Position numbers and translations under genes: made by a program. Of a DNA stretch of 49,851 nucleotides, positions 1-49,851 are shown in pieces. The DNA is from a virus: the IMG/VR virus record IMGVR_UViG_3300009175_000001, positions 1 to 49,851 of that record, one strand, 5' to 3'. The notes below the pieces were generated by a model that saw only the letters and a list, made by a program, of their open reading frames with translations, made no database searches and had not been told where the DNA came from. Position 1 is the stretch's first letter, and each line of letters starts with the position of its first letter.

Positions 1-107
1 AGTGACCTTCGCACACGACTTCCAGCAGTCAAGGCGTGGGACGAAGGCACGACCGAGATGGAACAGGCTTGCGTGCCGATGTGGCACCTTGGCTGTGAGG
101 CCATCAA
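1..107. repeat. Terminal direct repeat (left copy) marking circular closure
   Basis: Bases 1-107 are identical to bases 49,745-49,851. A single exact repeat at the two ends of a contig is what an assembler leaves when a circular or circularly permuted molecule is closed, and the repeat joins a gene that starts at 49,742 to its remainder at 1-318. The alternative is a true short terminal redundancy of a linear virion genome. The repeat lies inside a coding sequence, which favours the assembly explanation. Confidence 0.9.
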
Positions 108-318
108 CGTACTTGAGGCCGAGAACGAGCGGCTGCGATGCTGCGGCAACTGCTGGTATTGGGAGCCGTCGCTGTATGAGTGCGCTCGTGTGTCCGTCTA
201 CGACACACAACGCACATGGAGCGGCGACTGCGACAACCTAGATCGCTGCCACTTCACCCCGTCCCTCTGGGCCGCCCGAAAGGAGTTGGACCAACACCCC
301 AAGACCGCAGTAGAATGA
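1..318 (+). CDS. Small Cys-rich protein, 3' portion (gene starts at 49,742 across the join)
   Basis: Joined with 49,742-49,744 this makes a 106-residue protein. Its start overlaps the stop of the preceding gene, so the two are probably translated together. The middle has a CCGNCWYWE motif followed by further Cys residues (ECARVSVYD, GDCDNLDRC), which looks like a small zinc-binding domain of the CxxCxxW type often found in phage proteins of unknown role. A similar CxxCxxW motif occurs in the protein at 37,489. No enzyme motif is visible. The start chosen is the ATG at 49,742; internal ATGs at 58 and 82 are less well supported because the frame is open and coupled upstream. Confidence 0.75.
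   Translation, partial: SDLRTRLPAVKAWDEGTTEMEQACVPMWHLGCEAINVLEAENERLRCCGNCWYWEPSLYECARVSVYDTQRTWSGDCDNLDRCHFTPSLWAARKELDQHPKTAVE
286..316 (+). promoter_or_regulatory. Possible promoter before the SSB-like gene
   Basis: TTGGAC at 286-291 and TAGAAT at 311-316 are separated by 19 bases, within the 3' end of the preceding gene. The -10 box is close to consensus, but the spacer is longer than the usual 17, so the call is weak. It would start an mRNA about 30 bases before the gene at 355. Confidence 0.3.
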
Positions 319-354
319 CAGAACCCCAAGAGCCAACGAGCGTGAGGAGATCGT

Positions 355-1164
355 ATGTCACAGTGGCCTGAGCGTCCCCAGCTTCACCCCGTGTTCACGG
401 GCTACATCCAGGTAGCAAGCGCGGTCAGTGATCCATGGAACAAGCCCGACGGGAGCGTCGTCCAGAAGTTCAAGGTGGAGACCGTGCTCATGCACGACGG
501 TCGCCACCAGGAGATGACCGTCTGGGCCAACAGCCTCTTCGCCCTGCTCATCCCGGGGAGCACCTACGAGTGCGACTTCGAGATCAACGACAAGGGCTAC
601 TACAAGATCAAGGCGCTGCGTCCGTGGGCGGGCAACCCCGCCGCCCGTGAGCCGTGGCACATCGCAGGCCCGGGCGTCGTGGGTCAGCCGATGAGCGCAC
701 AGCCCGCGCAGCCCGCACCCGCCGCGTACCAGCCGGTGCAGCCGGGCGTGCCGCCCTTCCAGCCCGCACAGGCCGGGTACACCGGCCCGCCGCCCGCGCA
801 GCCCGCTGCGCCCGCGTACAACCCCGTAGCAGGAGCGTCCGCCATCAACCCCAACGCACCCACCAAGGACATGATGATCCAGCGCCAGAACGCGCTGAAC
901 GTCGCGTCCCAAGCGTTCCCGGTGCTCATGCAGCTGGGACACATCAAGTGCCCGTACACGGTCGACGAGGTCGACGTCAACGTGACCCCCGACAAGCGCA
1001 ACCAGACCGAGATCGACGTGGCGGGATGGACCGCCCTCCAGATCAAGCGCATCGCCGGGGGAATCGAGGGCTTCGCCAGCCGCGACAAGACGGCTCCGGT
1101 GCCGCCGGAGTTCGACCCGGATTCGGACATCCCTTTTGACGGTCCGGTAGCCCCCGGCTCGTAA
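355..1164 (+). CDS. OB-fold single-stranded DNA-binding-like protein
   Basis: This 269-residue protein has an N-terminal part of about 100 residues with the alternating beta pattern of an OB fold (GYIQVASAVSDPW, QKFKVETVLM, MTVWANSLFALLIPG, YECDFEINDKGYYKIKAL). A Pro/Ala/Gln-rich linker (about residues 110-165) follows, then a C-terminal domain, and it ends in an acidic tail (DPDSDIPFDG) like the partner-binding tails of SSB proteins. The start has a GAGGAG ribosome site 5 bases upstream. It sits just before a Cas4-like nuclease, a DnaB helicase and RusA, which fits ssDNA binding during replication or recombination. The assignment rests on pattern and context; sequence identity to known SSBs is not obvious. 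Confidence 0.55.
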   Translation: MSQWPERPQLHPVFTGYIQVASAVSDPWNKPDGSVVQKFKVETVLMHDGRHQEMTVWANSLFALLIPGSTYECDFEINDKGYYKIKALRPWAGNPAAREPWHIAGPGVVGQPMSAQPAQPAPAAYQPVQPGVPPFQPAQAGYTGPPPAQPAAPAYNPVAGASAINPNAPTKDMMIQRQNALNVASQAFPVLMQLGHIKCPYTVDEVDVNVTPDKRNQTEIDVAGWTALQIKRIAGGIEGFASRDKTAPVPPEFDPDSDIPFDGPVAPGS

Positions 1165-1209
1165 CACAAGGCAAGGTTGGGACCGGCGCCGGAAGGCCTC
1201 GGCGGGATC

Positions 1210-1242
1210 GCTCAGTTGGTGGGGACTGAGCAAATCTGCTCA
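1210..1242 (+). other. Overlapping hairpins in the 5' leader of the Cas4-like gene
   Basis: GCTCAGT (1210-1216) can pair with ACTGAGC (1225-1231). Alternatively TGAGC (1227-1231) can pair with GCTCA (1238-1242) around a 6-base loop. The two hairpins share bases and exclude each other. They lie in the 104-base gap before the gene at 1269, whose own site GGAGGAG follows. A regulatory leader is possible but unproven. Confidence 0.35.
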
Positions 1243-1268
1243 ACGCACTGAGCACGCGGAGGAGACAC

Positions 1269-2207
1269 ATGCAAGACGTCATCAGTTTGGACCTGCTGAC
1301 CTTCAACTACCTTGAGAAGTACGGGCAGCTGCGGGCAGAGGACTACGTCGCCACCGGAGAGAACGAGTGGGACGGTTCGAAGCTCCACCCCAGCCAGCTC
1401 GGGACCTGCCACAGAGAGACCTGCCTCGGGAAGATCGGGGCGGCACGACAGGTGCGTGAGGCCAGCTGGTACCGCAACCGCAAGCGCAAGTTCGAGCTTG
1501 CCAACCACGTCCACAACCTCGTGTACGCGGCCCTCAAGGACGTGGGCCTGCTCTACGAGAGCGAGATGGACCTGGAGCCGTTCATGTGGAACGGCTGGAC
1601 CGGGCGCCTCGACTGGATCGATCACCGCTACGGCATGGACACCCTGCACGTCGGGGACGTGAAGAGTTCGCACCCCAACGCCATGCGCTACGCCACCACC
1701 TACCCCAAGCACCACAACGTGCTCCAGCTGGGCTGCTACTACGAGTGCGTGAAGAACATGCTCAACGAGCACGCCTACTTCAACCCCGACCTCAAGCTCA
1801 TCCGCTCCGCGGAGATCCAGTACATGGACCGCGGCGGTGGGAATGACCCACTGTGGTGTGAGACCGAGATGACCGACGACCTGATGGCCGAGGTCGTGTC
1901 CGAGAAGGTGCTGCTTGAGGAGCACGTCGACCTCGCCATCAACGAGAACATCCTTCCGGAACCCATGAAGCGGGACATGAAGTTCAAGTCGTACAAGAGG
2001 AAGATCGTGTTCGACACGCACTGGCAGTGCAACCCCGAGTACTGCGACTTCGTGGGGGCGTCCTGCACACCGATCACCGGCGAGACCACGCTGGCGGAGT
2101 TGAACTCCGACAACGGCGACTACGAGATCAAGCCCAACGGGCGCCGCTACGCTGAGGAGGTGGAGGAGTTCCTCGCGGCTGAGCTGGAAGGTGTCACCGC
2201 AGCCTGA
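1269..2207 (+). CDS. Cas4/RecB-like PD-(D/E)XK exonuclease with probable Fe-S cluster
   Basis: This 312-residue protein shows the PD-(D/E)XK nuclease pattern: GRLDWID (residues 112-118), HVGDVKSS (127-134, with D130 and K132 as the DxK metal-binding pair) and QLGCYY (153-158, the QhxxY motif typical of RecB and Cas4 nucleases). Cysteines at 47 and 52 near the N terminus and at 254, 259 and 266 near the C terminus match the split Cys arrangement that holds a 4Fe-4S cluster in Cas4/AddB enzymes. The likely job is processing DNA ends for recombination or replication, together with the neighbouring SSB-like protein and helicase. No CRISPR array is present, so it is a recombination nuclease and not part of spacer acquisition. 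The ATG has GGAGGAG upstream. Confidence 0.8.
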   Translation: MQDVISLDLLTFNYLEKYGQLRAEDYVATGENEWDGSKLHPSQLGTCHRETCLGKIGAARQVREASWYRNRKRKFELANHVHNLVYAALKDVGLLYESEMDLEPFMWNGWTGRLDWIDHRYGMDTLHVGDVKSSHPNAMRYATTYPKHHNVLQLGCYYECVKNMLNEHAYFNPDLKLIRSAEIQYMDRGGGNDPLWCETEMTDDLMAEVVSEKVLLEEHVDLAINENILPEPMKRDMKFKSYKRKIVFDTHWQCNPEYCDFVGASCTPITGETTLAELNSDNGDYEIKPNGRRYAEEVEEFLAAELEGVTAA

Positions 2208-3660
2208 GGGGGGAGCCCTCCCACCCCAGGACCTAGAGTCTGAGAAGTCGCTGCTGGGGGCGATGATGTTGAACCCGTCGGCGTGTGCCGTCGCGGCTCG
2301 GATCGTCAAGCCCGACGACTTCTACCTTGAAGCACATCGCACGATCTTCGAGGTCTGCGTGTCCTTGTCCATCGAGGGCAAGGAGGCCGACGCGGTCACC
2401 GTCGCGGAGGGCCTCAAGAAGCGGCGCCTGCTGACCAAGGTCGGTGGGCGTGACTACCTGCATGCGCTAGCCGAGTTCGTGCCGACCACCAGCAACACCC
2501 GCATCTACGCCAACGCCGTGCATGACAGTGGTGTGCGGAGGCGCATCATCCGCTCCTGCCAGGAGACGATCGAAGAGGCCTACGGAGAGGGCGGTGAGGT
2601 GTGTGACCTCCTCGACCGCGCCGAGTCGCGCATCTTCGGGGTCGCCAGCGACATCAAGCGCGAGGACTCGCTCACCATGAGCGGCCTCGCAGACGCCACG
2701 CTGGAGCGCATAGACCTGGCAGCGAAGGGTATGCTCACCGGGGGGGTACGAGCCGGCCTTTGGGCCGTCGATCACTTCGTGGGTGGCTTCCAGAAGAAGA
2801 ACCTCATCATCCTTGCAGCCCGCCCCTCGGTCGGCAAGACGAGTCTCGCCTGCAACATCGCGGAGCACATCGCCCGAACCGAGGGTCCGGTCGCCTTCTA
2901 CTCGCTGGAGATGAGCGGGCAGGAGATTTTCGAGCGCATGACCTGCACCCTCGCTCGCGTGTCCAGCAACAAGATCCGCTCGGGTCAGCTCAGCGCTGAC
3001 GAGTACGCCGGGTTGGTCGGCGCCATGGGGCAGCTTGAGTCGCTCCCCCTGTACATCGACGAGACCCCGGGGCTCAACGTCCTCACGCTCCGTCAGAAGG
3101 CACGTCGCCTTGCGACGAAGGTCGACCTCAAGCTCGTGATCGTCGACTACCTACAGCTGATGAGTATGGGGGACGCGAACCGGAACGAGACCCGCATCTA
3201 CGAAGTGGCGCGCATCAGCAAGGCGATGAAGCAGCTGGCCCGTGAGCTTGACGTGCCGGTGATCTGCCTGAGCCAGCTGAGCCGCGCTTCGGAGCAGCGG
3301 GAAGACCGGCGCCCACGCCTCAGCGACCTCAGAGACTCCGGGGCCATCGAGCAGGACGCCGACGTTGTGGTGTTCCTCCACGATCTGCGGGAGGATGCAT
3401 CAGCCAAGGGAGAGATGGAGGTGCTCGTTGCCAAGAACCGAACAGGTCCTAGAGGTTCCGGGAGGATGGCGTTTACACCTGATTGGACTCATTTCCAGGA
3501 TATGCCAAGAGAGCCAGTGTGGCAGGGAGATGCCCAGGGCGACCAACGACCTTCAGGAGGATCTCATTACCAGCACCCTGGATATGTTTTCGGAATGGAT
3601 GACCCCGAGGACCGAGCCGAGCTTGTCCACCCAGAGCCCGCTGTCCAACTTGCCCTCTGA
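2191..3660 (+). CDS. dnaB: Replicative DNA helicase, DnaB family
   Basis: The 489-residue protein has the two-part DnaB layout: an N-terminal helical domain (residues 14-110, beginning ESEKSLLGAMM) and a RecA-like motor. Walker A is ARPSVGKTS near 210-218, SLEMSG is at 238-243, and Walker B is LKLVIVDYLQLM near 313-324. The conserved LSQLSR and SDLRDSGAIEQDAD segments follow. It unwinds the phage genome ahead of the replisome. GTG at 2191 is used, overlapping the nuclease gene by 17 bases. No phage polymerase or primase is seen, so host enzymes must be recruited. The last 45 codons (after 3530) have poor third-position G/C and lie over another open frame with better codon use, so the true C terminus is uncertain. 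Confidence 0.93.
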   Translation: MSPQPEGGALPPQDLESEKSLLGAMMLNPSACAVAARIVKPDDFYLEAHRTIFEVCVSLSIEGKEADAVTVAEGLKKRRLLTKVGGRDYLHALAEFVPTTSNTRIYANAVHDSGVRRRIIRSCQETIEEAYGEGGEVCDLLDRAESRIFGVASDIKREDSLTMSGLADATLERIDLAAKGMLTGGVRAGLWAVDHFVGGFQKKNLIILAARPSVGKTSLACNIAEHIARTEGPVAFYSLEMSGQEIFERMTCTLARVSSNKIRSGQLSADEYAGLVGAMGQLESLPLYIDETPGLNVLTLRQKARRLATKVDLKLVIVDYLQLMSMGDANRNETRIYEVARISKAMKQLARELDVPVICLSQLSRASEQREDRRPRLSDLRDSGAIEQDADVVVFLHDLREDASAKGEMEVLVAKNRTGPRGSGRMAFTPDWTHFQDMPREPVWQGDAQGDQRPSGGSHYQHPGYVFGMDDPEDRAELVHPEPAVQLAL

Positions 3661-3664
3661 GTGA
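3530..3664 (+). CDS. Possible 44-residue ORF overlapping the 3' end of dnaB
   Basis: In the +1-shifted frame an ATG at 3530 opens a 44-residue frame (MPRATNDLQEDLITSTLDMF...) whose codons are mostly G/C-ending. Over the same bases the DnaB frame uses many A/T-ending codons such as CGA, TCA, GGA and CAT. It stops at 3662-3664, overlapping the GTG of rusA as GTGA. That overlap would explain how rusA is translated without an obvious ribosome site. The ATG itself is preceded directly by AGGGAG with no spacer, a poor site, so the frame could instead be reached by frameshifting from dnaB. The sequence resembles no family I know. Confidence 0.4.
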   Translation: MPRATNDLQEDLITSTLDMFSEWMTPRTEPSLSTQSPLSNLPSE

Positions 3665-4083
3665 AGGTCCAGTTCACCATACCGGGGAAGATACAGGCCA
3701 AGGAGCGCCCGCGCTTCGGCAAGAAGGGCAAGGTCTACACGCCACGCAAGAGCCTCGCGTTCGAGGAGAGCGTGCAGTGGTGCTTCAAGAAGGAGTGCAA
3801 GGACTGCCGCGTCGCCCTCTACCGGGGTCCCCTGTCGGTGCTCATGACGATCTGGCGGGAGGTGCCCACGCACTGGCCCAAGTGGAAGAAGAAGCAGGCC
3901 ATCGAGGGGACCATCCGCCCGACCAGCAGGCCCGACCTCGACAACTACGTCAAGGGCATCCTCGACGGCCTCAACGGCATCGCCTACCACGACGACTCGC
4001 AGGTCACCTACCTGATGGTCACCAAGGAGTACGGGCTCCGCGCTGAGGCCAACGTCACCATCGACTACGAGGACCTGCCATGA
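3661..4083 (+). CDS. rusA: Holliday junction resolvase, RusA family
   Basis: The 140-residue protein has the RusA signature: an N-terminal GKIQAKERPRFGKKGKVYTP segment, then RPDLDNYVKGILDGLNG (from residue 90) and the HDDSQV motif (110-115). D92, D94 and D111 or D112 correspond to the catalytic acidic residues of the family, and basic KWKKK residues precede them. It resolves branched DNA made during replication or recombination, before packaging. The start is GTG at 3661, adjoining the DnaB stop and overlapping the stop of the small ORF at 3530 as GTGA. The length is typical of RusA. Confidence 0.9.
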   Translation: MKVQFTIPGKIQAKERPRFGKKGKVYTPRKSLAFEESVQWCFKKECKDCRVALYRGPLSVLMTIWREVPTHWPKWKKKQAIEGTIRPTSRPDLDNYVKGILDGLNGIAYHDDSQVTYLMVTKEYGLRAEANVTIDYEDLP

Positions 4084-4250
4084 ACATCGTGGGAGCGTTC
4101 TTCTTCGGCTTCTGCGTGTCCATGCTCAGCACCATGTTCGCAGCCCTCTGTGACGGCCTCTGGGTGGTGGCTGGGGGCATCGCGACGTTCCTCCTAGGGG
4201 TAGTGCTCGCAAGCGCCCTCTGCGCGGCAGCAGGGAGGCCCCGTGGCTGA
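4080..4250 (+). CDS. Small two-helix membrane protein, 56 residues
   Basis: ATG at 4080 overlaps the rusA stop as ATGA. The 56-residue product has two hydrophobic stretches, about residues 3-22 (IVGAFFFGFCVSMLSTMF) and 27-50 (LWVVAGGIATFLLGVVLA), with a short Cys-Asp-Gly turn and a basic tail GRPRG. Codon third positions are G/C-rich as in real genes here. The function is unknown. It could be a small membrane accessory such as a superinfection or lysis-timing protein, but it is far from the lysis genes. Confidence 0.65.
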   Translation: MNIVGAFFFGFCVSMLSTMFAALCDGLWVVAGGIATFLLGVVLASALCAAAGRPRG

Positions 4251-4659
4251 GGTACTCGGAAGCAGCATCGCCGCCCTCACGGGCGAAGCCCCGGTGCGAC
4301 ACGAAGAGCAGAGGCGCTGTGCGTGGGTCTCCGCAGACGGAGAACAGTGCTGCACAATCCTCAACCCCTACAACGGAAGGGAGTTCTGTCTCTGCCACGA
4401 TCACATGGCGGACCGCCCCATCCACGTAGTCCCGCCAGTCGGGACGAACGCATGGGCAGTCTTCTGCGAGCTGCGCCGGGCGAACCTCCTGGAGGCGGAG
4501 GGTCTCGGCGACGGCTACGCCCACCTGCAGAGTGTCATGCCGGAACTCAGCCAGCAGCAGGTGGCCAACGCCATCCAGTACCTGCGCATGATCGGCAACG
4601 TCATCGAGGGCCGCAAGAAGCGCGACGACAAGTCAAGCGGCTACCGCATTGAGCTCTAG
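4243..4659 (+). CDS. Zinc-finger and winged-helix-like protein of unknown function
   Basis: A GTG start at 4243 has CAGGGAGG just upstream, inside the preceding gene. The 138-residue product has a Cys/His cluster at about residues 26-52 (RRCAWVS, EQCCTIL, EFCLCHDHM), the usual shape of small phage zinc fingers. The second half (about 65-138; NAWAVFCELRRANLLEAEGLG ending in GNVIEGRKKRDD and SSGYRIEL) has the helix-helix-wing look of a winged-helix DNA-binding domain. It may be a DNA-binding replication accessory or regulator, because it lies between a resolvase and an HNH protein. This is an inference from shape only. Confidence 0.6.
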   Translation: MAEVLGSSIAALTGEAPVRHEEQRRCAWVSADGEQCCTILNPYNGREFCLCHDHMADRPIHVVPPVGTNAWAVFCELRRANLLEAEGLGDGYAHLQSVMPELSQQQVANAIQYLRMIGNVIEGRKKRDDKSSGYRIEL

Positions 4660-4675
4660 GGGAGAGGAGGCGGCT

Positions 4676-5044
4676 ATGGCCGACCCGGTCAAAGACATCG
4701 TGCGCTGTGAGCCCTGCCTCGTGTGCGGCATAGAGAAGGGCTGCGACCCGCACCACTACCCGCGCTTCAAGGGCATGGGTGGCAGCGCGTTCGTCACCGA
4801 CGGGCTGCTGGAGATGCTGCCCCTCTGCCGGGTCCATCACCGGCTGTTCCACGACGGCAACGCCTTCACGGTAGCGGCGGTGGTCATGCACCATCGCTGG
4901 TACTTCGTCGACATCTACGAGACCTACAAGGACAGCGGGCTGTACCTCGGCCCCACATACCGCATCGAGGAGGTGAGGCTCGATCACCAAGCAGAGTACG
5001 GCCCGAGCCACTACGAAGGAGAGCCATGCAGCTTGACGGCCTGA
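4676..5044 (+). CDS. HNH-like nuclease or recombination protein (DUF968/Ref-like)
   Basis: The start is ATG 4676 behind a strong GGAGAGGAGG site; an in-frame TTG at 4649 is less likely. The 122-residue protein has CEPCLVCG (Cys 11, 14, 17), DPHHYPRFKGMGG (His 26, 27) and LPLCRVHHRLFHDG (Cys 51, His 54, 55). This is the Cys-His zinc-plus-HNH layout of small phage nucleases such as Ref and DUF968 proteins, which cut DNA during recombination. It sits two genes after rusA in an operon of overlapping genes, consistent with DNA processing. The C-terminal 50 residues are not diagnostic. Confidence 0.7.
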   Translation: MADPVKDIVRCEPCLVCGIEKGCDPHHYPRFKGMGGSAFVTDGLLEMLPLCRVHHRLFHDGNAFTVAAVVMHHRWYFVDIYETYKDSGLYLGPTYRIEEVRLDHQAEYGPSHYEGEPCSLTA

Positions 5045-5358
5045 CCGCAGACAAGGCGGTCCTACTCACGATGCAGGACAAGGAGGAGCTGATCATGGCG
5101 ATCGTCGGCCGCAAGGCTGAGATCGTGCGCGAGATGCGCCCCTTGCGCTTCGGCTACCACAGGTGCAAGCACGCCAACGCCATGATGCGCTCCCTCCCCT
5201 CACGCAGCCCCATGCGCGATGAGTACCGGGAGACCATCGTGGCTTGGACTGATGCCGCGGACCACTACGAGGAGCTGGTGGCCGAGCTGAAGATCCTCAC
5301 CAGCCTGCAGAGCGGGACGCAGACGGTCCTCAACTCCGAGAAGGCTGCGGCCCGATGA
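5026..5358 (+). CDS. Hypothetical helical protein, 110 residues
   Basis: ATG at 5026 has GAAGGAG 5 bases upstream, and the gene overlaps the end of the HNH-like gene by 19 bases. The product is mostly helical and charged (LTMQDKEELIMAIVGRKAEIVREMRP; DHYEELVAELKIL), with a Met/Arg/Ser-rich middle. I see no Cys cluster, membrane segment or enzyme motif. Position in the DNA-processing operon is the only clue. I do not recognise the family. Confidence 0.75.
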   Translation: MQLDGLTADKAVLLTMQDKEELIMAIVGRKAEIVREMRPLRFGYHRCKHANAMMRSLPSRSPMRDEYRETIVAWTDAADHYEELVAELKILTSLQSGTQTVLNSEKAAAR

Positions 5359-6176
5359 TCCACGCCGAAGAGGGCAACGTCGGGGCGTTCAAGCAGAGCT
5401 GGATCGACGACGTCAGCGTGCCCTTCAAGCTGGAATCGTGGCAGAAGGAGATGCTCCTCCACTGGTACCGTGAACCCATCATCGTCAGCCCCCACACCTT
5501 CAACATCCTCAGATCCATCACCGCCCTCAACCTCCCCGAAGGAGACCCCATGTCACAGTCCGACATCGACCAGCTTGCCCACGAGTGTGCCGTCGAAGAC
5601 GCCGCCGAGCTTGTCGCCGCGGCCGAGACCAAGCCCTACGGGGTGCCGCTCTTCTTCAACCACTTCCAGTGGAGCAAGGACTCCGGATACACCTTCCTCG
5701 TGACCTACGAGAACCCGGTCTACCACGACGTCATGGTGACCGTCGATCTCTGCGACTCCTCGCGTCCGAGTGATGTCGCCGAGGAGGCCAACGTCCTGCT
5801 GCTCAAGTACTTCGGCATGCCGACGGAGTGCCCCGTCTGCGGCGCCCCCATGGCCCTGCCCCTCTACGCCGAGCGCGTGATCGAGGACCGCTCCAGCATC
5901 GTCCAGGCCTCCTACGCCTGCGGCTTCGAGTTCTGCAAGAGTAGCTGCGGCCCGTGCGAGAATGGCGGGTGCCACAACCAGGACCTCACGGCCGACGCCC
6001 TCGACAAGGTCCACGCCCTCTCGCTCGATCTCGCAGACGCGATCAACGCGATCGACCCGTTCAAGCTCGACCGCTTCAAGGTTGTCGGGAAGGTCGAGGA
6101 CGCCAAGGACGCGGCCCAGGACCTCTGGGACGCACTGGCCGAGTTCTACGCCCTCTTCGAGGATGAGCGCCGATGA
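5355..6176 (+). CDS. Hypothetical protein with Cys-rich middle; possible second internal start
   Basis: ATG 5355 overlaps the preceding stop as ATGA. The 273-residue product falls in two parts. Residues 1-65 include PFKLESWQKEMLLHWY, which recalls the adenine-binding start of phage terminases and helicases (LEPWQ). A second in-frame ATG at 5550 has a clear GAAGGAG site and opens MSQSDIDQLAHECAV, which could give a separate 208-residue protein. That part holds CPVCGAPM and a second cluster CGFEFCKSSCGPCENGGC near residues 195-212, probably binding zinc, and a helical C terminus rich in Asp and Ala. The function is unknown. No ATPase motifs follow the terminase-like stretch. Confidence 0.65.
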   Translation: MIHAEEGNVGAFKQSWIDDVSVPFKLESWQKEMLLHWYREPIIVSPHTFNILRSITALNLPEGDPMSQSDIDQLAHECAVEDAAELVAAAETKPYGVPLFFNHFQWSKDSGYTFLVTYENPVYHDVMVTVDLCDSSRPSDVAEEANVLLLKYFGMPTECPVCGAPMALPLYAERVIEDRSSIVQASYACGFEFCKSSCGPCENGGCHNQDLTADALDKVHALSLDLADAINAIDPFKLDRFKVVGKVEDAKDAAQDLWDALAEFYALFEDERR

Positions 6177-6901
6177 CGACCAGGGTCCCATCAACGAAGC
6201 CGAAGGCGCACTACGCACCCTGCACGAGGGGGCAGAAGAAGCAGCTCGTGAGGCTGGCCAACCACCAGGGGCTCCACGTCCCGGAGCACTTCCGGCTCAA
6301 CCCGTCGGTAGGTCCCTACGCCCAGGAGTTGCTGCTGCTGGTGCAGCGCAAGAACAACATTGCTCCGACAGCGAGGTTCGACCTCACCACCCTCGACCTT
6401 CTCTTCCCTGAGCGCCTCGGGCAGCGCATCGTAGCGAGCGCCAAGAAGGAGATCGGGGTACACGAGTGGCCTCCGGGGTCCAACTGGGGGCCGGTGGAGA
6501 TCTTCATCAAGAGCTTCGCCAACCAGGCGGGTCCGTGGTGCTCGTACTTCGCGAGCTGGAACGCCCTGCAAGCGGGGTACAACCGGAAGTGGCTCCCCGC
6601 CAACCCGGGGTTCGTGCCGAGCTGGGTCGAGTGCGCCAAGAACCCGCGGGTCTACAAGCACATGCACCTCATCGCCCTGCACGATGCCCGCCCCGGGGAT
6701 CTCGTCATCTACAACTGGCCGGGCGTGGGTGGGAACTACGACCACATCGGGATCATCATGAGCAAGGTGCTCAACGTCCACACGATCGCCACGATCGAGG
6801 GCAACGTCGGGAGCTTCGGCGGACAGGTCACCAGGCTCACGCGCTACAACCCGCCGGTCTCCGCTGTCATCAGGTTGGAGATGTTCCCCGGCGTTTGGTA
6901 A
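6173..6901 (+). CDS. Endolysin with CHAP-type peptidase/amidase domain
   Basis: This 242-residue protein has a C-terminal CHAP-like domain: catalytic Cys in AGPWCSYFASW (Cys 123), ARPGDLVIYNWPG (172-184), His in NYDHIGIIMS (His 191) and the acidic partner in TIEGNVG (207-213). Residues 1-80 contain a short repeat-like helix region (LLLLVQRKNNIAPTARFDLTTLDLLFP) compatible with a peptidoglycan-binding domain. It should cut cell-wall peptide bonds at lysis. It lacks a signal peptide, so it needs a holin, and a holin candidate faces it on the other strand across the terminator. ATG 6173 overlaps the previous gene by 4 bases. Confidence 0.85.
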   Translation: MTTRVPSTKPKAHYAPCTRGQKKQLVRLANHQGLHVPEHFRLNPSVGPYAQELLLLVQRKNNIAPTARFDLTTLDLLFPERLGQRIVASAKKEIGVHEWPPGSNWGPVEIFIKSFANQAGPWCSYFASWNALQAGYNRKWLPANPGFVPSWVECAKNPRVYKHMHLIALHDARPGDLVIYNWPGVGGNYDHIGIIMSKVLNVHTIATIEGNVGSFGGQVTRLTRYNPPVSAVIRLEMFPGVW

Positions 6902-6934
6902 GATGACCTAGTCAGGTACCCCTACCTGGATGCA

Positions 6935-6980
6935 GAGAAAAGCCCCCCACTGGCGCTGTGCCGGTGGGGGGCTTTCTCGT
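6935..6980. terminator. Bidirectional terminator where the two arms meet
   Basis: AAAGCCCCCCAC (6939-6950) pairs with GTGGGGGGCTTT (6964-6975) around a 13-base loop. The A/T ends of the stem act as the U-tract for transcription from either side. It lies between the stop of the endolysin gene and the stop of the first leftward gene at 6987, exactly where the convergent arms end. Confidence 0.9.
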
Positions 6981-6986
6981 TGTGTG

Positions 6987-7310
6987 CTACGGTGTGATCG
7001 TTGCCGGTGGAACAGCTCGGGTCTTGTCTGGCGACTTCAGGGAGTTGATGATGTCCTCGATGTCGGCGAGCGAGTAGTCCTCTAGGACCTGGGCTAACAG
7101 CTTGCCCGGGTCAGCCGCGTGCTGGTTGGTGATCCAGTACCGTCTGAGGTACGTGGCGGCGCCGGTGAGAACCGGCACAACGTAGAGAGCCATCTCGGCC
7201 GGGAGGTGTCCCGTCCAGTGGGCCAGGCCGTAAGTGATGGCCGCGGAGAGCAGCAGTGCGCCTATGGCGAACGCCGCACTCTTCAGGGCCTCGAACGTCG
7301 GTCTCTTCAT
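6987..7310 (-). CDS. Holin-like membrane protein
   Basis: The 107-residue protein has two hydrophobic stretches, about residues 12-30 (AAFAIGALLLSAAITYGLA) and 38-55 (AEMALYVVPVLTGAATYL), with a basic start (MKRPTFEALK) and a charged, soluble C-terminal half. This class II-like holin layout, and its place as the last gene of the late arm next to lytic enzymes and opposite the endolysin, make it the best holin candidate. It overlaps the upstream gene by 4 bases. A phage membrane protein of other role is possible. Confidence 0.6.
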   Translation of the reverse strand: MKRPTFEALKSAAFAIGALLLSAAITYGLAHWTGHLPAEMALYVVPVLTGAATYLRRYWITNQHAADPGKLLAQVLEDYSLADIEDIINSLKSPDKTRAVPPATITP

Positions 7311-7606
7311 TCCCGTTCCTCCTCGTGTAGGATGAGCTTGATCTTGCTGAGCGGGTGGCCGTCGAGGGCCTGCATCTCGATGGTGATCTCGTTGTCAGTC
7401 AGGCCACATTGAGGACCCCACTGCACGTCGAGACGGGCTACCGCCTCTTCCAGGCCGACGATGTCGATCTCCCCGTCGGTGTCCATCTCGGTACAGGCGG
7501 GGCACTTGAGGTTCTCGGCGATGAGCTGGCCTCGGACCTCGTCGTAGTCGAGCACTCCGTGCTCGTAGAGCATGACCAGATCGGAGACGTAGTCTATAGT
7601 GACCAT
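7307..7606 (-). CDS. Hypothetical protein with CxxC motif, 99 residues
   Basis: The frame is open further upstream, but the ATG at 7606 with GAAGG upstream is the sensible start, since residues before it are Arg-rich low-quality sequence. The product starts MVTIDYVSDLVMLYEHGVLD and has LKCPACTEMD near residue 35, then acidic and hydrophobic segments and a charged tail HEEERE. It overlaps both neighbours, so it is part of the lysis gene cluster by position. The function is not recognised. Confidence 0.7.
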   Translation of the reverse strand: MVTIDYVSDLVMLYEHGVLDYDEVRGQLIAENLKCPACTEMDTDGEIDIVGLEEAVARLDVQWGPQCGLTDNEITIEMQALDGHPLSKIKLILHEEERE

Positions 7607-8085
7607 GGCGCCCAACCTTCCTTGAGGTAGATGAGGTGTGCGTAGTGCAGGTTCTTGGCTGGATCGGCGGGATTGAAGTGCCAGGCCCCGGCGTACCAGC
7701 CGGGCATCAGTTGCATAAGCCCCATAGCCCCCGAGCCGCCGCTGTTTGGTACTCCGGGCGATCCGCTGGACTCTCGGGCGATGATATGCATGAGCCGGTC
7801 GATCTCTGACCAGCCCCAACCTTCGTGACGGGCCAGCCAGACCCATCTCCCAACGGCTGCCGGGGCGACGTATCTTCCGGCGAAGTCACTGTAATCGTGC
7901 TGGGAGTAGTACCGAGTCGCACTTGCGACATGGCGAGCCTCGCGCTGAGCAGCTGCTGCTCGCTGAGCGATGCGGGCAGCCTGGGCGGGAGAGACTGCCG
8001 CGGTCTGCGCGTGAGCAGCACCAGCAGTCCCAGCAGCGAGAAGAATCCCAGCCAGCAGTATCGTGAGAACGTAGCGGACACTAAT
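7594..8085 (-). CDS. Secreted lytic transglycosylase, apparently with a non-standard start codon
   Basis: The frame encodes a signal peptide (VRYVLTILLAGILLAAGTAG, cleavage after AHA) and then an SLT-type lysozyme-like domain. MHIIARESSGSPGVPNSGG holds the catalytic Glu and is followed by GAMGLMQLMPGWY, the classic transglycosylase core. It should cut peptidoglycan glycan strands during entry or lysis. No ATG, GTG or TTG exists in frame near the signal peptide. The ribosome site GGAGG at 8093-8097 points to ATT at 8085 (spacing 7) or CTG at 8088 (spacing 4). A GTG at 8081 is out of frame. I chose ATT. A sequencing error is the other explanation. Confidence 0.7.
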   Translation of the reverse strand: MSVRYVLTILLAGILLAAGTAGAAHAQTAAVSPAQAARIAQRAAAAQREARHVASATRYYSQHDYSDFAGRYVAPAAVGRWVWLARHEGWGWSEIDRLMHIIARESSGSPGVPNSGGSGAMGLMQLMPGWYAGAWHFNPADPAKNLHYAHLIYLKEGWAPWSL

Positions 8086-8098
8086 CAGAAGTCCTCCT

Positions 8099-8452
8099 TC
8101 ATCGGTCGTGGTGGCGTATCTTGTGGCAGTTGGCGCAGAGCACATCGCACTTCTCCATCTCTGCGATGAGCGTCTTGCGGGCGCTGTACACGAGCTGCAC
8201 CACCCCATATATGCGGTTGCCGTCGCGGTGGTGCCATTCCAGCACCCGGGAATCAGCGAGTCCGCAGTCGACGCACACGACTTGGCGCATGACGCCGTCG
8301 TACCAGCCGCGCCTGCTGGCGCGATGACGCTCGCCCCAAGCACGCCGCTGCTCTCTCGTCCTCTCTGGGTCGCGCTCGCGGTAGGCCTTGTTGCTGGCTC
8401 TCCGCAGAGCCTTCACACGGTCGCTCGCCAGTGAGGTCGCGAGGTAGCCCAT
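8099..8452 (-). CDS. HNH endonuclease
   Basis: The 117-residue protein has a basic N terminus with an RERDPERTREQRRAW helix, then VVCVDCG, LEWHHRDG (the HH of the HNH core) and CDVLCANCHKIRHH at the C terminus. This gives the two zinc knuckles and the His-Asn-His arrangement of small phage HNH nucleases. It may be a homing-type nuclease or a packaging-associated HNH protein. Its place among lysis genes, far from the terminase, makes a mobile homing gene plausible. It overlaps the metallophosphoesterase stop by one base, and the transglycosylase ribosome site lies across its end. Confidence 0.8.
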   Translation of the reverse strand: MGYLATSLASDRVKALRRASNKAYRERDPERTREQRRAWGERHRASRRGWYDGVMRQVVCVDCGLADSRVLEWHHRDGNRIYGVVQLVYSARKTLIAEMEKCDVLCANCHKIRHHDR

Positions 8453-9459
8453 CAGAAGTCAGACTTCATCGGAACGAAGAACGGGCGCCACTCTGCCGAC
8501 ACCGAGCGCAGCCCGGCGTCGTCCACCTTCACGGTGACGATGTGGTAGCCGATCTCTGGATGCAGGCCCTTGCGGAGCAGGTACGGGGTCTGGGCCTCGA
8601 AGCAGCCTCCGAAGTTGCCGAAGACGTTGCGGTAGTTCTTCAGCTCGCAGGTGATGTGGTAGTGGCCCCCGAGGTAGATGTGCGGCTTGTTCTCGGGGCT
8701 CATCTGCTCGATGATCTTCTGCATCTTGTAGGAGCGGGCGTAGGCCACGCCGCCGTCGCCGTGGTGGACGTAGATGCGGATGCCGTCGATCTCGATCTGG
8801 GCGCCATACATGCCAAGGTACTCGAAGTCGTCGCGGCGCCCGCAGGCGTGCTCGACGATGTCGTACCCAGCGCTCATCTTCCAGGTCAGGTCATGGTTCC
8901 CCCCGATGAAGTGGGTCGTCATTCCGGTGACACTCGGGTAGGCGTCGACGAGATACTGCTCCTGCTCTTCGAGACCGTGAGCGAAGATCTCGTACTCTTG
9001 CCCCCGGTACATGTGGCCGTTGCCGCTGGTGGCGTCTCCACCGTGAAGCACGACCTCGACTCCGTCCTCCTTCATCTCCTGGTAGGCGCGGTGCAGATGG
9101 GTGAGCTGCTGGTACTTCGAGCAGAAGTGCGTGTCCGTCACCCAGCCGAACTTGAAGCGCCGGTGTGGACCCACCTGTTCGATCTTGGGCAGCACCTTCC
9201 ACTGCTTGTTGGATGCGGTGGTGTCCTTGTCGAGGTGGTACCCCTTGGCCTTGAGCATCTTGAGCAGCTCTGCCTCGGAAAGCTCTGGCGGCGCGTCGGG
9301 GTCGGCGTCACGAGTGTGGTCGACGAGGTGCAGGCCCAGACGGTCCAGCTCACGACGCGCCACCGAGTAGTGCACCCCCAGCTTCCCTGCGACTTCGTTG
9401 ACGGACTTGCTTTGCGCTGCCGTTGATCTCACCAGCGCGTCTTCGAGTGTTTTCACCAA
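8452..9459 (-). CDS. Calcineurin-like metallophosphoesterase with N-terminal helix-turn-helix
   Basis: The five metallophosphoesterase motifs are present in order: WVTDTHF, LHGGDAT, IGGNHD, VHHGDGG and LGGHYH. These bind two metal ions and cut phosphoester bonds; the substrate may be DNA, nucleotides or a protein. The N-terminal 50 residues (SVNEVAGKLGVHYSVARRELDRLG) look like a helix-turn-helix. I chose TTG at 9459 because AAGGGA lies 6 bases upstream; a GTG at 9456 or 9486 is also possible. Similar phosphoesterases occur in many phages of high-GC hosts, but their role there is not settled. It sits between small membrane proteins and an HNH gene. Confidence 0.85.
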   Translation of the reverse strand: MVKTLEDALVRSTAAQSKSVNEVAGKLGVHYSVARRELDRLGLHLVDHTRDADPDAPPELSEAELLKMLKAKGYHLDKDTTASNKQWKVLPKIEQVGPHRRFKFGWVTDTHFCSKYQQLTHLHRAYQEMKEDGVEVVLHGGDATSGNGHMYRGQEYEIFAHGLEEQEQYLVDAYPSVTGMTTHFIGGNHDLTWKMSAGYDIVEHACGRRDDFEYLGMYGAQIEIDGIRIYVHHGDGGVAYARSYKMQKIIEQMSPENKPHIYLGGHYHITCELKNYRNVFGNFGGCFEAQTPYLLRKGLHPEIGYHIVTVKVDDAGLRSVSAEWRPFFVPMKSDF

Positions 9460-9536
9460 GCGGTGTCCCTTCGTTGTTGACAGCACTCGACCGGGACCAT
9501 CGTACCTCGACGGCCCCGGTCGGGTCTAACTCGGTT

Positions 9537-9605
9537 CTAGTGTCTGATCGCCCCCGCGATGAGGACGATCAGCAGGATGACGATGAGTATCCAGATCAGT
9601 CCCAT
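9537..9605 (-). CDS. 22-residue single-helix membrane peptide
   Basis: ATG at 9605 follows a GAAGGTG site and lies within the 3' end of the preceding gene. The peptide is almost entirely hydrophobic (MGLIWILIVILLIVLIAG, ending AIRH) and must span a membrane once. Stop is TAG at 9537-9539. It could be an accessory lysis peptide or a regulator of the membrane protein just upstream. It is short, but the start signal, codon choice and position make it credible. Confidence 0.55.
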   Translation of the reverse strand: MGLIWILIVILLIVLIAGAIRH

Positions 9606-9991
9606 GGTTCACCTTCTTGCGCGTCGGTGGTGTCTCTCAGGTCTTCCATGTGCTTGAGGTGCTTGTCCTCGGTGTCGGCATCCTCTGCTCTCTTCGGGAT
9701 GTCGAAGCGGAACTCCCTGAGTTCGTAGTAGGTCATGGCGAAAGCGATGGCGAACATCACGTACTGGGGCACAATGATGAGGCTGCGGTGAGTCTCGATC
9801 CAGCCCGTCCCGGGGAGGATGAGTTCGTCCGTGAGGATCACGAATCTCGTGATCACCATGTAGAGCATGGCGTAGAGCAAGACCATCCTTGAGCGGGCGT
9901 GGACGATGTGCCAGATCCCCAGCACGTAGCTGAAGGCAACAAGACTTGCGATGATACTGATGGTGTCTCCGAGCAGGTTTGCTGGGCTCAA
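9596..9991 (-). CDS. Membrane protein with three helices, 131 residues
   Basis: TTG at 9991 has GGAGG 5 bases upstream and overlaps the stop of the preceding gene as TTGA. Hydrophobic stretches occur near residues 8-28 (DTISIIASLVAFSYVLGIW), 36-55 and 70-88, followed by a charged cytoplasmic tail (EFRFDIPKRAEDADTEDKHL). The N terminus MSPAN matches that of the upstream gene product. The function is unknown. Position next to a second membrane protein and before lytic enzymes suggests a role in lysis or envelope interaction. Confidence 0.7.
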   Translation of the reverse strand: MSPANLLGDTISIIASLVAFSYVLGIWHIVHARSRMVLLYAMLYMVITRFVILTDELILPGTGWIETHRSLIIVPQYVMFAIAFAMTYYELREFRFDIPKRAEDADTEDKHLKHMEDLRDTTDAQEGEPWD

Positions 9992-10434
9992 GTGGACCTC
10001 CGTCGTTCATAGGTCGCTTCGTTGAACAGGGCCGTCGCACGGGCCAATAGAAGCACCCCGGCGAACTTCTTTTCATCGCTCCACTCGTCCCCGCCGATCG
10101 CCTTGTGGAGCATCTCGATCAGGTGGGGGAGTTCGTCTTTCTCGATGTCCCCAGATACGAGCTCTCTCACGAGGGCGTCTCGGTCGACGCTCTTCGGGCT
10201 ATGGATAACGCCCTCAAGGTGAGGACCGATGACCTTCCAGAAGACATCGTTGTCGTTCTGGACCTTGTCGATACGGGAGTTGAGCGTCTCGATGGAGTCG
10301 ATGACCTTCTGGTGGCTGGTGCAGCGCCCCTCTACCACCCCGACGCGCCTGTCTAGTCTGTAGGCGAAGGCGTAGACGGCGAGGATGATGACCACGCCGA
10401 TACCGGCGATCGAGATCCAGTTGGCGGGGCTCAC
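9988..10434 (-). CDS. Membrane-anchored coiled-coil protein, 148 residues
   Basis: GTG at 10434 overlaps the stop of the tail propeller gene as GTGA. One hydrophobic segment (about residues 6-26, WISIAGIGVVIILAVYAFAYR) is followed by a probable coiled coil (RRVGVVEGRCTSHQKVIDSIETLN...) and an amphipathic C-terminal half. This single-anchor, coiled-coil layout resembles spanin-like or holin-accessory proteins, though no lipoprotein partner is adjacent. The first residues MSPAN are shared with the next gene product, which may reflect an old duplication of the start region. Confidence 0.65.
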   Translation of the reverse strand: MSPANWISIAGIGVVIILAVYAFAYRLDRRVGVVEGRCTSHQKVIDSIETLNSRIDKVQNDNDVFWKVIGPHLEGVIHSPKSVDRDALVRELVSGDIEKDELPHLIEMLHKAIGGDEWSDEKKFAGVLLLARATALFNEATYERRRST

Positions 10435-13100
10435 AACCGCTGGACTTTCATCTGGACTACCCCCTGATGAGCCGCGGTGTCTGCCTCTTGTGCTGAGGTC
10501 GGCAACTCGTCGATCGCCTTGATGACTCCGAGGAAGCTGTCGAACCCGAGGTCGAAGTTGACCACGCGGCCCAGACCTGCCATCTCGAAGAGGAAGTCGA
10601 TGGCAACGTCGGCCGGTTCGTCCCAGAGCCCTCCGGAGCGGTCCTCGGTGTTGTCGTACCCCAGGATGTTGAAGACGTAGCTGCGGATGGACGGCACGAG
10701 GAAGGCGGAGGTCACCGCGAACACGCGGAGACGGTCGACGTCCTCCCGGGCCGAAGCAGTCGGGTCGATCAGCTCTACGGTCGGCTGGATGCGGTTTCCG
10801 TTGTCCTGCACGAGGAAGAGGCTGCGGCGCACGTCGGCTTCAAGGATGTCTGCCTCGCCGACCGGCACGGCCGCGGCTCCGTCGAGTGAGTAGGTCAGCC
10901 TGATCTCCTGCTCCCCCTGGACGAGCGGGGAGTGGTCGACCCAGATCGCGTAGAAGCCCTTGTTGACGCCGTTCATGTGGAAGGTCGAGGAGGAGAGTCG
11001 CAGGTAGGAACCCTCTCCTGTGATGCCGAGCCCGGGGTTGTTGTGGCGCACCGTCGGAGTGGTCGCCATGTAGCCCGCCGAGTCCGGTGCCCAGATGCGG
11101 CCCTTGAGACCGGCGATGGAGTAGACCTCGGAGCGCGTGACGTCGCCCGAAGGGGTCACGGTGATCGGGTAGTTCTCGCACCAATAGATGCTGGAGATGC
11201 GTGCCATGCTGGTCTGCGTCGTACCCTGAGCAGGACCGACCTGGATGTCGACGGCAGGGGTGTCGTTGGGGCGCAGCACGGAGCAGCGTCCACGCACCTG
11301 ACCGTCGACGAAGTGGTCTACGTAGTTGCCGTGCTTCACACTGGTGATCTTGCTGCCCACCACGGCGTCGGCGCGAAAGAGTTCCGACCACTTCCAGTTG
11401 CCGATGCCCGCGTCCCAGTTTCCGAACTCCCAGATCTGGGTCGCCTTCTCCTTGAGCCAGCCGGTCTTCTTGCCCTTGGAGTTCAGCTCTGCGGAGTGCG
11501 TCGGGACCGTGCAGCGGGCGCGGATGACGAAGCTCGAACCGCCACCAGCCACCTCGTAGTAGAGGCCGTTGCCGTGGATTGCTCCGTTGACCAGCTTGGC
11601 CTTCTTCTTGTCGATCTTACCCGTTGTGTAGAGGCCCTTGTTGGTGATCAGCTGGAAGGTGCTCGTGTTCTCCATGCCGGGCACGTCGCGGTGGTAGTTG
11701 ACCTGCGCCTTGGCGATGTCGGTGACGATGTTGAGGACCCCGCCGGAGACGCCGTCCTTGACGTTCTTCCCCTGGCATGCCGTGAGGCTTCGGGAGAACC
11801 CGAAGGCCTGGAGGGTCTGGCCGCTTCCCTTGGTCACCTGGCGCACGCCCTCCGGGACGACGATCACGTTGTCGACCGGGGCAGACGCGGGGCAGACGTG
11901 GGAGAGCCCGCCGTACTTGACGTTCCAGCGGTAGAAGTTGTGGTCGGTGAGCACGTAGATGTGGCGCCTGTGACCCTTGAGCCCGCGGATCATGCTGGTG
12001 TCGCTGGGGTGGTCGGGGTTCGGCAGGATGTCGGTGAGCTTGGTGATCGAGTTTCCGCCGTCGCCGATGTAGATGCTCCCAGTGGCGTTGTCTTCGTCGT
12101 CGAGGAAGTACCCGCCGATGTAGACGCAGTCGAGGTAGCCCTCGATGCAGGTGGCGTGGAAGCCATCGGGGAGCGAGTAGGCCATCCGCAGGGAACCGGC
12201 CAGCGGGCTGAAGGCGTAGACGACGCTGTACTCATCGTCGCCGAGCAGCCAAAAGCACTCGTTCTGTGCTCTCGCGAGCCCGCGGTTGGAGGCGCTCGGG
12301 GAGACGACGTTGGAGTTCGCGGTCCACGCCGTGAAAGATGTAGCTGTGAGGATGCCAGCCTGCGTGACCAGGGTGCCCTCATCGTTGAAGTTTGCACGCA
12401 CCGCGTAGATGAACCCGGGACCGGCGATCATCGAGGCGATCTTGATCTGGTCGCTCCACACCTCGAAGTCGAGGCTGTCTGGGGTGGTGCGGTAGACGCA
12501 GCCGTCCTCGGTGGCGTCGGGGCTTGTCTGGGCGGCGTAGATGTGCTTGCCGTCGAAGCAGAGACCACTGATCGGCAGGTCGCTCTCAAGCCCGGTGCAG
12601 GCATCGGCAGACCCGTCGCTGGGGTCGATGCGGAAGAGGGGCGTGCCCTCGGTGGCCTTGCCACTGATGAACACGAAGTCTCCCGCCGACTGCATCTCCA
12701 GGCTGTCGCCCACGCTGGCGTTCGGGAACACGGCACGGTCCATGCCGATGGAGATCTCACCCGGGGTGGAGCAGTCGATGAAGCGCGAGTGCATGAAGCG
12801 GTTCGCCGCGGCATCGTTGGTGTCGTAGCTGGGCTGACCCTCACCGGCCGCGAAGTCGTCCACGGGGATGAGGAAGAGGCCGCGCACGTCGCGCACCGTG
12901 TAGACGCCCCCAGCCACGGTGAGTGACTGGCCCGGGCTCATGCCGGTGGTGGCCTCTTCGGCGCTGATGCGCATCGGCGGGATCGACTGCGCCGGTTGAC
13001 CGAGGGTGCTCTTGCGGTTGAGGACGTAGTCGCGAGCCTCGCCGGTGAGCGTGTCTGTGACGCGTAGGTCGAACGCCTTCTTGATGACGACAGGCGTCAC
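10431..13100 (-). CDS. Large beta-propeller-like tail protein (tail nozzle or tail tubular B-like)
   Basis: The 889-residue protein is rich in short beta repeats with Gly-Asp turns, such as FDGKHIYAAQTS, GPGFIYAVRANF, YLDCVYIGGYF and GHRRHIYVLTDHNFYRWN, spaced about 45-60 residues apart between 150 and 420. This is a propeller pattern. The second half has more mixed beta sequence, including GGGSSFVIRARCTVPTH. It lies directly after the adaptor gene, the position of the nozzle protein (T7 gp12-like) in podoviruses, whose fold includes a propeller. No enzyme motif is seen. I infer a virion tail role; a receptor-binding role is the alternative. Confidence 0.6.
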   Translation of the reverse strand: MTPVVIKKAFDLRVTDTLTGEARDYVLNRKSTLGQPAQSIPPMRISAEEATTGMSPGQSLTVAGGVYTVRDVRGLFLIPVDDFAAGEGQPSYDTNDAAANRFMHSRFIDCSTPGEISIGMDRAVFPNASVGDSLEMQSAGDFVFISGKATEGTPLFRIDPSDGSADACTGLESDLPISGLCFDGKHIYAAQTSPDATEDGCVYRTTPDSLDFEVWSDQIKIASMIAGPGFIYAVRANFNDEGTLVTQAGILTATSFTAWTANSNVVSPSASNRGLARAQNECFWLLGDDEYSVVYAFSPLAGSLRMAYSLPDGFHATCIEGYLDCVYIGGYFLDDEDNATGSIYIGDGGNSITKLTDILPNPDHPSDTSMIRGLKGHRRHIYVLTDHNFYRWNVKYGGLSHVCPASAPVDNVIVVPEGVRQVTKGSGQTLQAFGFSRSLTACQGKNVKDGVSGGVLNIVTDIAKAQVNYHRDVPGMENTSTFQLITNKGLYTTGKIDKKKAKLVNGAIHGNGLYYEVAGGGSSFVIRARCTVPTHSAELNSKGKKTGWLKEKATQIWEFGNWDAGIGNWKWSELFRADAVVGSKITSVKHGNYVDHFVDGQVRGRCSVLRPNDTPAVDIQVGPAQGTTQTSMARISSIYWCENYPITVTPSGDVTRSEVYSIAGLKGRIWAPDSAGYMATTPTVRHNNPGLGITGEGSYLRLSSSTFHMNGVNKGFYAIWVDHSPLVQGEQEIRLTYSLDGAAAVPVGEADILEADVRRSLFLVQDNGNRIQPTVELIDPTASAREDVDRLRVFAVTSAFLVPSIRSYVFNILGYDNTEDRSGGLWDEPADVAIDFLFEMAGLGRVVNFDLGFDSFLGVIKAIDELPTSAQEADTAAHQGVVQMKVQRL

Positions 13101-14053
13101 GCACGCCTCCCGATCAACTGCGGCATCGGGTTACGGGACAGCCACGAGTCGAAGCGGAAGCGCGTGTACTGAGCTGCGCTCTGCAGGTCGCGGTAGGTGT
13201 TGATGTTCTCGCCCTGAGCGTTGACCGCCACATCCCCGCGCACCCTCTTGGTGCGGGCCAGATCGGTAAGATCGTGGACGGACCAGCGCACCACACCTTC
13301 AAGCGCCCGCTCTGGCAGGCGAGCCGAGAAGCTGCAGATGGGCGAGACCGGAGGGGTCTCAAGGTCTGCATCGAGGACATGCGCTGTGAGGAACTCAGTC
13401 GTCGGGTCGATGCCCGGGAAGGTGGCCGGGCGCTTGGCGTAGGTGATGCGCATCGGCGCCGCCGGGGGGTGCTTGGTGAAGCGGATCTGGGTGACGTTGT
13501 CGCCGCCGTCGCTCTGCCAGCTGCGCCACTTGTGCCAGTAGGTGTTCAGCTGCAGTTCCACCGAGGTCACAAGGTCGGCCTCAGCGGTGAGTGGCACGTC
13601 GTAGTCGAGCTGACTGTCGTTCGTCGTCAGCGTCACGTCCCTGTCCATCGTGTAGAAGCTCGGATACAGCTCGCGCATGCCCGCGTTGATAGCGTCCATG
13701 AGGTCGTCATCCGAGTAGTGGCGGAAGCCGTAGGACCAGAGGATCGTCGCGGCAGCCAGGGGGGCTCCGCTGTCGGCAGACCAAGCGGCTGCGGTGTCGG
13801 TGAACCTGACCCAGCTGGTCTCGTAGTCCACCGTCATCTGATTGGGGATGGAGATCGGGTACTGGGTCTCGACGCCGGTCGCGGGGTCCGTGATGATCAC
13901 CATGCAGCTGAGGCTGTCCTTGACGAGGTACTTGTCGGGAATATGGAAGTCGGTGGTGACGCCGTCACCCGGTGCTTCGCTGGTCGCGTGGTTCACGAAG
14001 TTCTGCATCTTGCGATTCACGCTGTCGATGATGTCTTGCAGGGTTACCGACAT
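13097..14053 (-). CDS. Head-tail adaptor (tail tubular A-like) protein
   Basis: ATG 14053 is preceded by GGAGG with a 5-base spacer; a GTG two codons earlier overlaps that site and is less likely. The 318-residue protein starts with a helix (SVTLQDIIDSVNRKMQNF) and continues with beta-rich sequence, LMDAINAGMRELYPSFYTM and a PAAPMRITYAKRPATFPG segment, as found in phage neck and adaptor proteins that sit under the portal. It overlaps the tail propeller gene by 4 bases, the usual adaptor-nozzle order. The assignment depends on size, pattern and order. Confidence 0.6.
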   Translation of the reverse strand: MSVTLQDIIDSVNRKMQNFVNHATSEAPGDGVTTDFHIPDKYLVKDSLSCMVIITDPATGVETQYPISIPNQMTVDYETSWVRFTDTAAAWSADSGAPLAAATILWSYGFRHYSDDDLMDAINAGMRELYPSFYTMDRDVTLTTNDSQLDYDVPLTAEADLVTSVELQLNTYWHKWRSWQSDGGDNVTQIRFTKHPPAAPMRITYAKRPATFPGIDPTTEFLTAHVLDADLETPPVSPICSFSARLPERALEGVVRWSVHDLTDLARTKRVRGDVAVNAQGENINTYRDLQSAAQYTRFRFDSWLSRNPMPQLIGRRA

Positions 14054-14120
14054 GCTCACCTCCGTTCTTGTCGTATGACTATGTTTCTACACCATGTCTC
14101 ACGCAAAAGGCAAGCTTGCC

Positions 14121-17100
14121 TCACTTGACCCTGTCGCCCGAGATCCTTCTGCTGGTCACGTCTGAGAACCTCGCCAGACGCTGCACTGGGGGAACCCACA
14201 CGCGTGCCTGGAGGTCTGGGGGCTGCGTGTAGCGCACCACCACGATGCCCTCGGCGCCGTTGCCGCCGTAGCCGACGTTCGGCCCGCCCCAGGCAGCCTG
14301 AGTCCCGCCGCCACCACCTGAGCCGCTGTTCTGGTAGCCACCATGCGGCCAATCGGCTGCGCTTGGGTTTTCCCATCCACCGCCCGTCTCCGGACGCATA
14401 TTGCCGCCCGTCCTGTGTATCGACCCCCACGGGCTGCCGCCCAAGCCACCGCCCCCGCCCGGGTAGCTGGTGATGCCCCAGCATCCCCCTCCGCCCGCTC
14501 CGTAGAACTGGCACGGGCGGATGTTCTCGGGGATGATGTCGCACTCGTACCCCGGCCCGCCGTCCCCGGGGACCACTTTACGGTAATCGCCGAACTGCGT
14601 ACAGTCGAGACCCGGTCCAGCCGCACCGCCCCCGCCGCCGCCACCCGGCTGCGGGAATCCGTAGGACTCCGTTCCCCAGTAGCCCGCGCCACCATCGTTT
14701 CCGGCGAGACCATGGGCGCCAGGGACCGACTCGTCGGGGATGTGTCCCAAGGCGACTTCCAAGTAGCTGATCCCAGCGTGCCCGCCGCCGGACGCTCCTT
14801 CAAGACCCTCGAAGTGCCCGGCGCTTCCGCCTGCCCCGCCGCCGATGGCCTCCAGCCCCGCGAAGAAGGTCGACTCGCCACTGTTCTGTTCCACGCCCTG
14901 TACGCCGACCCCACCCGCTCCGATGACGACCGAAAGTATGCCAGATAGGGGAACCGATGCCTCGTAGATGACCTGTCCGCCACCGCCACCGCCAGCAAAC
15001 GCGCTGCTTCCCCCTCCGCCTGCTCCGCCGCCACCGACCACAAGAACCTTGCAGTCGAGGGTGAATCCGGGGGTGATGGCGAAGACGCCGTCCCCCTTGA
15101 AGACGTGGATGCGCTCGTCGCCGACATCGTAGATCGTGCCGCCCGTGGCATCACAGTGCAGGTAGACGTGCTCATCCCAGTAGCCTGGGGTGATGGTCAT
15201 CACGCGCCTGCGAGAACGGTCCGCCTTATGGGCGTTGCTGATGACGTTCTTGAAGCGCTTGAACTTGTCGCCGCTGAACCCACCGGAGAGCTCTCCGTAG
15301 AGGTGGGCGTATGCGTGGACAACCCCCTTGAGCCGCAGGTACTCCAGGATGGCGAGGTCGCCGTAGAGGCTGGAGAGGGCGCTGATGGTCCCCTGGATGT
15401 TGAGGAAGGCGATCCGGGACAGCTCTCCATGAAGGTCGGAAGATGCGTTGATCGTCCCTTCCATGTTGAGCATGTAGACCGCGGTGAGATCGGCACTGAG
15501 ATCGCTGACCGCGTAGATCGTGCCGCCGATGTCGACCATCGTGGCCCCTCCACCGCCAGGCGTGAGGTAGCGGATGATGACGACACCAGAGCCGCCGCCG
15601 CCGCCAAGCGAACCGTAGGGCTCATACCAGCCCGCTCCGCCGCCGCCGCCTGTGTTGGGTGCGCCCGACTCAGCCTGCTGAGCGTGCGTCACTCCATCCG
15701 AACCACGCCCGCCGCCGCCTGCGCCGCCAGAGCCGTAGTCGCTGCCGTTCATGTAGCTGCCGCCACCACCACCGACACTCAAGCCGTGCCAAGTGATGCC
15801 AGCGCCACCGTCCCCAGCCGTGGAGAACGTCCCGTCCTGCCCAACGGCCCCAGCCCCGCCACCGCCGCCCGCGCTGTACCCGTCGGCGCAGCCGCCCGCG
15901 TGTCCTTGGTCCGTCGTGCCGCTGGCGTGCGTTGTGTCGAAGTAGCAAGAGCCACCACCGGACCCGCCGACGTTGCCCGCCAGGCCGAATCCATACGCCC
16001 CGCCGCCGCCGCCAGCAACAGCGGTCATCCCGGCGAAAGTGCTGTCATTGCCGTCTGCGCCGTGCCCGTTGTTGACCGGCACGGGAGCGCCGTCGCCGAC
16101 GACCACGGCCATGCTGCCGCTGAGAGCCACACCCGTCGCCGTAATGACGCCGCCAGCACCGCCACCAGCGCCACAATACGTCCCGCCTGCGCCGCCGCCA
16201 GCTACAATCAGCACGTCGGCTTCGGTGACGCCTGCGGGGACTTCCCAATCGCCCGACTCGGTGAAGGTGACAGTCGTGTAAGGATCTTCAATAGCCGTGA
16301 GCCAGCGGATGACGAGGATGCCGCTGCCGCCCGCGCCCGCGATGTAGCCGATGGGTTGATACCAGCCCGCGCCACCGCCGCCGCCCGTGTTCGGCGTGCC
16401 CGCTACCCCGGTGGGATTCGAGCCGCCCATGTTGTTGGCGCTCGCCGCGCCACCGCCGCCCAGGCCGCCGGGAGCGTCACCGCCGCCTGCTTCTCCACCG
16501 CCACCACCGCCGACTTCATAGCCGTGCCAAGTGATGCCAGCGCCGCCGACTCCACCGTTCATGTAGCCGTCTTGCTGCCCCTCGCCACCTACAGCGCCAG
16601 CACCGCCGCCGCCACCGTGTGTGCTGCCATACCAGCCGAAGCCGCCGCCGTCGTGGCCCTGCCCTGCGGTTCCGACGCCACCCGTACCCCCTCCGCCCGC
16701 GCCGCCGCCGGAGCCGCCGTCTTTGCCGTTGGGCACAGTCCCGCAGCCGCCGCCACCGCCGCCGATGGCCTTGTATCCGCTGAACATCTCAAGCTCGCCG
16801 ATGATCAACGCATCTTCGCTGACCCCGTCGTTGTTTCCGTTCAGGCGGTAGTAAAGGTAGGCCGTCGTGTTGTCGACGGGGTACTCGACGCGCTCTTTGT
16901 TGCCCCAAGCGCCATGCGTCTGTGTGTCGAGTGTCGTCCACGAGGAGCCATCGGTAGACCCCTCGAACACCCACGCGCGAGGACCGCGAACCGCGGCATG
17001 GTCGATTCCGGTGATGGCGTACTTGGTGACCGTCTGCGCTTCTGGGAACTGGTACTTGAGCCAGCCGTTCGTGGATGTACAGGCCCAGCCGTTGGAGTAG

Positions 17101-17507
17101 GCGTTGGAGTGATCGAACGCCCTCCAGGCCTCGTTGCCCTCGTACTCTCCACTGGACGACGCTGCCCCGCTGGGAGTCGTGGCGCCTGTCATCGCGGGGA
17201 TCAACGATGCGAACGCGAAGGTCGAATCCTCGCCGTTCTGGCCCCGGTTGTTGGATTCGGCTGGGTTGACCGGCCCGCCCGCGCCGATGACCACAGCCAT
17301 CGTGCCGCTGAGCGCCACGTCCGTCAGTTGCAGCACGCCGCCTGCGCCACCACCGCCACTTGCGTAGATGCCACCGGCTCCGCCGCCGCCGACAATCAGA
17401 ACGTCGGCCTCGGTCACTCCATCGGGAGCTACGAACTCACCGCTCGTCAGGAACTTGACGACGGTGTAGAGGCCGTCAGTGGTCGGGGTTTCGCCGTTGT
17501 AAGTCAA
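14121..17507 (-). CDS. Glycine-rich adhesin-like virion protein with F5/8 type C-like domain
   Basis: This 1,128-residue protein holds three related glycine-rich modules (about residues 15-400, 415-650 and 790-1100). Each starts with V(L/V)IVxGGGAGG, continues through ALSGxMAVVIGxG, contains strings of GGGGGxG, and the first two end with a VIRWLT- or IIRYLT-like strand. Such Gly-rich modules pack as polyglycine sandwiches in phage adhesins. Module 1 is interrupted by a discoidin (F5/8 type C)-like domain at about 105-243 (AWRAFDHSNAYSNGW through IIGELEMF), a sugar-binding fold. Between modules 2 and 3 are four short repeats of the form GTIxAxSDLxxxL. It probably binds the host surface. The start TTG 17507 has a weak site. 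Confidence 0.75.
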   Translation of the reverse strand: MTYNGETPTTDGLYTVVKFLTSGEFVAPDGVTEADVLIVGGGGAGGIYASGGGGAGGVLQLTDVALSGTMAVVIGAGGPVNPAESNNRGQNGEDSTFAFASLIPAMTGATTPSGAASSSGEYEGNEAWRAFDHSNAYSNGWACTSTNGWLKYQFPEAQTVTKYAITGIDHAAVRGPRAWVFEGSTDGSSWTTLDTQTHGAWGNKERVEYPVDNTTAYLYYRLNGNNDGVSEDALIIGELEMFSGYKAIGGGGGGCGTVPNGKDGGSGGGAGGGGTGGVGTAGQGHDGGGFGWYGSTHGGGGGAGAVGGEGQQDGYMNGGVGGAGITWHGYEVGGGGGGEAGGGDAPGGLGGGGAASANNMGGSNPTGVAGTPNTGGGGGAGWYQPIGYIAGAGGSGILVIRWLTAIEDPYTTVTFTESGDWEVPAGVTEADVLIVAGGGAGGTYCGAGGGAGGVITATGVALSGSMAVVVGDGAPVPVNNGHGADGNDSTFAGMTAVAGGGGGAYGFGLAGNVGGSGGGSCYFDTTHASGTTDQGHAGGCADGYSAGGGGGAGAVGQDGTFSTAGDGGAGITWHGLSVGGGGGSYMNGSDYGSGGAGGGGRGSDGVTHAQQAESGAPNTGGGGGAGWYEPYGSLGGGGGSGVVIIRYLTPGGGGATMVDIGGTIYAVSDLSADLTAVYMLNMEGTINASSDLHGELSRIAFLNIQGTISALSSLYGDLAILEYLRLKGVVHAYAHLYGELSGGFSGDKFKRFKNVISNAHKADRSRRRVMTITPGYWDEHVYLHCDATGGTIYDVGDERIHVFKGDGVFAITPGFTLDCKVLVVGGGGAGGGGSSAFAGGGGGGQVIYEASVPLSGILSVVIGAGGVGVQGVEQNSGESTFFAGLEAIGGGAGGSAGHFEGLEGASGGGHAGISYLEVALGHIPDESVPGAHGLAGNDGGAGYWGTESYGFPQPGGGGGGGAAGPGLDCTQFGDYRKVVPGDGGPGYECDIIPENIRPCQFYGAGGGGCWGITSYPGGGGGLGGSPWGSIHRTGGNMRPETGGGWENPSAADWPHGGYQNSGSGGGGGTQAAWGGPNVGYGGNGAEGIVVVRYTQPPDLQARVWVPPVQRLARFSDVTSRRISGDRVK

Positions 17508-17510
17508 GCG

Positions 17511-17909
17511 TTAGTCCAGTTCGACTATGAGGTCGCCGGGCTTCATACGCAAGCAGGTACCGATCGTGGCCGTCATCGGCGTATTGAGCACGCCCCAGCC
17601 CATGATGGAGTCGTCATTGGGATTGATGACGCGGAAGCACTTGGCCTCGCTCCAGCTCGCCCCGGCTTCGGGGAAGATGATGTCGACGAGGTTGGTCTTG
17701 GGGAGAACGTCGGTTGCCGTCTGCCAGGTGGTCGTGTTGTTGTCTGCCGTGGCGCGAGCGTAGGTGTCACCGCTGAGCTCTGTGAACACCGTATCGCTCG
17801 GCGAAGCATCAGTGCCCAGCGCGATCTCTACCGTGGTCGGGGGCGTATATGCCACTCCGCCGAAGGCTCGGTTGAGAAGCGCGATGTCGAGTTCGGGTCC
17901 AAAGCCCAT
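17511..17909 (-). CDS. Phage tail fibre-like structural protein, 132 residues
   Basis: ATG 17909 is preceded by AAGGAGG. The product begins with a short helix, LLNRAFGGVAYTPPTTVEIALGT, a pattern seen in small phage tail proteins where a conserved LFGGxAYTPPxxxYxAL stretch is followed by beta sequence. TNLVDIIFPEAGASW and MGWGVLNTPMTATIG continue that pattern. It is followed at once by the glycine-rich adhesin, so a connector or base for that protein is likely. I infer a virion role from pattern and order. Confidence 0.6.
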   Translation of the reverse strand: MGFGPELDIALLNRAFGGVAYTPPTTVEIALGTDASPSDTVFTELSGDTYARATADNNTTTWQTATDVLPKTNLVDIIFPEAGASWSEAKCFRVINPNDDSIMGWGVLNTPMTATIGTCLRMKPGDLIVELD

Positions 17910-17934
17910 TGATCACACCTCCTTGCGAAGAGTT

Positions 17935-17958
17935 GGGGAGGGGCCGAAGCCCCTCCCC
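17935..17958 (-). terminator. Strong UUCG-capped hairpin in the late operon
   Basis: On the minus strand a 10-bp perfect stem, GGGGAGGGGC paired with GCCCCTCCCC, closes a UUCG tetraloop. It sits a few bases after the stop at 17,965 and before the ribosome site of the gene at 17,909. No U-tract follows, so it is more likely an attenuator or mRNA-stabilising element than a full terminator. Confidence 0.75.
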
Positions 17959-17964
17959 TATCTG

Positions 17965-18324
17965 TCAGTTTGGGTCGTAGAACTTGCCAGCGATGGTGAT
18001 CGCCGCAGGGTTTGCCCCGTCCGTGTTCTGCACTTGGATCGCGACGTTGGAGTAGCCCCCGCAGTCGAGGTCCTGGATGTCGCCCTGGCCGAGAGAGGCG
18101 TTGTTGGTGCCCGTCTTCCCGGTCATCGGGATGCCGTCGGTCAGCGCGACCATCGGGGCGTCCCAGAGAGCGTAGGCCACGGCGTAGTCCTTGTTGGACT
18201 TCACCCGCAACCGCAGGCGCCTGAAGCCGTCGGTCTGCATGTTCACGACCGCAGACTTGGCCCCGTGCTCGAGAGCGGTGGCGCTGACCATGGCGATCTC
18301 GCCCATCTGTAGCGACGAACTCAT
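17965..18324 (-). CDS. Hypothetical virion protein, 119 residues
   Basis: ATG 18324 is preceded by GGGAGG with an 8-base spacer; the open frame continues upstream but there runs over a lysine-rich gene in another frame. The product is beta-rich (SAVVNMQTDGFRRLRLRVKSNKDYAVAYALWDA) and ends AAITIAGKFYDPN. It lies between capsid and tail genes and resembles, in size and beta content, head-completion or decoration proteins. No family is recognised. Confidence 0.7.
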   Translation of the reverse strand: MSSSLQMGEIAMVSATALEHGAKSAVVNMQTDGFRRLRLRVKSNKDYAVAYALWDAPMVALTDGIPMTGKTGTNNASLGQGDIQDLDCGGYSNVAIQVQNTDGANPAAITIAGKFYDPN

Positions 18325-18328
18325 AGGC

Positions 18329-18487
18329 TCAACCTCCCTTGGTCTTCTTCTTTGGCGTCCCCTTCTTGGGGAACTTGAACTGAGACCAGTCCACCGCGGC
18401 ACCACTCTTGCCCGGCACCTTCTTGCCCGGTGGGACCGGCTTCTTCTTGCCCTTCACGGGCTTCTTCTTGGGCGGAGGAAAGGCCAC
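18329..18487 (-). CDS. 52-residue lysine/proline-rich basic protein
   Basis: A GTG at 18487 opens a 52-residue frame of which more than a third is lysine, in KKK blocks separated by Pro and Gly (MAFPPPKKKPVKGKKKPVPP), with one non-basic core, AVDWSQFKFP. The ribosome site of the following gene lies in its end. A 9-codon frame MGKKKKKGC overlaps the stop of the preceding gene and ends 1 base before this GTG, and may couple translation. Small basic proteins in capsid operons can bind packaged DNA or scaffold. That role is a guess here. Confidence 0.55.
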   Translation of the reverse strand: MAFPPPKKKPVKGKKKPVPPGKKVPGKSGAAVDWSQFKFPKKGTPKKKTKGG

Positions 18488-18517
18488 GTCAGCAGCCCTT
18501 CTTCTTCTTCTTGCCCA

Positions 18518-18886
18518 TCAGTAGCCGATCGCGAAGCCCTCGACCACGACGGTCGAAGCGTTGTCGGCGTTGCCGATCTCGGCCAGAGCTGCGACCGCGG
18601 CGCCGACCTCGGCGCCACTGTAGCCGATCTCGTAGAGCTTGATCTTGTCGTTGGCCACGTCGTACTTCGGGAGCAAGCTGCCCGCCGGGCCGTTGAAGCA
18701 GATCAGGTAGATGCCGTTCTCGAAGGTCTTGCCCGCGCCCACGAGGCCGCTGACCTCACCGCCGGTCGGGTAGGAACTGTCGAACGTGATCGTGAACTTC
18801 GCGAGACGCGCCCCCGGGAGATCGTAGGGACCGTTCTCGACTTCGCCCATGCCGGTGATCACGTCGATCACTGTGGAGATTGCCAT
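18518..18886 (-). CDS. Small structural protein following the capsid gene (decoration-like)
   Basis: The 122-residue product is beta-rich and neutral to acidic (ARLAKFTITFDSSYPTGGEV, YLICFNGPAGSLLPKYDVAN, STVVVEGFAIGY). It is the first gene after the major capsid protein, separated from it by a strong hairpin, the common position for a head decoration or stabilising protein. ATG 18886 is preceded by GAGGTGAGG. Family not recognised. Confidence 0.6.
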   Translation of the reverse strand: MAISTVIDVITGMGEVENGPYDLPGARLAKFTITFDSSYPTGGEVSGLVGAGKTFENGIYLICFNGPAGSLLPKYDVANDKIKLYEIGYSGAEVGAAVAALAEIGNADNASTVVVEGFAIGY

Positions 18887-18910
18887 GCCTCACCTCACTT
18901 GTTAGGGATA

Positions 18911-18938
18911 GGGGGACGGGGCTGGTGCCCCGCCCCCC
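18911..18938 (-). terminator. GC-rich hairpin just after the major capsid gene
   Basis: On the minus strand GGGGGGCGGGGC pairs with GCCCCGUCCCCC (one G-U pair, 12 pairs) around a 4-base loop ACCA. It begins 16 bases after the capsid stop codon and has no U-tract. Such hairpins after capsid genes can lower downstream transcription or protect the 3' end of the capsid mRNA. Confidence 0.7.
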
Positions 18939-18954
18939 GGATGATCTGCGTCTG

Positions 18955-20136
18955 CTAGAGCGTCAGGGCGGTCGCGATCGCGAACTCCTGATCGGCGTTG
19001 ATGACCTTGCAGGTCCACTCACCGAGGATACCGACCTCGACACCGTCGAAGTCGCTATCGTAGTGCTTGGTGAACCAGGCCGCGCCCGTGAACGGGTGCA
19101 GGCTGATCTTGGACATCGTGAGGATGTACAGATCGGTGTCCTGCACGGCCGCGTCGTACACGATGTCGACGTCGACGCCGAGGGCCGTCATCAGCGTGGA
19201 GACGTAGTTCCCGCGCTTGGTGACGTTCGGGTCGTAGCGCAGCTTGTCGGCCGCGATGTACGAGCACCTCTCGGCCTGGCTCGGGCTCATGAGGGCCACG
19301 AAGCGACCACCGTCGCCGTCCGCACCCTTCTCCGTGATCTGGCGCACGAGCGTGTTGACCAGCTTGAGGCTGATCGGCTGAGCCACGGTGTTCTTGATCG
19401 CGGTGCCGTAGACCGGGTTCACGATGAAGTCACGCAGGCCCTTCATCGTCTGGACCTCGCTGCCGTCGGTCATGCCGTCGTGCGTCGCACCCGACACGAG
19501 GGACGGGTTGAACGTCGAGTAGAGCAGGGCCTTCGGGAGCTGGAACTTGAACTCCTTGGTACGGAGTTCGATGTTGTGCGCCCAGAAGTCGGACATGGCG
19601 TGCATGTTCCGCTTCACCTGGTTGCGCGTCGCGCTCATGTCCCAGCGGAACGTGGACGTGACGTTGTGCAGGGGGTGCGTGGACTTGATCTTGTTGCCTT
19701 CCTTGGTCGAACCCTCACCGCGCGCCCAGAAGAGGATCTCCCACTTGGCGCCGGAGGCGTGGGTGGTCTTGATGCCGTTGTAGCCACGCTCGACTTCGAT
19801 CTCGATCCCGCTCGTCAGGCTGGACACGCGCACGGTCTCGGCCGAGGCCGGTTCCTTGAGCACGCAGTCGATGTGCAGGGTCTTCGGCGTCGACGCGATG
19901 TCGAGGGTGGTCTGGCTGGTCGCGCCCGACAGATCACCGGAGCCGCTCTGGGTGATGAAGAGGTCGTTGCCGGTCTCTTCCATCCACTCGTACTTCATGT
20001 CGGTCACGGCTTCGCCGATCTGGACGCGGCCGATGAAGCGCTGTTCCGCGTAGAGCACCGCGGCCAGGTAGTCGGAGACGTCCCTGACGTTGGTGTCAGC
20101 GGTGATGTCCCAGCTGTAGAAAGGAGTGCTTGCCAT
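18955..20136 (-). CDS. Major capsid protein, SU10-like (DUF5309) family
   Basis: The 393-residue protein follows the scaffold gene and has features of SU10-like capsid proteins with the HK97 fold. The N terminus is MASTPFYSWDITADTNVRDV. A long central helix region, TSTFRWDMSATRNQVKRNMHA followed by DFWAHNIELRTKEFKFQLPKALLY, matches the conserved helix of the family. GRFVALMSPSQAERCSYI, GNYVSTLMTALGVDVDIV and a terminal ...EFAIATALTL follow. It forms the icosahedral shell. Size, order after scaffold and the flanking hairpin all agree. Family membership is from memory of the pattern. Confidence 0.82.
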   Translation of the reverse strand: MASTPFYSWDITADTNVRDVSDYLAAVLYAEQRFIGRVQIGEAVTDMKYEWMEETGNDLFITQSGSGDLSGATSQTTLDIASTPKTLHIDCVLKEPASAETVRVSSLTSGIEIEVERGYNGIKTTHASGAKWEILFWARGEGSTKEGNKIKSTHPLHNVTSTFRWDMSATRNQVKRNMHAMSDFWAHNIELRTKEFKFQLPKALLYSTFNPSLVSGATHDGMTDGSEVQTMKGLRDFIVNPVYGTAIKNTVAQPISLKLVNTLVRQITEKGADGDGGRFVALMSPSQAERCSYIAADKLRYDPNVTKRGNYVSTLMTALGVDVDIVYDAAVQDTDLYILTMSKISLHPFTGAAWFTKHYDSDFDGVEVGILGEWTCKVINADQEFAIATALTL

Positions 20137-20257
20137 GGTGTTGCCTCACCTCACTTTGATGAAAAGGGTCACTTGGGTATACGGGCTTGCTGGACTGTTG
20201 CGACTGCCCGCACCCGAGGACTCAGCCATCGGTGGGGGCGAAGCACAGGGCTATCGC

Positions 20258-20878
20258 CTAGCGCAACTTGGGCTCGTTGGCCGTCCAGCCTTCGAGCGTC
20301 CGCTTCAGCATGCGTCTGCCTGCTTCGGCGGCGTCGGGGGCATTGGTGGCCACTGCCTTGAAGTCCTTGCGCTGATCGTCTTCGACAGTCGGCTTGAAAG
20401 GAGCGTATTCCTTGGGAGACCGAAAGAGTCCCGCCTGCTCCTTTGTCCGCTCGGCGTCGATGGCGTCGATGCGCTCTTTGGTGGCGGCGTCGAGAGCTGC
20501 GGCCTTGGCCTTCAGCTTGTCGATGTCGCTCTTGGTGGTTCCGGTGCCCCGATCCGCATCGAGGAACGCGTCCACGAGCATCTTCTCGGTTTCCGTGGCA
20601 CCGCTCACGAACCTGTCGATCATGCGCTCCGAGTCGGTGCGCTGATCTCTCTTCGCCAGCTCTGCGGCGACAAGCTTGCGGACCTTCTCGTCCGCGCTGT
20701 CCTTGTCGTCGAACTCCTTGTGGACGTCGTCGTCGAGGTCGTCGAGGGAATCGTCCCCCGCGTCTCCATCGTCGATGGTGACGCCGTCCTCATCCCCGCC
20801 CGCGTCTTGCGCGGCGGCGAGAGCAGCGTCGATGTCGTCCGGGTCAAGCATGAAGTCGTCGTCGAGTTCTGGTGACAT
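20258..20878 (-). CDS. Capsid scaffolding protein
   Basis: The 206-residue product is very acidic at its N terminus (DDDFMLDPDDIDAALAAAQ; then a run of Asp near 35-55) and helical after residue 60, with coiled-coil segments (KSDIDKLKAKAAALDAATKE, RIDAIDAERTK). The basic C terminus ends RRMLKRTLEGWTANEPKLR. This is the usual composition of phage scaffolds that guide capsid assembly and leave before packaging, and it lies immediately upstream of the capsid gene. A 121-base gap separates it from the capsid gene. Confidence 0.75.
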   Translation of the reverse strand: MSPELDDDFMLDPDDIDAALAAAQDAGGDEDGVTIDDGDAGDDSLDDLDDDVHKEFDDKDSADEKVRKLVAAELAKRDQRTDSERMIDRFVSGATETEKMLVDAFLDADRGTGTTKSDIDKLKAKAAALDAATKERIDAIDAERTKEQAGLFRSPKEYAPFKPTVEDDQRKDFKAVATNAPDAAEAGRRMLKRTLEGWTANEPKLR

Positions 20879-20886
20879 GGTGGCTC

Positions 20887-21723
20887 CTATACTCCGCTTT
20901 GGGCAATCTGGTTGCCCTGGTTTCCGAGACCGAATGAGGCCTCGTTGGTCTTCAGTAGGTTCTCGCGGTTGGCGAGAGCGCTGGAGAGCTGACTCTGGAT
21001 TCGAGTCGTGAGTGGCTGGTTGTAGACCGCTGCGTTCTGCTCCTGGCTCGTGAGGTCGCGCCCCATCGTCCAGGCGAAGGCCCCTTGGGCGGTGAGCACG
21101 TTCTGCAGGTTCTGCTCGACCTCCTTCGGGTCCATGTGCGCGTCGAACATCATCCGGCGCTCCAGCTCTGTGGCGGAGCGACCGAGGTTCTTCTGGTAGG
21201 CAGCGTCTTGCGACTGACGCTCTGCCATGTAGTCGGGAAGCTGCAAGCCCGAAGCGTTGTAGCTCGGATTCTGCGCCTGGAACTGAGCCGAGCTGGCGAT
21301 CATCTCGTTGTAGCGGCTGGGGTTAGCCCCGCTGGTCACGACCTTGCGCATGAAGCTGGCGCTGACGGGCTGCCCCGGGAACATCACCCGCCAGGTTTCG
21401 AGGAACGTCGAGGCGTCCTGCTTGTACCGCTCGGTGCTCGTGTATCGCTTGTCGTTCTTGGCGACGTACTCAGCGAACAGAGTCGAGTTCATCTTCTGCT
21501 TGACGGCCTGGTTGATCAGCTTCATGTTCGGCTTGAGACCGAGGTGGATGCGATACCAGGCCATGTAGGCCTTCTTCGTGTTGGCGCTGGCGCTGCTGGA
21601 GCCGCCGGAGCTGCCGCCGGAAGAACCTCCCGAGCTGCCGCCCGAGGAGCCGCCGGAGCTGCCTCCGGAGGAACCACCACTGTCGCCGCCCCCTCCGGGG
21701 TTGAACGGTGGGATGATCGCCAT
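20887..21723 (-). CDS. Virion-associated protein with Gly-Ser linker and repeated W-FPG-type motif
   Basis: The 278-residue protein begins MAIIPPFNPGGGG, continues with a flexible GGSS linker (residues 15-45), then two similar segments. Residues 51-94 contain AYMAWYRIHLGLKP... and residues 107-142 contain FLETWRVMFPGQPV... A third relative of these segments lies near the N terminus of the giant protein encoded just upstream. The C-terminal part is helical and Gln/Asn-rich and ends in a Gly-Asn-Gln stretch. It overlaps the giant gene by one base. I infer a structural or ejected protein that partners the giant protein. Confidence 0.55.
   Translation of the reverse strand: MAIIPPFNPGGGGDSGGSSGGSSGGSSGGSSGGSSGGSSGGSSSASANTKKAYMAWYRIHLGLKPNMKLINQAVKQKMNSTLFAEYVAKNDKRYTSTERYKQDASTFLETWRVMFPGQPVSASFMRKVVTSGANPSRYNEMIASSAQFQAQNPSYNASGLQLPDYMAERQSQDAAYQKNLGRSATELERRMMFDAHMDPKEVEQNLQNVLTAQGAFAWTMGRDLTSQEQNAAVYNQPLTTRIQSQLSSALANRENLLKTNEASFGLGNQGNQIAQSGV
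21590..21690 (-). repeat. 12-bp tandem repeats coding a GGSS linker
   Basis: About eight imperfect copies of a 12-bp unit encode Gly-Gly-Ser-Ser in the N-terminal linker of the virion-associated protein. Third positions vary between copies (GGC/GGA, TCC/AGC), so the repeat is old enough to have drifted or is kept for its protein product. Confidence 0.8.
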
Positions 21724-24700
21724 CAGCTATTGCTCCAGTCGATGAGATCGTTTGTGAGGTTGCTGTTCTTGCTCAAGGCATCCCACTCCTGGCCGAACTC
21801 CGGGGAGTACGTGCGCACCGCCTTCTGCGCTGCCGTCATCCACTTGAGGGCGTACTTGCCGATCTTCGATCCGGTGCTCGTGCCCTGCGACTTCATGGTC
21901 GAGTTATCTACCGTCCGCAAGTAGTCGCGGACTTGACCTGCCGCCTGGAGCATGATCTTCCACATCTCTGCCCTCACAGTCTCCTTATAGTAGACAAGGG
22001 CCTGTCCTGTCAAGTTCTGACCCGCGACGTTTGTCCAATACTCTCCACTCTTGGTGTTCTTTCCATTAGCGTTCGCAAGGAACGCCTTGACCAGCGTTGT
22101 GCCCGCTTGTTTGTTGCTCATGTAAGTTCCCTGCTTCACCCCGGTCACCGCAGAGAAGCCCCTCGTGATCTTGACGGACCCGCCGAGCACGCGGTTGTCT
22201 CCGGCGTTCTCGGTGCCCACGGGGACGCGCGAGCTGGTCGGGGCCATGACTTCCCAGTCGACCTTCTGGGGCTGCGTCAGGAACTTCAACTTGGCGACCG
22301 GACCCATGGCCAGGATCTTCGTCTTGTCGTTGGCCCGCAGCGCGGCGTTGTTCTCGGCGATCGTCTTCGCACGCAGCGCCTTCCACTCGGTCGTCATGGG
22401 CTTGTAGCCCTTCTTGCCGATGACGTCGTAGAAGTTCATCCAGTTCTCAGTCAGCTTGAGCGCGGTCTGGCGCACCGAGTCGTCGTACTTGATGCCCAGC
22501 GCCGCCCAGTGGTCCTTGCTCATGGCGACGGTGCTCATGGACGCGATGCTCTCGACGTTCTTGAGGGCATCGAGCTTCATCGCCTGGCGCTCGGCGATCA
22601 CGGTCGGGTACTCGCGGAACGCGGCCTGCATGCCCTGCGGACCGAGCCAGTACTCAAGCAGGCCCGCGGTCTTGATGTCAGGCTCGTTCAGCGCCTGCCC
22701 GGCGGAGCCCGCAGAGAACTTGAGGGTGCGGCCGTCGGCGAGCTTGAGACCGCCGCCGTTGGCCCACGGCCCCTCGCTGTTCTCGAACAGGTAGCGGTAG
22801 TAGTCGTAGATCGGCGTACCCTTCTTGACCGCGTCCTTGCCGTGCTCGGTGGCCCACTTGGTACTTGACAGGTAGCTGGTGAACTGCCCCTCGCGGGCGG
22901 TGAAGAGGTTGTTGTCCATCTGCTGCTGGGCGCTGGCCTGCCCGCGCATGGCGCCCGTGCGCCAGCCGGTGGCGATGTTCTCCGGGGTGTCGGTGACCGA
23001 GGTGTACTGAGCCCGCAGGGCAGAGTAGACGTCGGGGTCCGAGGGATTGGTCGTGCCGATGGCCCAGGGAATGATGTCCGGGTTCTGGTCGATGAAGGCG
23101 GTACGCTGGCTGTCGGGGAGCGAGCGGTACTGAAGCACGAGCGAGGCGAGTCTCTGGGTCTCGGTAGAACCCTCGTAGCGAGAGTCGCCGACCTTGCCCT
23201 GCAGGATGAGGTCCTCGGCGCGACCGACATCGGTGGTCATCAGGGTCTCGTAGTTGGTGAGGATCTGCTGCACGCCGCCGACCGTCTGGTCGCTGTTCCA
23301 GGTGACCGAGGCGGGGATGACGAACTTGAAGACGCCCTCGATGAAGGCATCCTTGCGGACCTCACCCCGGGCCATGCCCGCGAGGTCGGAGTACTTGAGC
23401 GTGCCGTTCGCCAGGTCGGCGCTGTGGGCGATTGCGAGGCTCTTCATCTTGCGCACGATGAGCGCGTTCCAGACGTCATCCGGGCGCCCGAGAGGGCGCG
23501 GGAGACTCTTGCCGGTGATGGCGTAGACCATGCGGTCGACGACCGCGTTCCAGACGTTGCCCCCGCGAGCGAACTGCAGACCGGGGAGCTTCTCCAGCCC
23601 GAGGTTGTACCTCTCGTTGAAGTACTGCGCCGGGACAGTGATGAGCGGCGCCGCGCCTGGTCCCCAGTCGTTGATGATCCCAAGGGCTCCGCCCTGCCCG
23701 AACGATCCACCCCCGGTGAGGAAGATGGCGCTCTTCGGGCGGATGGTGAGCGGACCGACCTTGACCTGCTCCGGGATCTGGGTGTTGAGGTTGTACATCA
23801 CACTGGCCATGGCGAGCGGGTGCTTGAGGGCGAGCTTGCCCCAGTAGGATGCGAACTGGCGGTAGGCAGGGAGGAACATGACGAAGTTGCGGGAGATGTC
23901 CTCACCGACGTACTTCTCGGTGGAGAACATGATGCGGTCGGTGTAGGCGAGGGCGCGCTCGGTAGAGAGGCGCTGTGCCCGCTCCAGCGGGATGGCCTCC
24001 CCACCAGCGGCTACCTTCTCACGGCTGATCGCGTCGAGCGCGGCACGCTGGCGCGAGTACTCGGTCAGGAAGCACTCCTGCTTGAGGCGGTCGGAGAAGC
24101 CGTCGACCACGCCCCAGAGGCGGTCGAGCGGGTTCTTCAGTCGCCCTTGACGGAAGTTGTCGTGCAGGCGGTAGCGCACCATCGGGAGCAGGTCCTTGTT
24201 GATCTTCTTGGGCAGCTTGCCGGTGCGCAGGGCGTCGGTGGCTCCGGCGTTGATGATCTTGGTGTTGAACGACTCGATGCCCTCTGCCCACTGCTGGATG
24301 AGCTGCTCGCTGGTCGGCAGGTCGAGGTTCAGCGCCCCGAGCACTTCGTCGGGAAGGTTCTCGTAGATGCGTCCGTCCTTCAGGAACTCCTGGAACCCAC
24401 CCTCGGCCGCGGGCTTGTGACCGGCGGCGGTGAGGGTGTTGGTCGCAGCGGTGATGGCGTCAGCACTCGTCTCTCCGGCGCCGATGGCCTCATCGTAGGC
24501 CTCCAGCCACACCTTGGTGGAGCGGTCGCGGGAGATGTGTCCCAGCGCCCAGTTGATGGCCTCTGAGTAGTGGTCGTCACCGGGTTTGAGGGCGACGTGG
24601 TCTGCACCGCGAGCGAGGTCGAACATCGTCGAGATCTCAGTGTGCAGGTCTGGGCTGATCTTCATCGCCGCCTGCGCTTCCTTCTTGTACTGCAGGGGCA

Positions 24701-27700
24701 GACCCATGCGCTCGGGAAGGAACCCAGGAACGTGGTTGCGCAGCGGGTTGACGCCCTCCGGGAGACAGCGCAGCATCTCGTCCCCGATGACGATGCGGAG
24801 CATGGTGGAGAGCTTGCTGAGCACGAGCGTGCGGTAGAGGCGGGTGGCGTCGTCGATGCTCGGCAGGTAGCCTCCGAGGCGCGTCTGCTGGACGATCTCC
24901 CACCCGCGAGTGGTCGCGCCCATGTGGAACTTGGCGAGCGTGCCCGCGTGGATCTGGGGCGAGTACCAGAAGGACTGCTGGTGAAGCCACTGAGGAGCGG
25001 AGCGCATGAACTGCTCGGGATGCTCGTGCATCTGCTTGAGCTGATCGTTTGCCTCGTGCATCTCTACGCGCAGCTCTTCCATCACGCGCTGGCGCTCGAC
25101 TTCCGGCGCCACGCTGTCGGGACCGAGGACGAGGGCGATGCGGTCGGTCAGCTCGTTGAAGCGCTTCTCTGCAGCCGCGTGGAGCTTGGGGTTGTCGGTG
25201 AGGAAGCTCAGCAGCTCGTCGCGCCCGGAGGTCTGCCGTCCCACCGTCTTCGAGAGCGCCGCCTGGAAGAGGCTCACGACGTCCTTCTTGTACTCATCAG
25301 CGGTGCTGGAGAGCAGGTTGTCGAGGTCTCTCGCTGCCTGCGCCTGGCTGGCCCTGATGTCACGCTCGGTCGCGGCGATGCGCTTGCCCACCATGTCGGC
25401 CTTCTGGGAGTCGAGCGCGAGGTCGGTCTCGCGGGTGTAGCGCAGGGTGTCGCGGTTGACGACCATGCGGTAGGTTGCCTGCCGGGCGGACTCAGCCGGG
25501 GGGACCTCGCCGCGAAGAGCCATGATCGACTCGTAGTCGCGCTCCCCTTGGACCCGTATCCGCAGAGAGCGGGCGTAGGCGGCACCAGCGGGATCGTCTA
25601 TCGGCAGGCGCGTAGCGGCCGGGGAGACGTCGGTGTAGTCGAACCCCTTGGACGCGAGGAACTCCGCCGGGTCCTGGCTCATGTTGATCTGGTCGTAGAG
25701 GGCCTGACCGATGCGCTCTGCCTCTGCCGGGTCTACGGCGGTGCGGGCGTCCGGGGTGATCTGGGCCGAGAGTTCGGCGATCTTGGCCTGCTTGATCGAG
25801 AGGTCGTCACGCACGTAACCGAGTTCGTGCAGCATCAAGTTCTGCTTCTGGAGCACATCCTTCTCGCTCTGCGCACCGACGAAGCCCCAGCGCCGCAGCA
25901 AGTACTGAGACTGGGCCACGCGCACCGCGTCGCGCTCGCCCGCGTGGGGGAGCAGTTCGAGGTGCTGGCGCACGAGCTGGGTGAGCTCGGTGGCGGCGTC
26001 CTGGCTGATGAGGGTGGCGGCGTCCTTGCGCTTAGCCTGCAGGATCGGGTCGAGCTGCGTGCTGACCCACTCCTCGGCCCAGCCCTTGGTGCCACGACGC
26101 GGGAGCCTGACACGCGGGTCGCCCTCTCTGTAGGCGTTCTCCAGGGCGATACGGCGGTCCTTGATCGCGGGGAGGTCGCTCTCGCTCCACTGCTTGAGGG
26201 CCTCGGAGCGCGTGGCGCCCTGCTCCTGCATCGCCTTGAGGATGGTCTCCTGTTCCTTCTCCAGCTGGTCGATCGTCTTGGTGTTCTCAAGGTTGACGAC
26301 CACGTCGGGACGTGCCTTTCCGACCATCTCTCCGGCGTCATTGAACCCAGGACTCAGGGTGCCCTCACCAACCGCGACTTTCTCAGCGAGGATGTCGCCC
26401 TGCTGGCTCGGGTGCATACCGGCCTGAAGCTCGCGCTCGACGCGGCTCATGTAGGCGTCGATGGCGCCAGACTTGACGCCCATCTCGGGCTGCAGTGCCG
26501 CACTCAGTTCCGCAGCCGTCATCGACTCGACGTCCTTGCCCTTGATCGGCTTGTCCCAGCTGACCTTGACGTGCTTGCCATTCTTGGCGTCTACCCAGCG
26601 CCTCACGTAGACAGTGCGGGTCGGGTCCTTCTCCAGCTCGCTCATCACGAGGTTCTCGGCGTCTACCTTGGTGCGGGTGTCGGCGGAAGCGGAGTCCTTG
26701 GCGACGTTGCCCTTGGTGCCACGGTTCCACATCTCGTCGACGAGGTCGTTGTAGAAGGACTGCACCTTCTTGTTCTTGCGGCGGACCTCGTAGGTGTAGC
26801 CCTCGGCCAGCTCCTGGTAGGTCTTCTTGCTCTGGCGCCGGAGGTTGCCGCCCTTGGGACCCTTGGGTTTTATGGCCTTCTGGATGACCTTCGGCTTCTC
26901 GCCCGGCATGGTGCTCGTGAGTTCTCCACGGCCCGGGGTCGCGCGCCCGGTCGTGGGCGTGTGACCGTGCGGGGTCTGGTAGTACTCATCCCAGGTCTGG
27001 TCGGCGGGAACGCGCTGCTGCAGCTCGTAGCTGATCGCGTCCTTGGCGTCCATCTCGACGGTGGTGCCATCGGGGAGTTCGACAGTCTGCTTTCCAGCGA
27101 GTCCGTGGGCGACGCGCTTCTCCTCGGCGAAGACTCCGTACTCGGGGCTGCGCTCTAGCACTGGGATAGTAGGCTCTAGACCGGCCTCACCCCGGAGGCC
27201 TCGCCTGAGAGCCGCCTGGGAGTCGGTGACCACTTCGACCGGGTTCTCGGCGCGACGGGCCAGCATCTTGTCGACGGCATCGAGCAGCGGCTCAAGGTCG
27301 CGCCGGGCGCGGACGTTGGCTGCGAGTTCTTCGGCGGTCATCTTGGTGTCGGCGAGCGGCTTGGCGATCGCTCTCAGGGTGGCTCCGCCCCTGCTGTCGG
27401 GTACGACCTCGACGAGGTTGTTCATCTTGCGGATGAGGTCGGGGATCTGCCCGGTCCTGTGGACCTGACGCTCGTTGCCCACGACAACTGTGATCGACCC
27501 TCCCGGCTCCCCGTACATGATCTGCATGAGGTCCTCGTAGGCCATGCCGCGGGCGTCGGGGCTGATCATGATGACGCCTGCTCCACGGTCGCCACCGTAG
27601 ACCTTGGCTGCGGCGGCTGCGATGTCGCCCGTCTCGTCTCCCTCACCGGCAACGGTGGTGTAGACGGCGCCCCCGCCTCCGATGGAGTCGTTCTTGAACC

Positions 27701-30700
27701 CCGTGGGAGCGAAGAAGTCCTCCGCCTGTGCGGCGAGATCCTGGGTGGCCGCGTTCACGTCTCCGACTTCCTGCGCGGGAAGCGGGCGCACGCCACGAAA
27801 GAGTGGAGTCCATCCCTTGTCGATGAGCGCCCCGACCGCCTCGCGGGCGTCGCCCGAGTGGGCGGACACGTCGAGCATCTGGGCCTTGCCCCTGACTGCG
27901 AACCCCTTGGCTTCCTTCTCCACCTTGCGAGCCGTCACCGCACCCAGCCGGTTCAGCGTGTCGTTGAGGCTGGAGAGGCTCTTGGTCAGGTCGTTGGTCT
28001 TGACGTCGAACTGCGCTACCGCCTTGCCGATGACAGCCTTCAGCGGCTCCGAGGCGAGGGTGTCCTTGAGGACGTTCGCGGTGATGTAGTCAGAGACGAC
28101 CGCTTCGGCCATATTCACGTCGAAGGCCTTGGAGAGATCCCCGAGGGCGTCCGGGTTGTACGAGCGGTTTAGGCCGCTGGCCTCTTCCTTCGTCCAGCGC
28201 GTGTGACGCGCCCTGGCGAGCTTGGCGTTCCAGGCGTTGTAGTACTCCCACTGGTTGAGGAAGTGCTTGTCCTCCGCCTGGGACTCGGTGATCATCCCGC
28301 GCTTGATGGCGTCGCTGACGGTGATGTCGGCGTAGTCGAGTGCGTTCTTGGCGCTCTGGGAACCGGGGAACTTTGCCCCATTGACGATCACCGTGGAGCC
28401 GTCGGCGAACTCGACCGCGTCGTACCCCGCCTTCTTGGCGTTGGCGATGGCCTCGAACTTCGAGTAGTTCTCCGGGGCGCCGAGTGGCGCGTCCTTGAGG
28501 ACGGCGCTCTTGTTGCCGTAGACCTTGCGGAACTCTGACGTGCCCTCCTTGAGGACCTTGGCGTCGGAGTGCATGCGCCGCGAGCCCTCGCCCGCGCCCT
28601 TGCGCAGGGCGGTGTACTCCCCGACCTTGCCGGTCTCCTGGAAGTAGGCGGTGGGATGCAGCTCGGCGACTCGGGAGGCGTGGCGCGTGGAGGGCACACG
28701 CCGCGTCTCGCTGATGAACTTGGATCCCGACCTTGTCGGCACCTTCTTGTTCGAGAAGCGGATGGTGGTGACGCTGCCGTCATCTGCCTCCGCCCAGACC
28801 TTGCGGCCCTTGCGGTGGATGGTGTAGCGCTTTCCCGCGGTGTCCTCGATCTTGCTGCCGTCGTGGAGAGAGTCGATGTACTGCATCGTCAGCGGATGAT
28901 CGCTCGTCGCTGCGGGCCTGGGGGTGCGGCTGGCGGATGTCTTGGTGGGGATCGGCTTTCCCGCCTCGTCGACGGCCGCTGTCGTCTCGCTGTCGACGAT
29001 CGACTTGTCCCTCGACCAGCGGTAGTTGGGACCCTCGACGTGCGTGATCTTGTCGGTGTAGCGGGCCTCATCGGCGGTCATGTAGATGACCTTGTCCCAC
29101 TTCTCGTGGGTGAGCTTGATGAGGCGTTCGTTGGGGATGCCGCCCTCGATGTCCGCAGCGCGAAGGCGGACGTGGTGCTTGATGATGCCCTCTTCGATCT
29201 CTCTGGCGATCTTGCCGATCTGCTGCGCTGCGTCCTCGTCCTCGACGTCGATGGAGAGGATGCGACTGAGCTGGGCGTCGATCGCCTTCTCCGGCATACC
29301 GGCGGCACGCATCTCGCTCTCAACGTACTCCGGAACCGCGTTCGGGGCCTTCATGCCGGGGTCGGTCATCTTCATGAAGAAGCGATCCCAGTAGCCGGGA
29401 ACCTCTCCCGTCTTGATTCCGCGGTCGATGGCGGTGATCGCCCGGTAGCGGAAGTAGTCTGCCGCGTCGGGGAGGATGTCGTGACCGATGAGTTCCTTGT
29501 TCTCAGAGAGCAAGACCTTGACCTCTTCCGGGGTCTTAGCGTCGGCGAGGAGCTTGATCAGCTTGCGGTCCATGTACTTGTAGAGTTGCCACACCTTGTT
29601 CTTGCTGTCGGCCTTGGCGAGCATCGAGGCGACCGACTCCATGGCGACGTGGTTCTTGCGCAGGGCCTCAGCCGCCTTCAGGAGGTCGGCGTCCTCACCG
29701 GCTGCCGCGACGGCCGAGGCGTAGGCCGCGGCGTGAGTAGCGTCGGCGCCCGTGGCGAGTCTCGTCAGCGCTGCCACCTTGGCGGCTGCAGCGAGTGCGC
29801 CGATGGCGGCGTCGGAGCCCACGTCGATGCCACAGTTGACGGCTATCGTGAAGGCGTCGGCGAAGAGCTTGTCCTTGCCGCCCGGGTCGCCCCCGAGGAT
29901 GTCGCCCACGAAGACCTCTCCCGAGGAGCGGAAGTTGTAGGTGGGCTCCAGGTACTGCTTGTTGCCAAGCTGGGCGAAGAGCTGGTCGTAGGTCGGGTTG
30001 GCGGGATCCCCGCCGATCGGGCCGGTGAGAGCCTTGCCGCCCCTGAGGGCGTTGAGCGCGGTGAGCGTGACCCCCGTGGTGTAGAGGTGCTGGCTGTCGT
30101 TGAGCAGGCGCATGCGCAGCTGCTGGCGCTCGTCAAGCGGACGCACCGAGACGAGGTCGTTGCCGAGTGCGGCCATGCGGGCCTGGATGGTCGAGGGGTC
30201 GGCTCCGAACCAGCGAACCTGCGCGGCTACGGTCCCCGAGGCGTAGACCTGGGACACCGGGCCGATGGGGCTGAGCTGCGTGTAGAGCGCTACCGCCCCA
30301 GCGGGGCTCAGGTGAGCGTCGAATGAGGTCTTGATGTCGCTGCCGAATCCTCCCCAGTCGCCGTGCAGCGGCTTGGAGAGGGTCTCGCCCACATGCTTGC
30401 CCTCGACGAAGATCGTGCTCAGGTAGATCTCTCCGGTGTCGTGGGTCCACTGGTACGCCTCGTTGAGTCCGTGACCGGCGCCCTTGACACCAGCCCATGC
30501 GGCTGACTTGACCGGAGCGCTGGTGGCGACCTTCTTCATCAACGGGGTCATGCCCATCATGTTGGCGGGGTTCGGCGTGTTGATGAAGATGTCCCACGCC
30601 TCTTTGCCCCCCGGCACCTTGAGAAGCGTGCTCCGGGCCGCATCGTTGACGGTCCCACCCGCGTGGGCGATGCCCCAGAACGCTGCCTTCGTCCAGTGGC

Positions 30701-32264
30701 CGACGTCGTCGATGTGCAGGTCCTTGACGCCCTCGCCCGTGATCTTCACGGCGGAGCCAAGGACGTGGGCGATCATCTGCTTGCTGTCGGCGCTGTCGTA
30801 CTTCGCGACCAGGTCGGCGACATTCTTCGGCAGGAAGAGGTGGTTCTCGGGTGAGAGGTCGGAGAACTCTTTGGCGACCTGCATCGGGCTCATGTTGGGG
30901 TTGGCGCCCGCAAGGTACATGCGGAACATGAGGTCACCTTTGCCGACGTCGGCGCCCGGTTTGCTGCCCAGGGCGGCAAGGATGGCACGCATGTCCTCGC
31001 GCTTGGCGGGGTCGCTGATCGTGGCAATGTCCCCGGAGGCGAGGGCGGCGATCTTGGCCTCGTCGGTGAGGCCCGCGCTCACGTACCCGCGAGTGGCGAG
31101 GTAGTCGAGGGCTGCGGTCGACTTGGCGCTTCCGGGAGTGGCGAGCTGGGCGATGACCAGCGCCCGGCCGTCCTGGGAGATCTCAAGCGCCTTCTGGCTG
31201 GCTGGTGTCCACTGCCAGGCGTTCTCGTAGCCCTTCTGGTTGACCTTCGGGGCACCGAGCCCCTTGATGGAGTTCGGGGTGGCGGTCTGCTCGCCCGCCT
31301 TTCCGAGAGGCTTGAGCCCCTCCGGCATGACGCCCTGAAGATAGAGGTTGAGGCGCGAGTTCGTGGTCGCCGCGTCGACGAACGCCTGCTTGGTCTCGCC
31401 GCGCTCCATCTGGCCCATCTGATGGATGGTGGAGCGGGAGTTGATCTCGGAGATCTGGTTCTCGTAGTACCGCTGGGCGGCAGCGAGGTTCCCAGGGCTG
31501 CGCTTGACCATCGCCTGCGCCGTCTTGAGGGCGCGGTCGGCGTCGCGCTGCGCGGTCGCCCGGAACTCCTGGGCGTTGACAGGCATCTGGCCGGTCTGGG
31601 TCTCCAGGAAGTGCTGTGCCTCGGGACTGTAGTCTCCCCACTTGTGGCGCTTCGCCAGTTCGTTGACCCAGTCGATGCCGAGCGCCTTGTGCTCGATGAC
31701 ACGGGAGGGGTCGTCGTTGTACCGCGCCCGGAGGTCTCCCGGGTTGCGTGACGTCAGCTCGCGCTGATCGGCTCCCTGGGTGTTCCCGAGGGCCGCGGCC
31801 TGCTGGCCCTGGTGGCCCTTGACCCGACCCGAACCCTGAGAGTGAGCTTGAAGGTTACCGGCGTATGGCTGGGGCTGCCCCCAGAGACCCTCTAAAGGGT
31901 CTCGGGGCTGACTCTCCGGGGCAGTATCGAGGCCTGCGGACTTGAGGATCCACTTGGTGACGCTCTCGTCGGTGTAGTCTGCTCCGGGCTTTACGCCCGC
32001 GAGCACGGCGGGGTGCATGATCGTCGCGTACTCGTCGACCGTTCCCTCGCTGATGCCAGCGTGGTTGTCTACGAAGTCGCGCGTCGTCTTCGGCGTTGGG
32101 ACTGACCCCGGGAACGACTGGCTCCAGGCGGTCAGGAAGTTGGCGGTGCGGATCTCGCTGGGCGCCCTGTTGTCGACAAAGGTTACACCGTACCCCTTCT
32201 TCTTCTTCTTCTTGATCGGGGTGACGGTACCTTGGCTGGTATCGGTACCGACTGGGATTGGCAT
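21723..32264 (-). CDS. Giant 3,513-residue virion protein, probably ejected or internal
   Basis: One uninterrupted frame takes up 21% of the genome. ATG 32264 overlaps the upstream stop as TAATG. The N terminus has a lysine run (residues 18-23) and the FLTAWSQSFPG motif shared with the 278-residue neighbour. Most of the protein is helical and Ala-rich. Around 1485-1545, GWTPLFRGVRPLP and GGGGAVYTTVAGEG recall ADP-ribosyltransferase motifs, weakly. Near 2480, TRLYRTLVLSKLSTMLRIV, and near 2800, SRNFVMFLPAYRQFASYWG, look like segments found in other giant phage proteins. No RNA polymerase or lysozyme motifs were found. Its place between portal and scaffold genes implies a capsid-interior protein, possibly delivered into the host. 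Confidence 0.8.
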   Translation of the reverse strand: MPIPVGTDTSQGTVTPIKKKKKKGYGVTFVDNRAPSEIRTANFLTAWSQSFPGSVPTPKTTRDFVDNHAGISEGTVDEYATIMHPAVLAGVKPGADYTDESVTKWILKSAGLDTAPESQPRDPLEGLWGQPQPYAGNLQAHSQGSGRVKGHQGQQAAALGNTQGADQRELTSRNPGDLRARYNDDPSRVIEHKALGIDWVNELAKRHKWGDYSPEAQHFLETQTGQMPVNAQEFRATAQRDADRALKTAQAMVKRSPGNLAAAQRYYENQISEINSRSTIHQMGQMERGETKQAFVDAATTNSRLNLYLQGVMPEGLKPLGKAGEQTATPNSIKGLGAPKVNQKGYENAWQWTPASQKALEISQDGRALVIAQLATPGSAKSTAALDYLATRGYVSAGLTDEAKIAALASGDIATISDPAKREDMRAILAALGSKPGADVGKGDLMFRMYLAGANPNMSPMQVAKEFSDLSPENHLFLPKNVADLVAKYDSADSKQMIAHVLGSAVKITGEGVKDLHIDDVGHWTKAAFWGIAHAGGTVNDAARSTLLKVPGGKEAWDIFINTPNPANMMGMTPLMKKVATSAPVKSAAWAGVKGAGHGLNEAYQWTHDTGEIYLSTIFVEGKHVGETLSKPLHGDWGGFGSDIKTSFDAHLSPAGAVALYTQLSPIGPVSQVYASGTVAAQVRWFGADPSTIQARMAALGNDLVSVRPLDERQQLRMRLLNDSQHLYTTGVTLTALNALRGGKALTGPIGGDPANPTYDQLFAQLGNKQYLEPTYNFRSSGEVFVGDILGGDPGGKDKLFADAFTIAVNCGIDVGSDAAIGALAAAAKVAALTRLATGADATHAAAYASAVAAAGEDADLLKAAEALRKNHVAMESVASMLAKADSKNKVWQLYKYMDRKLIKLLADAKTPEEVKVLLSENKELIGHDILPDAADYFRYRAITAIDRGIKTGEVPGYWDRFFMKMTDPGMKAPNAVPEYVESEMRAAGMPEKAIDAQLSRILSIDVEDEDAAQQIGKIAREIEEGIIKHHVRLRAADIEGGIPNERLIKLTHEKWDKVIYMTADEARYTDKITHVEGPNYRWSRDKSIVDSETTAAVDEAGKPIPTKTSASRTPRPAATSDHPLTMQYIDSLHDGSKIEDTAGKRYTIHRKGRKVWAEADDGSVTTIRFSNKKVPTRSGSKFISETRRVPSTRHASRVAELHPTAYFQETGKVGEYTALRKGAGEGSRRMHSDAKVLKEGTSEFRKVYGNKSAVLKDAPLGAPENYSKFEAIANAKKAGYDAVEFADGSTVIVNGAKFPGSQSAKNALDYADITVSDAIKRGMITESQAEDKHFLNQWEYYNAWNAKLARARHTRWTKEEASGLNRSYNPDALGDLSKAFDVNMAEAVVSDYITANVLKDTLASEPLKAVIGKAVAQFDVKTNDLTKSLSSLNDTLNRLGAVTARKVEKEAKGFAVRGKAQMLDVSAHSGDAREAVGALIDKGWTPLFRGVRPLPAQEVGDVNAATQDLAAQAEDFFAPTGFKNDSIGGGGAVYTTVAGEGDETGDIAAAAAKVYGGDRGAGVIMISPDARGMAYEDLMQIMYGEPGGSITVVVGNERQVHRTGQIPDLIRKMNNLVEVVPDSRGGATLRAIAKPLADTKMTAEELAANVRARRDLEPLLDAVDKMLARRAENPVEVVTDSQAALRRGLRGEAGLEPTIPVLERSPEYGVFAEEKRVAHGLAGKQTVELPDGTTVEMDAKDAISYELQQRVPADQTWDEYYQTPHGHTPTTGRATPGRGELTSTMPGEKPKVIQKAIKPKGPKGGNLRRQSKKTYQELAEGYTYEVRRKNKKVQSFYNDLVDEMWNRGTKGNVAKDSASADTRTKVDAENLVMSELEKDPTRTVYVRRWVDAKNGKHVKVSWDKPIKGKDVESMTAAELSAALQPEMGVKSGAIDAYMSRVERELQAGMHPSQQGDILAEKVAVGEGTLSPGFNDAGEMVGKARPDVVVNLENTKTIDQLEKEQETILKAMQEQGATRSEALKQWSESDLPAIKDRRIALENAYREGDPRVRLPRRGTKGWAEEWVSTQLDPILQAKRKDAATLISQDAATELTQLVRQHLELLPHAGERDAVRVAQSQYLLRRWGFVGAQSEKDVLQKQNLMLHELGYVRDDLSIKQAKIAELSAQITPDARTAVDPAEAERIGQALYDQINMSQDPAEFLASKGFDYTDVSPAATRLPIDDPAGAAYARSLRIRVQGERDYESIMALRGEVPPAESARQATYRMVVNRDTLRYTRETDLALDSQKADMVGKRIAATERDIRASQAQAARDLDNLLSSTADEYKKDVVSLFQAALSKTVGRQTSGRDELLSFLTDNPKLHAAAEKRFNELTDRIALVLGPDSVAPEVERQRVMEELRVEMHEANDQLKQMHEHPEQFMRSAPQWLHQQSFWYSPQIHAGTLAKFHMGATTRGWEIVQQTRLGGYLPSIDDATRLYRTLVLSKLSTMLRIVIGDEMLRCLPEGVNPLRNHVPGFLPERMGLPLQYKKEAQAAMKISPDLHTEISTMFDLARGADHVALKPGDDHYSEAINWALGHISRDRSTKVWLEAYDEAIGAGETSADAITAATNTLTAAGHKPAAEGGFQEFLKDGRIYENLPDEVLGALNLDLPTSEQLIQQWAEGIESFNTKIINAGATDALRTGKLPKKINKDLLPMVRYRLHDNFRQGRLKNPLDRLWGVVDGFSDRLKQECFLTEYSRQRAALDAISREKVAAGGEAIPLERAQRLSTERALAYTDRIMFSTEKYVGEDISRNFVMFLPAYRQFASYWGKLALKHPLAMASVMYNLNTQIPEQVKVGPLTIRPKSAIFLTGGGSFGQGGALGIINDWGPGAAPLITVPAQYFNERYNLGLEKLPGLQFARGGNVWNAVVDRMVYAITGKSLPRPLGRPDDVWNALIVRKMKSLAIAHSADLANGTLKYSDLAGMARGEVRKDAFIEGVFKFVIPASVTWNSDQTVGGVQQILTNYETLMTTDVGRAEDLILQGKVGDSRYEGSTETQRLASLVLQYRSLPDSQRTAFIDQNPDIIPWAIGTTNPSDPDVYSALRAQYTSVTDTPENIATGWRTGAMRGQASAQQQMDNNLFTAREGQFTSYLSSTKWATEHGKDAVKKGTPIYDYYRYLFENSEGPWANGGGLKLADGRTLKFSAGSAGQALNEPDIKTAGLLEYWLGPQGMQAAFREYPTVIAERQAMKLDALKNVESIASMSTVAMSKDHWAALGIKYDDSVRQTALKLTENWMNFYDVIGKKGYKPMTTEWKALRAKTIAENNAALRANDKTKILAMGPVAKLKFLTQPQKVDWEVMAPTSSRVPVGTENAGDNRVLGGSVKITRGFSAVTGVKQGTYMSNKQAGTTLVKAFLANANGKNTKSGEYWTNVAGQNLTGQALVYYKETVRAEMWKIMLQAAGQVRDYLRTVDNSTMKSQGTSTGSKIGKYALKWMTAAQKAVRTYSPEFGQEWDALSKNSNLTNDLIDWSNS

Positions 32265-32647
32265 TATGCCCCCGCTGTCAGATCATGGAAGCCGGTGCCG
32301 GTGTGAGCGGCGCGAAAGGCCTTCTCGTACTCCATCTGCGCTACCTTGAGCATGGTGCGCGTCGCGGGTCCAGCGTTGGGAACGCTCGCCCGCTTCTGCC
32401 AGATGATCAGCTCGGCCTTGGCCTGAGACTCGGCGTCGTGCAGGGCGTAGCCGGGCTGCATGTCCGGTGCGGGACCGGCCTGGGTCTGGGCCGCTGGCGC
32501 GGCGGGACCGCCGCCGGTCGGGCGTCCGGGGCCAACGTTGGGGATCTGCGGACCATGAGTGCCACCCTGCATGTGGGTGGCCTTCATGAAGTCGTCTACC
32601 TTGCCGACATCGCCGTACTGCGGCTGGGCGAGATTAGGCTGGGGCAA
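32264..32647 (-). CDS. Hypothetical portal-adjacent protein, 127 residues
   Basis: TTG 32647 has a perfect AGGAGG site 6 bases upstream, inside the end of the portal gene. The product has a Pro/Gly/Ala/Gln-rich disordered middle (about 35-65) and a helical C-terminal half (ALHDAESQAKAELIIWQKRA; TRTMLKVAQMEYEKAFRA). It overlaps portal and giant genes at either end, so it is tightly coupled to both and likely a small head protein. No family is recognised. Confidence 0.65.
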   Translation of the reverse strand: MPQPNLAQPQYGDVGKVDDFMKATHMQGGTHGPQIPNVGPGRPTGGGPAAPAAQTQAGPAPDMQPGYALHDAESQAKAELIIWQKRASVPNAGPATRTMLKVAQMEYEKAFRAAHTGTGFHDLTAGA

Positions 32648-34718
32648 CGGGGGCCTCCTGGGCGGCTGCTTCCTCCGGCGGTACGTCTGGTCCGCCCGTA
32701 CACTCGACAGCGTTGGCGCTGGCGGGCGGGACGCCGATGTTCGGCGTGATGCGCTGGTGCAGGTCGGGCACGCCCGACTTCACCGCGTTGAAGACCGTCT
32801 GCTTGTCGAGGCCGTTCTCGAAGTACATCTCGATGGTGTCGCCCTCGTCGATGGTGCCGTCGGCGAGACCGCCGACCAGGGCGATCCAGACGCGGCCCTT
32901 GAGGTTGGGGATCGAGCCGATGAACTGCACCAGCATGTCGAGCAGGTCGCCGCCACCGCCGACCATCTCGGGCGGGGTGTTCTGGGCGTCCGAGGGAACG
33001 CTCCCGTCGGGGGAACCCATGGCGGTCGGGGCTGACGTAGCCGCCTGTGCGTCCTTCATGGTCACGCCCGGGGGAAGCGGAGGAGGCGGAGCCTGGCCCT
33101 GCCTGCCCTTTCCGGTCTCGTAGTTGGTGAGGCTCGGCTCGTTCATGTCGGGCTGGGCGCCCATGGGGCTCTGCTGCATCTGTTGCATCTGCATCGAGAG
33201 GCGCACGTTGCGCATCATCTCGTCCTCGACCAGCTGCATCTCCTTCTCACGATCGGTGACGAAGATGCAGTTGTCCATCGCGGTCGGGGTGCTGACGAAG
33301 CCGTTCTGCTTGGCCTGGATGAGCATCACAAACTTGGTCTGCTCGTCGAGGTAGTCGGCGGCTTCGTTGGAGAGCTCGAACTCGGTCCATCCCTGGAGCT
33401 TGTCGGGTTCGTAGGTGAAGGTGTATCCGGTGTCGATCTTCTTGGCGGAGTCGCGGGCACCGCGGAGCACACAGTGCTTGCCCTCGACGCCGTCGAAGTG
33501 GTCCATCATCTTGATGGCGTAGACGCAGAGCTGCTCCCACGCCGGGAGGATGTACTGGTTGCGGAGCTGGATGCCGTTCATGAACGGACCCTTCGCTTCG
33601 CTGAGCGCCTTGCCCGAGTTCATGGGACCCGAGTAGTCGCCAAGGATGGAGGGGGTGCCGGAGATCTCGCTCATCATGTCGCGCAGCTCTTGCTTGCTCT
33701 TCCACCAGTCGTAGTCGAGCTTGGGCGGCGTTGCATAAGATACACCGCCGTGCTGACCGACGGTGATCACGGCACCCGCGTCTTCGGGGATCTCGCGCGG
33801 CGCGTTGATGGGGTCATTGATGACCATCGGGGAGTTCATGGTCTTCTTGACCATCTCCTTCTCGATCATCACGCGCTCGGTAAGTTCGTTCTGCGGACCG
33901 ATGAGACCCATGACCACTGAGTCTCCCCACATGCTGCCGGGAATGGAGATGTTGCGGATGACCGCGATCGGGTTGACCTTCTCACGAGCGAGGCCGTGCT
34001 CGGTGAGCGGCTGGATGACGACCTGTCCGCCGACCGCGTAGGTGCCGCGCTGGGTCTCTCCCCAGTAGTCCACGATCTCTACCTGGTCGACGCCGTACTC
34101 CTCGAAGCCGTGACCGGGGTACATCGCGTCCGCTTGCAGGCCCGGGACCATGTCGACGAAGAAGGCGTCCTTCACCTTGCCCTTGTCGATGTTCTTGGGG
34201 ACTGCATAAAAGTTCCGTGGGGACCGTATATTGATGCGCGGGAGCCAGTCCTCCTGGTCCCACTCGACAACGCCGATGGCGGTGCCCTGGACGCAGAGAT
34301 ACCAGCCCTGGTCACCGAATCGCATCTTCACGTTGGAGTAGGCGAGGACGCCGCGGACCACCTGCTCCAGGTAGTCGGCGATGGCGTAGCCGTCCTCGTC
34401 GATCGACGGCGCGAGGCCGCGGGTGGACGGGGGGACGGCGAGGTAGGCGCGCTGGGATTCTACCTTGGGGCGGATCACGTTGATGGGGAAGGTTTCCTTC
34501 TCCTCTTCGTTCTCCTTGCCCTTGATGAACTTCATCCAGCGCTTGGCCCAGCTTGACTGGTTGCGGCGAACGGTCCAGCGGCCCCAGTAGGCGTCTTCCC
34601 ACTCGTCGTAGTCGAGCATGCGGGAGCGGCCGTCAGCGACGAGGTTGTCCTTGAGCTGATACAGGTCCTGGATCACAGAGTCTATCGGCAACCACCCCTT
34701 TACGCGCGTCGAGGGCAT
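32634..34718 (-). CDS. Portal protein
   Basis: The protein (694 residues from ATG 34718; a TTG nine codons earlier is an alternative) follows the terminase and has portal features. These are a charged N-terminal stem region (RWTVRRNQSSWAKRWMKFIKG), a long beta/alpha body including INIRSPRNFYAVPKNID and NPIAVIRNISIPGSMWGDSV, and the helical stretch ELTERVMIEKEMVKKTMNSP. The conserved MSEISGTPSILGDYSGPMNSGKAL segment is common in podovirus portals of about 700 residues. The C-terminal third is Pro/Gln/Met-rich. It forms the ring through which DNA enters the capsid and to which the adaptor binds. Confidence 0.88.
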   Translation of the reverse strand: MPSTRVKGWLPIDSVIQDLYQLKDNLVADGRSRMLDYDEWEDAYWGRWTVRRNQSSWAKRWMKFIKGKENEEEKETFPINVIRPKVESQRAYLAVPPSTRGLAPSIDEDGYAIADYLEQVVRGVLAYSNVKMRFGDQGWYLCVQGTAIGVVEWDQEDWLPRINIRSPRNFYAVPKNIDKGKVKDAFFVDMVPGLQADAMYPGHGFEEYGVDQVEIVDYWGETQRGTYAVGGQVVIQPLTEHGLAREKVNPIAVIRNISIPGSMWGDSVVMGLIGPQNELTERVMIEKEMVKKTMNSPMVINDPINAPREIPEDAGAVITVGQHGGVSYATPPKLDYDWWKSKQELRDMMSEISGTPSILGDYSGPMNSGKALSEAKGPFMNGIQLRNQYILPAWEQLCVYAIKMMDHFDGVEGKHCVLRGARDSAKKIDTGYTFTYEPDKLQGWTEFELSNEAADYLDEQTKFVMLIQAKQNGFVSTPTAMDNCIFVTDREKEMQLVEDEMMRNVRLSMQMQQMQQSPMGAQPDMNEPSLTNYETGKGRQGQAPPPPLPPGVTMKDAQAATSAPTAMGSPDGSVPSDAQNTPPEMVGGGGDLLDMLVQFIGSIPNLKGRVWIALVGGLADGTIDEGDTIEMYFENGLDKQTVFNAVKSGVPDLHQRITPNIGVPPASANAVECTGGPDVPPEEAAAQEAPVAPA

Positions 34719-34811
34719 TGTCCCCCGTTTACTGCCAAAAAGCAAACTCGTCTTTTTGCCGCCGCCGCGGCCACCTTTCCAGGCCCTTGCTTTTGTCGTT
34801 TGGGGAGGTGA

Positions 34812-34844
34812 GGGAAAATGGCCGGTGACGAAGCCATTTTTCCC
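34812..34844. other. Hairpin in the terminase-portal gap
   Basis: GGGAAAATGGC (34812-34822) pairs with GCCATTTTTCCC (34833-34844) around a 10-base loop, with one bulged base. The A/T block inside the stem gives terminator-like strength on either strand, but no separate U-tract follows. It lies before the portal gene in the direction of late transcription. Confidence 0.6.
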
Positions 34845-34878
34845 TTACCGACCTGCCCTTCTGGGGGGTAGGGGGGTA

Positions 34879-34935
34879 GTGCTCTTACGTAAGTGCTCTT
34901 ACGTAAGTGCTCTTACGGGGAAGGGGCTCTTACAG
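34879..34935. repeat. Tandem 14-bp repeats with TTACGTAA palindromes
   Basis: GTGCTCTTACGTAA occurs twice in a row (34879-34892 and 34893-34906), then GTGCTCTTACG (34907-34917), then a diverged GGCTCTTACAG (34925-34935). The junctions contain the 8-bp palindrome TTACGTAA. Upstream are two runs of six G. The array looks like binding sites for a dimeric protein, such as a regulator, terminase or initiator. Confidence 0.8.
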
Positions 34936-34948
34936 GGAGCCCTTCCCC
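34917..34948. other. 12-bp hairpin next to the tandem repeats
   Basis: GGGGAAGGGGCTC (34917-34929) pairs with GAGCCCTTCCCC (34937-34948) around a 7-base loop with one bulge. It overlaps the last repeat copies. With the repeats and the hairpin at 34812 it fills most of the 295-base gap between terminase and portal, in which I see no gene. Confidence 0.65.
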
Positions 34949-35013
34949 GCTAAAATCCGAAACGGTGCGCGAGCGCGACGCGGCCGGGCGCACCTCCGAG
35001 TTAGCGTTCGCCG

Positions 35014-36687
35014 CTAGATGCGAGTAAGGTTGTCCTCGTGACCCTCCACAACATCTCCCCAGTACGGATTCGTGCGAAAGCGTCCGCTGTGGCCCGCAAG
35101 GTAGTAGCCCTCGTATTTGGTCTGGGCGTCCCTGGCGGCGAGTTCAGCGAACCAGAGAGCCATGCAGAAGTCGTAGACACCCTTGGGGAACATGACCAGC
35201 TGGTTGATGAACTCCCCGGCCTTCGCTCGATCGTGTGCGGTCTTGTACGGGATGCTGATGTTGCTGTTGGCGAACATGGCAGCCATGGACTTGACGCCCA
35301 TTGTCGGGTCCCACTTGTTGCCACTCGTCTGGTGCGGTTCAAGCCGAATCCCCTGGAGCAGGGCGTCCTTCACACGCTGATGCTGCAGCAGCCATTTCTG
35401 CACGGCATTGACCTCGATCTTGCCCACGTCGTAGTGATAGAGGTCATAGAAGCCGGGGAGGCCGCGACCTTCGTCTCCATCCAGCAGGACGCTGATGATG
35501 TCTTCGACTGGCATCTGCTTGCGGAACAGATCGACGATGTAGCGCTTCGGTGGATCAACACTGTTGTCGGTCCCCAGGACGATGTAGGACGGGTACGTCG
35601 ACTGTTTGCTTGTACTCCCACTTGCGGGGTCGAAGCCGAGGCTGATAAACCACTCATCGTCGTAATCCCCGAAGGAACGGGAACGGTCCAGGCATCCGTC
35701 GTAGGTGACCCCGTCGTATTCGCCACCGCGTATGTAGACCTCCGGGAACGCCATCTCGGCCTCATCGAAGGCGATGTTCCGGAATCGCTTGTTGAAGCTC
35801 AGGATGCCGAGACTCTTGATCTCCCGCTTCAGCTCTTTGACTGGCATGTGCCGCGGCCACAGGGCACTGGTCTGCGTCGGGTCGCTCGTATGTGTCTCGT
35901 GGTTCCAGAAACAGTCGAAGTAAAGCTTCTTGTACGTGCTGTCCCGCTCCAGCGTGAAGTAGAGATCCTGCGGGTGGAAGCGGGTACCGGCTACCACGAT
36001 GCGCTCGTAGCTCACGTCCGTCGGCCAGCTGATGCCTTCGGGGATCTCTGGCTTACCAGTCTCTTCGTCTCGGGGGAAGATGAGACCAGGGCTAGTCTGG
36101 ACTTCTTCGCGGAACCAGCGGAGCTGCTCGCGGCGGCGCTCAGGAGTGCCCCCGGTGTCGTCGGTGACCACGTCGTCGACGATGACCAGATCGGACCTGT
36201 GGCCGAGGACCTTGCCCCCGGCGCCGAAGAACTCCAGCGTCAAGTGCTCGTCCATGATCTGGCGTTTGGCGATGTTGAAGAAGGACGTCGACCAGACATT
36301 GTCCCGGTTGTAGAACGGGCCGAAGTCCCGGATCAACTTGGTGTTGGACTGAAGGATGTTCATGATCCCGTTGGCGTAAGCCTTGACGTCATCCTTGGTC
36401 TTCATGATGAGGATGATACGGATGTTGGGGTTGATGCACATCTCCCAGATCGGCAGCCACTTCGATAGCAAGGTGGACTTCCCGTGCCTTGCGGGCAGCA
36501 AGATCAGAGAGCGCATCTCCTCGTGCGCCTGCGTGAGGAACTGACGCTGGTAGGGTTCGACCTCAAGACCGCCGTAGTAGGCGATGAAGACATCCGGGCA
36601 GTGGGTCATGACGTACTTGAAGGTCGCCTCGTCGGTGACGTAGTCGAGGGGCTTCAGTGGATCAGGGTGTACCTTCAACATCGGCAT
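35014..36687 (-). CDS. terL: Terminase large subunit
   Basis: The 557-residue protein has an N-terminal ATPase: EPYQRQFL (Q-like motif), Walker A LPARHGKST (residues 64-72) and Walker B DLVIVDDVV (166-174, with Asp-Asp in place of Asp-Glu). VVAGTRFHPQDLY is in the motif III region. The C-terminal RNase H-like nuclease starts with SLGFDPASGSTS (Asp 353) and includes DVGKIEVNAVQKWL. It pumps DNA into the capsid and cuts the concatemer. ATG 36687 has GGAG 6 bases upstream and overlaps the small-subunit gene by 26 bases. Confidence 0.93.
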   Translation of the reverse strand: MPMLKVHPDPLKPLDYVTDEATFKYVMTHCPDVFIAYYGGLEVEPYQRQFLTQAHEEMRSLILLPARHGKSTLLSKWLPIWEMCINPNIRIILIMKTKDDVKAYANGIMNILQSNTKLIRDFGPFYNRDNVWSTSFFNIAKRQIMDEHLTLEFFGAGGKVLGHRSDLVIVDDVVTDDTGGTPERRREQLRWFREEVQTSPGLIFPRDEETGKPEIPEGISWPTDVSYERIVVAGTRFHPQDLYFTLERDSTYKKLYFDCFWNHETHTSDPTQTSALWPRHMPVKELKREIKSLGILSFNKRFRNIAFDEAEMAFPEVYIRGGEYDGVTYDGCLDRSRSFGDYDDEWFISLGFDPASGSTSKQSTYPSYIVLGTDNSVDPPKRYIVDLFRKQMPVEDIISVLLDGDEGRGLPGFYDLYHYDVGKIEVNAVQKWLLQHQRVKDALLQGIRLEPHQTSGNKWDPTMGVKSMAAMFANSNISIPYKTAHDRAKAGEFINQLVMFPKGVYDFCMALWFAELAARDAQTKYEGYYLAGHSGRFRTNPYWGDVVEGHEDNLTRI

Positions 36688-37270
36688 GGGCTTCTCCGTC
36701 GATCAGGAGCCCCGCAGCGCGGAGCTGTTTCTCTTGGGCTGCACGGATGGCGTTGGCGACGGTGTCCCCGTCGGGGATCTTGTTCAAGGTCTCGGCCATC
36801 AGGTCCATCATGCGGTCGGCGCCCTTGGCCGTGCCATCGTCGTCCTTGGCCCAGCGCTCCTTGAGTTGAACCGCCATCTTGGCGATCTGCACCTTCTCCT
36901 TCATCTCCATCGAATCCGGGTTGTCGCGCAGGTTCAGGAGGATGTCGGAGAGGGCCAGGCGGGCGATCTCCGCAGCAACGGGTTCCAGATCGCTCATACG
37001 GGCGAGTACGTTGCGCTGTTTGCGATAGAGCTGGGCGGCGAACATGCGTTGGAAGCTGGGACGCTTCATCACGGTCTCGGCGGTGTCGGGATCTTTGCCC
37101 CCGAGGGCGAAGGCGAGCTGTGCTTTGTTGATCGGGTAGCGTCCCTCGCCGTCGGGCTCGCCACGATGGGCTCCCTGGGGGTATTCGTAGACCCCAAGTA
37201 CCATATCGGAGGCAATGTCGGCCGCGATCGCCGATCTTTGCTCCAGTTCTACCTCGGATACACCTGCCAT
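36662..37270 (-). CDS. terS: Probable terminase small subunit
   Basis: The 202-residue product (ATG 37270) lies directly before terL and overlaps it. It starts MAGVSEVELEQRSAIAADIA and has a likely helix-turn-helix or helical region (YPINKAQLAFALGGKDPDTA, MKRPSFQRMFAAQLYRKQRN). A long helix for oligomerisation follows (MEMKEKVQIAKMAVQLKERW). This matches terminase small subunits, which recognise the packaging site. A consensus promoter ends just before the ATG, so the mRNA is probably leaderless. The frame is open for another 104 codons upstream, but that stretch is promoter DNA with poor coding quality. Confidence 0.7.
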   Translation of the reverse strand: MAGVSEVELEQRSAIAADIASDMVLGVYEYPQGAHRGEPDGEGRYPINKAQLAFALGGKDPDTAETVMKRPSFQRMFAAQLYRKQRNVLARMSDLEPVAAEIARLALSDILLNLRDNPDSMEMKEKVQIAKMAVQLKERWAKDDDGTAKGADRMMDLMAETLNKIPDGDTVANAIRAAQEKQLRAAGLLIDGEAHADVEGTP

Positions 37271-37277
37271 GCCCCCA

Positions 37278-37306
37278 TTTCTACTGTCTTCTGCCAAGAA
37301 TGTCAA
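37278..37306 (-). promoter_or_regulatory. Late promoter with leaderless start at terS
   Basis: On the minus strand TTGACA (37306-37301), a 17-base spacer and TAGAAA (37283-37278) form a near-perfect sigma70-type promoter. Seven bases separate the -10 box from the ATG at 37270, so transcription should begin at or next to the A of the start codon. No ribosome site can then be in the mRNA. It is the only strong promoter seen for the 30-kb late arm. Confidence 0.8.
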
Positions 37307-37328
37307 GTTCGTACACGAGAAAACCGGG

Positions 37329-37382
37329 TTGGACAGCGATCCTGGACCTTGGTAAAGTCGAATCGTCGAAGTCAGAGACTTC
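37329..37382 (+). promoter_or_regulatory. Early rightward promoter and operator-like palindrome
   Basis: TTGGAC (37329-37334), an 18-base spacer and TAAAGT (37353-37358) make a plausible rightward promoter opposite the late one. Just past the expected start is GAAGTC-AGA-GACTTC (37368-37382), a perfect 15-base palindrome placed where a repressor would block elongation, or a hairpin at the 5' end of the mRNA. The remaining bases to 37,488 hold no other clear signal. Confidence 0.5.
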
Positions 37383-37488
37383 ACAGTGGGCGGGGGCTCC
37401 CGGAACGTCGCCCTTGGGCTGGGAGCGGACACGAACGGTGGGCAATCGGGTCCGAATCGTGCAAAGTGACCAACAAGTGTGGTGAATA

Positions 37489-37767
37489 TTGACCACCAAC
37501 GAAGAGGATCTTCTATGTCAGACGTGTCTGTACTGGAACCACGAGCGGGTAAGTCCCGGTTGGGGCCTCTGTCAGCACCCACGGCGGACGGAGGTCATCC
37601 GGCATCGGTTACATCGCTGCCAGATCCTCACGACCCACGCTATTGGCGCACCCTCGCGGGTACCGTCGTCTACTGCGCCGTCTGCAGGAAGCCCATCCTC
37701 AAGTTGTTCTGGGTCGAGTGGGACCTCAAGGACGACGGTGGAGCACCGCGGCACGGCCGCGAGGTGA
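37489..37767 (+). CDS. Zinc-binding ORF at the head of the early operon (frame conflict)
   Basis: A TTG at 37489 opens a frame whose first 45 residues form a convincing zinc domain: LLCQTCLYWNHERVSPGWGL, then CQHP and RCQ, the CxxCxxW...GxC...C layout seen in other small phage proteins, including the one crossing the genome join. Third positions are about 70% G/C up to about 37,640. After that the frame becomes Ser/Thr-rich shadow sequence, while the other frame (37,515-37,919) turns coding-like. Either the gene shifts frame near 37,640, or two genes overlap, or the assembly has an indel. Confidence 0.4.
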   Translation: MTTNEEDLLCQTCLYWNHERVSPGWGLCQHPRRTEVIRHRLHRCQILTTHAIGAPSRVPSSTAPSAGSPSSSCSGSSGTSRTTVEHRGTAAR

Positions 37768-37919
37768 GTTGCAGCCGCGTATGTCACTCCCGTTCGCTCA
37801 CCAACGTCGTCCGGCACCTCAAGAACCTGGAGGAGGGCGGCTACGCCACCCGCACCCAGATCACGTATCCCGTCACCGGCCGCTGGGCCACTCACGAGGA
37901 GAACACCCTTGACTACTAA
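37515..37919 (+). CDS. Zinc-ribbon-like protein, 134 residues
   Basis: ATG 37515 has AGAGGA 6 bases upstream. From about residue 40 the product is clearly protein-like: DPRYWRTLAGTVVYCAVCRK, LKLFWVEWDLKDDGG and REVSCSRVCHSRSL give two Cys pairs of a zinc ribbon, followed by VVRHLKNLEEGGYATRTQI. The first 38 codons have only 50% G/C at third positions and lie over the zinc domain of the other frame, so its true N terminus may come from that frame. It is the first gene of the early operon and could be a regulator or host-takeover protein; its function is not known. Confidence 0.6.
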   Translation: MSDVSVLEPRAGKSRLGPLSAPTADGGHPASVTSLPDPHDPRYWRTLAGTVVYCAVCRKPILKLFWVEWDLKDDGGAPRHGREVSCSRVCHSRSLTNVVRHLKNLEEGGYATRTQITYPVTGRWATHEENTLDY

Positions 37920-38319
37920 GAAGGTAGACACGACCAAGTTCGAGGCCCCGGAAGAACTCTCTCCCGGCGTCGATCCCATCGACCGTCCCGCAGACATGGT
38001 CCTCCAGGAAGAGAAAGATGAGGACGCTGCCCCCGTGGTGGGCGCATGCCTGGGAGACGCCGCGACGGTCCCGGAACCCGGCGACATGGGTGTAGACAGG
38101 CCCCCATTCCTCGGCGAGATCGTGCATTTCCACTACGGTCGCGGGTTTGACCGCGCCGCCGTCGTCACCCAGTGCGACTCATCCGAGGTCTGCGACCTGA
38201 TCATCCTGCCACCGAACGGTGAGGCCTTGATGGGGCGCTTCAACATCCGGCGCGGCGTCGCCGAGAACGAGTGGCAACACGCAAACGAGAAAGTCTCAAC
38301 ACAGGAGGTACGCCCATGA
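37909..38319 (+). CDS. Hypothetical protein with small beta domain, 136 residues
   Basis: TTG 37909 has GAGGAG 7 bases upstream inside the previous gene. The first 65 residues are acidic and disordered (PEELSPGVDPIDRPADMVLQ). The second half, FLGEIVHFHYGRGFDRAAVV through CDLIILPPNGEALMGRFNI to ENEWQHANE, follows a pattern common in phage proteins (GxxVHYxxxxxxxAAxVT...VDLxxFPPxG...WHWPE). The role of that family is unknown. The stop overlaps the next start as ATGA. Confidence 0.7.
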   Translation: MTTKKVDTTKFEAPEELSPGVDPIDRPADMVLQEEKDEDAAPVVGACLGDAATVPEPGDMGVDRPPFLGEIVHFHYGRGFDRAAVVTQCDSSEVCDLIILPPNGEALMGRFNIRRGVAENEWQHANEKVSTQEVRP

Positions 38320-38639
38320 CCAGGACCACACCACTGCCGAAGATCCCACGAGGAGGCCCCTCGAGCGCCTCGATACCCCGCCAGATGAGACCCGCGGGCG
38401 TCGGCGCCCAGGCGAGTGCAGGCTTGAGCCCCAAGAACACCCAGACCGCCTACCAGAAGCTCCTGGGCAAGGAGATGGTCGCCACGAGGCGCAACAACGG
38501 CAAGACCCTGAACAGCGCCATCGACATGGTCGTCGCCGGGAAGTCGATGGTTTCCGCAGCCAGCAAGCGCCCCAAGAGCAACGACTGGCGCCAGGCCGCC
38601 GACAACGTCGTCTCCTCCGGCCATCCCCTGAAGTGGTAG
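38316..38639 (+). CDS. Hypothetical basic protein, 107 residues
   Basis: ATG 38316 has AGGAGG at good spacing. The product begins with a Pro/Arg/Ser-rich tail (TRTTPLPKIPRGGPSS) and then helical basic sequence (YQKLLGKEMVATRRNNGKTL, SAASKRPKSNDWRQAADNVV) ending SSGHPLKW. Its basic charge would suit nucleic acid binding, but no motif is specific. It is in the early operon between two small unknown genes. Confidence 0.7.
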   Translation: MTRTTPLPKIPRGGPSSASIPRQMRPAGVGAQASAGLSPKNTQTAYQKLLGKEMVATRRNNGKTLNSAIDMVVAGKSMVSAASKRPKSNDWRQAADNVVSSGHPLKW

Positions 38640-38767
38640 AGCCATGCAGCGGTTGCCTCGGGTGCGACGAACAAGAACCCGTGTACTCGGACGGGGACGT
38701 CTGCGGGGTTGCCGCGGACAGCGGCCTAGACCTATCGGTGATCCCCGTCCGCCCAGACCTCCCGTGA
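38633..38767 (+). CDS. 44-residue Cys-motif protein
   Basis: GTG 38633 overlaps the end of the previous gene. The 44-residue product has CSGCLGC at residues 5-11 and another Cys at 24 in SDGDVCGVAA, then a hydrophobic/proline tail ending VIPVRPDLP. Codon third positions favour G/C in this frame only; the ATG at 38644 opens an Arg-rich frame that looks spurious. It may bind a metal ion. Function unknown. Confidence 0.5.
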   Translation: MVEPCSGCLGCDEQEPVYSDGDVCGVAADSGLDLSVIPVRPDLP

Positions 38768-38774
38768 AACTCTG

Positions 38775-38849
38775 ATGGCACTGGTAGTCATCTTCCTGGT
38801 GATCGCCATCGGCGCCCTGCTTCTCTACGTTCGGCTGATCAAGCCGTGA
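38775..38849 (+). CDS. 24-residue membrane peptide
   Basis: ATG 38775 opens MALVVIFLVIAIGALLLYVR followed by LIKP. It is one membrane helix with a basic end, and its stop overlaps the next GTG start as GTGA. The ribosome site is weak. It resembles the late-arm 22-residue peptide in size and composition. Function unknown. Confidence 0.5.
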   Translation: MALVVIFLVIAIGALLLYVRLIKP

Positions 38850-39034
38850 ACAAGCCCTTCCTCGCCTGCATGGTGATCGTCGCGGGCATGGAGTACGCCG
38901 TCTACCGTCAGATCCTGGAGTGGGACGTCACCGGAGAGGTCCCTCCCACCGCGATCGTGGTCGGCGTGCTCCTGCTCGCGACCTGGGGTATCTGCACCTG
39001 GGCACTGGCGGTGAGTTACCTCGGTCGCTCCTGA
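38846..39034 (+). CDS. Small membrane protein with two helices, 62 residues
   Basis: GTG 38846 overlaps the previous stop. Hydrophobic stretches at about residues 4-20 (PFLACMVIVAGMEYAV) and 35-58 (TAIVVGVLLLATWGICTWAL) flank a short acidic loop, EWDVTGEVPP. It is the last gene before the large noncoding region and could be a superinfection-exclusion type protein. No family is recognised. Confidence 0.65.
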   Translation: MNKPFLACMVIVAGMEYAVYRQILEWDVTGEVPPTAIVVGVLLLATWGICTWALAVSYLGRS

Positions 39035-39047
39035 TGCATATTATGCA
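39035..39047. repeat. Palindrome TGCATATTATGCA after the membrane gene
   Basis: This 13-base perfect palindrome starts directly after the stop codon at 39032-39034. Its half-site TTATGCA recurs several times in the next 460 bases, so it is likely a binding site for a dimeric DNA-binding protein. Confidence 0.7.
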
Positions 39048-39074
39048 GGATGAGGCTCCGTAAGCCCGGGAATC

Positions 39075-39140
39075 CTGTATCTTTATGCAGTGTGGATGCA
39101 TAATACAGCTCTCCCAGGCTCGGGGGGGCTGTATTTTTTT
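39075..39140 (+). terminator. Terminator with overlapping anti-terminator hairpin (possible attenuator)
   Basis: AATACAGC (39102-39109) pairs with GCTGTATT (39128-39135), reinforced by CCC/GGG, and is followed by a run of T to 39140, a good intrinsic terminator. An earlier CTGTAT (39075-39080) plus TATGCA can instead pair with TGCATA and ATACAG (39097-39108), using the left arm of the terminator. The two folds cannot coexist, which is the arrangement of an attenuator. Confidence 0.7.
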
Positions 39141-39678
39141 CCCAGATTTTCCAGGATCTCGCCGCCCACACGAGTCCCCTCCCATCTGGCTGGCTGGCAG
39201 ACGGATGTACGAGAGGTACACCCATCACCCCTGGAGTGAGTCATACCGGTCATCCAAAGCACCGGGGTTTATGCACCCGCCTTGTTCGATTCGTGCCTGG
39301 GATACCCTCCCCGGGGGGGTAGGATGTGCCTACCGTTAGGCGTGCCACGTAGCTACGTACAGCCTGCAAATACCGCCCATATGCAGGGAAGAAGGGCATC
39401 TAGTACAGTACCCTAGGGGGTATCAGTCCATAGGGTCGGCGAACACAAGCACGTAGGCACGCAACGCAGTGTATGCAGTAGTGCATAAAGGCGGGCAGTG
39501 CATAGGACGCGCCCCGTAGAATGGCCCTTTTTGCAGGGGAAAGGCAGTATACAGAAAGGAGGACACAAGAACGGTACCCCCAAGGGTATCGGCGAATACC
39601 CCCTCTGGCAGCGAAGCTGCTGTGTGGGGAACCGTGCCACAGAAACACGACTTGGCGCCGTAGGCGCCGGAGGACACC
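39141..39678. other. Noncoding region with TTATGCA repeats and hairpins
   Basis: I see no credible gene in this 538-base stretch. Besides copies of TTATGCA or its complement (39269, 39482, and partial copies near 39380, 39472 and 39499), it has palindromes such as CGTAGCTACG near 39353, a C/G-run hairpin near 39302-39325 (TACCCTCCCC/GGGGGGGTA), and paired CCCTAGGGGG and ACCCCCAAGGGT elements. It ends with GGCGCC-GTA-GGCGCC (39654-39668) right before the ribosome site of the gene at 39,679. An origin of replication or control region is the most likely use. Confidence 0.55.
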
Positions 39679-40041
39679 ATGAACGCAATCGCCAACATCG
39701 ACAGCGAAGCTGTCGCCATCATCGTTGCTGAAGTCATCGCCAAGCTGAACGCCACCACGGCGCCGAAGGCGCCCAAGACGACCGCCAAGGCTGAGCCCAA
39801 GACGGCGCCGAAGGCGCCCAAGGTCCGCAGGGTCCGGGGACGCAGCAACCTCGCCTTCGGCGAGAAGAAGGTCTCCAGCCTCAAGGTCGGCGCCAAGTTC
39901 CGGATCCGCCCGGAGGGCGCCGACTACACCGCCAAGTCGGTGAAGACGGACAAGGCTCACGGCTTCGCCGTGGTCACCACCGACCATCCCAAGGCGCCGA
40001 GCATCAAGCTTCGCTTGGCACAGACCATCTACGTGGCCTGA
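39679..40041 (+). CDS. Lys/Ala/Pro-rich protein with C-terminal beta domain (paralog 1)
   Basis: The 120-residue product has three parts: an amphipathic helix (residues 8-24, SEAVAIIVAEVIAKLNA), a basic linker with repeated APK(A/T) units (27-52), and a beta domain (62-120, VSSLKVGAKFRIRPEGADYT through VVTTDHPKAPSIKL). The next gene encodes the same order of parts with clear similarity (IASIVAEVVAKL; TTVVGTDHPKVDKF), so the two arose by duplication. Basic linkers of this kind are typical of histone- or H1-like proteins. DNA binding is inferred. The start has GGAGGACACC upstream, overlapping a GGCGCC hairpin. Confidence 0.75.
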   Translation: MNAIANIDSEAVAIIVAEVIAKLNATTAPKAPKTTAKAEPKTAPKAPKVRRVRGRSNLAFGEKKVSSLKVGAKFRIRPEGADYTAKSVKTDKAHGFAVVTTDHPKAPSIKLRLAQTIYVA

Positions 40042-40062
40042 GCCTTCGGCTCCAGCACCACT

Positions 40063-40099
40063 GGCCCTGCCCGGCTATCGCCGGGTGGGGCCTTTTTTT
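40063..40099 (+). terminator. Intrinsic terminator between the paralogs
   Basis: GGCCC-TG-CCCGGC (40063-40075) pairs with GCCGGG-TG-GGGCC (40080-40092), and seven T residues follow (40093-40099). It lies 22 bases after the stop of the gene at 39,679. A small GAGCC-TTC-GGCTC hairpin at the stop codon precedes it. Confidence 0.88.
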
Positions 40100-40157
40100 G
40101 TGCCTCCAGCCGGAGGAACCCGAGCAAGGCGCCGAAGGCGCCGGAATGGAGTGGACC

Positions 40158-40679
40158 ATGGCCAAGACGACGACAGTGCAGCAGGCGCTCATCGCCACCC
40201 TGGAAGCCGAAGGCTTCTGCGTGACGAAGCCCGCCGCGGCGCCGCAGCCGAAGGCTGCCGCCAAGAAGACGCAGACCAAGACCTCGGCGAAGCCGAGCAC
40301 CCGCAAGACCGCTCCGAAGGAGGACACCGTGTCGCAGACCGAGCTCATCGCCAGCATCGTCGCCGAAGTCGTCGCCAAGCTCCACACCGAGATCCAGCCG
40401 AAGGCTGCCACCAAGACCGTCGCCGCGCCGAAGGCGCCCAAGGGCCGCAAGGCGCCGCAGCCGAAGGCTGGCCGTCGCCACATCAAGGATGGCCGTCTCT
40501 TCGAGACGCCGGTCGCCAAGCTCGCCAAGGGCGACGTGTTCCAGCTCAGCGCCAAGGGCGCCCAGTACACGGTGACCGCGAAGCGGTCCGCCAAGGGCAC
40601 GACCGTGGTCGGCACGGACCACCCCAAGGTCGACAAGTTCACCTTCGGTGAGGGTCGCACGGTCCTCGTCGTCAGCTGA
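40158..40679 (+). CDS. Lys/Ala/Pro-rich protein with C-terminal beta domain (paralog 2)
   Basis: ATG 40158 is chosen because GGAGTGG lies upstream and the frame before it is Glu/Pro shadow sequence. The 173-residue protein has an extra N-terminal segment (TTTVQQALIATLEAEGFCVT), a histone-tail-like linker (AAKKTQTKTSAKPSTRKTAP), the helix SQTELIASIVAEVVAKLHTE, a second APKAPKGRKAPQPK linker and the beta domain (AKGDVFQLSAKGAQYTVTAK to the end). It is a longer duplicate of the preceding gene. It may bind phage DNA or a regulatory site in the noncoding region before the pair. Confidence 0.75.
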   Translation: MAKTTTVQQALIATLEAEGFCVTKPAAAPQPKAAAKKTQTKTSAKPSTRKTAPKEDTVSQTELIASIVAEVVAKLHTEIQPKAATKTVAAPKAPKGRKAPQPKAGRRHIKDGRLFETPVAKLAKGDVFQLSAKGAQYTVTAKRSAKGTTVVGTDHPKVDKFTFGEGRTVLVVS

Positions 40680-40746
40680 GCGTAGCTCAGCACTGACCCA
40701 GGCCGAAACCCCCTACAGCCCACTCAAGCCCTACGGGCTGTGGGGG

Positions 40747-40800
40747 TCGCGCAGTGAGGCTGCGCCTGACGATGGCCGTCAGCAAATGCTCCGAAGGAGG
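40747..40800 (+). promoter_or_regulatory. Structured 5' leader element, copy 1
   Basis: After a first hairpin (ACAGCCC/GGGCTGT) come GCGCAG-TGAGG-CTGCGC, then CTGACG-ATGGC-CGTCAG, then CTCC-GAA-GGAG, in which GGAG is part of the ribosome site for the gene at 40,808. The same three stems recur at 41,294-41,354 with different loops. The last hairpin hides the ribosome site, so the element may control translation. Confidence 0.7.
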
Positions 40801-40807
40801 TTGTGTC

Positions 40808-41023
40808 ATGGGAGGCCCCAGCCACGAGATTGCCGACAGGATGCTGGAGAAGGCGTGCTCCCTCGAAGAGGACGCCGAGGACTTCGAGAACATCTACAAG
40901 CAGCGCGGCGACGCCGCCTGCTGGTGCAGGGTGTGGGCCTGCGCCCTTCGGGCGAGGGCCGCAAAGTGCTTCAAGGCCGCCGAAGGCATCGAGAGGCTCG
41001 CCGTCAGGAACGCCAAGCTCTGA
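40808..41023 (+). CDS. Hypothetical helical Cys-containing protein, 71 residues
   Basis: ATG 40808 has GAAGGAGG 7 bases upstream, at the end of a structured leader. The product is an all-helical protein (GGPSHEIADRMLEKACSLEE; AAKCFKAAEGIERLAVRN) with Cys at ACWCRVWACALR near the middle. It looks like a helical hairpin with a Cys/Trp-rich turn. No family or function is recognised. After the stop is ATCC-GAA-GGAT, another small triloop hairpin. Confidence 0.7.
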   Translation: MGGPSHEIADRMLEKACSLEEDAEDFENIYKQRGDAACWCRVWACALRARAAKCFKAAEGIERLAVRNAKL

Positions 41024-41063
41024 TCCGAAGGATCCACCAACCCATCCACAGTAGGAGGACACC

Positions 41064-41270
41064 ATGTTCATGGACGGCAGCAGAGGCTCACTGGAGCAGG
41101 CCTACGGCCAGCTCAACAGCCGCAACAGCTTCATCGTCGTAGACGGCAGCTACCACCGCATCACCGACATCGTCGGCGAGCACTTCAACTTCTGCGTGAC
41201 CACGGTGGATGAGTTCGGACGGTACCACAACTACGTGATGCCGGGCCACACGCAGGTCGAGTTCCACTAG
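41064..41270 (+). CDS. Hypothetical protein, 68 residues
   Basis: ATG 41064 follows GTAGGAGGACACC. The product (MFMDGSRGSLEQAYGQLNSR, NSFIVVDGSYHRITDIVGEH, FNFCVTTVDEFGRYHNYVM) is a compact beta-rich protein with no Cys cluster or membrane helix. A 7-bp UUCG-capped hairpin (AGCCCCC/GGGGGCT) follows the stop and runs into the second structured leader. Function unknown. Confidence 0.7.
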   Translation: MFMDGSRGSLEQAYGQLNSRNSFIVVDGSYHRITDIVGEHFNFCVTTVDEFGRYHNYVMPGHTQVEFH

Positions 41271-41293
41271 CCCGAAAGCCCCCTTCGGGGGGC

Positions 41294-41354
41294 TCGCGCA
41301 GTACAGGCTGCGCCTGACGATGGGCAACACCGTCAGCCAATGCTCCAAAGGAGG
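41294..41354 (+). promoter_or_regulatory. Structured 5' leader element, copy 2
   Basis: This matches copy 1 at 40,747: GCGCAG-TACAGG-CTGCGC, CTGACG-ATGGGCAACAC-CGTCAG and CTCC-AAA-GGAG before the start at 41,359. Stem sequences are the same while loop lengths and bases differ (5 against 11 in the second hairpin), which points to selection on RNA structure. A strong AGCCCCC-UUCG-GGGGGCT hairpin precedes it. Confidence 0.7.
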
Positions 41355-41358
41355 ACCC

Positions 41359-41481
41359 ATGAAGACGCCCACCAGCAACACGTTCGACTGCACGTTCCTC
41401 GACACCTACTACGACGCAGACCTCGAAGAGAGCCTTCGGCTCCGCCCCGCCCAGCTCGCCAAGTACAACGAGGAGGACTAA
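41359..41481 (+). CDS. Small acidic protein, 40 residues
   Basis: ATG 41359 has AAAGGAGG at good spacing after the second structured leader. The product, MKTPTSNTFDCTFLDTYYDA followed by DLEESLRLRPAQLAKYNEED, has a single Cys and an acidic amphipathic helix. Codons are G/C-ending. The next gene follows after 2 bases with its ribosome site inside this one. Function unknown. Confidence 0.6.
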   Translation: MKTPTSNTFDCTFLDTYYDADLEESLRLRPAQLAKYNEED

Positions 41482-41483
41482 CC

Positions 41484-41801
41484 ATGGAACGCCAGAACGC
41501 AGCTTTCAGGCTCATCGGGCAGACGGACGACGGCGGCGTCATCAGCATCGCCGTCCCCTTCGACTACGTCGCACACCGTCCGACGTGGCACAAGACGCTC
41601 AACGCAGTCGCCGGTGCCTTCGGCAACACGATCGTGACGCGCCAGGCTAAGGAAATCGCCTACGTCAAGCTGCCCGCCGGGCAGACCAAGGTCTGGAGGG
41701 TCGGGACCACCGAGCCGCTCGTCTTCGACGACCCCACCGAGGCGCTGTTCGCCAAGGACGAAGCGGTCGCCGCCCTCGCCAACCACTTCAACAACCGTTG
41801 A
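41484..41801 (+). CDS. Hypothetical protein, 105 residues
   Basis: ATG 41484 has GAGGAGG upstream inside the previous gene. The product is alpha/beta: GVISIAVPFDYVAHRPTWHK, TLNAVAGAFGNTIVTRQAKE, AYVKLPAGQTKVWRVG and a helical end (KDEAVAALANHFNNR). No motif or family is recognised. It is conserved in style with the neighbouring small genes and may be co-regulated with them by the leader at 41,294. Confidence 0.7.
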   Translation: MERQNAAFRLIGQTDDGGVISIAVPFDYVAHRPTWHKTLNAVAGAFGNTIVTRQAKEIAYVKLPAGQTKVWRVGTTEPLVFDDPTEALFAKDEAVAALANHFNNR

Positions 41802-41887
41802 GCATCATCTGCACAAGCTTCGGGATGCTCCTCTGGGTCATCGACACTGCCGCCGGAAGGGAGGTGTGCTTCTGGTGGAACCTGTAG
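41798..41887 (+). CDS. Possible 29-residue hydrophobic peptide
   Basis: A TTG overlapping the previous stop as TTGA opens MSIICTSFGMLLWVIDTAAG followed by REVCFWWNL. Codons are mostly G/C-ending. There is no separate ribosome site, so translation would depend on coupling. It has a hydrophobic first half and two Trp near the end. Treat as tentative. Confidence 0.35.
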   Translation: MSIICTSFGMLLWVIDTAAGREVCFWWNL

Positions 41888-41930
41888 GACGCAGACTGCC
41901 CAGCATCAACACGGACAAAGGAGCAACGGA

Positions 41931-41987
41931 ATGAAGAACGCCGTCAACATCTTCCAGCAGAAGGGGGAGGTGATGCTTGACGCCTAG
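41931..41987 (+). CDS. 18-residue peptide, possible leader of the amidoligase gene
   Basis: ATG 41931 has AAAGGAGC upstream and encodes MKNAVNIFQQKGEVMLDA. Its stop at 41985-41987 lies 40 bases before the amidoligase ATG and overlaps an alternative TTG start at 41977 in another frame. It may be a short coupling or leader peptide that sets translation of the amidoligase. Confidence 0.4.
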   Translation: MKNAVNIFQQKGEVMLDA

Positions 41988-42027
41988 CAGACTGCTCGAG
42001 CTTTCCACACTCCACAGAGAGGACACC

Positions 42028-43551
42028 ATGCGCATCTTCGACGACCTGCCGACCACCTCGCAGCTCGAAGAGCTGGGCTTCGACTTCAACACGAAGTTCG
42101 GCATCGAGTTCGAGTTCTACTCCGACGAGACACGCTACGAAGTGGCGAGGCTCATCAGCAGCAACGCTCAGGTTGACTGCTGCGACGAGAGCTACAACCA
42201 CCAGACTCGTGAGCACTGGAAGATCGTCACGGACGGTTCGCTGTCGGAGGGTGATGGCGAGTACGACAGCGACGAGTACAACTGCGACGACTGCGACCAA
42301 GACGAGTCCTGCAATGAAGACTGCTCCAGCAACAACGACTGTCCCCGCTACGACTGCTCCAACTGCCGACGGAGTGAGGAATCCCGAAACGACGATGACG
42401 AGGGGTGCTTCGAGGAGCGGGACAACGACGAAGTCTGCGAGCAGTACGGCTACCCACTCTACGAGTGCGAGGACTGCAACGTCAGCCCACACTGTGACCA
42501 GAACTGCTCCGAGCACTGTTCTCGAGGTGGCTCTCGAGGTGGCTGCGGCAACTACGGCATGGAGCTTGTCAGCCCGCCGCTCCGCGGCTACCATGGGGTG
42601 CAGCAGGTCTGGAAGGTGCTCGACGCCCTCAACGACATCGGGGTGAGCGTGGGCCGCGACTGCGGCCTGCACATCCACCACGACGCCTCGGATATACGGC
42701 TGCCCAACTTCAAGAGGCTGGCCCAGCTGTACCTCAAGTACGAGCCCACCATCGACCTGCTGATGCCGCCGAGCCGACGCATCAACGAGAACTGCCACTG
42801 TAAGTCCCTGCGCTACCATCAGGGCGGACAGTCCAACTTCTCCATGCAGGAGACATGGGAACGCATCGAAGCGGCATCCTGCCTCGATGCCGTGTGGTGC
42901 GACAGGTACATCAAGCTCAACTTCACGTCCTACGCCCAGCATGGGACGATCGAGTTCCGCCACCACAGCGGGACGACGGACTTCGGCAAGACCCTGCACT
43001 GGCTCATCTTCACGCAGCGCATGGTCCAAGCCGCGATGCGGACCGACCAAGTCATCGAGATGAAGGAGACGAGCACCGAAGAGCCCATCGCCCTGGCCGA
43101 CATGGCACGAGTGCTGAGGCTCGACCCACCGCTGCGTGAATACTGGGACCTGCGTGCCAGGTGGTTCGCCGAGGCTGACGAGCGGCGCAGGATTGCCGAG
43201 GCGGAGCAGGCGGTGTTAGCCGCAGAGTACACGAGGCTCCGCGAAGCGAGGGAGCGGGCCGCACGCAGGGAGCGGGACATCTGCTACGACATCGACAACG
43301 CCATGCCCAGCCCGTTCCGGGTGTCACGCACTTCGATACTGCCGTCGTCGGTCGCACTGGCCTACGCAGTAGAGCAGCTGGAGCGTCGTCGCGCCGACTG
43401 GACAAGGGCGCAGGACCTGATAAGGGCGCAGCGCTGGCAGCAGTATGCCCGCGACTTCGTCTACGGAGCGACGCCGAGAGGAACCTCCTTCGACACCTCC
43501 CGGCTCGACGAGACGCAGCCCATAAGGCTGCATGATCTGAGGGTCGCATGA
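42028..43551 (+). CDS. Phage amidoligase (carboxylate-amine ligase, glutamine-synthetase-like) with Cys/Asp-rich insertion
   Basis: The 507-residue protein has the amidoligase motifs in order: FGIEFEF (residues 24-30), WKIVTDGS (64-71), MELVSPPLRG (178-187), CGLHIHHD (212-219), RYIKLNF (293-299) and GTIEFRHHSGT (306-316). These match the ATP- and metal-binding core of the family, which joins an amino group to a carboxylate. Between DGS and ELVSPPL is an insertion (about 83-175) with 15 Cys and many Asp, Glu and Asn. A coiled coil (about 375-440) and a basic C terminus follow. ATG 42028 has AGAGAGGACACC upstream; TTG 41977 with GGAGG is a real alternative. It is coupled to the next two genes. 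Confidence 0.85.
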   Translation: MRIFDDLPTTSQLEELGFDFNTKFGIEFEFYSDETRYEVARLISSNAQVDCCDESYNHQTREHWKIVTDGSLSEGDGEYDSDEYNCDDCDQDESCNEDCSSNNDCPRYDCSNCRRSEESRNDDDEGCFEERDNDEVCEQYGYPLYECEDCNVSPHCDQNCSEHCSRGGSRGGCGNYGMELVSPPLRGYHGVQQVWKVLDALNDIGVSVGRDCGLHIHHDASDIRLPNFKRLAQLYLKYEPTIDLLMPPSRRINENCHCKSLRYHQGGQSNFSMQETWERIEAASCLDAVWCDRYIKLNFTSYAQHGTIEFRHHSGTTDFGKTLHWLIFTQRMVQAAMRTDQVIEMKETSTEEPIALADMARVLRLDPPLREYWDLRARWFAEADERRRIAEAEQAVLAAEYTRLREARERAARRERDICYDIDNAMPSPFRVSRTSILPSSVALAYAVEQLERRRADWTRAQDLIRAQRWQQYARDFVYGATPRGTSFDTSRLDETQPIRLHDLRVA

Positions 43552-43802
43552 TCGAACTCACCACCAACACGGGCGAGAAGTTCCTCGCCGAAACCTGCGA
43601 GCAGCTGGTGGGGCTGATGTGGAAGGCTGCGTTCATCGAGGAGGCGGGGCCGGGTGAGTACATGAAGGCCGTCGCCAAACGCGTGAAGACGCAGACCAAC
43701 CGCACCATCCGCACCGACTCCGCAGATGCCTTCATCATCGGCCTGAACTCGGCCAGAATCGCCACCTACAACACCATCCCGAGCCAAGGAGGACACGCAT
43801 GA
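43548..43802 (+). CDS. 84-residue protein between amidoligase and cyclotransferase genes
   Basis: ATG 43548 overlaps the amidoligase stop as ATGA, and its own stop overlaps the next start the same way, so all three proteins are made together. The product starts MIELTTNTGEKFLAETCEQL and continues VGLMWKAAFIEEAGPGEYMK, AVAKRVKTQTNRTIRTDSAD and AFIIGLNSARIA. The pattern EYMxxVAxRV...IRTDxxxxFIxxL feels familiar from small proteins beside phage amidoligases, but I cannot verify this. It is a candidate partner or substrate carrier for the ligase. Confidence 0.75.
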   Translation: MIELTTNTGEKFLAETCEQLVGLMWKAAFIEEAGPGEYMKAVAKRVKTQTNRTIRTDSADAFIIGLNSARIATYNTIPSQGGHA

Positions 43803-44788
43803 GCAAGCGCAGCCGTTCCAAGAGCATCAGCCACCTCGAAGACAAGTGGTGGAAGAAGCAGGACCGCAAGGACAAGGTGCTGGCACGCAAGCTCAAGGAC
43901 CACCCCAAGTACTACGTGGCCTACGGCAGCAACCACAACGTCCTGCAGATGCAGCAGCGCTGCAAGACGGCGATGCCGGTCTGCACGGCTGACCTGCACG
44001 GCTACAAGCTCATCTTCAGCGGCGTGCTCACGATCGAAGCGTGCGAGGACAGCCACGTCCCCTGCTCGGTGTGGAAGGTTGGGGCCGAGGACATCATCGC
44101 CCTCGACCGCTACGAGGGCTACCCCACGATGTACGAGAAGTTCGACATCGACCTCACCCTGCCGGGTGGGAAGCTGGTCAAGGCCTTCACCTACTACCTC
44201 AACGAGCCCTACGAGCAGCAGCTTCCCTTCGGCGGCTACTACACCACGGTGGCCGAAGGCTACCAGGAGTGGGGGCTGGACTTCGACGTGCTCCTCACCA
44301 GCATGGCGATGGCTGAGGACGCGGAGTTCGAGTACGCCAGCAAGCCGGTGGTCTGCGTGGGCTGCGGCGAAGTGCTGCCCGCAGGGCAGATGACCTACAA
44401 GCGGCTCAAGGGCTGGCTCTGCCCAGAGTGCGACCGCATCTTCAACTACCCGTGGGTGGGCCGCGACTACTGGGGCACGAGTGCGAGCAACTGGAACGAC
44501 CCGCAGGCTCCGAGCTACTCGGACCGCGGCTACCCCTTCGGGCACAACGACACCAAGCCGTCCGAGAGCCGCAGCGAGTACTACTGGCCGGGATGGGGGT
44601 ACGACGACGGGACCGGCATGTACTTCGATCCAGCGGAGCTGGACTGGAGCGGCTCCGACAAGCGCAGCCTCTACGACGCATGGGATGCGCTGGATGAGGA
44701 CGCCGAGTTCGAGGAGGCCATGCAGCTGGGCGGCGACTACAAGCCCGACAGCGACAGCTACCTCGACGACTACCGCGCCACCGCCTGA
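43799..44788 (+). CDS. Gamma-glutamylcyclotransferase-like protein fused to a zinc ribbon and acidic tail
   Basis: The 329-residue protein has a basic N terminus (1-35), then a GGCT/AIG2-like domain. YYVAYGSNHNVLQMQQRC (38-55) holds the YGSN substrate loop, and VWKVGAEDIIALDRYEGYPT (91-110) contains the family LDxYEG with a likely catalytic Glu. Such enzymes cleave gamma-glutamyl amides to 5-oxoproline. A zinc ribbon follows (CVGCGE, Cys 186 and 189; LCPECD, Cys 208 and 211), then an aromatic/acidic low-complexity tail to residue 329. It is translated with the amidoligase, so it may reverse or trim amide bonds made by that enzyme. Confidence 0.75.
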   Translation: MSKRSRSKSISHLEDKWWKKQDRKDKVLARKLKDHPKYYVAYGSNHNVLQMQQRCKTAMPVCTADLHGYKLIFSGVLTIEACEDSHVPCSVWKVGAEDIIALDRYEGYPTMYEKFDIDLTLPGGKLVKAFTYYLNEPYEQQLPFGGYYTTVAEGYQEWGLDFDVLLTSMAMAEDAEFEYASKPVVCVGCGEVLPAGQMTYKRLKGWLCPECDRIFNYPWVGRDYWGTSASNWNDPQAPSYSDRGYPFGHNDTKPSESRSEYYWPGWGYDDGTGMYFDPAELDWSGSDKRSLYDAWDALDEDAEFEEAMQLGGDYKPDSDSYLDDYRATA

Positions 44789-44910
44789 TGGCCTACGTCT
44801 GCAAGAGTGTCGACGAGGACAACTGCTCGAACTGCCGCGGTCACAACCGCTGCGAGGACGAGATGAACGCGGGATACGGAACCTACGAAGCTGAGGAGGA
44901 CGACAGATGA
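44788..44910 (+). CDS. 40-residue Cys/acid-rich protein after the cyclotransferase
   Basis: ATG 44788 shares a base with the previous stop (TGATG). The product, MAYVCKSVDEDNCSNCRGHN followed by RCEDEMNAGYGTYEAEEDDR, has Cys at 5, 13, 16 and 22 and many Asp and Glu. CSNC followed by an acid-rich stretch also occurs in the amidoligase insertion. It is a zinc-knuckle-like miniprotein; a role as partner or substrate of the ligase is speculative. The stop overlaps the next gene as ATGA. Confidence 0.55.
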   Translation: MAYVCKSVDEDNCSNCRGHNRCEDEMNAGYGTYEAEEDDR

Positions 44911-45242
44911 CTGACGGACCGAAGGACTACATCAGGGTCGAGCCGCACTGGCCGGGGATGCTCAAGTTCATCTACGCCATGGCGCGGGAGCACTGGCCCT
45001 CCATGGACATCTACATGGTGGGCATCATGGGCGGCGGACAGACGATGATGTGGGCCGAAGTAGAACAGGATGGCGAAGCCCGGGTGTTCAGCTACGAGAA
45101 TGGGAGGTGGGAGGACCTGCGGGCCACCGAAGACGACGTGCTGAACCTGCATGAGAGCAGCTACGCCATCGCGGAGTACATGCCCGCGAAGTGGAAGGTC
45201 ACGGTCGCCAACGACAAGCCCATCTACGTGACCTTCCGATGA
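44907..45242 (+). CDS. Hypothetical protein, 111 residues
   Basis: Coupled to the previous gene by ATGA. The product begins MTDGPKDYIRVEPHWPGMLK and includes YMVGIMGGGQTMMWAEVEQD, then ARVFSYENGRWEDL and an end IAEYMPAKWKVTVANDKPIY. It looks like a small alpha/beta protein with conserved-looking Trp residues. No family is recognised. It continues the coupled operon that starts with the amidoligase. Confidence 0.7.
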   Translation: MTDGPKDYIRVEPHWPGMLKFIYAMAREHWPSMDIYMVGIMGGGQTMMWAEVEQDGEARVFSYENGRWEDLRATEDDVLNLHESSYAIAEYMPAKWKVTVANDKPIYVTFR

Positions 45243-45502
45243 GCGTCTACGAGAAGCTCGACAAGCTCGACAACGGGGACACCGTCGACTGGGACCTGAC
45301 CAACGGACTGCTGCGCAGCAGCAAGGAGATCCAAAAGGTCGACAGCGACCTCTACCAGATCTTCCACGGCATCGACGGCAGCATCACCTTCTTCAGCCGG
45401 GAGGGCATCTGTGAGGTGCTCGCTGGGCTGAGGGACGTGTGGGACGGCGACAAAGGAGGGTGGAACGAGGAGAGCGGGGACTATGGTCCCGAAGACGCTT
45501 GA
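45239..45502 (+). CDS. Hypothetical acidic protein, 87 residues
   Basis: ATG 45239 overlaps the previous stop as ATGA. The product starts MSVYEKLDKLDNGDTVDWDL, with IQKVDSDLYQIFHGIDGSIT and FFSREGICEVLAGLRDVWDG, and ends in an acidic EESGDYGPEDA tail. It has no Cys cluster or membrane helix. It is the last member of the coupled run that begins at the amidoligase. Function unknown. Confidence 0.7.
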   Translation: MSVYEKLDKLDNGDTVDWDLTNGLLRSSKEIQKVDSDLYQIFHGIDGSITFFSREGICEVLAGLRDVWDGDKGGWNEESGDYGPEDA

Positions 45503-45562
45503 CCCCTACTACGCAGACAGCAGGCTCGAGAAAACTTGGCTAGGATTTTTGGAGGCACTTGC

Positions 45563-46030
45563 ATGAAGAAGCTCATCCTGTTCGCCATCGCCATCGCCAT
45601 CGGTCTCACCGCGTGTGGGACCACGACCACCACGGCGCCGCCGACCCCCTCCGGGGGGATGACGGCCAGCGAGAAGGCCGAGGTCCAGTACGTGTCCCAG
45701 GGGCTTCAGGCCATCGTCACCGTCTACACCGACCTCGCCGAGAACCTCAAGGCGGGGAACACCGCAGGCATCAAATCTGACGTCGACGCATGGAACACCA
45801 TCGCCAACGACTGGAACGCTCGCCCCGCCGTGGGCGGCAACGTGCAGCACCTCGAAGACCTCTACGGGAAGGCAGGCAACAGCCTGCAGCAACTGTTCGT
45901 GGACGTGAGCGCGATCCTGAATGGCTCCGACTACACGCCAGCCATGAAGCAGGACATCGCCGACTGCGTCGCCGCCATCAACGCCTGCCAGCAGGAGCTG
46001 GACGACCTGACCCTAGTCAACGCCATCTGA
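45563..46030 (+). CDS. Phage lipoprotein
   Basis: ATG 45563 has GGAGG 8 bases upstream. Residues 1-21 are a lipoprotein signal peptide: MKKLILFAIAIAIGLTACGT, with the lipobox LTAC. A Thr/Pro linker follows, then a helical domain (ASEKAEVQYVSQGLQAIVTV; NVQHLEDLYGKAGNSLQQLF) with a Cys pair near the end (DCVAAINACQQ). Secreted to the outside of the host membrane, it could block superinfection or alter the envelope, as many phage lipoproteins do. The 60-base gap before it has TAGGAT as a possible -10 box but no clear -35. Confidence 0.8.
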   Translation: MKKLILFAIAIAIGLTACGTTTTTAPPTPSGGMTASEKAEVQYVSQGLQAIVTVYTDLAENLKAGNTAGIKSDVDAWNTIANDWNARPAVGGNVQHLEDLYGKAGNSLQQLFVDVSAILNGSDYTPAMKQDIADCVAAINACQQELDDLTLVNAI

Positions 46031-46040
46031 GGAGGAGCAC

Positions 46041-46265
46041 ATGGAGGAATATCTCAACAGGGCCTGGGAGTACACCTACGCCGCGAAGAAGGCGGTCAAC
46101 GATGCCATCACCGAGCTGAGCCGAGTCGAGGAGGCCCACGAGGACGAGTCGCTCTTCCAGTACCAGATCGGCCAGGTCGTCGGCATGCTCAAGGTCGCCG
46201 AGGAGGCCGTCAAGTACGCCGAGGACGAGATGGACATCTACCCACTACGTGAGGAGGACCAGTGA
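46041..46265 (+). CDS. Hypothetical helical protein, 74 residues
   Basis: ATG 46041 has GAGGAGGAG upstream. The product is helical and acidic throughout (MEEYLNRAWEYTYAAKKAVN, DAITELSRVEEAHEDESLFQ, GMLKVAEEAVKYAEDEMDIY), probably a helical hairpin. It overlaps the next gene by 4 bases. Function unknown. Confidence 0.7.
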   Translation: MEEYLNRAWEYTYAAKKAVNDAITELSRVEEAHEDESLFQYQIGQVVGMLKVAEEAVKYAEDEMDIYPLREEDQ

Positions 46266-46429
46266 AGAGCAGCAAGTTCATCTCCGAGCTACTCCGGTTC
46301 CGCTACGCAGTGCTGACTCAGGAGACGAGCCACTCGCTGGCGGGGTTCCTCTATCGCCACGACGCGGAGCAGTTCGTCGCCGAGCAGGACTACCCGCACG
46401 AATACGAGATCGTGGAGGAGGACAACTGA
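46262..46429 (+). CDS. Hypothetical protein, 55 residues
   Basis: GTG 46262 overlaps the previous stop as GTGA. The 55-residue product, MKSSKFISELLRFRYAVLTQ and ETSHSLAGFLYRHDAEQFVA then EQDYPHEYEIVEEDN, uses G/C-ending codons, and its stop overlaps the next ATG as TGATG. It is a small helical protein with an acidic end. Function unknown. Confidence 0.65.
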   Translation: MKSSKFISELLRFRYAVLTQETSHSLAGFLYRHDAEQFVAEQDYPHEYEIVEEDN

Positions 46430-46605
46430 TGGCCGTGTACCACGTCCACGTCACCATGCGCGAGCAGCGGACCTACGAAGTAGAGGCCGACTCCATCGAG
46501 GAAGCGGCGGAGCAGGCTGAGTACGGGGAGCTGGGGGACCTGGTGTGGGCCGACCCGTGTCCCGAGATCGACGTCGACGAGGTCACAAGCGTGGAGGAGG
46601 ACTAG
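46429..46605 (+). CDS. Hypothetical protein, 58 residues
   Basis: ATG 46429 has GTGGAGGAGGAC upstream. The product starts with a beta strand and helix, MAVYHVHVTMREQRTYEVEA and DSIEEAAEQAEYGELGDLVW, a pattern like small phage proteins in which a strand VxVxxxxxxxVEAxSxEEAxxxA is followed by an acidic tail. The frame is open upstream but there overlaps the gene at 46,262. Function unknown. Confidence 0.65.
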   Translation: MAVYHVHVTMREQRTYEVEADSIEEAAEQAEYGELGDLVWADPCPEIDVDEVTSVEED

Positions 46606-46911
46606 ATGGCACAGTTCATGGCGGAAGCACGAGGCGATGGGCAGCCGGTCCACCGGCTGGGAAGCAAGGCGAGCGGGGCGGCGGCCAAGGCCCAGGGTTG
46701 GGACTTCGGGGTCAAGGTGCGCATCGCTCACGCGGCGGCGCGCGACAGTGAGGTCGTCTCGATCCTGCTCACCGGGGGCAGCAACGGAAGCCGAGAGACG
46801 ATCTGGCTGCTCGACGTCGACTCAACGGACCGCCTCGACGAGATCGCCGACAAACTGAGGGAGGCAGCAGACTACATCATGAGGCATCCGTCCTCCGGTT
46901 GGCCCCGCTAG
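46606..46911 (+). CDS. Hypothetical protein, 101 residues
   Basis: ATG 46606 directly follows the previous TAG and has GGAGGAGG upstream. The product has an Ala/Gly/Lys-rich N terminus (GSKASGAAAKAQGWDFGVKV), a strand ARDSEVVSILLTGGSNGSRE, WLLDVD, and a C-terminal helix DRLDEIADKLREAADYIMRH. No motif known to me. It is the last gene before a strong promoter. Confidence 0.7.
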   Translation: MAQFMAEARGDGQPVHRLGSKASGAAAKAQGWDFGVKVRIAHAAARDSEVVSILLTGGSNGSRETIWLLDVDSTDRLDEIADKLREAADYIMRHPSSGWPR

Positions 46912-46948
46912 GTGCGCACGCACAACGAGAGGAGGTGGTAGACATCTG

Positions 46949-46977
46949 TTGACAGACCTCGCGGATGAGAGTACTGT
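46949..46977 (+). promoter_or_regulatory. Strong sigma70-type promoter
   Basis: TTGACA (46949-46954), a 17-base spacer and TACTGT (46972-46977) predict a start near 46,984. The leader of about 100 bases has TGGCC-CTGC-GGCCA at its 5' end and a GCGCAC-ACCC-GTGCGT type hairpin near 47,038-47,053, before GGAGACACC and the ATG at 47,083. It should drive the downstream block 47.1-48.2 kb. Confidence 0.85.
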
Positions 46978-47082
46978 GGCCCTGCGGCCACGGCTGCGAG
47001 GAGCTTGACAGCACCAAGAGCGAGAAAAGAGACGGGCGCACACCCGTGCGTCCGCGCATGTGTATACGAGACAGGAGACACC

Positions 47083-47367
47083 ATGAAGAACAGCTACAGG
47101 GTCCAGGACATCGACGCTTACAGCTTCACGGTCCACGAGGGCGAGAAGACGGAGTCGGTCGCTCACGTCTTCCTGGCGCGGAGCAGCAGCTCCAACAAGA
47201 TTCGCGTCGACGACATGCGCTTCACGATCTCGTCCCCGCGCGGCAGCTTCGGGAACGATGAGGTCCAGATCTGGGTCAAGAAGACCCAACTGGACGAGCT
47301 TCAGGACCATGTCAACGGTGTCTGCGCGGCCATCACCAAGCATCTGGAGGAGCTGAACGCACGATGA
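47083..47367 (+). CDS. Hypothetical protein, 94 residues
   Basis: ATG 47083 has CAGGAGACACC upstream and is the first gene after a strong promoter. The product MKNSYRVQDIDAYSFTVHEG continues with beta strands (SVAHVFLARSSSSNKIRVDD, MRFTISSPRGSFGNDEVQIW) and a C-terminal helix. Being the first gene behind the best rightward promoter suggests it is highly expressed. Function unknown. Confidence 0.72.
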   Translation: MKNSYRVQDIDAYSFTVHEGEKTESVAHVFLARSSSSNKIRVDDMRFTISSPRGSFGNDEVQIWVKKTQLDELQDHVNGVCAAITKHLEELNAR

Positions 47368-47540
47368 CCAAGATCCCCGTGCGGGCGGCCATGCGCCGCG
47401 TGACCATGAGCAGGACCAAGCTGGTCTACAGAGGCAACGAAGTGCTGGAGCTGCGCTGGAAGCGGCCCAACGTCATGATGGTGGTCAAGAGGGAGTTCCT
47501 CGTCGACCCCGATGACATGCTGGAAGAGGTGAAAAGGTGA
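47364..47540 (+). CDS. Hypothetical basic protein, 58 residues
   Basis: ATG 47364 overlaps the previous stop as ATGA. The product MTKIPVRAAMRRVTMSRTKL, VYRGNEVLELRWKRPNVMMV, VKREFLVDPDDMLEEVKR is basic with an acidic end and could be a small nucleic-acid-binding protein. The stop shares a base with the next ATG (TGATG). Function unknown. Confidence 0.65.
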   Translation: MTKIPVRAAMRRVTMSRTKLVYRGNEVLELRWKRPNVMMVVKREFLVDPDDMLEEVKR

Positions 47541-47698
47541 TGCTCTACAACGTGTACGTGGAGATTGTTGAGCCGGTCGAGGGATGGCAGGCCGGGATCA
47601 TCCAGACGGGGATCACAAAGGAGGACGCACTGCACGAGGCTGCGGTATGCCTCGACAAAGGATTCGTCGGTGTCATGATCAGCGAGGTGCCAGAGTGA
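47540..47698 (+). CDS. Hypothetical protein, 52 residues
   Basis: ATG 47540 overlaps the previous stop, and an adjacent in-frame GTG at 47537 is an alternative. The product MLYNVYVEIVEPVEGWQAGI, IQTGITKEDALHEAAVCLDK and GFVGVMISEVPE is alpha/beta with a strand-helix-strand order. The stop overlaps the next GTG as GTGA. Function unknown. Confidence 0.65.
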   Translation: MLYNVYVEIVEPVEGWQAGIIQTGITKEDALHEAAVCLDKGFVGVMISEVPE

Positions 47699-47952
47699 GA
47701 GAAGCCACACCACTCAACTGCAAGGCCTGCTTCGAGCCCTTCTACGACGAGGAGGGCATGCAGGTGAGCCGCAAGGTGCAGGTCGAGGTGAGGGCGGAGT
47801 TCAAGGACGCCGACAAGACCTACGCCCAGTCCCTCGCCACGGCCACCTACACGATCGTCGTGTGCGAGGCCTGCGCGAAGGAACTGGCCGAGAAGCACAC
47901 GCAGAACGCAGCGCTGGCGACCATGGGTGACTCGGCCGTCGTGCAGACGTGA
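47695..47952 (+). CDS. Hypothetical zinc-binding protein, 85 residues
   Basis: GTG 47695 overlaps the previous stop. The product has LNCKACFEPF (Cys 9 and 12) and VVCEACAKEL (Cys near 60 and 63), two CxxC pairs about 50 residues apart around a beta-rich stretch (VSRKVQVEVRAEFKDADKTY). They probably bind one zinc ion. Function unknown. Confidence 0.7.
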   Translation: MREATPLNCKACFEPFYDEEGMQVSRKVQVEVRAEFKDADKTYAQSLATATYTIVVCEACAKELAEKHTQNAALATMGDSAVVQT

Positions 47953-47963
47953 AGGGAGGCAGC

Positions 47964-48185
47964 ATGGATGCTGCCCCAGAGGTCGTGCTTGAAGACTTCA
48001 TGACCCTCGACGAGGTCGCGGATGAGACACGCAAGAGCGTGGGCTACTGGTACAAGAGCGACCCCGACACCGGCAAGCCCAACTGGATGCGCCTGCCCGG
48101 CGCGTTCAAGGAAGGGCGTGACGTGCGGGTGCCACGTAGTGGCTACCGCCGCTACCTGTACATGAAGGTGAACGGTCTGGCATGA
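47964..48185 (+). CDS. Excisionase/MerR-like helix-turn-helix DNA-binding protein
   Basis: ATG 47964 has AAGGGAGG upstream; a GTG at 47949 is less likely. The 73-residue product has MTLDEVADETRKSVGYWYKS, then KPNWMRLPGAFKEGRDVRVP and SGYRRYLYMKVNG. This is the helix-turn-helix, wing and strand order of HTH_17/AlpA/Xis-like proteins (LTLxEVAxxxxxSxxTVYxW...GRxxRVxxxxL). No integrase is present, so it is probably a transcription regulator of the early arm, not an excisionase. Confidence 0.65.
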   Translation: MDAAPEVVLEDFMTLDEVADETRKSVGYWYKSDPDTGKPNWMRLPGAFKEGRDVRVPRSGYRRYLYMKVNGLA

Positions 48186-48190
48186 CGAAC

Positions 48191-48219
48191 TTGGCAGGGG
48201 GAGGCGGGCGTGCTACGAT
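48191..48219 (+). promoter_or_regulatory. Sigma70-type promoter
   Basis: TTGGCA (48191-48196), a 17-base spacer and TACGAT (48214-48219) predict a start near 48,226, just after the regulator gene. It opens a leader of about 85 bases before the gene at 48,312. Confidence 0.75.
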
Positions 48220-48225
48220 GCGCCT

Positions 48226-48311
48226 GTTACCTCCTCCTGTCTCGGGGGGTTCGGCCCGCACTTCTCCGGTGTCCTCCGGGTAGCGGGCCGTTCCCCTTTC
48301 AGGAGGTGTGT
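48226..48311 (+). promoter_or_regulatory. Structured leader with anti-Shine-Dalgarno
   Basis: ACCTCCTCCTG at 48,229-48,239 can pair with CAGGAGGT at 48,299-48,306, the ribosome site for the gene at 48,312. Between them CGGCCCGC and GCGGGCCG form an 8-bp stem enclosing CTCCGG and CCTCCGG. The layout allows a fold that hides the ribosome site. Confidence 0.5.
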
Positions 48312-48680
48312 ATGTACCGAGACATGTTCGACAAGCGCTGGGACGATGAGATGGATCGTCTCGACACCATCGAGGCCATGGGCGACGCGCATGGCCCCCC
48401 CGCTCCTTACCCCAAGCCCACCTACGTGGTGGAAAGCCGCGCGGTGGAGTTCAGCGAGGTCTGGACGCCCTACCCCAACCCCCTCTACATGACCCTGCGC
48501 GACAAGATGGGGCGCATCTACTCCATCATGGGCGGGGAGGTGGGACGCCACGCCAAGCACATCCATGTTCGTCCCAACGTGCTCTACGACGTCTCCATCC
48601 AGCAGGCGTCGAGCAGCGCGGCCATCACCTGGATCGACGAGGTCTACGACCCCAAGGAAGACGCCAACAGTGAGCTGTAG
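48312..48680 (+). CDS. Hypothetical protein, 122 residues
   Basis: ATG 48312 has CAGGAGG 6 bases upstream at the end of a structured leader. The product MYRDMFDKRWDDEMDRLDTI continues with AMGDAHGPPAPYPKPTYVVE, a beta-rich part (LYMTLRDKMGRIYSIMGGEV) and ITWIDEVYDPKEDANSEL. Its own promoter and leader suggest special control. Function unknown. Confidence 0.7.
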   Translation: MYRDMFDKRWDDEMDRLDTIEAMGDAHGPPAPYPKPTYVVESRAVEFSEVWTPYPNPLYMTLRDKMGRIYSIMGGEVGRHAKHIHVRPNVLYDVSIQQASSSAAITWIDEVYDPKEDANSEL

Positions 48681-48716
48681 GCCCCACATGCTTCTATCTC
48701 ACACCGAGGAGGACCG

Positions 48717-49325
48717 ATGACGCTCTTCAAAACGCTCAACGGAACCCGTGGCTCCTTCGGCCACGGCGACTACACCGGCTACCTGCCAAAGGGCAAGCGC
48801 CCCGGCAAGTGGCTGCCGAAGGTCACGCCGGTGCTGTGCGAGTCCGGCTACCATGTCTGCCGCGACCTCTCCGAAGTCCTGACGCACGCCGGACCCGAAC
48901 TGTACGAGGTCGAGGTGCGCGGGACCTGCGTCGAGGGCAAAGACAAGGCTGCGTGGGAGCAGGCGCGGCTGGTGAAGCGAGTCCCCGAGTGGGACCAGCG
49001 CACCATGCGCCTCTGGGCCATCGACTGCGCCCGGCGGGTGATGTATATCTCGCCCGACCACGAACTGCTCGACGCGGTGCTCGACGTCTGCGTGGCCTAC
49101 GCCGAGTACGGCGAGGAGTGGGCCGCTGCTCGGGACGCTGCTTGGGACGCTGCTCGGGACGCTGCTTGGGCCGCGAAGGACGCTGCTTGGACCGCTGCTC
49201 GGGACGCTGCTTGGGACGCTGTTTGGACCGCTGCTCGGGCCGCTGAGACGCAGGAGCAGGTCAAGCTGCTGCAGCGGTATCTCGACGGCGAGCAGGGGCC
49301 GTTCGTGGAGACCGCCGATGCCTGA
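48717..49325 (+). CDS. DUF7666-like protein with Ala-Trp-Asp helical repeats
   Basis: ATG 48717 has GGAGGACCG upstream. The 202-residue protein starts with a domain (LFKTLNGTRGSFGHGDYTGY, LPGKW-like segment and VLCESGYHVCRDLSEVLTHA) found with Ala/Trp/Asp repeats in phage and actinobacterial proteins called DUF7666, as far as I remember. Residues about 136-178 are repeats of AAWDAARD, predicted as one long helix with Trp every 8 residues. The C terminus is QEQVKLLQRYLDGEQG. Function unknown. Confidence 0.65.
   Translation: MTLFKTLNGTRGSFGHGDYTGYLPKGKRPGKWLPKVTPVLCESGYHVCRDLSEVLTHAGPELYEVEVRGTCVEGKDKAAWEQARLVKRVPEWDQRTMRLWAIDCARRVMYISPDHELLDAVLDVCVAYAEYGEEWAAARDAAWDAARDAAWAAKDAAWTAARDAAWDAVWTAARAAETQEQVKLLQRYLDGEQGPFVETADA
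49123..49248 (+). repeat. Tandem repeats coding AAWD/AARD units
   Basis: Imperfect 12-bp units GCTGCTTGGGAC and GCTGCTCGGGAC alternate about ten times, with variants GCCGCGAAGGAC and GCTGTTTGGACC. The repeat could change length by slippage without breaking the frame. Confidence 0.85.
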
Positions 49326-49749
49326 CACCCTCGCCGAGTGTTGGAGCAAGCGCGAAGCCGCTGAGGCCCGCGTCGTCGAACTAGAACGCTACCTCAAGGC
49401 AGGCCGCGAGGAGTGGCTGCTGACGAGTAAGGCTCTGGAACAGTACCAAAACGCCTATCACTGTACCGATGATTCTGGAGCGGACTACATCGACAAGTTC
49501 GCTGCCGACTCCGCCCTGCTTGAGTTGGCGGAGATGGTGGAGGAGCGGATAGACATGTCCGTCTGCAACAAGCGGTGCCCGGCATGTGTCGAGTTCACCA
49601 CGGTCTTTCAGATGCCAAAGATGGAGTACATGGGCTGCCTGCGAAAGCAAAGCGATAGCAACACACTAAACAACCGCCATGACGCTCCACTTGGTCAGCC
49701 GTGCCCGTTCTACGCTGCCTGCGAATACGAGGAGGCCGGGGATGAGTGA
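49318..49749 (+). CDS. Hypothetical Cys-rich protein, 143 residues
   Basis: ATG 49318 overlaps the previous gene by 8 bases. The first half is a coiled coil (REAAEARVVELERYLKAGRE; EEWLLTSKALEQYQNAYHC). The second half has CNKRCPACVEF, YMGCLRKQ and PCPFYAACEYEE, a Cys-rich zinc-like domain. Codons in the last 50 residues are less G/C-ending than in neighbours, which may mean a different origin. The stop overlaps the next start (GATGAGTGA). Function unknown. Confidence 0.7.
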   Translation: MPDTLAECWSKREAAEARVVELERYLKAGREEWLLTSKALEQYQNAYHCTDDSGADYIDKFAADSALLELAEMVEERIDMSVCNKRCPACVEFTTVFQMPKMEYMGCLRKQSDSNTLNNRHDAPLGQPCPFYAACEYEEAGDE

Positions 49750-49851
49750 CCTTCGCACACGACTTCCAGCAGTCAAGGCGTGGGACGAAGGCACGACCGA
49801 GATGGAACAGGCTTGCGTGCCGATGTGGCACCTTGGCTGTGAGGCCATCAA
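49742..49851 (+). CDS. Start of the Cys-rich gene that continues at base 1
   Basis: ATG 49742 opens MSDLRTRLPAVKAWDEGTTE and runs off the contig end. Because the last 107 bases repeat the first 107, the same protein continues at bases 1-318, for 106 residues in total. The start lies inside the end of the preceding gene with no separate strong ribosome site, indicating coupled translation. Confidence 0.8.
   Translation, partial: MSDLRTRLPAVKAWDEGTTEMEQACVPMWHLGCEAI
49745..49851. repeat. Terminal direct repeat (right copy)
   Basis: Exact copy of bases 1-107. Removing one copy gives a circular sequence of 49,744 bp. Confidence 0.9.

Follow-up and report, generated by a model that had tools for sequence, protein, structure and literature searches.

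The window analysed here spans all 49,851 bp of a linear IMG/VR virus record, which may be incomplete. Its right arm carries a cassette on the + strand in which an amidoligase of 507 residues (P0001, 42028..43551), an 84-residue protein (P0002, 43548..43802) and a gamma-glutamyl cyclotransferase (GGCT) of 329 residues (P0003, 43799..44788) are encoded in that order. The amidoligase and GGCT pair is already known in phages. What appears to be new is the middle gene, which has no match in Pfam or PDB and is a conserved third partner of the ligase. Our best explanation, to which we give a probability of about one half, is that the cassette writes and erases a gamma-glutamyl-type amide, with the ligase as presumed writer and the cyclotransferase as presumed eraser, and that the 84-residue protein is the dedicated partner or target adaptor of the ligase. 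A third protein that accompanies the ligase across widely different phages and prophages, diverging along with it, supplies a concrete piece that was missing so far. Tests of the ligase can now include or omit this small protein, which could also serve as bait for the target.

The record has a G+C content of 63.8% and is a tailed-phage genome, with genes on the - strand for the terminase large subunit (35014-36687), a head-tail adaptor-like protein (32634-34745) and the major head protein (18955-20136). It also encodes a DnaB helicase, RusA and an endolysin. A nucleotide search with the right arm of the record returned no match. As a preliminary description of this DNA had reported, the three genes are joined by 4-nt ATGA overlaps and a fourth ORF, encoding a Cys-rich miniprotein of 40 residues (44788..44910, +), is coupled to the GGCT gene by TGATG. 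The chain of overlaps runs on past the miniprotein into 44907-45242 and 45239-45502, and further 4-nt overlaps occur at 5355 and 6173. Overlaps of this kind are therefore ordinary for this genome. They mark the genes as an operon without setting the cassette apart; we gave them little weight and rejected them as a sign of a special unit.

Profile searches, which the preliminary description had proposed for both enzymes, matched each of them above the curated cut-off. The first gene product scores 119.3 bits against Amidoligase_2 (PF12224; cut-off 22, E 3.3e-34) and also matches phrog_2443 (E 8.8e-34). It keeps every column that is invariant in 30 aligned ligases (W64, D69, E179, P183, H215, H217, R293, N298, E309 and R311) as well as E27 and E29, so that the GS-like metal- and ATP-binding residues (ExE, E..SP, HxH, R, N and ExR) are all present, in agreement with the earlier reading that the amidoligase core motifs are complete. 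In an AlphaFold2 model, 265 core residues have a pLDDT of at least 90. All matches listed (the best 50) in a Foldseek search of this model against PDB are enzymes of the glutamine-synthetase superfamily, including gamma-glutamyl-methylamide synthetase and YbdK, with a best E of 3.4e-4 and low TM-scores of 0.16-0.33. Profile and model together identify the protein as a predicted Amidoligase_2 enzyme of glutamine-synthetase fold. Iyer et al. are credited with the founding analysis of this enzyme group in 2009.

The third gene product scores 42 bits against the GGCT/AIG2 family (PF06094; cut-off 22.8) and matches phrog_2520 with an E of 2e-32. A GGCT profile matches human GGCT at E 7.6e-18, and a phmmer alignment to 2pn7 places Glu106 of the phage protein (codon 44114..44116, +) opposite residue 98 of the human enzyme, its catalytic glutamate. 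The YGSN motif lies at residues 42-45. By these alignments the protein is a predicted gamma-glutamyl cyclotransferase with its catalytic Glu kept. Loss of catalytic residues, which the preliminary description had named as grounds against its own reading, is not seen in either enzyme. The cyclotransferase-like domain with YGSN and the zinc ribbon that it had noted are both present, the latter as a CxxC...CxxC ribbon C-terminal to the GGCT domain (residues 186-211; 44354..44431, +).

Pairs of this kind, which the preliminary description had called known, are annotated in several phages and discussed in papers. The amidoligase adjoins a GGCT gene in annotated Ca. Heliusvirales, Terrisporobacter, Bacillus and Geobacillus phages, and it lies at most 3 kb upstream on the same strand in 63/64 GGCT loci on viral contigs with enough upstream sequence. 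The two enzymes are listed together for C. clostridioforme prophages (PMC11318856) and for Arthrobacter phages (PMC5513430), and a podovirus set of amidoligase, GGCT and GATase has been proposed as a peptidoglycan modification cassette (PMC5498523). None of the papers found shows a substrate for a phage amidoligase and cyclotransferase pair. The cassettes of Ca. Heliusvirales and Terrisporobacter phages resemble that of the window: downstream of the amidoligase lies a GGCT that belongs to the same subfamily (38-49% identity). A zinc ribbon is also among their components, in some as a separate gene and at L117 fused to the GGCT. The order in Firmicute-type gut phages is ligase, GGCT and separate zinc ribbon, in contrast to ligase, small protein and GGCT in the branch of the window. 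Of the loci from the GGCT scan, 0/64 carry a member of the small family, and none of the small-protein loci from the ligase scan has a separate gene for the zinc ribbon.

The podovirus cassette of phiEco32, LUZ24, RIO-1 and PSA-HP1 also has amidoligase and GGCT in one operon, but adds a second amidoligase, an ATP-grasp enzyme and a GATase that the window lacks. It raises the possibility that our cassette alters the peptide stems of cell-wall precursors in the same style, as a peptidoglycan modification or superinfection exclusion system. This is a published hypothesis for podovirus cassettes of amidoligase, GGCT and GATase (PMC5498523; PMC11318856), and LUZ24 and RIO-1 do carry the enzymes together, yet the published idea is itself still a hypothesis. 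RimK (PF08443) and GATase_6 (PF13522) found no match in the record, which may be incomplete, so the ATP-grasp and GATase genes that mark the podovirus cassette beside amidoligase and GGCT were not found in it. Furthermore, the small protein was not found in the cassettes of LUZ24, RIO-1 or Vibrio 1.293.O; its absence from LUZ24 and RIO-1 places the window cassette in a different branch. We therefore regard a role in peptidoglycan modification as possible, though doubtful for this cassette.

The chief finding concerns the middle gene. The preliminary description had correctly called a small middle protein but passed over its rank as the conserved third partner, which is the strongest feature of the locus. 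The protein has no match in Pfam, PHROG or PDB, and used alone as a query in annotated phages it returned nothing significant. Its 25 aligned relatives likewise have no PDB match, only chance-level Pfam scores and only single weak PHROG matches. It is no random ORF, and it founds a family that is undescribed as judged by Pfam and PDB matches. An AlphaFold2 model gives a small bb-aaa-b fold (pLDDT 82.6, pTM 0.68), for which Foldseek found no relative among solved structures; the significant matches in BFVD are unnamed or uncharacterised phage proteins. Arg45 (codon 43680..43682, +) is the sole residue that is invariant in all 40 family sequences.

The 84-residue protein and its iterated profile were used as queries against every ORF from annotated phages and from the loci collected for both enzymes, and matched 61 of them. 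All 61 lie on the ligase strand, downstream of the ligase, and the middle gene of the window likewise matches the profile and sits on the same strand just downstream of its amidoligase. A gene-neighbourhood survey in phages, another check proposed at the outset, showed recurrent linkage of the ligase both to the small protein and to GGCT. Among 42 non-redundant phage ligase loci for which 2 kb or more of downstream sequence was available, the small protein follows the ligase within 0.9 kb in 30, and is never found upstream or antisense (0 loci). Because window-like ligases served as seeds for the survey, the 30/42 figure is not valid for Amidoligase_2 as a whole. The same 42 loci contain GGCT in 22 cases and a class II glutamine amidotransferase in 3. 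Of the 30 loci that have the small protein, 12 contain neither of the two, showing that a recognised eraser is not always present and that the small protein is tied to the ligase.

Reverse tests with small-protein queries, which are independent of the ligase search, gave the same picture. When a profile of the closest members was searched against 2.9 million viral contigs, every one of the 4 loci matched was a ligase cassette. A Porphyromonas-type member matched 10 annotated phage records; of these, 7 are Porphyromonas phages and 2 more are faecal records that the ligase search had also matched. In three whole genomes the small protein occurs once per genome, each time at the amidoligase locus. 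A scan of 398 whole genomes, all from one phylum, gave 8 small-family matches, 7 of which adjoin an amidoligase, in one of these cases a truncated one. The distance matrices of ligase, small protein and GGCT are correlated across 19 non-redundant triples (Mantel r 0.81-0.86, p 0.0002), a joint divergence that any block inherited together would be expected to show as well. Viral-contig searches with single enzymes found 1 locus for the ligase of the window and 0 for its GGCT, showing that alignments were needed as queries.

Two of the loci from whole genomes are unusual. The eighth and weakest match (L201, 6799-7098) is an orphan with no amidoligase within the 14 kb read. At L202 (5089-5740) a truncated amidoligase stands beside an intact small-family gene; the genome concerned has a second cassette as well.

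Arthrobacter phages Salgado and Ottawa have amidoligases related to that of the window (30-37% identity), and Ottawa encodes a small-family protein two genes downstream, but in both phages a class II glutamine amidotransferase takes the place of the GGCT. Class II glutamine amidotransferases also cleave gamma-glutamyl amides, so this replacement supports gamma-glutamyl removal as the common step. In a Porphyromonas gingivalis phage the amidoligase is overlapped by a small-family member, as in the window; unlike in the window, no GGCT is annotated beside it.

We propose that the amidoligase would activate a carboxylate at the expense of ATP and join it to an amine on the target; this carboxylate would most likely be the gamma-carboxyl of glutamate. 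The cyclotransferase would cyclise the gamma-glutamyl group to 5-oxoproline and free the amine. The 84-residue protein, whose homologues lie downstream of amidoligases, would most likely act as a small folded subunit: bound to either the target or the ligase, it would direct the ligase or switch it, although it could serve something other than targeting. Candidate targets include a peptidoglycan precursor, a protein, a polyamine or a nucleic-acid-bound amine. The idea that such enzymes make and break amide links, already put forward in the preliminary description, gains support from the profiles, the catalytic residues, the GS-like model and the recurrent neighbourhoods. It had also suggested that the cassette may modify a host or phage target; no specific target is supported.

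The size of the small protein and its fixed adjacency to the ligase recall PafA, a GS-fold ligase that conjugates Pup, a small protein encoded nearby. By this analogy, the 84-residue protein would be a modified substrate or tag that the ligase conjugates and the GGCT removes. In contrast to Pup, members of the small family are predicted to be folded, and they lack both a conserved C-terminal Gly-Gly-Glu/Gln and any conserved Lys, Glu or Asp that might serve as the linkage site. The eraser partner is GGCT instead of Dop, and GGCT acts on terminal gamma-glutamyl groups, not on protein tags. Given the folded model and the lack of a conserved tail or linkage residue, we rejected the Pup-like tag as a very unlikely identity.

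A protein of this size could also be a carrier in a small-molecule pathway. Butirosin biosynthesis uses a ligase and GGCT pair (BtrJ/BtrG) to add and remove a gamma-glutamyl protecting group, and the phage enzymes might treat a metabolite by the same logic. However, no biosynthetic genes were recognised near the cassette, the family has no conserved Ser for a phosphopantetheine arm, and Foldseek gave no significant match to a carrier protein. A carrier was rejected as the identity of the 84-residue protein on these last two grounds, and the pathway as a whole has only a slim chance of being correct.

In the reading that we prefer, the eraser may offer a weak hint to the target. The cyclotransferase of the window has a basic N-terminal tail in addition to its zinc ribbon, which together hint faintly towards a nucleic acid or nucleoprotein. 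The fusion of GGCT and zinc ribbon is shared by the closest relatives (L014, L094 and L019), and zinc ribbons recur on both the ligases and the GGCTs of the window clade. These same features, the basic tail and ribbon in the close clade and the recurrence of ribbons, would fit a cassette that puts an amino acid on an amine-bearing base of DNA or RNA, but no nucleotide-modification genes were recognised among the window genes scanned, and we consider base hypermodification the least probable of the alternatives. A broader and rather speculative proposal sees in the 84-residue family a specificity subunit not recognised before, which would turn phage amidoligases into targeted, reversible modifiers of a host or phage macromolecule, as a system of writer, adaptor and eraser. 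In the window clade they would perhaps be directed at nucleic acid or nucleoprotein through the basic tail and zinc ribbon of the eraser. At L117 (716-1375) we also observed a natural fusion, in which the GGCT is joined to the zinc ribbon that related gut phages encode as a gene of its own. As this Firmicute ribbon is fused to GGCT too, the zinc ribbon is a recurrent accessory.

Several features of the window cassette have few or no counterparts. Between the halves of the GS-like core, the ligase carries an insert of 107 residues (residues 72-178; 42241..42561, +) that is rich in Cys, Asp and Glu (15 Cys, 32 Asp/Glu) and is the longest at its position among 163 amidoligases (median 9 residues, 95th percentile 20). 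Residues 76-172 have a pLDDT below 50 and are thus disordered in the AlphaFold2 model. The insert is possibly a metal-binding module; in close relatives, a CxxC ribbon is found instead at the N-terminus of the ligase. A C-terminal extension of long helices (residues 367-478; 43126..43461, +), modelled as helices 367-425 and 440-478, is absent from most aligned close relatives and is largely private among them. The miniprotein has no match in Pfam or PHROGs. Nor does any fetched locus contain a relative, which makes it the least secure of the four genes, and its membership of the cassette is doubtful. The preliminary description had given weight to the Cys-rich insert and the miniprotein. Both exist, but they look private to this phage, and we rejected them as defining parts because no relative carries them; neither is needed for the writer and eraser reading.

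At other ligase loci (L006, L095, L097-L104, L107 and L108) a short gene lies upstream of the real amidoligase and in L006 (2872-3600) is itself annotated as amidoligase. What it shares is mainly the C-terminal region, and by eye the GS-like core is missing, so it is likely a mis-annotated paralogue of that region.

Elsewhere in the window, a single ORF of 3513 residues (21723-32264, -) without a PHROG match lies between the adaptor-like and head genes and probably encodes a giant virion or polyvalent protein. Upstream of the cassette, the neighbours at 39679-40041 and 40098-40679 (both +) found no Pfam match and resemble tandem paralogues, with a VAEVxAKL start, an Ala/Lys/Pro-rich linker and a TDHPK end. 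Finally, a gene at 48717-49325 (+) encodes a DUF7666-like protein (score under the cut-off) with repeats of the AAWDAARDAAW type.
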